Source: Scatophagus argus
Taxonomy: Eukaryota; Chordata; Actinopteri; Scatophagidae
Direction: 5' to 3'
Assembly (NCBI RefSeq): GCF_020382885.2
Contig: NC_058499.1
Span: 9,843,872 to 9,907,871, forward strand
Length of the DNA stretch: 64,000 nucleotides
The notes beneath the pieces were generated by a model that was not told the origin of the DNA, did no database searches, and saw only the letters and a program-made list of their open reading frames with translations. Position numbers and translations under genes: made by a program. Position 1 is the stretch's first letter, and each line of letters starts with the position of its first letter. Shown one piece after another: positions 1 to 64,000 of the stretch.

Positions 1-96
1 TGGAAATCCAAACAGTAGGACTTGGGGCCAGACTGGTGGGGGAAAAAGAGGCCACTATAAAAAGCAGTGGTGAGAGTGCTGAACCTGCTGGACACC

Positions 97-3000
97 TCAC
101 ACAGGAAACTGTTTCCTCACCGCGTCTGCCAGTTGGGGATCAGTCTCAGACAACATGGACTGCAGGTGCTGAAACTGCACGAGAGGAAGAAAGGTGGGGT
201 GGAAACATTATGTTTATTTTCCACAGGAGCTGGAAGTTTAAACCAGTGGACCATCACACGTCTTAACCTGACAAACACTGAAATAAATCCCTTAAGACTT
301 TAGTGAAATGATGGACGACTCCATTTATAGATACAAAAAGACTTAAATCGACTGACTCAAATTATCATGTCAACAGAATTAAGAAGTGAAATGTAAAATA
401 TTCCCAGTGAGGCAGACTTTAATTTCTTTTTGTTTGTATGAATTGTTCCCAAATGACATCATCAGCACTTGCTATCATCAGCTGATTTTCTCTGGCTGTG
501 CCTTTCAGCTCCTCGTTTTAATCGTTATTATCCGTCACTTATTCTTGGTAGAATAACATATGATTCTGTCCATCTCTGCAAAGAAGCCAGCAGTTGCTTT
601 TCTCCTAAACCAGGCTTCTTGAACAATGAACACTTTTAATTTAGTCCAAGATTATGATCTATTATGATATATTATGATTTTTGACAATCATTTGTGTGTG
701 CGGCTTATTCAGTGTACGTGATGACAAGTAAAGTCTGACTCATCATGCCTCTCACATTAATATGCTTGATTATACTGAAACCATTTAGGAGAAAGGACTC
801 ACTGAAGTCTTAAAGTCGGGAACTAAACTGCCAGCAGCCGCAATTAAAGTCTTCTCTGTAAGGTAACCTTTCTGCACCAAATCTGCTACGGTGTCCTACG
901 AAGAACAAAAACACCAAATTAATAGACATTGGTTACATTTAAGAATCTCAATCAGCAATCTGATTCAATAGAAAAGTTTGCAGTGTGTTTTTTGATTGTT
1001 CTTGGCATTACCTTGGGAATATGAATGCAGATGTCAGCGAGAAACTCAGCTGTGATCTCTACTAAAGACTGGAGCTGCTCATCTTTGGTGTCTTCTTTTC
1101 CGGTACCATCATGTTTGCCCTCACTGTGGTACTGGATCACTCGCAAAATGGTTCCAATAAGAGGAAGACCTAAAGGCAAAGGACAAGGACATCTGCATGA
1201 AACACATCAAATTAATAATAAAAACTGGACACAGTAGAACTACGATAGAGGACGGCCTGATCATTACACGGTTTGAGCTGAAACTGCCATATTTACTTTA
1301 TCCAATATGGTGTAACTACACATGCTTGACATTAAAAATAAGTTGAGCAATTTACCTTTAACAAACAGCCAAGCCTGCATCACAGAAATCCTCTGATGTC
1401 TTTTATAATATCAAAGACACTATGGGCCACACCACAGTGTCTTAATGTTTTATACTGTATCACGTCCACTCTATCTTTTGGGACATCATTTCTTCATCGG
1501 CATACTAAACAAAACATTAAAGTTTGAACACAGTTTTCAACCAACAGCAGCACCTCAGAGGAATATTTTGCTTCTACAAATGTTGACAGAACTACCTCTG
1601 TTTAAAATGCAAGTGTTTTTGTGTGCATCATGTGCTGTGTGGATATAATTAGATGAAAAGTGTGGCTGCTGTTTATTTGCATTAGAACCTCTGAAGTTCA
1701 GTCGCTCAGCCAATGCTTCATCCTCCTCCCCTCTAGATATAGGTACAGACCAATCTCCAAACAAAACACACTTTGGGAGGAGTTTTGTGCCCACGGTTGT
1801 GGACCCTTTAACAGACTTACGTTGTTGTAAAGTTCTTGTTTGCTTATACCTTGTTTTGAATGTTGTTTCTGTGTACAAACTGCGAAAACAAATGAATCTG
1901 AATGTGCATCCTGAAGAACAACTGAGCTGATGCAAGACTTACTTGTCTCACTTTTGCTGCACCACTGATCTTGGCACCTATAAAGAGCCTGCAGCACAGC
2001 AAATGTCAGAACCAAAATGCTTTCCCGTTCTTGCAGGACGACTGGAAGATCATTTGGCTGGCAGAGGTCCTCACACACAACGTCACAAACAAAGTCCCAT
2101 ACTGCTTTGCCGGGTCCATCCGGAGCAGCTACAACATACAATTAAACAGACATGTCAATGGTGATCAAAAACATGTTTGGTTCTGTAATGATGTTCCGGC
2201 AGCTGAACTCAACACCGTGTTGGTCACTCTTACCGAAAGTCTGAATGCCCTCATCTATGGTGGTGAGGAGTTGGAGGGCATGAAGGTAAACCTCCAAGCC
2301 TTTCGGACTCTCTGATCTGCGAAAGGAATTTAATGCTGTTTAATAGTGAGGGTCAACAAAATCATCAGCACCATGTATTTAGATGGAACTCTGTTGTACT
2401 GTACTGGCGATAAATAAAATGAGTTACTTTACAAGACAATGTCAATAATATCAACAAATCCACCAGTGAATTTCATCCACTCAATGTAGATGTATAAAGC
2501 AGAAAAACACAGAGGGTATTTCTTCAAGACAAAATATTTTTTCATTAACTTTTGGCCCTAATGCAGCAAAAAAAAGAAAAAAAATGCTAGTAACTACTTA
2601 ACAAAGATAATTAGTACTTGCAGAGTTGGTGTTTTGAATTATAAAATATCAACATGAAGTCAAAACAAGAACATTTTTAACTTTTCAGTATGTTAACTGT
2701 GTAATTGGCTTTCATGTTCACAAATTAGCAGCATTTTATAATCACTAATCTGTGGAAACAGGTTAAATTGGTTACGCTTTAACATCGATATGCCTTCTAT
2801 TGCTATTGAAATTAAATATCGGAAACCACTACAAACTCTGAAACGTTCTCCAGAATTTCAGTCCCAGATTCCCACCTCAGCTGTTTGGCTGCCTCGAGAA
2901 GACATGAGGCCACATTCAGATGGCTTTCACCATCATCCTCCACACCACTCGGCTGAGCTGTGATCCAGCTCTTCATCAGCTCTTCGTCGATGTCAAACAG

Positions 3001-5336
3001 TTTGTCAACCAGCTCCCCAACCTTCTCAAGCAGGTCAACTGTAAAACACAGTAGGATTACTTATAAGAACCACTTAGGAGTTACAAATAGTTAAAAGGCA
3101 CCCTGTGGAGTTTTCCTGTAAACAAACAGAAATTATGTTTACATTTAGTGTTAGTCACCAAAAAGACTTTTAACACTGATTTTTATAGCATGTATTAACT
3201 CCAGCATTGTTGTCATCCATGTTTACTTGCTTGCAGTCTAATTCCCTATCTTTGCTGGCACACAAGAGCCAGATTGGTGTGTCCTTGTGTACAAGACAAA
3301 CAACACAAGTACACACACACACACATAGAAAAACAGCTCCAGAGCACCACTAGACATCAGAAACTCCACTGGGAATACTTAAGACAAGTAGCTTACAGGG
3401 ACTTTGAGTTAACGTAATTAATCTTGGTATGTCAAACAGATATGTAATTTTAATACACTAGTAACACTTCACTCTCATCAAAGCACCGTACTGTTGGTAG
3501 AGCTGGACATGATGAAACAGAGGCTGTAGCGCACAGACGTCTGCTGTCGTATTCGCTGAAGCCACAGGGAACAGACATCCTTCTGAGAGACGCAGGTCAG
3601 CAGCAGTCTGCAAACATCAACAGAAAAGATGAATACTTCCTCTCTCTGTCTCATATGTCTACGGAAGATGCACACCTCACCTGCTTGTTTCCAGCAGCGT
3701 TGGAGGATCTGTGTCTCCAAGAAGGAGCAACAGCACAGCACTGTGGACACGAAGAGTTGCATTACTTACACTGATCAGAGTAGTGTCTTTTTAAAGTCTT
3801 TTTAAAAAGAACAATAACAGATTTACCCACCCTAAGTCTTCATTTTGGCTAAGAGTCAGACAAGTGTCAGGAAAACAAGCAATGTTCCCGAGGATTCCCA
3901 CGCAAATTTCCTAGAGAAGCAAAGAGAAAATTACCCCTCATGAAACTTCCCAGAGGCCTGAAATACAGCATCAAAAATTATGAAGGATTATATTTTGGCA
4001 AAGAATGCATAAACTGAAGCATTTCACTCACTGTGAGACGTGGACAACGAGATTTAGCAATCACTCCAAGCAGGATATCTGTAGCTTTGAAGTCCTGCAG
4101 GAAACCTGCCACATCCTACACATACACACACACACAGTCGGTAACAGTCATTAGAAAATATGTAAACCTTACCATGAATTAACTACATTAAAAAGAATGT
4201 GAAGTATTAAGAATAAATAACCCTTACCTTGTCCATAGCCATATCCCAGACTCTACACAGGTCTTCCTCATCATCATCAGGGAGCTGCATTTGACCTTCA
4301 GAGTCCACCTCTGAATGCTCCGCAACCATCTGCAACACACGAGTATTTTTACAAACATGAAGAAATGGTTTGTTTTGGACAGTGTGAAGAAGGTAATCCA
4401 GTTAAGATGCTCCTATAATATAAAATTATTATCAGGTAGTGATACTGGCAGCTATTTACACACTCCATCAGCTTTTCCAAACAAGTTCAGATTATTCTTA
4501 GTTGCTATTTTCATGCGACAACAGCCTGCCTACATGAATGAGACGAGTTAGGGTGCTGAACAGCCAGTGCTTGCTGTAAACAGTGTCTCCAATGGCGTCC
4601 AAAGCTTCCTCTCCATCGGATGTGTCTGGGGGTGGCGATGGGTTACGGTCCATCACAGGGGACTGGATTCCAGTTGGAGACGAGGATCTCACAGTGTCAA
4701 CTTCCTCGGTACCATCAACTCTACCGTCTGGTGAAGAGGACAAAGGCAACATAGTTTAGCATAAAAAAGTACCACAGATTAAAGTTAGGTGACATAAATA
4801 CAACCATGAAGTCACACAGACTTGTCAGCAAATTGAGATTTTGCTATGTTGTTTCTATTACGATAGTTAATATTTTAGATTATGTATATCAGATCATCAA
4901 TAATACCACTTTATGAGAGTATCGCATGTACAGGATTTGGGCATACCTTAATTTGTCACTTTACTATGAAATACACACATCCTAGCACATCGCATTTAAA
5001 ACAAATGAAGAATAATAGAGCAAACCTGCAATTAATTTCAACTCGATGAAAGCTGATTTGAATGAATGTCATTTTGAAGGCTGTCGTTTGTGAAGGAGGT
5101 GAGCGACACACTGGGAGGTATTTATATTCCGTCCACTTCATTTACGTTCATTAATAACAGAAACGCCGTTTAAGCTGGGAGCATCCACAACAATTTAATA
5201 CTCTCTGACCCTAAGCCTCTGATGGCATCGGTGAATTAACCGTTCAGCTAGCAGATGAAAATGTCGCTTTTAACTACAAGTTGCAGCACAGCTGTCATAC
5301 TCATAAACAGCAGTTCTCTCATGTCAACTCACCCAT
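97..5336 (-). CDS. saal1: SAAL1 (serum amyloid A-like 1), complete coding region, 13 exons
   Basis: Coding exons in transcript order: 5333-5336, 4534-4727, 4228-4329, 4032-4115, 3831-3910, 3681-3740, 3492-3607, 2876-3038, 2234-2316, 1943-2128, 1012-1169, 803-895, 97-174. All junctions are GT-AG and the phases join to 466 aa; the human protein is about 474 aa by memory. Stretches recalled from vertebrate SAAL1 are conserved: [59 protein letters not shown] and CFIMSSSTN. Exon 1 carries only ATG plus one base, which gives Met-Asp at the start. The helical body resembles armadillo-like folds. The family is a poorly understood intracellular protein linked in mammals to cell proliferation, so no biochemical activity can be assigned here. 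The stop is at 97-99; the 3' UTR and poly(A) site lie outside the window. Family identity is very likely; minor splice errors are possible. Confidence 0.93.
3307..3328. repeat. Short CA microsatellite in saal1 intron
   Basis: An (AC)n run lies in the large intron between saal1 exons 7 and 8. It sits in a tract (about 3100-3390) whose wording resembles common fish interspersed repeats, but I cannot name the family. Confidence 0.6.
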
Positions 5337-5480
5337 GATGACAACTCTAGACAAACGCAGCTAAAGCTAGATGGTAAACAGTGAATGCACTATCATCTTA
5401 TTCATTCAATTCGTCACAGAGTTTCCAGGCGACATTTCAAGTAGCCTCCATTTACTACTCGGAGGCTAGATGCGCATGCG
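5337..5480 (-). promoter_or_regulatory. Probable saal1 5' UTR and core promoter with NRF1-like site
   Basis: This is the sequence directly upstream of the saal1 ATG. A palindromic TGCGCATGCG at 5471-5480 is close to the NRF1 consensus (YGCGCAYGCGCR) and lies about 135 bp from the start codon. No TATA box is visible, as expected for a broadly expressed gene. The transcription start was not determined. Confidence 0.4.
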
Positions 5481-6604
5481 TGGAAGGTTTACCCGCTGCG
5501 AAGGCTTGTTCTGGTGGTCGACAACCTTAAGTGAAATTGAATACCGCCACCTGCAGGACGCAAAGGAGAATGACAGACTTTTTTTAGGCAAATGTGGTAC
5601 AACCGAGAGGATGGAGAATCGAATGTGGGATACAGTCGGTAAAATGTCAGTGTCATACAGCTGTAAAGTCACAAAACAACAAAACATGGCTTATCATTAC
5701 AATTGAGTGGGAGTGGTTTGCTTTAAAGCGAGCAACAAAAATATACTGGACAGTACAAAAGGACTACAAATATTTGCTTTTAAAGTAAATTTAGCTAGCC
5801 TCCAGTGGCGTTTAGTTCATCTAGTTAGCCCTTTAGTTAGCAAATACAGATAATGGCAGCCAAATGAATTCGTTAGTTCGTTAGCTACTATCCTATAGAA
5901 CCGTAAGGTGGGCTTTTCACCGAAAAATCTTCAATATTACACAGTAATCTTGAGCATTATACAGATTTTAAAAAATCAACATCATCAATGCTGATCCTCA
6001 ACTAGTGTTTTGCAAATTCAAAAATGAACAAAGTAAATTTTTTTTATACAGGTAAGTGTTTGTAAAAAATAATATCAGTGACATTGTTGCATTTCTTGCA
6101 AGCAGAAATCATATAAGTCTTATATGAACAAGTGGTAGCCCAATAACTTGTACTGAAATGATTCAATTGTTAGTCAAGCCACAGAAAACTTATCCACGAC
6201 AATTGTGATAACAAATTAATTCTGAAGGTAGTTTTCTTAAAGCAAAAATGTCATCACACTGGTAGTGTTAACAATTCCTCAGAAATGAACACTGATTTTA
6301 TTCCTTTTTTTCTATGATTGTAAACTGAATCGTTTTTCGGTTTGAAACTGCTGATAGCTCAAAGCAAGACATATTATCTGTTATTACAGTCATAATAGTT
6401 ACTTTAGCATTAGTATCAGCTGGTAATGATTGCATAACAAATAACAAATTCAAACCTTCCCACAAAGCACACCGAAGCAGACAGCAGTGTTTGCATGTTA
6501 CACACACAGTGTTGTATTTGCGTATTCCTGTGAATAGAAAAGCTTGCTATGACTGAGGTGTGACATAAAACACTTTTTATTGTATCTGCCTTCCTACTTG
6601 TCCT

Positions 6605-6651
6605 TTTACTACTACTTCTACTACCACTACTACTACTATAATAATAATAAT
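6605..6651. repeat. Trinucleotide microsatellite (CTA)n/(TAA)n
   Basis: Imperfect runs of CTA/CTT/CCA triplets pass into TAATAATAATAA. Simple sequence with no coding signal. Confidence 0.75.
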
Positions 6652-7124
6652 GCAATTGGTTTTGAGTGAGTTACAGAAAAGTTGAATAAAGTAAAAAATA
6701 CAAAAAAAAAAGAAGAAGAAAGAAATCTCTTGTTGGCTGGATGGAATGGATACAGTTTTCCCAAATATCTTCTCCACAGTTTCTCCTCTTCCCTGATCAC
6801 ACCTTTCCTTCTTCCTTCTCGTTCTCTTCAAATAATTGGAGTCATCTTACTGATGTGGTCCTGTCTATGGGCTACCATAACCTGATCCTCCTAATGATTG
6901 ATAGTTGCCATAACAAAACCTGTAGAAAAGGTAGGAAGTCATTTTAAATTAAACTTGGCAGTACACCAGCCCAGGTAAAGAGAAACACCACAAATCTTGT
7001 TTAAATTTAACATAATTTACCACAATTAAAATGAATGTAACAAAATAGTACAGCGGATAAAAGTTACTTCAGTCTGTGTAATGGGTAATGATGGCAAGGG
7101 TGATAAACATTTATATGATGAGCC

Positions 7125-7245
7125 TACAGTACTCCCTGAATCAACATAGTGTCTGCTGTCATGCAGGAATAACAATATTCCTTCCTCATCGTGCAGCTGT
7201 CCCCCTGTGGGAGAGGTCCAAAGCCCTGTTTGCATTTGGAGGGAC
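7125..7245 (+). repeat. Dispersed repeat, copy 1 (inverted match at 34455-34570)
   Basis: The stretch carrying GTGGGAGAGGTCCAAAGC (7207-7224) and the preceding TGAATCAACA and TGCTGTCA blocks recurs, reverse-complemented and diverged, at about 34455-34570. Family unknown. Confidence 0.5.
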
Positions 7246-7649
7246 TTCCACATTTAATCTCTTTTTGCAAACATGCAAATTAGCTTTATCTTTGATTCCA
7301 AGGTTTTACCACAGATCAAACAAATGCATAAACAGCTTTTATACGATTGCACACGTGTGATAAAATGTTAAAGAAATACCCACAAGCTGGAGTCATTGAT
7401 AATCTCCTAAGCAGAAAAACTGCTTTGCACAAGTACAAGCCTGCAAGAATCTGGTTGCCAGTAACATTTGGTTATTACTTTGGTGTTGAATTACTTGTTT
7501 TCCAAACTTGGAATATTGATTTTTCAGTCTCTATCGGAGTCAATCAGCTGGGAGGGTTTAATCACGTAGGCACTATAGCCACAATACGAGCCTATTATCA
7601 TAACTTTGCCTGGGAGTAGGAAAGTTTGTGGCTTGATGTGATGCCAAGC

Positions 7650-7745
7650 CTCATAATGTGATGCTGCAGATAGAGGAATTACAGCAATCAAGGATGTAAT
7701 ACAGTGAGTTCAGTCCCACATCCTGTGCTACTCACGACACAGATG
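7650..7745 (+). repeat. Dispersed repeat, related to 37165-37260
   Basis: The words AATCAAGGATGTA and ACATCCTGTGCT occur in the same order and orientation at about 37194-37235, with similar flanks. This is either an unclassified interspersed repeat or a remnant of duplicated spacer. Confidence 0.4.
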
Positions 7746-9072
7746 CAATTTAGATAATGCAGTGTCCTCCCTTACCACTAACAACAAATATTAACTTTAA
7801 GCTGTATAATTACATTATTTTTTAAATGTAAGTTTCATTATTGATTGAGCAACTATCAAACACACGCAACAAAAGAGCTTAACTTTATTGTCCTAATATC
7901 TTTTCAAATGGTATAACATAAATGGAAATTCATCTCTTGCGATTACACACCATTGACAATGGTACACAATACTTGAAACTTTGATTAGGGAACAAAAATT
8001 CTCACCTCTATTATTCTCTGTAGATTCTTCTTTCATCATCATCCTATTCTACATCCTAAAGGTTTGGATACAAGATACAAGACACAAGACTGTCAAGATT
8101 TGTCACACACACAATCACAATCACACACACAGTCATACACGGATTACTGGTTTGAAATCTTACTGATTTCAACCCCATATAGGTTTGAATTGGAGTAACA
8201 CAATTTATTTCTACAGCTACAGTTCTTTTCATATTTAAACAATTAATTTTTCAGTGCTGTAATGTGGTACATTCATCTCAAGTAATTTGTAATATCTCTT
8301 CGACCAGTCTTCAATCTCAAACCAAATCTTGTTAATTTAACAACAGTTCCGGAGAGCTTATATCATTGAAACTATAATCCTGCCGTGTAGTTTTCTTATA
8401 TATTATTCACATTTATGAACTTTATTTCCCATATAATAGATTCTATGCATTAATCTGTGTAACTCAAAATTTGTATTAGCTGCAATATCTACTATTAAAC
8501 TCTAATGTAAAAGCATATTTCTGAAAGATTCCATAAACTGCAGTTAATATTAGAGCATCTAGTAAACATTAGTAATAATAACACAGAAACTGCTTTATGA
8601 TTGGACTTGCATGATAATGGAAAAAAAACGACAATGCAATATCCTTTTTTCTGCAATATATATTATGATATGGAAAATTGGTGCTAAAATGATATATGGT
8701 GCAGCTGAGTAAATGTTAAGATTGTTATTATTAATTCCCTGTTAACAAGCAACATTACATATGTATTTAATTCTTGTAGGCTGATGATCCCATATCTATC
8801 AAATGTAAAGCAAATGGCAAATATGGTGATGCCGGCTTTGATTAAACTTGTATTAGCATGGCACCTTCAAGAAATGCTCACTCTGAGACACTGATTTCAT
8901 CCAGATGCAACTAGGGGAGACCCCTGTCCAGTTTTACTGTTGTCCATTTATCCAGTAATAAAAATTCTTAAAGTGCAAACACATTTGTTCAGTTGAGAGA
9001 TATGAGGATGTCAGAGGATAGGAGGACAATTGTGTTGGGCTTGTGAAAGGCGTCAGACAACCATTCAGCACA

Positions 9073-9163
9073 TGTTTGCCATGTCTTGGCCATAAAAGTT
9101 TTTTAAAACTTTTCCTCTCAGAAAGAGGGTGGAGCAAAAAAAAAGTGCCATCTCAATATAAAG
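9073..9163 (+). promoter_or_regulatory. Putative muc2 promoter: TATA box with Fox- and Cdx-like words
   Basis: TATAAAG at 9157-9163 lies 62 bp upstream of the muc2 ATG (9225), which fits a TATA box with a 5' UTR of roughly 35 bases. Just upstream are TGTTTGC (9073-9079, forkhead-like) and CATAAAA (9091-9097, Cdx-like). CDX2 and FOXA factors are known MUC2 activators in mammals. The TATA placement is the stronger part; the factor sites are short words and may be chance. Confidence 0.45.
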
Positions 9164-9224
9164 GGCCATCAAGTGTGGTCTGGCTATTACCTGCTTTGTT
9201 AACAGCAAGCCCATAGTGGCAACA

Positions 9225-9300
9225 ATGAGGTGGGAATGTGTGTGGTTGTCTTTTCTTGCTTTGTCTGTTGCCAGTGTCATCGATGTCCAAGCCAGACTGG
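9225..9300 (+). other. muc2: muc2 exon 1: signal peptide
   Basis: Encodes [18 protein letters not shown] and a short tail, with a hydrophobic core and small residues before the likely cleavage site. It ends in phase 1 at the donor GTAAGACTG. Confidence 0.88.
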
Positions 9301-12300
9301 GTAAGACTGAAATAGTTTTGGATACTGTGAGCCACTTTAAAAGACTATCTGAATGAATTTTTCTGCTTTATTTCTGCATACAAATGTATAATGTACAGCA
9401 CTGCCTCAAATATCACTCAATTTAACTGTTTTTGGCACTTATTCCCCAGTTCACAACCATGTCAGCAGCATCTGCAGCACATGGGGCAGAGAGCACTTCA
9501 AGACATTTGATGGTGATATATACCAGTTCCCTGGCATGTGTGAATACAACTTGGTATCAGACTGCCACGAGTCCTACCAGGAGTTCTCAGTGCACATGAA
9601 GAAGACGGAGAATGATGGAAACCCCACAGTGGGTTACGTGGTGATCACCATCGCTGACCTGTCATTCAAACTCACTAAGAATCTGGTCACTGTCAACAGC
9701 CTCCCGTGAGTAGAAAAGCCATAGTTGTATTTTTCTTTTATGATATTGTGCAGAGTATTGTGCATTATAATAAAAATAAATAAATAACACTCCCTCTTTT
9801 ACAGTATCAAAATGCCATACTACAATGCAGGGGTACAAGTGGAAAAAAATGCCATTTACATCAAGCTCCAGTCTAAAGTTGGCATCACTGTCATGTGGAA
9901 CCGAGATGATGCAGTCACGGTAAAAGTTTATATTTTCTTTATCTTTGGTACTCCATATCTGCTAAAAACAGATTGTTGTATGATGCACCATGCGGAAAAT
10001 ATATCTATATCTCCTTAAAATCTTGTGTATGAGGCTCTTACAATAGACTTTGTAATGCACAGAAAATTTTGTGCTCCTCTCCCTTTTTTAGTTTTCCCTT
10101 TTTTAAAAAAGATATTTTTTAGAAAAGAAGGAATAGTCTCATGGAATCAATAAAGTACACACTTCTCTTTCAGTCAATCTCCTTTCTTGCTTGAATTTTA
10201 ATTCAACTACATTTGCTCAAACTATGATCGTATCAAATCACGATACATTAATTTTTAACTTTTTTAAAAAGTTGTTGCAAACTCTTGCTGTGTTGTAGGT
10301 TGAACTGGATCACGACTATTTTAACCGTACTTGTGGACTTTGTGGAGACTACAATGGTGTCTCTGTCTACAATGAGTTCATTCATTATGGTACATAATGG
10401 TTATTCACTTTATGCAGTAATGTATTTCAACAATCATATGCTGTTACATTTTACACTATAATTATCATATGAAATGCAGATCGCAAAATTAGCCCCATTG
10501 AGTTTGGCAACAAACATAAAATTCATCGTCCAAATGAGGATTGTGAGGACCCCTATGAAGAGGAAGATGAATCACGTGAGGCTCGGTCTGTGCCGGATTC
10601 ATGCAAGGAGTTTGTGAGTGTTTTTATTATTACCTATTACTAGGGATAGTAATATTTGGTGATATGGCCCAAACATTTGTATTTCCAATGGAGTAACTTT
10701 GTCGTTATTACTCTTTTTTCCATTTTAGCAAACCATCTGTGACCAGAGGCTGCGTTCAGAGTCCTGGAGCTCCTGCACTGAACTGGTTAACCCTGAGTCT
10801 TATATTGAGGCCTGTGTGCAGGACATGTGTAGCTGCGACAACAGCACAAGCGATTTCTGTCTCTGCAGGACACTGTCTGAGTTCTCTCGACAGTGTTCTC
10901 ACGCTGGAGGGCACCCTCCCAACTGGAGGACACCTCAGTTCTGTGGTAATATTTTGTGTTTTGTCGTCAGCTATATCTTTTATATGGCACTGAACTCAGC
11001 CAAGTGAAAAACAACTAATTTTAATAGTTTTAAATGTAAGTTTAAAAGGTACTTTGTGCCAAGCATATTACATGAATGAATTAAATGAATTAAAATTACA
11101 AAAAATCAGCTGTTGTTGTACTCAAATGAGTTACTTCTATACAGATATACTACTGAATAATTCATGTAAATATACATTTATCTTCGGTCATTTCTATGGC
11201 ACCATATCTTCACAGCAATACAATGCCCATTCAACATGGTTTATGAAGAGACTGGCTCCCCATGCATGGAAACATGTACACATCTAGACACAGGTTCACT
11301 GTGTGAGGACCACAAACTGGACGGCTGCTTCTGTCCTCCTGGTTAGTGCTGTTCACATGTGCATACTATAATTAATGTTACCCATTATTTAGACTTAATA
11401 ACCTTCTTCTTCTAGTCTGTCAGTGTTCATGTTCATATCACATATGTCCACTTCAGGGACTGTGCTTGATGATATTTCCAAGAGAGGGTGCATCAATCAG
11501 TCTGAATGTCAGTGCAAACATGACAAAATCTATAACCCTGGTGAGGTTTATCGACAGGACACAGAGGAATGGTATGTCAAATATTTTTCATAATATCAAC
11601 ATAATATTTTGTCCAGTCTCAACTGTTTTTTGTGTACGTTAACTTAAATTATTTTGGTTGCTTCAGTACATGTTTTGAGGGTAAATGGTATTGTGAGAGT
11701 CTTGAAACACCGGCTACATGCGCAGTTGAAGAGGGGTCACATGTAACTACCTTTGATGGGAAAACATACACCTTCCACGGAGACTGTTACTACACCCTAG
11801 CCAAAGTGGACAGCAGGGTGAGCGAATGAGTTGTACTTTTTAAAAAATTAAATATAAATGTCAAAATTATATTATATATATTATTATAACTATATATATA
11901 TATATATATTACTTATTTAATTGTTCTCACACTATTTATGTTTCAGGATGATGCAAGTCCAAAGTTTACAATCCAGGTTCAGTTGGTGCCATGTGCAAAT
12001 CAGAAGTTTGACACTTGTCTTAAAACCCTTAAAATCATTCTGAACAATGACAAAAACAATGTGAGTGAAAGCCAGTAAAGAAGACTGTAATCATCAATCA
12101 GTTCAATATATATGCAATATGCATCAATATAGTGATCAATTCTGTTTTTATCCAGGTATTAATGTTCACTTCTGAAGGCACAGTAAAGCAAAATATGCAG
12201 ACCATCGGTTTGCCATATCAGTCAGGTTGGTTAGAAAACTCTGAATGAAGCATCTTGTTGTCATCTTTCTTTTAAACTATGACATCAGCAAATGATCTGA

Positions 12301-15300
12301 TGGTTTTTTGTATTGTTCTTTATTCAAAGGTGGCATCAACATATTCCACGCTTCATCTTTTCACATCCTGCTGCAGACCACTTTTGGGTTGCAAATTCAG
12401 ATCCAGCATGTGCCTGTCATGCAAGTGTATGTCAGTCTAGAGCAGAGCTACAGAACAAAGACACGTGGTAAGTTTCCATTTGTCTTCACATGAAGCGCTG
12501 GCATCATCTAAACATATTCCAGAATATGGCACATTCACAATAAATTATTAATTGTGGTTTGCTTGAAGATGACAGCAGTAATGTTGATTTTTTAGTGTAC
12601 TATGAAATAATATTTAATATACATGGTTGTTGCAAATGAAACCACACCAACATGTTAGGGATGATGCCAGACAAAAGGTGAGTCCTTAAAGCAGAAACAC
12701 ACACACTGACACAGTTTGTCAATAAACAGAAAACACTTAGGCCAGAGACCCATACAAAAACGTCTGGTCCAGAAAAATGCTGAGAGAACAAAGGGTGCTG
12801 TGGGAAAAAAATCACTGGGAGGAAGCCAATGAGGAGCTCAAGGAAGTAATTGGGGAGGCTGGACGTGTTACAACTTATGGACCAAGGCAGAGGAAAAAAG
12901 AATTCTAAAGAGTACAAAAATTATCAAAAAAAAAAAAAAGTCTTCTCAAGGAGTAGGCCTGCAGCATCTTTACTACAAAAGTGAGAGCATGATCTGGTGG
13001 AGATGGAGAGGAAAAGCCAGCTTCTTATACTGCAGATGAGGGGTGGAGTTGATTGGAAATTGAACCGAGTGGTGTTGAACAGATGGACACAATATTTATT
13101 CTATTGTAATTCTATATTAAATTATATGTATATTCTATAATATATTATAATATATAATATAAAGGTATACAAGCTTATGTTAATAATTCTTGTTCACTTC
13201 AGTAATTACTCCTCTAAAGAACATGTCCATGGCTCCATCTTCTTTCTCCAAACCCTGAATGCTTCCAAATAACAAAGCAAAATACATGCAGATTAATACA
13301 TAAGTAAATGAAATAGGTGGTAGAGTGGATATGGCTTGCATCAACACTGAGAATTTGTTTAATTATAATTCACATCTTCTATTTTCCTCTTTCTGTTTTT
13401 CTGTATTTAAGTGTTGATATAATACTAAGTTAATTATAAAATGTTTGGTTTCTTCAGGTTTATGTGGGAACTTCAATATGGCCCTGTCTGATGACATGAA
13501 GTCTCCTCAGGGGATTGTTGAGGGAACGCCAGCAACTTTTTGTAACTCCTGGAAAGTTAACCCCACGTGTGGAGACAGAGAGGAAAGACTTGATGACCCC
13601 TGTTCCCTCAGTGTGGAAAATGGTAAAAAAGCACTGACTGAATATTCTACTGTTCATCGACTGTTTTATTTGTTTGTTTGTGTACTTAGATTCTCAGCTT
13701 TAAAGGCATAATATGTAGAATATTTCTGATGAATTTGAAGTTCATCTGCAGTCAAGAAAGAGATTTTATGCTATTATTTATTAGTTTAACAGCTATTGCA
13801 TTATAAAGCAGAAATAAACACACCTACACCTCTGCACAGCCCTCTGGATTTGATGTGAATTAAGTAAAAGTCCTTTCCTTAGTGCCTCTGCTCAGCCTGC
13901 CTGCCTGCCTGTGTGGAGCTCGCAAATACCCACATCTTGTTAAGACAGACAGAGATATGGAGACAGTGAACTTGGTGATCACATTTTTATAAGATCCTCA
14001 CCTTGGACCGTGCTGCATGCCCAGACACATCCTAATACACCAAAGTACTAAAAGATAAGGAAATATAGGCAGAGGGCAGGGAAAATGCTGTGAATGGCAT
14101 GTTTAACTGGACAGTGCAACACATTGCATATTTCTGCCTTACATTAAAAAATGACAAATTATTGTTCATCCAATCTTAGAGAATTATGCCAGACATTGGT
14201 GTGCCTTGCTACTAAATCCAAACAGCACTTTTGGACAGTGTCACTCAGTGGTGGATCCTGAGATGTACCACAAGGTAAAGCAAAGCCTTCCAGTGTGTCT
14301 TTCATTTCATTGCATTTTGATAGCACTGTAATTTTTAAAAAGTGTTTCCTGCCTTCTGCAGCGATGTACCTATGCCAGCTGTAATTGTGAGAAGAGCGAG
14401 GCCTGCCTGTGTGCTGTATTGTCCTCCTACGCACGGGCTTGTGCATCAAAAGGAGTGTTCTTGACAGGCTGGAGAGAGAACGTGTGTGGTAAGGATTATG
14501 ATGAATGTGATGACCATCTTCCCTTTCATTGATTAGTCATAAAGATATTAAGTCATTGTCATATTGTACACAAAACAGATAAATACTCAAAGAGCTGCCC
14601 AGCATCTCAGACCTTCTCATACAAGCATCAGAGATGCCAGCTGACTTGCAAGTCGCTGGGCTCCACACAGCAGAGTTGCAGCTCTGACTTCCTGCCTGTG
14701 GATGGCTGCTCCTGCTCTGAGGGTTCCTACCTGAATGAAAATGGAGTCTGTGTCCCCATGGCCAAATGTTCCTGCTACCATAACGAAGTCTACATTAAGG
14801 CAGGAAAGTCTATCAGCATCAAAGACGACCACTGGTGAGTCAGTTGTTCCCAACTTGGGACTGGACTTCAATTCAGTTATCTTAAACAAAGGATTTAGCA
14901 TGAATATAATAACTGCAGTACATAAAATTGACAGGAACTCTAATTTTTATTTTGTTGTCGCATGTATCTTGAATTTCCCTTGGGATCAATAAAGTATCTA
15001 TCTATCTATCTGTCTGTCTATCTATCTATCTATCCATCTTTGGTGTCTTTCTTTAGCGTGTGCACCAATGGAGATCTTCATTGCCATTCTTGGAGATTCC
15101 GCTCATCAAGTAAGCTTTTATTTATTTGTTTGTTTGTTTGTGTTTTGTTTCTGTACTGTACCACAACAGAAGCAATTGGTTGATACATTGTATATTAAAT
15201 CAGTCTCTAATTCTGTTACAGCCTGTCCCATTCCAAAAGAATACTTCAACTGCTCCACTGCAAGCACAGGGGAACTTGGAGTGCAATGTGCTCGAACATG

Positions 15301-18300
15301 TTTAAATCTGGACAACGATGATTGTGTGAGCTATTTATCAGCCATGTTTCAAATAAGTGGATCTAATATTTATTTTCTGAATTTAATTTAACTGATGTAG
15401 TACTGTGTATAGTTACAGTCCATAAAGTAGATTTGAGAGAGTTTAAACAGTAACTTCTAATACTACCAGTAATGTTTTCTCATTTTCCATCACTGTGATC
15501 TTTCTATCATCCCAGGACTCCACCGAGTGTGAATCTGGCTGTCAGTGTCCAAACGGCCTTCTTGATGATGGCAAAGGTTCCTGTGTGACAGAGAATGACT
15601 GTCCATGCAAGCATGATGGGTACCTTTATGCCCCTGGAGCACAAATCCCCAACGAATGCAACACCTGGTATGACCTAGTTTTTAATCAGATACATATATA
15701 GCATTGTGAACAAACAGAATAAATCACATTTGCCTGCAGGTTTTACCTGATTGCAGTATTCAAAACATTTTGTATTTTTAATTTAGTCATGTTTTCTTCT
15801 ACATCTAGTACCTGCAAAAGTGGAAAATGGAAGTGCACACACAAGAAATGCCCAGGAACTTGCATTATTTATGGGAGTGGTCACTACAATACATTTGATA
15901 AGAAAACATATGGGTTTCAAGGAGATTGCGCCTTTGTTGCTGTCAAGGTAAACAATGCATGCCAAAACCATCCACATTACAGGCGGCAACCAAAATAACT
16001 CTCTCATTTACTTCTCCTTATATATTGGACACTGAGCAGTTTACATTGGTGAGCAGTAAAATGAGATGCCCATGCTCACTTATGATTGTTTTGCATCATT
16101 ACTGACAATTGTCAAATGGTGCAACTGTAATTTTTGCACCTATAAAATATGCTGCAAATATGTGAGATGAACCATTTTCATGTTGATTACACTAATTAAG
16201 GCAAGCAGAAGAAGTTTCATACTGAAAAAATACTTAACTTAATACGCAACTATTTTTTTCTGGATCCTTAGACTTTAACACAGGTCAGTTTGACCCGTTA
16301 CATAACAGGAGGGTTAAGATGACTGAAAAATGCAGAGAACAATATCAATTGCACTTTTATTTTATGTTCTAGCTTTTCTTTAACAATCGTAAAGTATTGT
16401 GGACTAAGGGCCAAGCTGAAGTTTGATTTAATTTAAGTGGTCACTGTCTGCTATGAAGCAAATATGTAAATTGTTTAATGAATCTCTCTCTCTTTTAAGA
16501 ACAAATGTGGCAATAAAACAGTACAGGACAACTTTGGAGTCATCACGGAAAATGTACCATGTGGATCTACCGGCACAACTTGCTCTAAAACTGTCAGAAT
16601 CCAACTAGGGGTAAGACCTCATACCAACAAGTATTCTGTGACTAAAATATTGGACAAAAAATTAAACAAATGAATGTCATACATCAAGCTACAGTTTCTG
16701 TAATACAATTAAAGCAACTGAAATCTTCTTAACATTACAGCGAAAGGAAATCAAACTATCAAAGGGTAAATATGAAGAGCAGGACCTGGTAAATGGCACT
16801 CTGATTCAGTACGAAATAAGGGAAGTTGGCATGTATCTGGTGATAGAATCAGCCATTGGTCTGGCAGTGATTTGGGATCGCAAAACTGCTGTTCGCATAC
16901 TCCTGGAACCAGAGCACAGCGTGAGTCAAAGTGACTGATGATGATCGAAATTTCTTACAGGACAATTTAGGGCTTTGAGTTGAGTTTTGATATCCTGCAT
17001 CATCTGTCATCTGTAGTTTATGTCCTTGCCAGTCTTTGCCAATCAACTATAAAAACTTTGGGCAATCAATGCTATTGATGTACATTATATTAACATCACA
17101 GAAAAAGTCCTTGAGGGGCTCATTACAGCAATCATAACATATGGAGAAAATAGAATACAACACAATAAAAGTGTATTAATGCCCAGAAAATGCTTGTTCC
17201 AGTGCAGAAGAGTATTGATGCTGAATGATGCCCTCATGTAAAACAAGTGCCTGACTCCTTTTGTCTAACTGTACAGGGAGAGGTATGTGGTCTGTGTGGC
17301 AACTTTGATGGTGATGGACAGAACGACTTCACCACCAAGGGTCAGCTAGTAGTGAGCAATGTATTAGAATTTGCAAACAGCTGGAAAGTGTCAAGCGGCT
17401 GCCCAGATTTGGAAACAAATGTTGATCCTTGTGGAGCAAGACCCCATCGACATCACTGGGCGAAACTGATGTGCAGCATTATAACTGGAGAGACTTTCAA
17501 AGCCTGCCACAATACGGTAATAACATTTTTTTTCTTATTTGTCATAGTTCCATAGTTGAAAACATTACACACCTTTTATTAAATCCGTCATGAATTTTGA
17601 TAACAGGTTGATTCCCGTCCATTTTATGAAAATTGTGTGAAAGACTCATGTGCCTGCGACTCTGGAGGAGACTGTGAGTGTTTCTGCACAGCAGTTGCAG
17701 CTTATGCTCAGGCTTGTAATGAGGCTGGTGTCTGTGTTGCATGGAGAACTCCGGACATATGTCGTAAGTTAACATCAATTTTACCCTCATATTAAACCTC
17801 AAGCTTTCTCAGCCTTTTCTGGCCAAGATGCTGCTTTTAGATCCCCACATTAGAGATTCAGAAATTAAACGAGGTGCATGATATATAGATGAATATGGTT
17901 TCTTTTTTCATAAACAGGACATGTAATATTGAGCCTTGTTTTTATTTTCAATTATATAATTAATGTATAATACATAATTCCTTTAGCTCAGTTTGTATTT
18001 AAATTAAGTGTAATTAATGTTATAAACTGGATCTATGATAGTTTTCTGTCATTTGGAGTGAGTGAGAATTTTAATTGACATCAGTATATAGCATTTATAT
18101 TTGTGTTCTCTTTCATTTTATACAGATATCAGTTTACTTATTTGAATCAACATTCCCTGTATTTAAACATAACATACTTTGCATCTTTTCCTGCTAGCTG
18201 TCTTTTGTGATTACCACAACAACCCAGGTGAATGCAACTGGCACTACAGCCCTTGTCACACACCCTGCTATAAGACCTGTTTAAATCCACAAGGAAATTG

Positions 18301-21300
18301 TAGCAACCCTATACCCAACTTGGAAGGTAAGAAGTTAACTCACAATGCCTCACCTTACCTCTGAATAATGTACCAGTTAAAATCTTGAATGTTGAATTGA
18401 GCTAGTTTGGCTTACTTTATGCACAAAATGAAAAACATTATTCAAAGACCAACTTTGGTGTCAAAGAATCTCTATGATGATGTTTTTGCTGTGATTGTTG
18501 CAGGGTGTTACCCATTATGCCCGCCAGATAAGCCCATATTTGATGAGGTTACCAAGGAGTGTGTGGAGGAATGTGCCGGCACGACAACTTTACCCCCGTC
18601 TTCCACAACCACAGAATTAACAACAACAACAACGGAATCCACTACTTCAACTGAGAAGCCAACTACACCTACAACCGAAAAAACAACCACAATTACCAAG
18701 TCTACAGCACCACCAACTGAATCCACTACTTCAACTGAGAGGCCAACTACAACTACAACAAAAGGACCAATCACAACCACAACTGAAGCACCAACCACAA
18801 CCACAACATCTACAAAACCACCAACTGAATCCACTACTTCAACTGAGAGGCCAACTACAACTACAACCACAAAGTCGACAACCACACCGACTGAATCCCC
18901 AACTACAGTCACTATAACTCCTGCCTCTACAACGTGTGTTCCAGCATGTGAGTGGTCAGACTGGTATGATGTGCACAACCCACAAGAAGATAAAAGTGAC
19001 TGGGAAACCTATAAGAACATCACAAATAGTGGGCTAGAAATATGTGACAATCCCTGGGAAATTGACTGCAGAGCCACAGTTAATCCTGACATCAACTTCA
19101 GTGACTTTGTGAATGAAACTGGCCAAGTTGTTACTTGTGATGTGGAATATGGTTTAATATGTAGACAAAAGGACCAGACCACTCGTCCATGGAAGTGCTT
19201 CAACTATAAGATCAGAGTATGCTGCCCAGTATGTTTACAACAGTCTACAACACCACCAACTGAATCCACTACTCCAACTGAGAGGCCAACTACAACTACA
19301 ACTACAACTGAAGCACCAACCACAACCACAACATCTACAAAACCACCAACCGAATCCACTACTCCAACTGAGAAGCCAACTACACCTACAACCGAAAAAA
19401 CAACCACAACTACCAAGTCGACAGCACCACCAACTGAACCCACTACTCCAACTGAGAAGCCAACTACACCTACAACCGAAAAAACAACCACAACTACCAA
19501 GTCGACAGCACCACCAACTGAACCCACTACTCCAACTGAGAGGCCAACTACAACTAAAGGACCAACCACAACCACAACTGAAGCACCAACCACAACCACA
19601 ACATCTACAAAACCACCAATTGAACCCACTACTCCAACTGAGAAGCCAACTACACCTACAACTGAAAAAACAACCACAACTACCAAGTCGACAGCACCAC
19701 CAACTGAACCCACTACTTCAACTGAGAAGCCAACTACACCTACAACCGAGTCAACAACCACAACTACCAAGTCGACAGCACCACCAACTGAACCCACTAC
19801 TTCAACTGAGAAGCCAACTGCAACTACAACTAAAGGACCAACCGCAACCACAACTGAAGCACCAACCACAACTACAACATCTACAAAACCACCAACTGAA
19901 TCCACTACTCCAACTGAGAAGCCAACTACACCTACAACCGAAAAAACAACCACAACTACCAAGTCGACAGCACCACCAACTGAACCCACTACTTCAACTG
20001 AGAAGCCAACTACAACTGAAGCACCAACCACAACCACATCTACAAAACCACCAACCGAATCCACTACTCCAACTGAGAAGCCAACTACACCTACAACCGA
20101 AAAAAACAACCACAACTACCAAGTCGACAGCACCACCAACTGAACCCACTACTCCAACTGAGAGGCCAACTACAACTAAAGGACCAACCACAACTGAAGC
20201 ACCAACCACAACCACAACATCTACAAAACCACCAATTGAACCCACTACTCCAACTGAGAAGCCAACTACACCTACAACTGAAAAAACAACCACAACTACC
20301 AAGTCGACAGCACCACCAACTGAACCCACTACTTCAACTGAGAAGCCAACTGCAACTACAACTAAAGGACCAACCGCAACCACAACTGAAGCACCAACCA
20401 CAACCACAACATCTACAAAACCACCAACTGAATCCACTACTCCAACTGAGAAGCCAGCTACACCTACAACCGAAAAAACAACCACAACTACCAAGTCGAC
20501 AGCACCACCAACTGAACCCACTTCTTCAACTGAGAAGCCAACTGCAACTACAACTAAAGGACCAACCGCAACCACAACTGAAGCACCAACCACAACTACA
20601 ACATCTACAAAACCACCAACTGAACCCACTACTCCAACTGAGAAGCCAACTACACCTACAACCGAAAAAACAACCACAACTACCAAGTCGACAGCACCAC
20701 CAACTGAACCCACTACTCCAACTGAGAGGCCAACTACAACTAAAGGACCAACCACAACTGAAGCACCAACCACAACCACAACATCTACAAAACCACCAAT
20801 TGAACCCACTACTCCAACTGAGAAGCCAACTACACCTACAACTGAAAAAACAACCACAACTCCCAAGTCGACAGCACCACCAACTGAACCCACTACTTCA
20901 ACTGAGAAGCCAACTGCAACTACAACTAAAGGACCAACCGCAACCACAACTGAAGCACCAACCACAACTACAACATCTACAAAACCACCAACTGAATCCA
21001 CTACTCCAACTGAGAAGCCAGCTACACCTACAACCGAAAAAACAACCACAACTACCAAGTCGACAGCACCACCAACTGAACCCACTTCTTCAACTGAGAA
21101 GCCAACTGCAACTACAACTAAAGGACCAACCCCAACCACAACTGAAGCACCAACCACAACTACAACATCTACAAAACCACCAACTGAACCCACTACTCCA
21201 ACTGAGAAGCCAACTACACCTACAACTGAAAAAACAACCACAACTACCAAGTCGACAGCACCACCAACTGAACCCACTACTTCAACTGAGAAGCCAACTA

Positions 21301-24300
21301 CAGCTGAAGCACCAACCACAACCACATCTACAAAACCACCAACCGAATCCACTACTCCAACTGAGAAGCCAACTACACCTACAACCGAAAAAACAACCAC
21401 AACTACCAAGTCTACAGCACCATCAACTGAACCCACTACTCCAACTGAGAGGCCAACTACAACTAAAGGACCAACCACAACCACAACTGAAGCACCAACC
21501 ACAACCACAACATCTACAAAACCACCAATTGAACCCACTACTCCAACTGAGAAGCCAACTACACCTACAACTGAAAAAACAACCACAACTATCAAGTCGA
21601 CAGCACCACCAACTGAACCCACTACTTCAACTGAGAAGCCAACTACAACTGAAGCACCAACCACAACCACATCTACAAAACCACCAACCGAATCCACTAC
21701 TCCAACTGAGAAGCCAACTACACCTACAACCGAAAAAACAACCACAACTACCAAGTCGACAGCACCACCAACTGAACCCACTACTTCAACTGAGAAGCCA
21801 ACTACAACTGAAGCACCAACCACAACCACATTATCTACAAAACCACCAATCGAACCCACTACTCCAACTGAGAAGCCAACTACACCTACAACTGAAAAAA
21901 CAACCACAACTACCAAGTCGACAGCACCACCAACTGAACCCAGTACTTCAACTGAGAAGCCAACTACAACTGAAGCACCAACCACAACCACATCTACAAA
22001 ACCACCAACCGAATCCACTACTCCAACTGAGAAGCCAACTACACCTACAACCGAAAAAACAACCACAACTACCAAGTCGACAGCACCACCAACTGAACCC
22101 ACTACTTCCACTGAGAAGCCAACTACAACTGAAGCACCAACCACAACCACATTATCTACAAAACCACCAATCGAATCCACTACTCCAACTGAGACGCCAA
22201 CTACAACTGAAAAAACAACCACAACTACCAAGTCTACAGCACCACCAACTGAACCCACTACTCCAACTGAGAGGCCAACTACAACTACAACCACAAAGTC
22301 TACAACCACACAGACTGAATCCCCAACTACAGTCACTATAACTCCTGCCTCTACAACATGTTTTCCACCATGTGAGTGGTCAGACTGGTATGATGTGCAC
22401 AACCCACGAGAAGATAAATGTGACTGGGAAACCTATGAGAACATCACAAATAGTGGGCTAGAAATATGTGACAATCCCTTGCAAATTGACTGCAGATCCA
22501 CAGATAATCCTGACATGAACTTCAGTCACTTTGTGGAACAAACTAAGCAAGTTGTTTATTGTGATGTTGAATATGGTTTAATATGTAGACAACAGGACCA
22601 GACCAGTCGTCCATTTAAGTGTTTCAACTATAAGATCAGAGTATGTTGCCCAGGATGTCGACCCTCAGTTTCTTCTACTGCACCTCCTACCACTAAAACT
22701 GAAACACCAATCATAACCACAAAATCTACAACACCACCAACTGAACCTATGACTACAACAAAAGAACCAACCATAACCACAAGGTCTACAACACCACCAA
22801 CTGAACCCACTACTCCAACTGAGAAGCCAACTACAACTGAAGCACCAACCACAACCACAACATCTACAATACCACCAACTGAACCTACTACTCCAACTGC
22901 GAAGCCAACTACACCTACAACTGAAAAAACAACCACAACTACAAAGTCGACAGCACCACCAACTGAACCCACTACTTCAACTGAGAAGCCAACTACAGCT
23001 GAAGCACCAACCACAACCACAACATCTACAAAACCACCAACCGAATCCACTACTCCAACTGAGAAGCCAACTACAACTGAAAAAACAACCACAACTACCA
23101 AGTCAACAGCACCACCAACTGAACCCACTACTTCAACTGAGAAGCCAACTGCAACTACAACTAAAGGACCAACCACAACCACAACTGAAACACCAACCAC
23201 AACCACAACATCTACAAAACCACCAATTGAACCCACTACTCCAACTGAGAAGCCAACTACACCTACAACCGAAAAAACAACCACAACTACCAAGTCGACA
23301 GCACCACCAACTGAACCCACTACTTCAACTGAGAAGCCAACTACAACTGAAGCACCAACCACAACCACATCTACAAAACCACCAACCGAATCCACTACTC
23401 CAACTGAGAAGCCAACTACACCTACAACTGAAAAAACAACCACAACTACCAAGTCGACAGCACCACCAACTGAACCCACTACTCCAACTGAGAAGCCAAC
23501 TACAACTGAAGCACCCACCACAACCACAACATCTACAATACCACCAACTGAACCCACTACTCCAACTGAGAAGCCAACTACACCTACAACTGAAAAAACA
23601 ACCACAACTACAAAGTCGACAGCACCACCAACTGAACCCACTACTTCAACTGAGAAGCCAACTACAGCTGAAGCACCAACCACAACCACAACATCTACAA
23701 AACCACCAACCGAATCCACTACTCCAACTGAGAAGCCAACTACACCTACAACTGAAAAAACAACCACAACTACCAAGTCGACAGCACCACCAACTGAACC
23801 CACTACTCCAACTGAGAAGCCAACTACAACTAAAGGACCAACCACAACCACAACCGAAGCACCAACCACAACTACAACATCTACAAAACCACCAACTGAA
23901 CCCACTACTCCAACTGAGAGGCCAACTACAACTAAAGGACCAATCACAACCACAACTGAAGCACCAACCACAACTACAACATCTACAAAACCACCAACTG
24001 GACCCACTACTCCAACTGAGAAGCCAACTACACCTACAACTGAAAAAACAACCACAACTACCAAGTCGACAGCACCACCAACTGAACCCACTACTTCAAC
24101 TGAGAAGCCAACTACAACTGAAGCACCAACCACAACTACAACATCTACAAAACCACCAACTGAACCCACTACTCCAACTGAGAAGCCAACTACACCTACA
24201 ACCGAAAAAACAACCACAACTACCAAGTCGACAGCACCACCAACTGAACCCACGACTTCAACTGAGAAGCCAACTGCAACTACAACTAAAGGACCAACTG

Positions 24301-27300
24301 CAACCACAACTGAAGCACCAACCACAACTACAACATCTACAAAACCACCAACTGAACCCACTACTCCAACTGAGAAGCCAACTACACCTACAACTGAAAA
24401 AACAACCACAACTACCAAGTCGACAGCACCACCAACTGAACCCACTACTTCAACTGAGAAGCCAACTACAGCTGAAGCACCAACCACAACCACATCTACA
24501 AAACCACCAACCGAATCCACTACTCCAACTGAGAAGCCAACTACACCTACAACCGAAAAAACAACCACAACTACCAAGTCGACAGCACCATCAACTGAAC
24601 CCTCTACTCCAACTGAGAGGCCAACTACAACTAAAGGACCAACCACAACCACAACTGAAGCACCAACCACAACCACAACATCTACAAAACCACCAATTGA
24701 ACCCACTACTCCAACTGAGAAGCCAACTACACCTACAACTGAAAAAACAACCACAACTACCAAGTCAACAGCACCACCAACTGAACCCACTACTTCAACT
24801 GAGAAGCCAACTACAATTGAAGCACCAACCACAACCACATCTACAAAACCACCAACCGAACCCACTACTCCAACTGAGAAGCCAACTACACCTACAACCG
24901 AAAAAACAACCACAACTACCAAGTCGACAGCACCACCAACTGAACCCACTACTTCAACTGAGAAGCCAACTGCAACTACAACTAAAGGACCAACCGCAAC
25001 CACAACTGAAGCACCAACCACAACTACAACATCTACAAAACCACCAACTGAACCCACTACTCCAACTGAGAAGCCAACTACACCTACAACCGAAAAAACA
25101 ACCACAACTACCAAGTCGACAGCACCACCAACTGAACCCACTACTTCAACTGAGAAGCCAACTGCAACTACAACTAAAGGACCAACCGCAACCACAACTG
25201 AAGCACCAACCACAACCACATCTACAAAACCACCAACTGAACCCACTACTCCAACTGAGAAGCCAACTACACCTACAACTGAAAAAACAACCACAACTAC
25301 CAAGTCGACAGCACCACCAACTGAACCCACTACTTCAACTGAGAAGACAACTACAACTGAAGCACCAACCACAACCACAACATCTACAATACCACCAACT
25401 GAACCCACTACTTCAACTGAGAAGCCAACTGCAACTACAACTAAAGGACCAACCACAACCACAACTGAAGCACCAACCACAACCACAACATCTACAAAAC
25501 CACCAATTGAACCCACTACTCCAACTGAGAAGCCAACTACACCTACAACTGAAAAAACAACCACAACTACCAAGTCGACAGCACCACCAACTGAACCCAC
25601 TACTCCAACTGAGAAGCCAACTACACCTACAACTGAAAAAACAACCACAACTACCAAGTCGACAGCACCACCAACTGAACCCACTACTTCAACTGAGAAG
25701 CCAACTACAGCTGAAGCACCAACCACAACCACATCTACAAAACCACCAACCGAACCCACTACTCCAACTGAGAAGCCAACTACACCTACAACCGAAAAAA
25801 CAACCACAACTACCAAGTCGACAGCACCATCAACTGAACCCACTACTCCAACTGAGAGGCCAACTACAACTAAAGGATCAACCACAACCACAACTGAAGC
25901 ACCAACCACAACCACAACATCTACAAAACCACCAATTGAACCCACTACTCCAACTGAGAAGCCAACTACACCTACAACTGAAAAAACAACCACAACTACC
26001 AAGTCGACAGCACCACCAACTGAACCCACTACTTCAACTGAGAAGCCAACTACAACTGAAGCACCAACCACAACCACATCTACAAAACCACCAACCGAAC
26101 CCACTACTCCAACTGAGAAGCCAACTACACCTACAACTGAAAAAACAACCACAACTACCAAGTCGACAGCACCACCAACTGAACCCACTACTTCAACTGA
26201 GAAGCCAACTGCAACTACAACTAAAGGACCAACCGCAACCACAACTGAAGCACCAACCACAACTACAACATCTACAAAACCACCAACTGAACCCACTACT
26301 CCAACTGAGAAGCCAACTACACCTACAACCGAAAAAACAACCACAACTACCAAGTCGACAGCACCACCAACTGAACCCACTACTTCAACTGAGAAGCCAA
26401 CTGCAACTACAACTAAAGGACCAACCGCAACCACAACTGAAGCACCAACCACAACCACATCTACAAAACCACCAACTGAACCCACTACTCCAACTGAGAA
26501 GCCAACTACACCTACAACTGAAAAAACAACCACAACTACCAAGTCGACAGCACCACCAACTGAACCCACTACTTCAACTGAGAAGCCAACTACAACTGAA
26601 GCACCAACCACAACCACAACATCTACAATACCACCAACTGAACCCACTACTTCAACTGAGAAGCCAACTGCAACTACAACTAAAGGACCAACCACAACCA
26701 CAACTGAAGCACCAACCACAACCACAACATCTACAAAACCACCAATTGAACCCACTACTCCAACTGAGAAGCCAACTACACCTACAACTGAAAAAACAAC
26801 CACAACTACCAAGTCGACAGCACCACCAACTGAACCCACTACTTCAACTGAGAAGCCAACTACAACTGAAGCACCAACCACAACCACAACATCTACAATA
26901 CCACCAACTGAACCCACTACTTCAACTGAGAAGCCAACTACAACTGAAGCACCAACCACAACATCTACAATACCACCAACTGAACCCACTACTTCAACTG
27001 AGAAGCCAACTACACCTACAACTGAAAAAACAACCACAACTACCAAGTCGACAGCACCACCAACTGAACCCACTACTTCAACTGAGAAGCCAACTGCAAC
27101 TACAACTAAAGGACCAACCGCAACCACAACTGAAGCACCAACCACAACTACAACATCTACAAAACCACCAACTGAACCCACTACTCCAACTGAGAAGCCA
27201 ACTACAACTACAACCGAGAAAACAACCACAACTACCAAGTCGACAGCACCACCAACTGAACCCACTACTTCAACTGAGAAGTCAACTGCAACTACAACTA

Positions 27301-30300
27301 AAGGACCAACCGCAACCACAACTGAAGCACCAACCACAACTACAACATCTACAAAACCACCAACTGAACCCACTACTCCAACTGAGAAGCCAACTACACC
27401 TACAACTGAAAAAACAACCACAACTACCAAGTCTACAGCACCACCAACTGAACCCACTACTCCAACTGAGAGGCCAACTACAACTAAAGGACCAATCACA
27501 ACCACAACTGAAGCACCAACCACAACCACAACATCTACAAAACCACCAATTGAACCCACTACTCCAACTGAGAAGCCAACTACACCTACAACCGAAAAAA
27601 CAACCACAACTACCAAGTCGACAGCACCACCAACTGAACCCACTACTTCAACTGAGAAGCCAACTACAACTGAAGCACCAACCACAACCACAACATCTAC
27701 AATACCACCAACTGAACCCAGTACTTCAACTGAGAAGCCAACTGCAACTACAACTAAAGGACCAACCACAACCACAACTGAAGCACCAACCACAACCACA
27801 ACATCTACAAAACCACCAACTGAACCCAGTACTTCAACTGAGAAGCCAACTGCAACTACAACTAAAGGACCAACCACAACCACAACTGAAGCACCAACCA
27901 CAACTACAACATCTACAAAACCACCAACTGAACCCACTACTCCAACTGAGAAGCCAACTACACCTACAACTGAAAAAACAACCACAACTACCAAGTCTAC
28001 AGCACCACCAACTGAACCCACTACTCCAACTGAGAGGCCAACTACAACTAAAGGACCAATCACAACCACAACTGAAGCACCAACCACAACCACAACATCT
28101 ACAAAACCACCAATTGAACCCACTACTCCAACTGAGAAGCCAACTACACCTACAACCGAAAAAACAACCACAACTACCAAGTCGACAGCACCACCAACTG
28201 AACCCACTACTTCAACTGAGAAGCCAACTACAACTGAAGCACCAACCACAACCACAACATCTACAATACCACCAACTGAACCCAGTACTTCAACTGAGAA
28301 GCCAACTGCAACTACAACTAAAGGACCAACCACAACCACAACTGAAGCACCAACCACAACCACAACATCTACAAAACCACCAACTGAACCCACTACTCCA
28401 ACTGAGAAGCCAACTACACCTACAACTGAAAAAACAACCACAACTACCAAGTCAACAGCACCACCAACTGAACCCACTACTTCAACTGAGACACCAACCA
28501 CAACTGAAGGGGTAATTACAGGTCCCACAGTGAGCCGACCAACTGTCCCTCAGATCGGCAACAATACAACACCAACTCCAACACCTTCTGTATCTATTTG
28601 CCCTGAATGGAATGTTACGGTAAGAATTTTAATATAGCTCACTCTTTAAAATATATGTAATTTTCTGTTATTCTTCAAGTAATTTTAAAAACACTACTTG
28701 AAAAGAAAACAAGCTTTCTTGCAGTTTTTGCAAATTTCTTGAAAATTTTGCTAACTTCCTTTTTTTTTGTCATTTTATAACAGCAAAATGAGACGTTCAT
28801 CATCTGCAACTGTACCATGGCCAAATGCATTGAGAACAATACAATTGAAATAATTCCATACGAATGCCCACCCCTTCAGAACATCACTTGTACTAATGGA
28901 AAGAAACCAGTTCTTGTGTATGATGAGCACCACTGCTGCCAATATTATGCTTGTGAATGTAAGCCATTTTGTGGATAAACAGATGTCTGACATATTTATT
29001 GAAAATTTCACTCTTTAATGACTTAAATTTTTATTTTTTTGTGGATCTCTTTGCAGGTGTATGTGAAGGCTGGGGAGATCCTCATTACATCACATTTGAT
29101 GGCCTGTACTACAGTTATCAAGGAAACTGTACTTATGTCTTAATGGAAGAGATTACTCCACGACATCACTTGAAGATTTATATTGACAATGTATTTTGTG
29201 ATCCCACTGAAGATGTTTCTTGTCCGCGATCGATCATTGTCGCATATGGATTTCAAGTTATTACACTCGTGAATCATAACCTAATTGGAACTGCAAAATT
29301 AGAGGTATATATGTTTGTATTAAAAGTTTACTGTAAATTCTGAAAAAGTCACTGGACTAATTTTAATTAATAGTGGCAGTGCAGATGAAATGGACATAAT
29401 GGATAATTTTTTTATTGTGTTTTATTTATTTTCTTGTCATATAATGTTTTTGCTTTTTTGTACTTGTAGGCACTCAAAGATGGAGTCCGTTTGAAACTAC
29501 CTTATTCACAGCAAGGTGTTAAGGTCCTGAGTTCTGGCATCAACTTGATTTTTGAGATCCCTCGTATAAAAGTAGTCATTACATTTGGAATAACTGGTTT
29601 CAGTGTCAATCTTCCATATAAGCACTTTGGCAAAAACACACAAGGCCATTGTGGTAAGAATATCGCTCTCTCTGCAGTGGCTATTTTGGTAAATCATTTG
29701 AAACTAGACAGTGACCTTAACTGTTTTGTGACTCTGCTGGCAGGAACATGCACTAACAACCAGGCTGATGATTGCATGTTGCCTGGAGGCAAGCTGGTTG
29801 AAAGTTGTTCTGTGATGGCTGATTATTGGTCTGCAACACTCACTGGCCAACCTGAGTGCCAGATACCACCCACTGTGCCACCCACCAATGTACCTGAACC
29901 ACCACCAACCTTGCAAACTCCATGCAAGCCAGACTCCATATGTGATCTCCTTAAGAGCAGGTAGACATTATCTAATTCACTGTAGTAGTTAACATTCATC
30001 CCCATAACTCTGACATATTGCAGTTAAAACACATTAACTTTTTTATTTGTGTTTTTGTTTGTGCTTTACTTTCATAGTGTCTTTGCAGAGTGCCATCCTT
30101 ACGTCTCTCCTGACAAATTCTACAAAGGTTGTGTTTTTGATAGCTGCCATGTTTCTAACCCATCAATAGAGTGCACAAGTTTACAGACCTATGCTGCTGC
30201 CTGTGCTCAGGCTGGGATTTGCCTTCACTGGAGGAACCACACAAAACTTTGTAGTAAGCAACCCCTCATTTTACTGTCATAGATATATAGATACATAGAT

Positions 30301-33300
30301 AAATGTGAACAAGAGGGGTTACTCTTTCATTTTATTGCAACAAGCTGCTCCACATTTTATTATATACAGTGAATAGGCAGTATCTATTTTAAAAAGTTTT
30401 TTTTTTCCACTAATAGCAAATGAATGCCCATCAAACAAAATTTACAAACCATGTGGTCCTGCGGAGCAGCCAACCTGTGACGACAAGTAAGTGTGAACAA
30501 AAACAGTGTAATCATTTTACAGTTCACTGTGCACATTAGCATTTCCTGAGTTGAGGGTTGTGATGGATAGTTACATATCTCTTGTAGACAGCACAGAGTC
30601 AGTAAGTAGAGTAGAATGGAGTGTATCAAATGAACTGTTTTAGAGATCTGAAAGAAGATCTAAAAGAAATAGCACAAACTAACTGTTTATTTTCAATGAA
30701 TCACTGTTGCAGTAATAATGAACCATACCTGAATTACACCACTGAGGGCTGCTTTTGTCCTGATGGAATGAAACTCTTCAACAAGGAGTCTGGCATGTGT
30801 GTGAATAAGTGTGGTAGGTGTGGTGTATCTTCAAGTCTTAAATTGAGCTGAATATAAAATATCAGTCATGAAGTCCTACAAGATTGTTCATTTTTCAACA
30901 GGATGTCTTGACCCTGAGGGTATTCCTCGTGAGGTGAGCTAAGTTTTCTATTTGTGATCACTTAAAAGCCTGTGTTGTATGGTTGCAAGAGACAATTAAG
31001 TCACTGCTGTGGTTTAATCTTTCAGTTCAATGAGAGGTTTGAGTACAAATGTCAAAACTGCATCTGTGAGGAGTCCACCAAGACTGTGACATGTGTGCCT
31101 AAGAAGTGCCCAGCACAACCTCCTTTGAGCTGCAGTGATCCAGGGTTTGTCCTTGTCAACCAAACTAATCCATCCGACCACTGCTGTTCTACCATGGTTT
31201 GCCGTAAGACACAAAATCATTGCATGTTTGTATTCCAGATTTTTCAGAATGCTGTGCACCAATAACAATTCTTGAGGATGGCTCTTAACTATTCACTGTC
31301 ACCATTTTATTATCTTCAAAGAATGTCACAGCAACTCTTGCCCAGTCAAGGGCATAAAATGTCACATTGGATATATACCAGATGTCAGTGTTCCTGAGGG
31401 TAAATGCTGTCCAGAGTATACGTGTGGTGAGCTCATTAAGTCATAGCTTGAATTTATATAAAGCCTAATGATGAAAGGGACACTTTAACATAAGTTTCCT
31501 TGTCTTACTCTTTTCTAGAGCCTAAAAGAGTGTGTGTCCACAAAGAAGTTGAATACCAGGTAAATAAGAAATGGAAATGTACTGATTATGCATCACACAA
31601 TTTGTTAACGTATCACTATTGCTACCGTATTTTCCGGACTATAAGTCGCTACTTTTTTCTCACGCCTTCAACTCTGCGGCCTAAACAACGATGCGGCTAA
31701 TCTATAGATCTTTATGGGCTAACGGCCCAGTGATGCAAAGAGGAAGACACTAGTTTTAAGCGTAACTTTCAACAGTCATTTTGCGTGTTATGCACATACC
31801 ATCATCATGGAAAACACTCAAAAAAATGCATATGATGCAGCTTTTAAGTTAAAAGCAATCGAACTGGCTGTCCAAGAAGGAAATAGAGCTGCTGCACGTA
31901 AGCTTGGCATAAATGAATCAATGGTGAGACGTTGGAGACGGCAGCGTGAAGAACTGACGCAATGCAAAAAGACGACAAAAGCTTTCAGAGGTAATAAAAA
32001 CAGATGGCCCGGACTTGAAAACGTATGTCATGTTACAATGTGGACACCTGCGGCCTATATATGTACAAATATTTATTTATTTTTTTAATTTGGGGGGTTC
32101 GGCTTATACTCCGGTGCGTTCTATAGTCCAGGAAATACGGTATTTCATGATTTCTGCTGTGCTGCTACAGGTCTTTGTGGTTAGAAGTATGAATATATTT
32201 CTTCTTTATTTATTAGCCTGGTTCTTCAGTTCCTGTCCAAAAATGTCAGGATTGTACATGTACAGAAGTGGTTGACCCCAAGTCTAAGCTATTCAAGATA
32301 TCTTGTGAGTTTCAGCAATGTCAAACAAACTGCGACCTGGTAAGATAAATTACATTTATTATAATCAAGCACATGATAATGCTACTTGTTTCACTCAGAA
32401 TATTTTTACTGGAAGGATGAGCTTGTAAAAATACACTTGGCAACTCCTTCTCTTAGGGATATGAATATAAGGAAAAGGATGACGAATGCTGTGGGAGGTG
32501 TGTGCAGACACGTTGTGTTGTCAGTTTAAATGATAGCAAGCAGGTCTTGGAGGTAAGTTGGATTGTCTATGACTCCAGAAGTTCATGTGTAATTGTCTAT
32601 GGTTCCATGTTGATATCTGACTGCTCATCCATGTCAATGCCCTGCAGCAAGGACAAACCTGGTCACCACCTGAGAATAAGTGTGAGTTTTACACCTGTGT
32701 TAAGCATGGTGAGACTTTAACTATGGTCAGATCACAAATCATCTGCCCATCATTCCACCCAGACAACTGTGAACCTGTAAGTATCACTCTCAGCCAACTG
32801 GATTGACTGTGTCTGAGAACATGAGTTAAAAAAAGATTGCTGATGTTTCTTGGTTTTCCTCCATAGGACACAATTCAGACTGCAGCAGATGGCTGTTGTA
32901 AAATTTGTGAGTATGACATGTTATTTACTTTTAGAAGAGGGTACCGTTAAATGAAAAGCTAATTGTGTGTCTCTTTTGAAAAGGTGTGGAGAAGAATAAG
33001 GGCTGCAAGATAGCGTCCATGAAAACCAGGGTTTCACACAACGGCTGCCAGTCTTACGAGGAGGTTGATATTCCATATTGTGAAGGATCCTGCAACACTT
33101 TCACCAAGTAAGGATGACATTACTAATATTTCTAATTCCTCTGGAAAGTCACAAACCCATTACGTTTTGTGCAGTTTTTTGAGTGTATTAATCAGTCCTG
33201 CCTCTGCTTCTTTCAGGTACTCTGAATCAGCAGACTCTATGCTGCATTCCTGCTCCTGCTGTAAGGATACCCGCTCCAGCAATCGCACTCTTGACTTGCA

Positions 33301-33424
33301 CTGCTTGAATGGAGAGGTGATTCCCTTCACATACATGCACGTGGAGGAGTGTAACTGTGGCCACACACACTGCACCAGACCTCCTGCTCCTGTTCGCAGG
33401 AGGCGAGGCTTCACGCTGGTGTAA
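9225..33424 (+). CDS. muc2: Gel-forming mucin, Muc2-like, 43 coding exons, frameshift in giant exon
   Basis: Secreted, polymer-forming mucin. ATG at 9225 (context acaATGa) starts a hydrophobic signal peptide ending near residue 22; TAA is at 33422-33424. Joined exons give about 5,290 aa if the extra A at 20100-20106 is ignored. Domain order: signal, D1, D2, D'-D3, Thr/Pro-rich repeats with two CysD domains, D4 with GDPH, VWC modules, cystine knot. Muc2 rather than Muc5 identity rests on the C-terminus: [15 protein letters not shown], the CQDCTC module and the final SCSCCK knot follow human MUC2 as recalled. All junctions are GT-AG with consistent phase. Features odd for the family are a shortened third TIL, a missing pre-D4 module, an odd-cysteine CysD, and the one-base insertion that would truncate the protein at about 1,716 aa. 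A TATA box lies just upstream, and a polyadenylation signal follows at 33532. Confidence 0.9.
9450..11571 (+). other. muc2: muc2 D1 assembly (VWD1, C8, TIL), exons 2-8
   Basis: Exons 9450-9705, 9805-9919, 10299-10389, 10480-10613, 10729-10945, 11216-11341, 11457-11571. VWD1 opens with [14 protein letters not shown] and carries CGLCGDYNG in exon 4, the family CGLC motif. Exon 6 is a C8 domain ending [20 protein letters not shown]. Exons 7-8 are a TIL domain ([17 protein letters not shown]). In MUC2 and von Willebrand factor these N-terminal assemblies drive packing and disulphide-linked multimers in the late secretory pathway. Exon 4 uses a weak donor, GTACAT. Confidence 0.9.
11891..11909. repeat. 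TA microsatellite in muc2 intron 9
   Basis: A (TA)n run inside a very AT-rich intron. Confidence 0.8.
12468..13457 (+). other. muc2: Large muc2 intron 12 with possible unclassified repeat
   Basis: A 990-bp intron, long for this gene. The segment around 12600-13080 is GC-richer than its flanks, has a poly(A) tract near 12926-12940 and a chance open frame on the minus strand (12600-12917). It looks like inserted repeat DNA but I do not recognise a family. Confidence 0.4.
14962..15036 (+). repeat. Interspersed-repeat tail ending in (TATC)n, muc2 intron 16
   Basis: The words TTGAATTTCCCTTGGGATCAATAAAG followed by tetranucleotide TATC/TGTC repeats are the usual 3' end of a common fish retroposon tail. 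A short reverse-oriented relative is at 48200-48230. Confidence 0.6.
15057..18574 (+). other. muc2: muc2 D'-D3 assembly (TIL', VWD3, C8, shortened TIL), exons 17-26 start
   Basis: Exons 15057-15109, 15222-15325, 15516-15667, 15809-15947, 16500-16610, 16741-16920, 17277-17516, 17607-17763, 18198-18326, then 18504 onward. VWD3 has [15 protein letters not shown] and [16 protein letters not shown]8 has [21 protein letters not shown], very close to human MUC2. D3 in this family forms the covalent N-terminal linkages between subunits. The last TIL is cut short: after [15 protein letters not shown] and VEEC at 18572-18574 the frame goes straight into Thr/Pro repeats. The downstream mucin still has the remaining TIL and VWC-like exons. 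Confidence 0.88.
18935..19234 (+). other. muc2: CysD domain 1 of muc2
   Basis: About 100 codons from [16 protein letters not shown] to [13 protein letters not shown]. It has 10 cysteines, the WSDW (WxxW) motif that is a C-mannosylation site in this family, and an N-glycosylation sequon in KNITNSG. CysD domains interrupt mucin repeats and are thought to act as weak, non-covalent cross-links that set pore size. Confidence 0.92.
19235..22358 (+). repeat. muc2: Tandem coding repeats, muc2 block 2
   Basis: Imperfect modules between the two CysD domains. Two adjacent modules with gAAAAAAc at 19394 and 19478 are spaced 84 bp apart. Longer units insert [10 protein letters not shown] or EAPTTTT segments, so the array is a mixed higher-order repeat and not one clean period. 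Flanks resembling pieces of block 3 show the same module set. Confidence 0.88.
20100..20106 (+). other. muc2: One-base insertion (A7 instead of A6) breaking the muc2 frame
   Basis: Other copies of this module read ccgAAAAAAcaac with six A; here there are seven. The upstream frame then reads [13 protein letters not shown] and stops at 20141-20143. The downstream mucin frame resumes one base over and stays open to 28619. Removing one A restores one continuous frame through the whole exon and fits the phase of exon 27. The cause may be an assembly or sequencing error in a homopolymer, a polymorphism or a true null allele. Confidence 0.92.
22359..22658 (+). other. muc2: CysD domain 2 of muc2, with an extra cysteine
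   Basis: From [16 protein letters not shown] to [13 protein letters not shown]. Clearly paralogous to CysD 1 but diverged at many positions. Codon 22419-22421 is TGT (Cys) where domain 1 has AGT (Ser, 18995-18997), which gives 11 cysteines, an odd number. Confidence 0.92.
22659..28598 (+). repeat. muc2: Tandem coding repeats, muc2 block 3
   Basis: Nearly 6 kb of the same module set after CysD 2, beginning with a diverged lead-in ([19 protein letters not shown]) and ending with a non-repeat tail ([19 protein letters not shown]). The sense strand is largely A and C. Uninterrupted open frames also occur on the minus strand and in one other plus frame, a by-product of the composition. Confidence 0.9.
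28784..30813 (+). other. muc2: muc2 D4 assembly with GDPH autocleavage motif, exons 27-33
   Basis: Exons 28784-28958, 29057-29304, 29470-29653, 29744-29960, 30078-30253, 30417-30486, 30713-30813. Exon 27 is a VWC-like cysteine module ending CCQYYAC. Exon 28 has [14 protein letters not shown]; the GDPH motif at 29074-29085 is the site where human MUC2 and MUC5AC are cleaved between Asp and Pro, leaving a reactive anhydride. Exon 30 joins the end of VWD4 to a Pro-rich linker; exon 31 is a C8 domain ([26 protein letters not shown]). Exons 32-33 are TIL-like ([24 protein letters not shown]). Confidence 0.9.
30902..32906 (+). other. muc2: muc2 VWC modules and C-terminal cysteine-rich linker, exons 34-41
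   Basis: Exons 30902-30933, 31026-31203, 31322-31426, 31519-31559, 32217-32339, 32457-32552, 32648-32776, 32867-32906. Motifs: CQNCICEE...[47 protein letters not shown]. Their order and spacing follow the human MUC2 C-terminus. The intron between exons 37 and 38 holds a pogo-type transposon copy (31625-32140). Confidence 0.88.
31625..32140 (+). mobile_element. Non-autonomous pogo/Tc1-mariner-type DNA transposon in muc2 intron 37
   Basis: 516-bp element flanked by TA at 31623-31624 and 32141-32142. Its ends are inverted: ccgtattttccggactata on the left and tatagtccaggaaatacgg on the right. Between them, 31807-32088 encodes about 93 aa starting [20 protein letters not shown]. It has a helix-turn-helix of the Brinker/CENP-B type ([20 protein letters not shown]), as found at the N-terminus of pogo-like transposases in fish. 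The catalytic DDE part is absent, so the copy is an internal deletion derivative that would need a transposase in trans. Confidence 0.82.
32984..33424 (+). other. muc2: muc2 C-terminal cystine-knot domain, exons 42-43, with RRRR tail
   Basis: Exons 32984-33107 and 33217-33424. The knot runs from [16 protein letters not shown] to [11 protein letters not shown] with the SCSCCK signature. This domain dimerises mucin chains in the endoplasmic reticulum. The protein ends with [13 protein letters not shown]; four Arg codons lie at 33395-33406. Human MUC2 also has a basic tail after the knot. Confidence 0.92.
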
Positions 33425-33531
33425 TGACAAATCTGCAATTACATTAATGAATGTCTTTCCCTATTGTCTTTACAATCATTTCATCTATTACAAAGTAATT
33501 TCTGTTGTAGTAAGAGTATTTATCAGTTCAA

Positions 33532-33537
33532 AATAAA
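33532..33537 (+). terminator. muc2 polyadenylation signal AATAAA
   Basis: AATAAA lies 108 bases after the muc2 stop codon, followed by a GT-rich stretch (tctgtgattgtctc), which fits a short 3' UTR. Confidence 0.75.
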
Positions 33538-34454
33538 AAGATGTAACTCTGTGATTGTCTCATCTGTTCTTCTCAGTGATGCTCGACACCACTACTGATG
33601 CTACTCATTTATTTATTTGTTATTTATCATTGACACTCATTTGCCGTGTTTATATTTGTATATGTAATTCACCGAGACCTAAGTCTCTACTTCGTTCTTT
33701 CATGTTCCCATGATGAGAGTGACAATGAAGAATCCTTCATCCTTGCAATACAGTGTGTGCAATCTGGATCACAACACTGTTTCCAGAAATACTACTGAAA
33801 TATCACTGTGAGACTGTTGTGAGATTACAGCACTCTCATTCAGCATATGCAAAATCTTTATTATGTTCTGTTTTGACTATAAGATGACACCAAAACAGAA
33901 ATGAATCACAAAATTTCACAGAGTTTACGTCGTACCAGACAGCCACGAGGAGACTGATATCAAGATGAGATGAGTTTGTTTATTTTAGTTTGAATTTTTT
34001 GCTCATAATTTTGACAATGCAATCCATTAGAAGGTATGCATGATATCAAGTGGTAATGCTGAACAGATAATATACAGCTGAATATATCTGTATATTGCAT
34101 AATCTATAGCATCTGAAAGTTTGCCCTGCACATGGTAACTATGTTCACCACTACTCCACTTGAGTCCACAATAAAACATTTTTAGATAGATATTTTAGAT
34201 ATTTTTAACATAGTGCCCAGTTATGCAATCATTCAGATATAATAGTTTTTGTATTAGTTTCTTAATTTGTTTTTATAATTTTTATTAATCTATCATAACT
34301 TATCTCCCATTGTAGCATGTTTAGCCTCATGAAAGTGTATACACTGTTTGCTGAAATTCCTTTAGTCATTGTTTTGTCTGGGATTTTTGGAAATTGAAGC
34401 GCAATAGGAAGTTGATTTGATATCAATGTACTCATGTGCTTCGTGTAGGTTTCT

Positions 34455-34570
34455 CAAATAGCAACTTGCTTGGACCTCCTCCATTGGTAAACATAGCTTT
34501 GGACCTCTCCCACAGGCAGACAGCTGCATGACGTCTGCGTGACAGCATGCATTGTGTTGATTCAAGGAGG
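34455..34570 (-). repeat. Dispersed repeat, copy 2 (inverted match to 7125-7245)
   Basis: On the minus strand it reads TGAATCAACACAATG, TGCTGTCACGCAG, then TGTGGGAGAGGTCCAAAGC, in the same order as copy 1. Confidence 0.5.
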
Positions 34571-36904
34571 ACAGTCGATACGCCAAATTACCAAAAGCCA
34601 GTTTCAATTACAGGAATGTTCAACAGTAAGCACTGACATTTAATACTATCTAACTTCCAACACTTGTTATTATTCCACAAACAAAATGAAAAGACTGACA
34701 CTGAGGTGGTTTAAACTGTAGTTAGGATATTGCTTTAACCTCGAAGCACACCAGATACTGTAGTATTTTTCAACAGTATTTCTATATTTGTTCAGTGGCA
34801 GTTCCAAATCAGATTTTATACATGTGTAATATATAATGTGTTTATTTATTTTATTTTGTTCATTGAATTTGCTTATTGAAGCAGGTTTCAGTGTTTATGG
34901 GAAATAACTGCTCTGACAATGAGCATAACACTTAAGTTTAAATGTTTTACTTGAACTATAATAATAATTCTATATGCTATAATAATAATAATAATAACAA
35001 TTAATGACAAATTCAAAAACACATACGGAATTGACTGCAGTTCAAGATAGTTAATTGCATAAGATAAGATAAGATGAATTTTATTTATGAACTTTATTTA
35101 TGAACTAAGATTAACTTTATACATACAGAATCAAAGATTGTGGGAAACATGAATATTTAACCCTAGGACAGATCAGTACAAGAAGAGGACAAAATATTGT
35201 CTGAGGACATTCTCCATAAAATCTAATCTTTGTTTCTACCAACAGCTTTGGATGCTTTTTTTGCATGTCAAAATTTTACTGTGTTAACAGATGAATCAAG
35301 GCATGTCTTTTCTGTTTGCTATGTGTCAGAGCAAGGCTTTCTGTTTGCATGAAAGTACCTAAAGACAACACTGTATGAGCTGTTACAGCACACAGAGCAG
35401 CCTACTTGACATGCTTTATTAGCTAAACTAACATAGTTATACATACAGTTCTTCTGCATCCAGTAATGATTACTGCACATGGCCATACAGGACAGGATTG
35501 CTTATGCTGCAAGAAATGTTAATTACATTAAGTTTTTATCAAAGAATTCTGTGATCTGACTAAAACTGATGTGCCAGATCCAAGTGTGGGATCAATTTAA
35601 ATTACTTTTTGTTTTACCGTCACCCTTTGAATTTGGACCAAATCTCTCTAAAATCAACTAAAAAATGTGAGGATGTGGATTCTTTACAACTGCTATATTA
35701 ATGAACAATATACATGAAACCTTGTCATCATCATGAAATAACACAATGTAAAAAAAATTATATTAGCAATTTAGACGTAGAGCAGATAAGTGGTGCAGTT
35801 ATCAAAGTTTTCTTTTAACCTTTTGTGCCAAGTTATATCATTTAGAAAGCACAGGTGGGTTTGCCTTAACTAGCACTTTCAGTCAACACACAGCTAAGTT
35901 AGTGGTTCATGTTTGTTTGTTCCATCCATGATCTTCCTACCATATCAATTTAGCACAATTTATTAAGCTAGAATTTCTTAAGCCTTTAATGGGACTGCCA
36001 GTGTGTATTTAATTGCAACATTTGATGAGAGAAATGAGATGCATCTGGGGAAAATTGAAAAATTGAAATTTATCATTAAAATGGAAGCTATTGCTGAGCT
36101 TCTACATAAAGTAGCTTTCTCGGATAGGCCTTTGACAGACATTAAATGCATCACCACAGGCCCTTCAAATGTTTAACCACACTGAGAAAGATATACATTA
36201 TATCTAAATTGTCCAGCATATGTACATAGGGCTTACATATTCATATACACAGTAGAAATACTGTGATTTGTGATATACTGTATACTGTAATACTGTGATT
36301 TTTGATTTCGTATGTGCAGTCATAGTGAAGATTCACCAATGTTTCATAGCTTGTAGATAAGTATGCATTAAATAAAGTATGCATTTCAGCATTTCTTTTT
36401 CAAATTATGTTTTCAAAGGTCAGCTTCAAGCCATATTCACAATCTTCATAATCGGCAGAATGTTGCCAATACAAACTTGAACTTTCAGTCAGTTCACCCA
36501 AGTCCCACACACAAAAAATGGTGACCCTTTGAATTGCAACAAACAACACATTGGTAGATAAACTGACTTCTCATTTGCACTGGAGTAATCTTGTGTAATC
36601 TTGTTATCCTACGGCAGAAATCATCAACTGGTTACTCACCAGTGGAAGAGGTGCTAAGTTTATTTTTATTGGTCAACTGTCTTACCGAATTTCAAAACAT
36701 TTATTTTTTGTGAGAAAAGGAGATGTTGAACTGGGGGTTTTCTGGTGGAGGTCTGAGAAAATTTTCTGGTTACGTATCTGGTTATCTTTATGGATTTCCC
36801 ATTGCTATCCATATGTATAAAGGCTAATAAAAACATTAATTTTCAAGTCCAGCTTCTACATCGTCTGTTTCTAAAAATTCTGGCTCTTGCACAAATATTG
36901 TTGA

Positions 36905-37095
36905 TGACCCCTCACCTACACTGTGGCTTAGTGGTTCAGTGAGTTCAGTTAGTTGTAGGGTTGGACTGGTAGTTAGGTCCCTGGATTCTCTTGACCATGT
37001 GGCAGTGTGGCTCCTGATGACCTTGCCTGCATCTTGGTGACAGCCTCAGCGTCATCAGTGCTGAGTGGCTTTGCAAGCCGCTTTGTCCTACAAGA
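36905..37095 (+). mobile_element. Diverged tRNA-derived SINE-like repeat
   Basis: TGTGGCTTAGTGGTTCAG resembles a tRNA A-box region and is followed by CTGGATTCTCTTGACC, GCTCCTGATGA and CCGCTTTGTCCT. These words follow the order of a very common fish SINE as I remember it. No intact poly(A) end or target duplication was identified. Confidence 0.4.
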
Positions 37096-37414
37096 AAAGC
37101 CTGCCACCATAAGCACAGCACAAACAATAGTGTCATTGTTATGGCATTATGGCTCTCTTGTTTTAAGTTGACACTGCAGGTCGAGGATGGCAGTAATCAA
37201 GGATGTAGTATTGCTTGTACATCCTGTGCTGTTCATTATCCAGTTTAAATAATCCAACAGGTTTTTTCACTTTTAAGGCAGTAATTTGAAATGCAACATA
37301 ATGTAATTTTCCATAAGTTTAATTAATATGACAGTGATTATAATTGGTTGCATAAGATATTTGTCTGTGAAAAATGGGTCCCGACTTTAAACAACACAGC
37401 ATTGTCACACAGTG

Positions 37415-38140
37415 GTGAGGTATTGTCTTGTTTTGGTTTTATGTCTCGTCATTTCCTGTTTTATTTTGAAAAGTAACTCTCCTCTCGTTTCAGGTCACTT
37501 GCCCTTCCTCATGTGTCTTCAGTCTGATTGTCTTCTCGATTACCTGATTGTGTCCACCTGTTCCCCATTATCCCTTGTGTTCAAATAGTCTGCGTTTCCC
37601 TTGTCTTGTGCCAGTGTGTTTCGTCCTACACTCCAGCCCCTTTCTCGCCACAGCCATGAAATTAGTCTTCGATCACCTTTCTGTTCTTGCCTCTGTTATA
37701 GAGTGATTTTCTGTTGTAATTTTCATAGTTTAGATCTCTTTCCCATAGAATAGTGTCAGGTTTTTGTGCTTTGCTTTTGTTTTCCTCCTTAGGAGTGATT
37801 TTTAGTTCGTTAGTATTCCTCTTTGTAGATAGTAGTTTTGTCCTCAGCTTTGCGAGTGATTTTTGGTTTCAAGTTAGTTTTTTGTTCCTAGTCATTCTTT
37901 CCTCCTGTGGGAGCGTTTTCAGTTGTAGTAGAAATTTCCCTCGGTAATCTTAATAGCCTTTTTGTTTTCTCTCTTGTAGATTTCATAGCCGCGCTTCTTC
38001 TAAGGAAGACTACCACAGGTAATTTGATGGCCTATTGTTTTAACACTCTGTGTGAGAAACTCAGGACAGAGAATACTAATAAAGTCAGCGGTTGTGCTAC
38101 TATCTCTGCATCTGAGTCCTGCTTGAGCCCGATCGTGACA
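37415..38140 (+). repeat. Unclassified teleost interspersed repeat (possible solo LTR)
   Basis: A T-rich element. It contains CACCTGTTCCCCATTA, an AATAAAG word near 38078, CTGCATCTGAGTCCTGC and a terminal CCGATCGTGACA, a pattern I associate with a frequent fish repeat. A TGT...ACA outline would fit an LTR, but no target-site duplication is seen. Confidence 0.4.
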
Positions 38141-38650
38141 AGCATGTAGTTAATGCAAAAGGTAAATACTGCAAAACAGGAGAAAGTATTACTTTAGAAT
38201 GAATGTCCTTAATTTATGATTGAAACAAACAAGTTTTATAACAGTTAAGTTTCAGTTCAACCAGGAGAGACAAGTGAATTAAGTAAAGATAATTGTTTAT
38301 TACAGCAGGTGATGTAATAATTAAGTCAGAAAGTCTTTGGTGCTTAGATTCAACAAAAGCTGATGGAATGATGAAGGCAATGAATCAGCAGTGATGGAGA
38401 ATTGGAGGTGTAGATAAGAGCAGCATGAATGATAGCTAATGATGCTGATGTTGATGTGACCATCAGATGACAATAGCTGATACCTCAATTGACATGCCCA
38501 GACAAGGACAGCAGGACATTTTAAGTGAGCAGGTGTGAGAAGAGCAAGTGACAGGACAGTAGGTGACCTAAACTACTGGCATAAGCGTGAAAAGAATAGT
38601 CTTCCTGATGGAATTTCCATTACGGCTTCATTTATAATTTCTTCCTATGT

Positions 38651-38760
38651 TGTCATCACAATTGTTACATATCACACAAAGTAATTGCTATTGTAGAGTA
38701 TTTTTCAATTCAAATTAAAAAAGAAGTTCTATTTTTGGCTCATCTCCTCCATTGCCTTGT
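38651..38760 (+). pseudogene. Apparent relic of a Muc2-type 3' UTR
   Basis: ACAAAGTAATTGCTATTGTAG, AGTATTTTTCAATTCAAAT and CTCATCT follow the same order as the muc2 3' UTR at about 33490-33565, with roughly 80-85 percent matching over the best 50 bases by eye. No mucin exon is seen upstream of it, so only the tail of a duplicated gene would remain. Confidence 0.45.
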
Positions 38761-39559
38761 TTGTATTGGTATTATTGATACTTGTAATTATTGATAACAG
38801 AAAATGTATACATATTAATAAGTGTGCATTTTATCTTATTTAAAAAGTTGCAGCCTTTTCCTTGTATAGCTCTATACTGTCAGCAAAATTATGCACTTTC
38901 TTTTGGGGTTCTTCACCATATAAAAGTACATTTTTTGCATTAAGACATGCTTAGAAAACTGAACAATAAATAGAGTAAAATGTTAATTCCTCTGGACTTT
39001 TTGCGTCTAAAATGCAAACATAAAACGCAGTAAATATGCACACAGTATATTCGGGATACTCTACATACTGTATATACTAACATTAAAAGTAGAAAAGAAT
39101 AACTATGTTTTATTTATTTTGAGGTGCAAAGTAGAAATCTTGGTGTCAATTACAAGCCATGAAAAAACTGCTACAAGCATAGAAGTATTATAAGGGGAGA
39201 TTTCCTCCATTGGTGGCAGATCTAATAAAAACAAAACATATGAGTTCAAACTGTTAGAAAAGGTCTGTGGTTTTGAGTGGCGTACTCTGTTTGTATCAGC
39301 CTGTTGCTGAAGATACTCCTGCTTGATTCAGAGAGGCATTAAGAGGGTGAGAGGTCCTGTGCATGAGGGCTCTGGAGTGATGACATGTATAGGCGCATGT
39401 CATCATTCAATCGCTGGCTGTGGAGGTGGTGTCCAGCAAATAATGTGGGCTTTGTAGATAATTGGCAGACCTTTTGGGGAAGACCTGGTCTCATACTCCT
39501 GTCCCATACACTGAATTTCTACTGAAATTTTTGGAGTTCAGAGTGTCGTCCTTAAAACT

Positions 39560-41078
39560 AATAAAGAGTTAATAGTGGACTATAATCTAATCTAATAAAG
39601 TAATTATTATGGGCAATTTCAACATCCACGTAGACGATAGTAATGATAGCCTTTGCGTAGCATTTATCTCTCTATTAGATTCAATCGGCTTCTGTCAATG
39701 TGTACATAAACGCACTCACTGTTTTAATCACACTCTTGACCTTGTTCTGACATATGGCATTGAAGTAGAACATTTAATAATCTTTGAACAAAACCCTCTT
39801 CTATCTGACCATTGTTTAATAACTTTTGAATCTGTACTATTTGACTTCATACCACCAAGAAAAAACTAGTGCTGTGGCTAAATTTAAAGAAGCAGTTCTA
39901 TGGTCATTCACTTCAGCATCATGTCCAGATACCAGTGAACATTACAACAATCCCTCTCAAACTGACCATTTTGTGGACAGTGCTGCAAGCTCATTAAGAA
40001 CAACTATAGATTCTGTTGCCCCGCTAAAACAGAAACGCATAAAGCAAAAGAGACTTTCACCCTGGTATAATACAGATGTTCACAAATTAAAACAAAATGC
40101 GCAAAAACTTGAAAGGACATGGCGTTCCTCCAAACTTATTGAATCTTGCTCAATCTGGCAAGACAGTCCTATGGCCCTATGGACTGCCAGAGCAGCCTAT
40201 TACTCAAAGTTAATTGAAGATAACAAGCATAATCCTAGGTTTCTCTTCAGCACTGTACCAGGCCGAAAGGGAGCCATAGTGCTATCGAGCCTAGCATCCC
40301 TGTGACCCTCAGCAGCAATGACTTTATAACCTTTTTCAATTACAAGATTTTAATCATTAGAGACAAAATTCAACACCTACTGACCTCAGCTGGTACCAAT
40401 CGACATCCAAACACTGGAACTTTAAAACCAATGGTAGAAACAGGTAATCATCTTGACTGCTTTTCTCCTATTGACCCTCATCAGCTATATTCACTTATAT
40501 ATTCATCCAAGCCAACAACATGCCTCTTAGACCCCATCACTACTAAGCTACTCAAAGAAGTTTTACCCTTACTTAGCACCTGTCTATTAGACATGATCAA
40601 TCTGTCCCTAATAACAAGCTATGTGCCCCAGTCCTTTAAAGTAGCTGTAGTCAAGCCTCTCCTTGAAAAACACACACTTGACCCAGAGGTTTTAAGCAAC
40701 TATAGACCAATATCTAACCTTCCATTTCTTTCCAAGATCCTTGAAAGAGCAGTCGCCAATCAGCTATGTGACTTTCTTCAAAATAATAACTTTGACAATT
40801 TTTAATCTGGCTTTAGAGCCCATCATAGCACAGACAGGGAATTGGTCAAAGTCACAAGACAGTCAAACAAGAGACTTATCTCTGTCCTTATAAAAGGTGT
40901 TTTTTCCTCGCCACCGTCGCCAAGTGCTTGCTCAAGGGGGAATGTTGGGTTCTCTATATTACAATTTAGTTAACGAGTTTGGTCTAGACCTGCTCTAATT
41001 GAAAAGTGTCATGAGATAACTTTTGTTGTGGATTGGCTCAATATAAATAAACTGAATTGAACTGAATTGAATTGAATT
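39560..41078 (+). mobile_element. Broken L2-type LINE (5'-truncated, internally deleted)
   Basis: Endonuclease end: GNFNIHVDD, HTLDLVLTYGI and LSDHCLITF (39609-39860). A frameshift leads into 39840-40305 and a further one into 40302-40802, which reaches reverse-transcriptase start motifs YRPISNLPFLSKILER. A stop at 40803-40805 precedes SGFRAHHSTD. The rest of the RT is missing, and sequence near 40900 jumps to the typical 3' UTR (GCCAAGTGCTTGCTC, TCTAGACCTGCTCT, ATATAAATAAACTGAATTGAA) with a TTGAA-repeat tail. Inactive fossil. Confidence 0.8.
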
Positions 41079-42374
41079 AAACAGCATCTTTTTCTGTGAG
41101 ACCTGTGATCCCGGATAGAAAAGAAGGAAATAAAACAGAATCTCAGTACTGGTGAATGTAGACTGTTTCCGACCTATTTTAACCTTTATTTACCCTGTTA
41201 AAGTGTACTCAGCTCAGTGTGGGGATTTCCAGTTGGCACCTGTGTTTACACTTTGTTTGATTGTGGTGTTATGCATAAGACAAGGAAAATTAAATTTGCA
41301 CTTGACCACAGTAGCTCATCAGTCACACCCTGTAGTTACTTTGTTGGCTATGAAATGCAACATCATCCATGGCCAGTAGGTTTAGTATCATGTAAACCCG
41401 CTAGTATAAATGTTGTAGAGGTGTTAAGTATCTATAGTACCAGGGAGCTTTTTTTTCTTTATTTCTTTCTTCATCAATACAACCAGTTATTTTGCTAAAA
41501 ATGTTGTTAATTGAACTTAATTGCAACTTTTAAGAGCCTTACATGTTTGTCACATTTGAATAAATAAGGCACCATGTCTCGAGAGTTAAAACTAGACCAG
41601 CATCAGTCTATCAGCATATCCATGTTAGCAATTACATGGACATGCTGATGCCAGCAAAACTGAAGAATTATTTCTATTAAAGTATCAGTGATCAATCTGC
41701 TACCTAGTGGGTGAAAGAGGACGTGTTCTAGACTGTCAGTAAACATTGGTGATGCAAGTCTCTCAAATGTTTAATCAATGTATGGTCCAGTGATTTATGG
41801 ATTGACTTAAAGATTTCACTTCAAGTCATTTCCGCATAATAGGACACAGAGGCACAACCCACAGCTTAAAATGTCCCGGTTCACTGAGAAAAGTACACAG
41901 TTCTTGTTAAGTTAGTCATACACACTCATTTTCTTAAAAAAAAAAAAAAAGAAACAGGACCTGGTTAAAAGTTTGTTTCAAAATTAAAGTGTACAGTGCA
42001 ATGATTCATCAGCTGCAACTGCATGGCGGTTCAATTTAACATATTTATCTTACATATAGGATATATGTTAATGTTTACCAAAGATTTAAACAAGTAGAAA
42101 GAGTGCATTGATCAGATGCTTAATGTCACAGAGAGATGGAGATATGAGAGAGAGAGAGTTGGTATAATCAACCTCTTTATGGGTGTGATCTTAATGGAGA
42201 CAAAAACCACAATGGTTGACACCCAAAATTGACTTTTTTTTTTTTTTCTTTTTACCACTCCTAAATGGCAAACACCCAGTGAACTAAATTACGTGACACA
42301 GACAGTGTGGGACCAGTTGGCTAAACCATCCCTCTCTGGACCAGAGCTACTCTGTGATCTCGAGAGCAGCCAGG

Positions 42375-42600
42375 ATGCCACTTGAATGTGTGATACCATG
42401 GCTCATCCTTTGCCTTGGACTATCTGTAGAGACCGCAGGTGAGTAGACTCAATGGGAAAGCTGCATATATCAACAGAATATTAGAAATATAAATAATCTG
42501 CTTTTGTTTAAATTAGTGATAATACAAGCTTATTGCGTAAATGTCTTTCTTTTCTCATAAGCCATGACTCAGATGGTGACCATAATACCAGAAATTACAG
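42375..42600 (+). other. muc5: muc5-like exons 1-2: signal peptide and short linker
   Basis: Exons 42375-42438 and 42562-42600. Exon 2 adds 13 codons ([13 protein letters not shown]) between the signal peptide and VWD1; the upstream mucin has no such exon. Confidence 0.8.
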
Positions 42601-45600
42601 GTAATTAGTCTTAATGAGGAGATAGCAACTCAAAAATATGATGATTGATCAACGGTGTAGTGAACTTTTTTTTTTTTGTTCTCCACAAACTAGAAGTGAC
42701 AACCTCGCACAACGGCCAGTTCTGCAGCACATGGGGAAACTATCATTTTAAGACTTTCGATGGACGTTTCTTCGAGCTTCCCTACACTTGCAACTACATC
42801 CTTACGCAACAGTGTAAGGGAGGTTACGAGAATTTCAATATTCAGCTCCGGCGGCAGGAGATAAACGGGACCACCACCATAAAGAAGGTCACTATGAATC
42901 TGGAGGGGGTCGTTGTGAAATTAGTCAGCACTTCCATCAAAGTCGATGATAAACTGTGAGTCTGTTTCTATAACAGCTGTTATATCTATTGGTTTACAGT
43001 GATGGTTAATGACTTATGATCTTACCAGGAATTTTTGTCACCCTTAGAGTCAGTGTCCCATTCAGTCAGGGTGGAATTACAATTGGAAGAACTTCCTCCT
43101 ATGTCAAAATCGAGGCAAAGCTGGGTTTGGTCGTCATGTGGGATGAAAAAGACACCTTGTGGGTATGTGCATTCATTGTGTAATTATAGTTTTATACATA
43201 TAATGTCTGATATTGACTGAGATGAGGACTAATTAAAAGGAAGCAATTGTGAGGGTTCATATTATGACATTTCTTCTATTAATGATTAAACTGAACTTAA
43301 CACATTTTATTCATAAGAGTCTATAAAATAAGACCAACTACTGCCAGAGTTAGAATAACCAGAGATGTTGTTAAAATATGCATTTTGCATGCATTTAAAA
43401 AGTGTTAAAGACGACAATTTACAACCACTGACTGACAACGATATCAGCATGAAACGCAGCAGCAAAAGTGAGCATCTGAACACACGCCATGTCCTCAGGG
43501 AGGCCATTCCTACAACAGACACAAGAAGACTACAAGTATAAATTTAGCCATGACAGATCAGTCTTTGAAACAGTAGTTGTCAAAAGGTCTTTTACTCTTG
43601 ATCAAGTCACACAGTGTTCATCAAGAGTTGGCATTTGGTATATCATCATGTGGATGTTCAAACTTTCCATCCTATATGCTTTGAAAAACACTCATCATCA
43701 AACTACCATGGAAAAAAAGAGTTAAGATTCCTGATTTTCTATATTCAAATCAAATTTCACTTGGTTTTAAGGTTGAGATGGATGCCAAATTCCAGAATCA
43801 GACTTGTGGTCTGTGTGGTGACTTCAATGGAGTTTATGATGCTGAGTTCGTCAAACCAGGTAAATAAAAATAGTAAAGCTTAAAACAACCTGCACAAAAT
43901 TCTTGGTGTTTGTTAAATTCTTATCCTTACTTTTCCCTCTAGAAACAGGGGAGCCTGTATCTCTTGAATATTATGGGAACCTCTGGAAAATTGATGATCC
44001 TACTGAAAACTGTGCAGAAATCACCTCTACAGCCACACAGACCTGTACAGATGAGGTATGTGTAAATGGATTTGCTTCAAAAAATTTTTATATTCAACCT
44101 TTAGGTGCAATTTAAGTCATGTACTCATAACCCACAGGAAGACCTCTGTAAGAACCTGCTGTCAGGACACGCGTTCCACAGCTGCAAAGAGCTGATTGAT
44201 ACTGACTCCTTCATCCACGCCTGTGTGAAAGACTTGTGCTACTGTAACAGCAGCGCTTCATGCTTGTGTTCAACCCTATCAGAGTACTCCCGTCAGTGCT
44301 CGCATGCGGGCGGGAAACCACAGCAATGGAAGACCGCACAACTGTGTGGTAAGAACAGCAATCAAAGCACTGATGCTTTCACTGTATTTTCATCAGAATG
44401 ACTGCTTCTAAATTGTCCTGTTTTCTGTGCTGAATAGGAAAAACATGCCCTTTCAACATGGAGTATAAGGAGTGCGGTAATCCCTGTACTGACACCTGCA
44501 GCAATCCCCGGAGAAGTGAATTGTGCGACGATCACTGCATAGACGGATGCTTCTGTCCTCCTGGTGAGTTTCCAGATTTGAAAGCCAGCATCGATGGCAT
44601 TTGTACAGAGTCCAGCAGATGTCAAAGGTTGCTTGTTTTTGTTCACACCAAGTTAGTAATTTATGATTTCAAAATTGAAATTCTGTGCTGATGAATTACT
44701 GCCATGTTGTTACAACTGGACTGCCCCATAAACTGTTCACTCCCACACACACACACACACACACACACACCACTGAAGTCAGGAACTGCACCAGCCAATG
44801 TATGCAGCACTGGACTGCCCCCTCCACACTGCATGTCACTTTAACCTGTCAAGTTTTATATTTATTGACTTATTGACATCCTACTTAGTTTATTTTTGCA
44901 TGCCCTTACCTTTTTTTAGATTTTATATGTTTACATTTTTTATACCCAAGTGTTCTACTACTGCACCATTTGTCTTAGAGTGATGCAATTTCAGTTCCCT
45001 GTATGTGCTGCACATATGGCAGAACTGACAATAAAGTTGACTTTGACTTTGACTTTGACCATAGAATCAGAGATTATGGTTTTAGCGGCAGTCTAGCATC
45101 TGTGGTATTTCCTTTGTTAATATAGTGAGGTAATGACGTTTATTACATTCTTTCAGCAGTTGTTTTTGTGCAGTTGTGGTGCAACATTGGACTTATCAGT
45201 TAGGATCCAGAAGACGACAGTGAAGCCTAATCTACAGAAAATTAACAGTGAAAGTGAAAGGCTATGGATAATGAAATCTAAATGAGGAGTTTGGATATAA
45301 TACAGTTTTATTTTGGTTTTGGTTGGAAATATGTGGATGTCCTCAAGATTTTGGTTTACGCTAAAATTACCATTAATTCATGCACAAAAAAATGTTAACT
45401 GGGAGCACCAATTCAGCAATTGCAAATAATTTGATGTTTCACCCTGTGACAATTACTTGACTCTGCACAGTTGGGACAAAAAAAAAAGCATTTTACAGTA
45501 CCCATACATATGGATATGACTTTTATATGATTTGCACTCTGTAATGAGTTTACTGTTACTGCTCCAAGGCTAATCATGTGAATATGTTTCTGTCAAGGGA

Positions 45601-48600
45601 CTGTACTTGACAACATTGATCAAAGTGGGTGTGTTGCTGTTGAACAGTGCTCCTGCTTACACAGTGGCAAACCATACAAAGCAGGGGAGTCATACTCGAC
45701 GCAGTGTAAAAATTGGTAATCACTTCACAATCTTCAATATAATGCTTCCATTTACAACATGTGTATTTAAGGTGGTCTGTCCAGCTGAACTTACTGAACT
45801 CTGTTGACAGCACCTGTGTGGCAGGTCAGTGGAACTGTGTGGAGAAGGACTGCCCTGGTATCTGCTCTGTTCTGGGTGGCTCCCACATCTCCACCTATGA
45901 TGACAAAACATACACTTTCCATGGAGACTGCTCTTATGTTCTCTCCAAGGTGAGGCACCTCAATTTATCACCCTTTAAATTCACATGCAAATTACAATAA
46001 TTAATAAGCAAACAGTTAAGGTAATTAAGTGCATTTCTATCCTCTTCTGTTTAGGAAACTAATGGTAGTTTCAGTATCCTTGGTGACCTGATCAAATGTA
46101 AAAAATCTGATAAATCAACTTGCCTGGCCGCAATCACTCTGCTACTTCCTGAACAAACGGTAAGACTTATTCATATGATTTCAGATCTGTTGAAAAGCTT
46201 CATGTGTGCTGTCAAGTTTTTAATAATCATGTTGTGTTTTTTTGTTTTTTTTTACAGATGATTAAAGTGGAAGACAGTGGGGAGGTTTTGAATAACAAAC
46301 AGATCTCCAAACTGCCTCTTTTCACAGGTGAGTGGTTGGGACTATTCACTGTTCATTCCCCTATAAAATAAGAAGATATAATAATCTATTTATTTTCCTG
46401 TATTCTTTTTTTCCCCACAGATAACATAATGGTCTTCAAGCCATCAACATTCTTCATTGTAATCCACACCACCTTCGGACTTGATCTTGAGATCCAGCTC
46501 ACACCCATTATGCAGGTCTACATCAAAGTCAGTGTTTCCAACAAAGGAAAACTCAGCGGTGTGTTTTGCTTCTCAAGCACCTCCAATTTATAGTGTAAAG
46601 CATGGTGTGATAAACACTGTGGTGAATATTAAATCCATATCTTCATTCAGGGCTTTGTGGAGATTTCAATGATGTGGAAGTTGATGACTTCAGAACCACA
46701 AATGGACTGATTGAGGGAACGGCTAGGACATTTGCAAACACATGGAAGACCGACACAAGCTGCCATGATGTGGAAAATTCTCCTAAAAACCCCTGCAGTC
46801 AGAGTGTAAACAAGGGTAAATCACAGACCTTATGCTCCATATTATAACGTCAGTCCTCCCAATACTCCACTAGTGAACAAGTTTCCTTCTTTTTCTAGAG
46901 AAATATGCCAAAAGCTGGTGCACCTTGCTGTCAGACCCAAAAGGGATTTTTGCCCAGTGCCATACTGAAATAAACCCAAAAGATTACCAAGATGTAAGCA
47001 GCGATTTCTTTTTCTTATGCAGTCTAATAAACATATACCTGTGTATTTATGGTTTTATGTACTATTTATTTAACAACTTTGTGTACTCATTTAGCTTGTT
47101 GCTGCTTCTCTCCTCAGTCTTGTATTTATGATGCCTGCGCCTGTGAAAACAGTGAGGAGTGCATGTGTGCTGCCTTGTCCTCCTATGTTCAAGCATGTGC
47201 TGCCGAAGGTGTCTTACTGAATGGCTGGAGGGACACCGCATGCAGTGAGTCAAGCTCAAACTATCAAATGTAAAATAAATGAAGTCCATATTTGTTTTTA
47301 ATATTCTGATCCTGAGTCAACCTGTTTTCCTTTCATAAGAGGGAGACATGACTCGCTGCCCCCCTGCCTTTGTGTATGAGTACCAGATGACAAGCTGTGG
47401 TCGCACTTGTCGCTCTCTTAGTCAGTCAGACTCAACATGTGAGGTTCAGCACACCCCGTTTGATGGCTGTGGCTGTGCAAAAGGAACTTATCTAAATGAG
47501 GATGGACAGTGTGTGGCAGCCTCACAATGTCCTTGTCATGTTGGAGAGAAGGTGGTACATCCTGGACAAACCATCAGGGTCCATGGACAAACTTGGTAAG
47601 GATTTCAATATTCATAGCAAATTTTCAAAAAGCAAAGCTATATCTTTTATGATTATTTTTTGGGAGCTTTCATTAGTCAGTGGAAGGTAGACAGGTCACA
47701 AGAAATGAAAGGAGAGCTAGAGAGAAACGGGGAATGACATACAACAAAGGTCTCCGCTCATGATCAAGGCCTTGACTCCTCAGGGCTCACCTCCAACATT
47801 TATGTTTAACTGAACAAAAAAGATCCTGGAGTTGTGGATCACATTCTCCAGAGCAAACTGGGGGACAGCTTTTGTTGTGGCACACATCCAACATGAATAC
47901 TTCACTGCAGAGTGAGTAGCAGCATTAAGTCATGCAGCAAAACAAGCAAGAAAACAAGACGCCTGCCTAACACACATATAAGGATCTCATGCTAATTACA
48001 GAGATGGAAGTTAGTGTGTTCCACAACTGCTTAACAGAAGTATGACAAGGATGATGTTAAACTGATTTTAGTGAAAGTGAAGGTTAATCAAAAAAGAAAA
48101 GAAAAAAACTCTCAGGATGCTGTATACAGTAAAGTACTCCCCTTACCTAACTTACATAGCTTTTCATTTTATTAGGACTATTTCTACAATCAGAGTCAGA
48201 AATACTTCATTGATCCCGGAAGGAAATTGGGCAAACCAAATTTTTTGGAAGCAAAAAAAAACCCAAAAAATACAATTTGAAACTGTAAAAAAATAAGATG
48301 TGAAAACACAAAATCTGCAACTGAAAAAAATAAGATGTCAAATTCTAAAATATACATAAAAGTGAAAATTGAAAATAGATAATTAATTCAAAAGAATTTC
48401 AGAACTGAATAAAAATTATATTTAAACTTTTCTTACACTTATTTTTAGTTTGAGTACAATGTTGTATTTTTCAAAGTTCAAAATCAAAATTTGAACTTTC
48501 AATTTCAAATCTTTTTTTCGAGTTAATGAAACTTTTAGCCCTGATTTGGCTACATATATACAGTTGTTCTGTACACACCAAGAAGGTCCTGGGTTTGACT

Positions 48601-51600
48601 GCTTGTGTGGGTGCCCTCGGTAAACTTTGGTTTAACTCACCAGTCCAGATACAGCGTTCACTGATCTGGGTCCACTAAACTGCTTATGTGAATGTGATTA
48701 GATGGTTGTATGTGACTGGTGATCAGCCAGGTGTTCAGTGCTTATTGATGAGTATTGGACAGCTACTTGTAGCACCTCCCTTTCAAGGATTGAACTGATG
48801 AACACACAATTTAATTGTTCTCTAGTTAAGGGTTGAGAAGTTACATTAAGAATTGCAGCTGTGAACCTTTGTCCTATACTGTTTTTGCCTTATAAAGAAG
48901 CTAACACTGATTAGAAATAACACAAGAATGCATTTCTCCTCTTGCCTGTCTTTTTGTGCATTTCAGTTCTTGTTATAGTGGAAAACTAAGTTGTACAGGA
49001 ACCCCCACAACTGAATGTAGGTATACAGCTCTCAGTTCACCATAGTATTTGTTCCATTGAAAGCACTGTATGAACAATACTAGGTATACAGTGGTGTCCT
49101 GTGTAACACACTATCATTGTCATCAGCATGCACCGATCCAATGGTTTTTGTCAACTGCTCAATTGGAAAGCCAGGTGCTATGGGATCAGAGTGCCAAAAA
49201 AGCTGCCAGACACTGGACGCAGACTGTGTAAGACTGAGATCACGAGATCACAATAGTTACAGAATATTCCACACATGCATATTAAAACAGCAGGATGACG
49301 TGAAATACATTGCTATTACACTGTATAGGTCAGTACACAGTGCATCCCAGGCTGTGTATGTCCTGATGGCCTGCTGTTAGACAGTAATCGAGGCTGTATT
49401 AAGGAGGAGCAGTGTCCCTGCATATATAATGGAGAGTCCTATTCCTCAGGAGAGAGTGTCACTGTAGACTGCAATACCTGGTGAGTCCTTCTTTTCAGTT
49501 CACTGTTCACTGTGCTTTTTATTTCTGTTGTTTATTTATTATTTTTATGTTGTATTATTATTGTTTATTTATACACACAACTTGACTTTACTTCATCTAT
49601 TTAAACCATAGCACCTGCAAAAGCAGAAAATGGGAGTGTAGTGATCATGAGTGTGATGGAACCTGTACCATGTATGGAGAAGGGCATTACATCACTTTTG
49701 ATGACAAGAAATTCTCCTTTAAAGGGGATTGCAACTATGTCTTCGCTCAGGTATAGCACCAACCTATATTTAGTCTATTATGATTTGTCAAATGTCAGAC
49801 TTGTGATACCAATGCCTATTTCTTGCAGGATCACTGTGAGGACAATATGAATGGCACCTTCAGGGTTCTGACTCAGAGCATCCCATGTGGAGGGACTGAA
49901 AGCATTTGCTCCACTAATATCAGGCTCTACCTAGGGGTACATAAAGATGTTATCTATATGCATTTAGAACTTGTTCAAATTTTGACTTGGCAGGACGGCA
50001 AATGAGCATGTTTTCTTTGTTTCTTTCAGAACAATGAAATTGTTCTTTCAGAGGAAAATATCAAAATTGTCAAACAAAGCAAAGGGGAGGAGATACCCTA
50101 TCAGATTCACACTATGGGTATATATCACGTCATTGAGGCAAAGAATGGTCTTGTTCTCATTTGGAATCAGAAGACAACACTCATGATTAAACTTAGCCCC
50201 ACATTCAAGGTAGATGAGCAGATGCACAAGTTAATAATAATAAGGTTAACATTTTACATGTTTTAACTAGATTTAATTTAATCTCAGGGAAAAGTCTGCG
50301 GTCTGTGTGGGAATTTCGATGGCAACATCAAGAACGATTTCACCACTAGAAACAAGGAAGTTGTGGTTGAAGCACTAGAGTTTGGAAACAGCTGGAAAAT
50401 GCTGTCGACCGAAATGCAATGCCCGAATGCAATACCACTAAATGATTCCTGCAGTCTCTATTCACACAGGAAGGCATGGGCATTAAAACACTGTAACATT
50501 ATCAAGAGTGATGTATTTTCGAGTTGCCATTCAAAGGTAGGAAAACTCGCATGGCTTTCTGTATAATTAGATAGCTTGGATATAATTCACTCTCTTACTA
50601 CACTTTCGATGTTTTCCTTGAAAAAGGTGGAACCGGAACACTATCATGATGCCTGTGTGACAGACACATGTGCCTGCAATACAGGAGGAGATTGTGAGTG
50701 TTTCTGCTCGGCTGTAGCAGCTTATGCAGCGGCCTGTAATGAGGCTGGAGCCTGTGTGAAATGGAGAACTCCAACGATCTGCCGTGAGTGTTTAATTTTT
50801 TTTCTGTGAGGAGACAAACAACCAAATACAGTGTGTGCTTATAATCATCACCTGTCACCATTGTCATTTCAATTCTATACACCAGTGTACTTTTTATTAT
50901 GAAGAATTTATATGATTAAAAAACATTACTTGTTAACATTACCTTTTCTCTTTGTTTCCTTAGCTCTGTTCTGTGATTATTATAACCCTGATGGAGAGTG
51001 TGAATGGCACTACCATGCTTGTGGAAAACCATGCATGAAGACATGCAAGAATCCCTCAGGAAAGTGCTACAATCAGATCCCGGCATTAGAAGGTTTGACA
51101 TTGATTTTCATTCTCTGTCATCACTCAGAGATTCTCGTGTGGTTTAAGTTTGACTTCCTGTCTGTACCTGTTCTGTACTAGTTTTGCAATTAACAGTAAC
51201 ATTTACCTTTTTAAGGCTGTTATCCAAGTTGCCCACCTGAACAGCCTTATTTGGAAGAAGTTACCATGAAGTGTGTGTCACAGGAGGAATGTGGCTGCTA
51301 TGACAGGGAGGGAAATCATTATAAAGAAGGGGAGGTTGTGCCTTCACAAGATAACTGTTACAGCTGGTAAAAAAAAATTCCATCTCTATTTGTCATCACA
51401 ATAAGTACTATAACCATCTGCAGTTAAATACAGTGATACTGTCATAGCTAAATGAAAATGAATTTAAAAATGTATGGGACAACTTTCATGTTTCCAGGAG
51501 CACACTGATTTCTCTGGTGATTTAATCAGTAAAACAGCCATGTGTAATTGCCCCATGACAGTGACATAGCATGCCATAATATTAATAGATTTTGTTTAAA

Positions 51601-54600
51601 CATATTTTTTCACTTATCTTCTAGTATTTGTGCTTCAACGAAGGTGGAGTGCAGCTATAATATCCAAGGTGAGTATGACGTTGGCCATTACTATTAATTA
51701 AAACTATAATATAAGTCAATATATTAATGGAAAAGAAAAGATCTACCTATTGTAAGAAACAAGGCTCATATAATTCTGACAGAATTATTTCTTTTGCAGC
51801 TTGCAATTGTACATATAATGGAATTACCTACAAGTATGGAGATGAAATCTATACTATACATGATGGAGATGGAAACTGTATGACTGGAGTATGTGGAGAA
51901 AATGGAAAAATCATCAGAACTGTAGAGCCTTGCTCCACACCTGTACCCCCCACAACAACAACCACAGAAATACCCACAACAACCACAACCACAGAAATAC
52001 CCACAACAACCACGACCACAGAAACACCCACAACAACTACAAGCACTGAAGCAACCACAACCACAGAAACACGTACTACAACCACAGGAACACCCAGCAC
52101 AACAATCACACAAACAAGCACAACCACAGAAACACCCACCACATCAACTACAACCGCAACCACAGAACCCGCCAGTGAGTGCTTAGTTTGTGAGTGGTCT
52201 GATTGGTCAAACAATAATTACCCAGACTACACTAACGATGGAGATTCTGAACGCATTGATGAAATTACTGGTCTCGATTTGAGTGTTTGCAAAAAACCTC
52301 TGGAAATACAATGTAGAGTAGCAGCATTCAAAGATGTATCTTTCGAAGAGATGCGCCAAAAAAAGGTAATATGTGATCCAACAGCTGGACTGACTTGTCA
52401 TAACAAAGACCAAACCCCTTTTATTTGTTTGGACTATGAAATACGAGTCAATTGTTGTATCAGCAGCAGCTGTAGATCTTCAACTACAATCACACCCTCC
52501 ACCACAGCACCCACCACCACAACCACAATCACCACCACAACCACAACCACTGCAACACCAACCACAACAGAAACACTGCCCACAACAACCACAATCACAC
52601 CCTCTACAACAACCACAACCACAACTACAGAAACACCCACAACAACAATCACAACTACAGAAATATCCACCACAACAACTGCAACAACTACAGAAACACC
52701 TACCACAATAACCACAATCACAGAAACAACCACAACCACAGAAACACCGACCACAACAACTACAACCACAGAAACACCAACCACAACAACTACAACCACA
52801 GAAACACCTACCACAACAATCACAACAACAGAAACGCCCACTACAACAACAACAGTAACTACAGGAACACCCACCACAACAACTACAACCACAACAACAG
52901 AAACACCCTCTTCAACAACAACCACAATCACAGAAACACCCACAACAACCACGACCACAGAAACACCCACAACAACTACAAGCACTGAAGCAACCACAAC
53001 CACAGAAACACGTACTACAACCACAGGAACACCCAGCACAACAATCACACAAACAAGCACAACCACAGAAACACCCACCACATCAACTACAACCGCAACC
53101 ACAGAACCCGCCAGTGAGTGCTTAGTTTGTGAGTGGTCTGATTGGTCAAACAATAATTACCCAGACTACACTAACGATGGAGATTCTGAACGCATTGATG
53201 AAATTACTGGTCTCGATTTGAGTGTTTGCAAAAAACCTCTGGAAATACAATGTAGAGTAGCAGCATTCAAAGATGTATCTTTCGAAGAGATGCGCCAAAA
53301 AAAGGTAATATGTGATCCAACAGCTGGACTGACTTGTCATAACAAAGACCAAACCCCTTTTATTTGTTTGGACTATGAAATACGAGTCAATTGTTGTATC
53401 AGCAGCAGCTGTAGATCTTCAACTACAATCACACCCTCCACCACAGCACCCACCACCACAACCACAATCACCACCACAACCACAACCACTGCAACACCAA
53501 CCACAACAGAAACACTGCCCACAACAACCACAATCACACCCTCTACAACAACCACAACCACAACTACAGAAACACCCACAACAACAATCACAACTACAGA
53601 AATATCCACCACAACAACTGCAACAACTACAGAAACACCTACCACAATAACCACAATCACAGAAACAACCACAACCACAGAAACACCCACAACAACAATC
53701 ACAACTACAGAAATATCCACCACAACAACTGCAACAACTACAGAAACACCTACCACAATAACCACAATCACAGAAACAACCACAACCACAGAAACACCGA
53801 CCACAACAACTACAACCACAGAAACACCAACCACAACAACTACAACCACAGAAACACCCACCACAACAATCACAACAACAGAAACGCCCACTACAACAAC
53901 AACAGTAACTACAGGAACACCCACCACAACAACTACAACCACAACAACAGAAACACCCTCTTCAACAACAACAGTAACTACAGAAATACCCACCACAACA
54001 ACTACAATCACAGAAACACCCACCACAACAACTACAACCACAGAAACACCTACCACAACAACTACAACCACAGGAACACCTACCACAACAACAACAGTAA
54101 CTACAGGAACACCCACCACAACAACTACAACCACAACAACAGAAACACCCTCTTCAACAACAACAGTAACTACCGAAATACCCACCACAACAACTACAAT
54201 CACAGAAACAACTACAACCACAGAAACACCTACCACAACAATCACAACAACAGAAACGCCCACTACAACTACAACAGTAACTACAGGAACACCCACCACA
54301 ACAACTACAACCACAACAACAGAAACACCCTCTTCAACAACAACAGTAACTACAGAAACACCCACCACAACAACTACAAGCACTGGAACACGAACCACAA
54401 TAACCACAATCACAGAAACAACCACAACCACAGAAACACCCACCACACCAATCACAACAACAGAAACACCCACTACAACAACAACAGTAACTACAGAAAC
54501 ACCCACCACAACAACAACAACCACAGAAACAACCACAACCACAGAAACACCCACCACAACAACTACAACCACAGGAACACCAACCACAACAACTACAACC

Positions 54601-57600
54601 ACAGGAACACCTACCACAACAATCACAACAACAGAAACGCCCACTACAACCACAACAGTAACTACAGAAACACGCACTACAACAACTACAAGCACTGGAA
54701 CACCCACCACAATAACCACAATCACAGAAACACCCACCACAACAACTACAACCACAGAAACACCTACCACAACAACTACAACCACAGAAACAACTACAAC
54801 CACAGGAACACCAACCACAACAACTACAACCACAGGAACACCTACCACAACAATCACAACAACAGAAACGCCCACTACAACAACAACAGTAACTACAGAA
54901 ACACCCACCACAACAACTACAACCACAACAACAGAAACACCCACTACAACAACTACAAGCACTGGAACACCCACCACAATAACCACAATCACAGAAACAA
55001 CTACAACCACAGGAACACCTACCACAACGACCTTAACCTCAACTACAGAAACACCTACCACAACAATAGCAACCACAGAAACACTTACTACAACCACCAC
55101 AACGACAGAAACACCCACTGCAACAACAACAGTAACTACAGAAACACTGCCCACAACAACTACAAGTCCTGAGACACCCACCACAACAACCACAGAAACA
55201 CCTACCACAACGACCTTTGAAGTTGTTACAAATACACTGAGCACAAGAGCCTATTCAATAGCTTCGGTTGGGATTGTAACTACAGCAACCACCGAAAAAC
55301 CCACCACGTCAACTACAACCACAGAAACACCTACCACAACGATAACAACCACAGAAACACCCACTACAACCACCACAACTACAGAAACAGCCACCACAAC
55401 AACTACAAGCACTGGAACAGCCACCACAATAACCACAATCACAGAAACAACCACAACCACAGAAACACCGACCACAGCAGTTACAACCACAGAAACACCC
55501 ACCACAACAATCACAACAACAGAAACACCCACTACAACAACAACAGTAACTACAGAAACACCCACCACAACAACAACAACCACAGAAACAACCACAACCA
55601 CAGAAACACCAACCACAGGAACACCTACCACAACAAGCACAACCACAGGAACACCTTCCACAACAATCACAACTACCGAAACACCCACTACAACAACAAC
55701 CACAACCACAGAAACACCAACCACAATAACCACAACCACAGGAACACCTACCACAACAAGCACAACCACAGAAACACCTACCACAACAATCACAACAACA
55801 GAAACGCCCACTACAACAACAACAGTAACTACAGGAACACCCACCACAACAACTACAACCACAACAACAGAAACACCCTCTACAACAACAACAGTAACTA
55901 CAGAAACACCCACCACAACAACTACAAGCACTGGAACACCCACCACAATAACCACAATCACAGAAACAACCACAACCACAGAAACACCGACCACAACAAC
56001 TACAACCACAGGAACACCTACCACACCAATCACAACAACAGAAACACCCACTACAACAACAACAAGAGTAACTACAGAAACACCCACCACAATAACCACA
56101 ATCACAGAAACAACCACAACCACAGAAACACCAACCCCAATAACAACAACCGCAGGAACACCTACCACAACAAGCACAACCACAGAAACACCCACTACAA
56201 CAACAACAGTAACTACAGGAACACCCACCACAACAACTACAACCACAACAACAGAAACACCCACCACAACAACTACAACCACAGGAACACCTACCACACC
56301 AATCACAACAACAGAAACACCCACTACAACAACAACAACAGTAACTACAGAAACACCCACCACAACAACAACAACCACAGAAACAACCACAACCACAGAA
56401 ACACCAACCACAATAACCACAACCACAGGAACACCTACCACAACAAGCACAACCACAGGAACACCTTCCACAACAATCACAACTACCGAAACACCCACTA
56501 CAACAACAACAGCAACTACAGAAACACCCACCACAATAACCACAATCACAGAAACAACCACAACCACAGAAACACCCACCACAACAACTACAACCACAGA
56601 AACACCTACCACAACAACTACAACCACAGGAACACCTACCACACCAATCACAACAACAGAAACACCCACTACAACAACAACAACAGTAACTACAGAAACA
56701 CCCACCACAACAACAACAACCACAGAAACAACCACAACCACAGAAACACCAACCACAGTAACCACAACCACAGGAACACCTACCACAACAAGCACAACCA
56801 CAGGAACACCTTCCACAACAATCACAACTACCGAAACACCCACTACAACAACAACAGCAACTACAGAAACACCCACCACAATAACCACAATCACAGAAAC
56901 AACCACAACCACAGAAACACCCACCACAACAACTACAACCACAGAAACACCTACCACAACAACTACAACCACAGGAACACCTACCACACCAATCACAACA
57001 ACAGAAACACCCACTACAACAACAACAACAGTAACTACAGAAACACCCACCATAACAACAACAACCACAGAAACAACCACAACCACAGAAACACCAACCA
57101 CAGTAACCACAACCACAGGAACACCTACCACAACAAGCACAACCACAGGAACACCTTCCACAACAATCACAACTACCGAAACACCCACTACAACAACAAC
57201 AGCAACTACAGAAACACCCACCACAATAACCACAATCACAGAAACAACCACAACCACAGAAACACCAACCACAATAACCACAACCACAGGAACACCTACT
57301 ACAACAAGCACAACCACAGAAACACCTACCACAACAATCACAACAACAGAAACGCCCACTACAACAACAACAGTAACTACAGGAACACCCACCACAACAA
57401 CAGAAACACCCTCTACAACAACAACAACAGTAACTACAGAAACACCCACCACAACAACTACAAGCACTGGAACACCCACCACAATAACCACAATCACAGA
57501 AACAACCACAACCACAGAAACACCCACCACAACAACTACAACCACAGAAACACCTACCACAACAACTACAACCACAGGAACACCTACCACACCAATCACA

Positions 57601-60600
57601 ACAACAGAAACACCCACTACAACAACAACAACAGTAACTACAGAAACACCCACCACAACAACAACAACCACAGAAACAACCACAACCACAGAAACACCAA
57701 CCACAGTAACCACAACCACAGGAACACCTACCACAACAAGCACAACCACAGGAACACCTTCCACAACAATCACAACTACCGAAACACCCACTACAACAAC
57801 AACAGCAACTACAGAAACACCCACCACAATAACCACAATCACAGAAACAACCACAACCACAGAAACACCAACCACAATAACCACAACCACAGGAACACCT
57901 ACCACAACAAGCACAACCACAGAAACACCTACCACAACAATCACAACAACAGAAACGCCCACTACAACAACAACAGTAACTACAGGAACACCCACCACAA
58001 CAACTACAACCACAACAACAGAAACACCCTCTACAACAACAACAGTAACTACAGAAACACCCACCACAACAACTACAAGCACTGGAACACCCACCACAAT
58101 AACCACAATCACAGAAACAACCACAACCACAGAAACACCCACCACAACAACTACAACCACAGAAACACCTACCACAACAACTACAACCACAGGAACACCT
58201 ACCACACCAATCACAACAACAGAAACACCCACTACAACAACAACAACCACAGAAACAACCACAACCACAGAAACACCAACCACAGTAACCACAACCACAG
58301 GAACACCTACCACAACAAGCACAACCACAGGAACACCTTCCACAACAATCACAACTACCGAAACACCCACTACAACAACAACAGCAACTACAGAAACAAC
58401 CACAACCACAGAAACACCAACCACAGTAACCACAACCACAGGAACACCTACCACAACAAGCACAACCACAGGAACACCTTCCACAACAATCACAACTACC
58501 GAAACACCCACTACAACAACAACAGCAACTACAGAAACAACCACAACCACAGAAACACCAACCACAATAACCACAACCACAGGAACACCTACCACAACAA
58601 GCACAACCACAGAAACACCTACCACAACAATCACAACAACAGAAACGCCCACTACAACAACAACAGTAACTACAGGAACACCCACCACAACAACTACAAC
58701 CACAACAACAGAAACACCATCTACAACAACAACAGTAACTACAGAAACACCCACCACAACAACTACAAGCACTGGAACACCCACCACAATAACCACAATC
58801 ACAGAAACAACCACAACCACAGAAACACCCACCACAACAACTACAACCACAGAAACACCTACCACAACAACTACAACCACAGAAACACCTACCACAACAA
58901 CTACAACCACAGGAACACCTACCGCACCAATCACAACAACAGAAACACCCACTACAACAACAGTAACTACAGAAACACCCACCACAACAACAACAACCAC
59001 AGAAACAACTACAACCACAGGAACACCAACCACAACAACTACAACCACAGGAACACCTACCACAACAATCACAACAACAGAAACGCCCACTACAACAACA
59101 ACAGTAACTACAGAAACACCCACCACAACAACTACAACCACAACAACAGAAACACCCACTACAACAACTACAAGCACTGGAACACCCACCACAATAACCA
59201 CAATCACAGAAACAACTACAACCACAGGAACACCTACCACAACGACCTTAACCTCAACTACAGAAACACCTACCACAACAATAGCAACCACAGAAACACT
59301 TACTACAACCACCACAACGACAGAAACACCCACTACAACAACAACAGTAACTACAGAAACACTGCCCACAACAACTACAAGTCCTGAGACACCCACCACA
59401 ACAACCACAGAAACACCTACCACAACGACCTTTGAAGTTGTTACAAATACACTGAGCACAAGAGCCTATTCAATAGCTTCGGTTGGGATTGTAACTACAG
59501 CAACCACCGAAAAACCCACCACGTCAACTACAACCACAGAAACACCTACCACAACGATAACAACCACAGAAACACCCACTACAACCACCACAACTACAGA
59601 AACAGCCACCACAACAACTACAAGCACTGGAACAGCCACCACAATAACCACAATCACAGAAACAACCACAACCACAGAAACACCCACCACAACAATCACA
59701 ACAACAGAAACACCCACTACAACAACAACAGTAACTACAGAAACACCCACCACAACTACAGAAAATACCACCACAACATTCACAACCACTGAAAATTCTA
59801 CTACTTCAGTGGCAACAACAAGAGAGAGCACTCTTGAAAGTCCATCTGTAACACCTTCAACTCTTCACTCTTCAACACCAGGCAGAACAACTTCATGTTT
59901 CTGCAAGTACTTGGAGCAAATGTTCTCTCCTGGTAAGTAATGTACATTTTTCATTCATCATTTCTCACAACATTATGATGTTTTGGTCTTAGTTACACCT
60001 GTTTTTAGCAATCTGATACACCTAATCCCAACAAGCCACCTAAACTGTCAAGTAATGCTCTTAGGTCAATTCTCTATTTTTTTTTCTTTTGCACTGATTT
60101 CTTTTTATCATCAGAATTTGCATTCTGAATTGACCTTAATTTATATTTATCTTGGGGGGGGGGGGGTCAAATTGTTTTGTAGTTCAGCAGAACATGCATA
60201 CCTGCAATACACTTGGCATTACATTACACTGTTAATAAAAGATGTAGTGATTACTCCTCCTGGTTAGTCATTATGTCTGCACAGTGGAGGAATAAATGAC
60301 TAGAATTTTGCAAGTTGGGGAAATATCACTTCCCAGCCGACACCTATGGACAAGAATGTGGCAGTTAAAACCAGTAGAGTAAATTTAGTCTGACTAAGGT
60401 TCTGACATAATCATCTATGATCTAACCGTTTTGTTTTTATTCTCATTTAGGCAGCTTCATGTACAATAAGACAGACGGAGCAGGCTGGTGTTTCACTGCA
60501 TATTGCAACTTGACATGCAATGTTGAGAAGCTTGCTAGACCATGCCACTCTACTACTCCACCAACTCCCACTACCACCACCAACACCACCACCACCACTA

Positions 60601-63600
60601 CCACTACCACCACAACAAGCTACTCCACTACAGCAACAGCCGGTATAACAACACCATCCACGAAGACAAATTGTTCATATCTCGATCCACCAAGACAGGT
60701 ATTTGAATTTAGTTATATGCGCTTTAAAGGAGCAGATCATCTGAAAGCGAAAATACTCTCATTAATAATGACATGACCCCAAAATCATTAATAACTGCTA
60801 AAATTTTATTTCATTTGACTTTGCAACCATGGTCTCCATTCTGAGAAAGCCTGAAACAAGATCTTTAATTCCCTTGGATAAAGAGAAGGAGTTTTTCTAT
60901 TGTACATCTTCGAGTTGTAAAAATATATGTGAAAAGTAAAAACAGCAAAATGTTACAGTATTCAATGAATTCAATATGTAGGGATTTATTTGAAATTCAG
61001 TAGCCCCATATTGTAATGGCTGCTTGTTTGCTGATTTTCTTGGCTCAGTTCAGTCTGCTGTAGTGTGGAATCAAACGTATTTTATTAGATCTCCGTAGTT
61101 GCAACATAGTGGAACAAGGGTCAGTGGTTTATTTAATATACATATTTTTTTATTATCCCCATTAGTTGAATCAAACTTAAGACCATAAACACCACTCATA
61201 ACATAGAGAAACAGACAAAATGAAAGATGTAACATTACAAATAAATAAACAACAAAACAAATATCTCCATAAACAAAGAATCAAGTAATGCAATATTGCT
61301 CAGTATCTCATATGTCATAAAAGGATATCTATGAATAAACCCAAAGTAACAATCATTAAAGCATTTCAACCCATAGAAAACTGATAGTAATACCAGCAAA
61401 TAATATTGTATTTACACTTAGCATTTTTTATGTTGTATATGTTGTGTGCACATCACTGATTCAAACATGCTATTGATTTAAATGCAAGAACATTACTAAA
61501 AATATCACTTTGACTTTTACAGCATGGTGAGTCTTGGAGTTCAAGCAAATGCAGCACAAGTACGTGTGTCAATGGAAGAGTAATAATAGAACATGTGCAA
61601 TGTAAACCAGTGACCATGCCCGAGTGCGCAAATAATATTCCACCAGTTAGGGTTTATGATGAAACAGGCTGTTGTTTCGACTATGAATGCAGATGTAAGT
61701 TCAAATTATAGTATTTTCAAATTTCACATTCAAGCAACCTCTTAAAACTATCAAACACATAGAAGAACATTCAGTTCTTATACTCAGTGTAACCTCACTC
61801 TAACATTTGCAGGTATTTGTTCTGGCTGGGGAGATCCTCACTATGTGACATTTGATGGCCAGTATTACGGATTACAGAAAAACTGCACATATGTCCTGGT
61901 CAAAGAGATCATTCCTCGCCACAATTTTACAGTTCTTGTTGACAATGAAAACTGTGACGCCTCTGGAACTGTGACCTGTGTAAAATCCTTGTTGGTGTAT
62001 TATAATAACTATGAGGTTATCCTTACACTGGAGAGAACCCCAAGAACCAAGAACTTGGTAAAGTTTTCTGCAATGAACTGTCTCAACTTATTTTTATAAT
62101 TCTGCTTAATATATTTAAATGACATGCAATTGTAATGATGATTAAAAATATTTCAATTGTTTAGGTGTTCGTCAACAAGATGCAAGTATTCCCAGCCTAC
62201 TCCAATGATGACCTCATGATAACAAGTACAGGAATCGAGGTGGTTTTGAAAATCCAAGCAATTAACGCAGTTGTGACGTTCAAAGGGCTTTTATTCAGCG
62301 TTGAGGTGCCATTTTCCCTTTTCAAGGGCAACACAGAGGGGCAGTGTGGTAAGATGATAATTGTTATGCTGTTGGAATGTTAAATAGCAAATGAGGCTGC
62401 ATGCCATGTTCATAAATTTAACTAAACAGTTTGAGATTTAATATAAACGTGCCTGTGGAGGTTGTTAAGACATGGGTGATAATATCTGTCATGTTAATGT
62501 TAACTTTCACCAGGTAACTGTGACAATAACAGGACAAATGATTGTAGATTACCAAATGGCCAGATTCATTCGTCATGCTCTGAGATGGGAAAGAAGTGGC
62601 GTGTACCAGATAAAAATAAGTCATATTGTGAGGTGCCTCCTCCAACATCAACTCCAACTCCAACAACAGCAACAACAACAATCTGCCGGCCTGTCATTTG
62701 TGAAATTTTGATCAGCGAGTACGAATGTAGAGAATAAACATGAACACAATATGTCAAATCTTTCTGAACTATCACTCATATTAACAGCCTACTTTCCTTT
62801 GATTTGTGCATAAAGGGTGTTTGAAGAATGCCACAAAAAAATCCCACCACAATCCTATTATAATGCCTGTAGATTTGATGCTTGCCACATGCCTCATACC
62901 AACGTTGGATGCTCCAGCATTGAGGCATATGCGATAGCATGTGCTGAGGTGTCTGTATGTGTAGCATGGAGGAACGCTACAAACGGACAGTGTGGTAGGA
63001 GGGTTTTGCTTTAGCTGAAAGTCAGCAATGTTATTTTCAGATATCCAGATAAGTCCTTTTTCATCATTTTGATTCCACTTTTCTCTTATTGTAGAATATA
63101 AATGTGCAGAAAATCAAGTCTACAAACCCTGTGGGCCAAATGTTGTACCAACTTGCAATGCAAGGTAATCACTCAGCTCCAATAAGCAATGTCATGAATT
63201 AGATAATGTCAACAGCTTTTAATTTAATAGGACTGAGAGTCACCTTGCTAGCAGCTAAGGTGTGCTTAATCTCAATCAAATATAGTGTCAACATGCTGAT
63301 GTTAGGCAGTGATGTTTACATAATTTAGCGTGTTGGCGTGCTTACATACTGTATGTTACTTCATGGTCAACACAAAGTGCAGCTAAAGATGATCAGAATG
63401 CAATTAGTTTGGCAGGTAGTTTGGTACCTTGATACTTGTGTCATAAAACGCAATTGGAGAAATTCAAATTTTGACTTATTACAATACTAGCTCAAATGTC
63501 ATTAAAACTGATCCTGAGAGGAGCATACATTTTTCTGCCAAATAATAATTAATAAAAAATGGTATTGCAAACTATCCATCTGATAGCTATTGAGACATTT

Positions 63601-63966
63601 CACTTAAAATTGCAAATATCAACCTCATGATGGTACTAGAGGGTAAGTCAGTCTGATCACCAATGTTATCAAAATTTATTCTTTGGGGATCTTCAATGTC
63701 TTTACAAAATTTCAAGGCAATCAGTCTGGCATGGCTTAAAAAAATAAACACAATATCCTGTCATGATGGGCATAATTTCTGAAATTAAAATGTGTGTTTT
63801 TCACTCTCAATTGTCTTCACATTCAGATACAATAAAAGGTACACACAGCAGTGCCAGGAGGGAAAAGACAACGAGGGTAAAGTTTGCAATGAATTCAAGG
63901 AAGGATGTTTCTGCCCAGAGGGGTTGACTTTGTTCAGCTCAACATCTGACATCTGTGTCTCCTCCT
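42375..63966 (+). CDS. muc5: Gel-forming mucin, Muc5-like, 37 exons, 3' end outside window
   Basis: Secreted gel-forming mucin. ATG at 42375 starts a signal peptide ([19 protein letters not shown]). The 37 exons seen code for about 4,422 aa, and the gene continues beyond the window. Order: signal, D1, D2, D'-D3, TIL plus VWC-like module, Thr-rich repeats with two CysD domains, pre-D4 cysteine module, D4 with GDPH, C8, TIL. A Muc5 identity is suggested by the pre-D4 module ([14 protein letters not shown]), by [20 protein letters not shown], and by the C8 words [11 protein letters not shown] and [11 protein letters not shown]; these follow human MUC5AC as recalled. Whether it is 5ac, 5b or a fish-specific paralogue cannot be decided, so the symbol is family level. 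The frame is intact throughout. The VWC repeats and cystine knot are expected to the right. Confidence 0.88.
42694..45715 (+). other. muc5: muc5-like D1 assembly, exons 3-9
   Basis: Exons 42694-42955, 43048-43162, 43772-43859, 43943-44055, 44138-44348, 44438-44563, 45598-45715. VWD1 has [14 protein letters not shown] and [10 protein letters not shown]8 has [22 protein letters not shown] has [11 protein letters not shown] and DGCFCPPG, closing at CKNC. Intron 8 (44564-45597) carries a CA microsatellite and a retroposon tail. Confidence 0.88.
44744..45060 (+). repeat. CA microsatellite and retroposon tail in muc5-like intron 8
   Basis: (CA)n at 44744-44772, then about 285 bp ending GACAATAAAGTTGACTTTGA with repeated TTGACT units, the usual end of a common fish LINE/SINE 3' tail. 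No coding part is visible. Confidence 0.6.
45811..47595 (+). other. muc5: muc5-like D2 assembly, exons 10-17
   Basis: Exons 45811-45949, 46055-46159, 46258-46327, 46421-46558, 46651-46815, 46899-46993, 47118-47244, 47340-47595. VWD2 has [17 protein letters not shown] and GLCGDFND. C8 has [24 protein letters not shown] has [18 protein letters not shown]. Exon lengths match the upstream mucin except 105 versus 114 bp for one VWD2 exon. Confidence 0.88.
47650..48960. repeat. Repeat-filled muc5-like intron 17
   Basis: The largest ordinary intron of the gene. It shows GGGGAATGACATACAACAAAGGTC near 47728-47752, a retroposon end CTTCATTGATCCCGGAAGGAAATTGG at 48205-48230, and a diverged SINE-like piece around 48575-48725 with AAGGTCCTGGGTTTGACTGC. 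All are patterns of fish interspersed repeats; family names are not assigned. Confidence 0.5.
48967..51933 (+). other. muc5: muc5-like D'-D3 assembly, full TIL and VWC-like module, exons 18-29 start
   Basis: Exons 48967-49016, 49127-49227, 49329-49480, 49612-49750, 49829-49936, 50030-50209, 50288-50536, 50627-50783, 50964-51092, 51216-51366, 51625-51668, 51800-51933 (start of exon 29). VWD3 has [16 protein letters not shown] and [10 protein letters not shown]8 has [21 protein letters not shown]. The TIL is complete ([15 protein letters not shown] to CGCYDREG) and is followed by a VWC-like exon pair ([14 protein letters not shown]), both missing from the upstream mucin. Exon 18 could end at 49016 or 49020; only 49016 keeps the phase. 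Confidence 0.86.
52180..52473 (+). other. muc5: CysD domain 1 of muc5-like gene
   Basis: 98 codons from [15 protein letters not shown] to VNCCISSSC with 10 cysteines and the WSDW motif. The middle part is diverged from the muc2 CysD domains, but cysteine spacing is kept. Confidence 0.92.
53119..53412 (+). other. muc5: CysD domain 2 of muc5-like gene (identical to domain 1)
   Basis: Base-for-base the same as 52180-52473 by inspection. It lies 939 bp downstream inside the tandem duplication. Confidence 0.92.
53569..53790 (+). repeat. muc5: Nested 111-bp tandem duplication
   Basis: A 37-codon unit starting [17 protein letters not shown] occurs twice in a row (starts 53569 and 53680). It is present once in the first copy of the 939-bp duplication, so it arose after that event. 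Confidence 0.85.
54781..59695 (+). repeat. muc5: Pair of about 690-bp near-identical blocks 4,215 bp apart
   Basis: 54781-55480 and 58996-59695 share the same order of rare words: [49 protein letters not shown] and [10 protein letters not shown]. They differ in only a few codons (for example ETPTAT versus ETPTTT). The offset of 4,215 bp is a multiple of three. Confidence 0.85.
59896..61694 (+). other. muc5: muc5-like pre-D4 cysteine module, exons 29 end, 30 and 31
   Basis: Exon 29 end (59896-59932), exon 30 at 60451-60698, exon 31 at 61523-61694. Sequence: CFCKYLEQ...[14 protein letters not shown], a short Thr/Pro linker (60551-60660), [14 protein letters not shown], then CCFDYEC. The first part of this module is absent from the upstream mucin. 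Intron 29 contains a 13-base G run (60154-60166). Confidence 0.86.
61813..63966 (+). other. muc5: muc5-like D4 assembly with GDPH motif, exons 32-37 (cut by window edge)
   Basis: Exons 61813-62057, 62165-62348, 62514-62718, 62816-62994, 63095-63164, 63827-63966. [14 protein letters not shown] gives the GDPH Asp-Pro cleavage motif at 61830-61841. C8 has CRFDACHM and [17 protein letters not shown]-like end: [29 protein letters not shown]. The last donor is GTAAGA at 63967; the coding sequence continues beyond the window. Confidence 0.88.
63231..63745 (+). repeat. Common teleost interspersed repeat in muc5-like intron 36
   Basis: Words such as CACAAAGTGCAGCTAAAGATGATC, TAGCTATTGAGACATTTCACTT, ATCAACCTCATGATGGTACTAGAGG and CAAAATTTCAAGGCAATC follow the order of a repeat found very widely in fish introns. 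It explains most of this 662-bp intron. Confidence 0.55.
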
Positions 63967-64000
63967 GTAAGAGCATTTTCTGTCATGAGGAAAATTTTAA

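Follow-up and report, generated by a model that had tools for sequence, protein, structure and literature searches.

A seven-adenine tract that interrupts the reading frame of a muc2-type mucin array in Scatophagus argus: assembly error or recent allele?

Does Scatophagus argus carry a broken muc2 gene, or does its genome assembly misstate an intact one? The question turns on a single base in a stretch of 64,000 nucleotides (C7:9,843,872-9,907,871), hereafter the window, in which two gel-forming mucin genes stand in tandem, both on the + strand. It had been predicted originally that one extra A within the array exon of the first gene breaks its reading frame, and that this reflects either a homopolymer error of the assembly or a haplotype encoding a truncated mucin. 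Both readings fit the results and both stay alive; we lean towards the error, and the animal's own muc2 gene is probably intact. The relevant features, in window coordinates, are the following.

9225-33424, + strand: muc2-type gene, whole (splice-aware model, completed by hand)
9225-18326, + strand: 25 upstream coding exons (signal peptide, D1-D2-D'-D3), 3,511 nt, open (exon model)
18504-28619, + strand: giant PTS-array exon, 10,116 nt, with two CysD/WxxW domains (splice sites, PF13330 matches)
18953-19225 and 22377-22649, + strand: the CysD/WxxW domains of the array exon (Mucin2_WxxW, PF13330, matches)
20100-20106, + strand: A7 tract, the sole one among 46, the remaining 45 being A6 (sequence, tract count)
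20107-20143, + strand: out-of-frame tail and stop TGA, the latter at 20141-20143 (translation of the model)
20665-20670, + strand: A6 tract in the nearest duplicate copy, offset 564 bp downstream (copy comparison)
28784-33424, + strand: 17 downstream exons from the D4-type VWD region to the cystine knot, 748 aa, 2,247 nt, open (model, human MUC2 alignment)
42375-63966, + strand: second gel-forming mucin gene (muc5-like), with 35 exons totalling 13,048 nt inside the window and a model free of frame breaks (control)

Judged by its sequence, the gene at 9225-33424 is a MUC2-type gel-forming mucin. When the N-terminal D1-D2-D'-D3 region, taken from a previous model with 24 exons, was ranked against chains of solved structures, the best were those of human Mucin-2 (7pov/7a5o) at 1214.5 bits, followed by Mucin-5AC at 1095.4 bits and Mucin-5B at 1080.8 bits. 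The C-terminal part aligns to human MUC2 (7qcu) in a single stretch, residues 1-743 of 748 in the query corresponding to 49-798 of the chain. Pfam searches of ten stretches of the gene returned Mucin2_WxxW in the two array-exon stretches tested (PF13330, E 9.3e-24 and 1.6e-23), VWD four times, all outside the array exon, and one terminal Cys_knot. Three of the ten stretches matched no family, among them 28781-28975 and 30966-31262, so the VWC identity rests on the human MUC2 alignment. The order of D1-D3, CysD/PTS and C-terminal region and the continuous C-terminal alignment are shared with human MUC2 (PDB 7pov, 7a5o, 7qcu), whereas the PTS array is different and the frame is interrupted in the assembly. 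One intron of the gene holds an open frame at 31723-32085 with transposase-type helix-turn-helix matches (HTH_Tnp_1 / BrkDBD), probably a DNA-transposon remnant.

The interruption itself is sharply defined. The array exon contains 46 tracts of at least six A in nearly the same context, and the count confirms that 45 of them are A6 and that the tract at 20100-20106 alone is A7. The distance from the end of one tract to the start of the next is a multiple of three in 45 of 45 intervals; between the first and the last tract the frame is therefore changed by tract length alone, and the seventh A is the sole frame-changing difference among the copies. The acceptor at 18504, carrying one base, fits the upstream frame, and the 25-exon N-terminal model continued into the array exon through the TGA at 20141-20143 encodes exactly 1,716 aa. 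From identical exon models the unshifted length is, by arithmetic, 5,290 aa, and the lengths of about 1,716 and 5,290 residues given in the original prediction are both reproduced. The claim that everything downstream stays open also stood: within the array the downstream frame runs for 2,837 codons without a stop to the donor after 28619, enters the exon at 28784 in phase 0 and continues through 748 residues in 17 exons. That donor and the acceptor before 28784 are in phase 0 in the downstream frame only, as expected if, in the terms of the prediction, the downstream splice phases need one A removed. The D4, VWC-type and cystine-knot regions all lie beyond the upstream-frame stop.

Outside this tract, the frames of the mucin genes that served as controls are intact in the models. 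Those of muc2 comprise 42 further exons, 5,758 nt in all and without a stop, and in a D1 exon (9805-9919) an A7 at 9843-9849, in the context GAA AAA AAC, causes no frame break. The 8.1-kb array exon of the muc5-like gene, modelled by hand as a single open frame, holds two A6 and two A7 tracts and is open, and a third mucin exon with 11 CysD matches (C1:2827117-2832819) forms one open frame of 1,901 codons. The control models require open frames by construction, and small breaks could hide outside the parts aligned to human MUC2. The assembly was also searched for CysD domains, with 28 of 28 candidates scored and counts that are lower bounds; each muc2 CysD was found at one place, on C7, with no second genome place for either. 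Exact-pattern scans of viral contigs and prokaryote genome contigs found no stray copies. Weak CysD matches, some with internal stops, occur at C19:7271089-7272565 and C8:4198952-4202945; the stops may reflect introns, old copies or additional breaks of frame.

On balance, the extra A is probably a homopolymer-length error of the assembly consensus in a near-identical tandem array. This weighting is a judgement; the assembled letters by themselves cannot separate an error from a young allele. Reads from the array would align ambiguously among copies with few differences, and such ambiguity would make polishing and consensus calling unreliable for the length of any one A tract. The 46 near-identical tracts in one exon would offer many chances for a miscall, and a single miscall would suffice to break the 5,290-residue frame. 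We favour the error because the two other mucin arrays examined are intact and because premature stops have a precedent in assemblies of human MUC5B (PMC10983947). The long-read preprint on that gene predicts a premature stop in 16 of 206 assembled haplotypes, and its authors hypothesize assembly artefacts arising from homopolymers of the VNTR exon; on reassembly of eight samples the open frame was regained in three, the available text not reporting the other five as restored (PMC10983947). The two cases have in common a gel-forming mucin, a large central VNTR exon, homopolymers and a premature stop. They differ in that the MUC5B study concerns human, many haplotypes and some reassembled samples, whereas here there is one assembly and one tract, a short A6 (PMC10983947). 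In a SMRT-based study of mucin domains, every frameshift described for the pipeline result came from single-nucleotide runs (PMC9712336), and the Polypolish paper describes homopolymer errors as often surviving short-read polishing in repeats of bacterial genomes (PMC8812927). The available text of a paper on the central exons of human MUC2 and MUC6 contained no frameshift terms (PMC6269512).

Within the locus, the error is also favoured by the fact that one tract in 46 deviates, by one base, while the nearest duplicate copy has A6, and by a coding sequence that is open throughout downstream, with 3' exons that align to human MUC2 in one stretch. Several observations count in the other direction. 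The high contiguity of the assembly (570,666,677 bases, or 570.7 Mb, in 48 contigs) suggests good long reads, a run of six A is short, no such error is seen in the remaining 45 tracts or in the other coding exons examined, and five of the eight reassembled MUC5B samples are not reported as regained. An illustrative calculation with assumed rates gives an error probability anywhere from 0.5% to 98%; with at most 1e-5 consensus errors per A6 tract, it tips towards a real allele.

How long a real frame break could have persisted is limited by the sequence around it. The copy 564 bp downstream differs from the A7 copy at 2 positions in the 64 nt to the left and at 4 in the 600 nt to the right; it has A6, and hence the extra A, if real, postdates that duplication. 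Downstream of the A7, 1,061 single-base changes could create a stop (722 in the array and 339 in the 3' exons). A neutrally evolving sequence would be expected to acquire one such stop by about 0.28% divergence and three, the customary 95% bound, by about 0.85%. Since none of these positions has been hit, neutral loss is limited to less than about 0.85% divergence, with which a young allele is still compatible. The open downstream frame alone does not favour or prove error over a young allele. Around the 46 tracts, minor variants fall at first, second and third codon positions in 42, 17 and 61 cells, a pattern that fits coding constraint and is weakened by concerted evolution, and hence no proof. 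Pairwise comparison of the downstream copies gives 793 synonymous and 1,565 non-synonymous codon differences, which do not point to strong purifying selection on array residues.

Replication slippage from A6 to A7 on a haplotype that now encodes a 1,716-residue muc2 would account for the same facts, and we regard such a real and recent +1 allele as a serious possibility, albeit a distinctly less probable one than an error. An array with 46 A tracts able to slip is a plausible mutational target, the open downstream frame permits a young neutral loss, and the A6 of the 564-bp duplicate implies a change more recent than that duplication. In the CysD search each of the two muc2 domains appeared at one genome place, which leaves no allelic copy to compare. 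Going by mammals, an animal should pay heavily for losing muc2 completely, and alleles of this kind should therefore be rare. The same kind of event is known from the human MUC1 VNTR, where an extra C is added to the C7 of one repeat unit (PMC5843638, PMC9379575, PMC7248079). The C7-to-C8 change of ADTKD-MUC1 resembles the present one in that a homopolymer within a single VNTR unit gains one base, and is described as hard to call with short reads (PMC5843638, PMC9379575). MUC1, however, is a transmembrane mucin whose shifted frame stops only beyond the VNTR and yields a neoprotein (PMC5843638, PMC9379575), whereas the shifted muc2 frame stops 12 codons on, so that no neoprotein like that of MUC1 runs through the array, and the extra base is known from the assembly alone. 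A product of this length would comprise D1-D3, one CysD and part of the PTS region, and would lack the D4, VWC-type and knot regions. The two ends of a mucin chain have known roles, and going by these the truncated product could at best cap mucin chains. Because 17 introns follow the stop, nonsense-mediated decay of the transcript would be expected at least in part, although stops in long exons are described as partly evading it (PMC12477815).

The remaining explanations all appear very improbable. Recoding, programmed or incidental, could restore the frame through polymerase slippage on the A7 or ribosomal slippage at GAA AAA AAC; we give it little credence, slightly more than the two explanations that follow it. 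The upstream frame at the tract reads A AAA AAC, matching the X XXY YYZ pattern of -1 slip sites (PMC8254509). The plastid study that describes this pattern found frameshifts in oligoA tracts to be recoded, also where one A had been inserted, if less well than where two had, and cites a human APOB frameshift that is partly rescued, presumably by slippage during transcription; in its own results an A8 tract did not suffice for effective transcriptional slippage (PMC8254509). A -1 slip at the muc2 tract, moreover, misses the mucin frame and enters the third frame, which stays open over 744 codons as far as 22338, a position within the array exon, and rescue would require +1 or -2. The RNA that follows the tract lacks structure (-3.8 kcal/mol, z +1.35), with 185 of 200 shuffled sequences folding at least as well. 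Programming is also implausible with A6 in 45 of 46 tracts, and in a D1 exon the frame simply continues through an A7 in the identical context. Programmed -1 frameshifting was rejected on these grounds, that the -1 frame does not regain the mucin frame and that no stimulatory structure follows. Less credible still is a cryptic intron that removes the tract in frame, the array exon being really two exons. On paper 4,899 GT-AG pairs would restore the frame, the best of them joining 18947 to 22654, but so large a raw count is expected in a 10-kb exon, the A6 copies have no need of such an intron, and the best pair would excise 3.7 kb including both CysD domains. With a score of 0.7, the best acceptor in the array falls inside the span of the modelled acceptors (-0.4 to 3.7), so that scores alone do not exclude it; splice rescue was rejected on weak acceptors together with the loss of both CysD domains. 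Equally doubtful is the notion that muc2 is an older pseudogene. A frame break is indeed present in one exon, but about 10.8 kb of downstream coding sequence contains no second disruption, despite the 1,061 single changes that could have made a stop, and the idea was rejected with the downstream gene open and aligned to human MUC2.

The break belongs to a known kind, a change of homopolymer length within the tandem array of a mucin, lying most likely in the consensus and possibly in the animal. If the consensus error we favour is the explanation, a gene model taken straight from the assembly would lose about two thirds of the mucin or split the gene, and the locus would be an example of a highly contiguous assembly that misstates a mucin array. 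The original warning that automatic annotation would probably split the gene or add a false intron is reasonable. A real allele would instead give the MUC1 frameshift a counterpart in an animal, here in a gut-type barrier mucin, and would make it possible to examine directly how mucin arrays tolerate or purge slippage of their A tracts.

The array responds asymmetrically to slippage in the two directions. At each of the 46 muc2 A tracts, the existing A7 among them, a +1 slip meets a stop after exactly 12 codons, while a -1 slip at the 40 downstream tracts leaves 26 to 1,861 codons open, none reaching the exon end, and at four of the five upstream tracts the frame stays open as far as the A7. 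The early +1 stop follows from codon choice: ACT before Glu writes TGA in that frame, and ACT accounts for 225 of the 252 Thr codons that precede Glu in the part of the muc2 array downstream of the A7, against 3 of 179 in the muc5-like array, where the codon is mostly ACA. As the copies are homogenised, the ACT bias amounts to few independent events and is no evidence of selection. Tentatively, and with slightly greater reserve than for a recent allele as such, the A7 may be a real segregating allele of an array whose 46 tracts form a standing target for slippage. In such an array +1 slips would be closed by TGA after 12 codons and -1 slips at the 40 downstream tracts would run for 26-1,861 codons of Gln/Leu/Pro/His-rich sequence, and unequal exchange could delete or restore broken units.

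The muc5-like gene lies directly downstream of muc2 in the same orientation, and its model reaches the end of the window; for the 447 N-terminal residues tested, the best chain was Mucin-5AC. Its array exon has a duplicated block at 51999-53687, with an offset of 939 bp and 750 bp exactly identical, and two CysD matches in the block stand 939 bp apart. Between the two mucin genes, a weak endonuclease-reverse-transcriptase match at 39591-39866, below the Pfam cut-off, probably marks a decayed LINE fragment.
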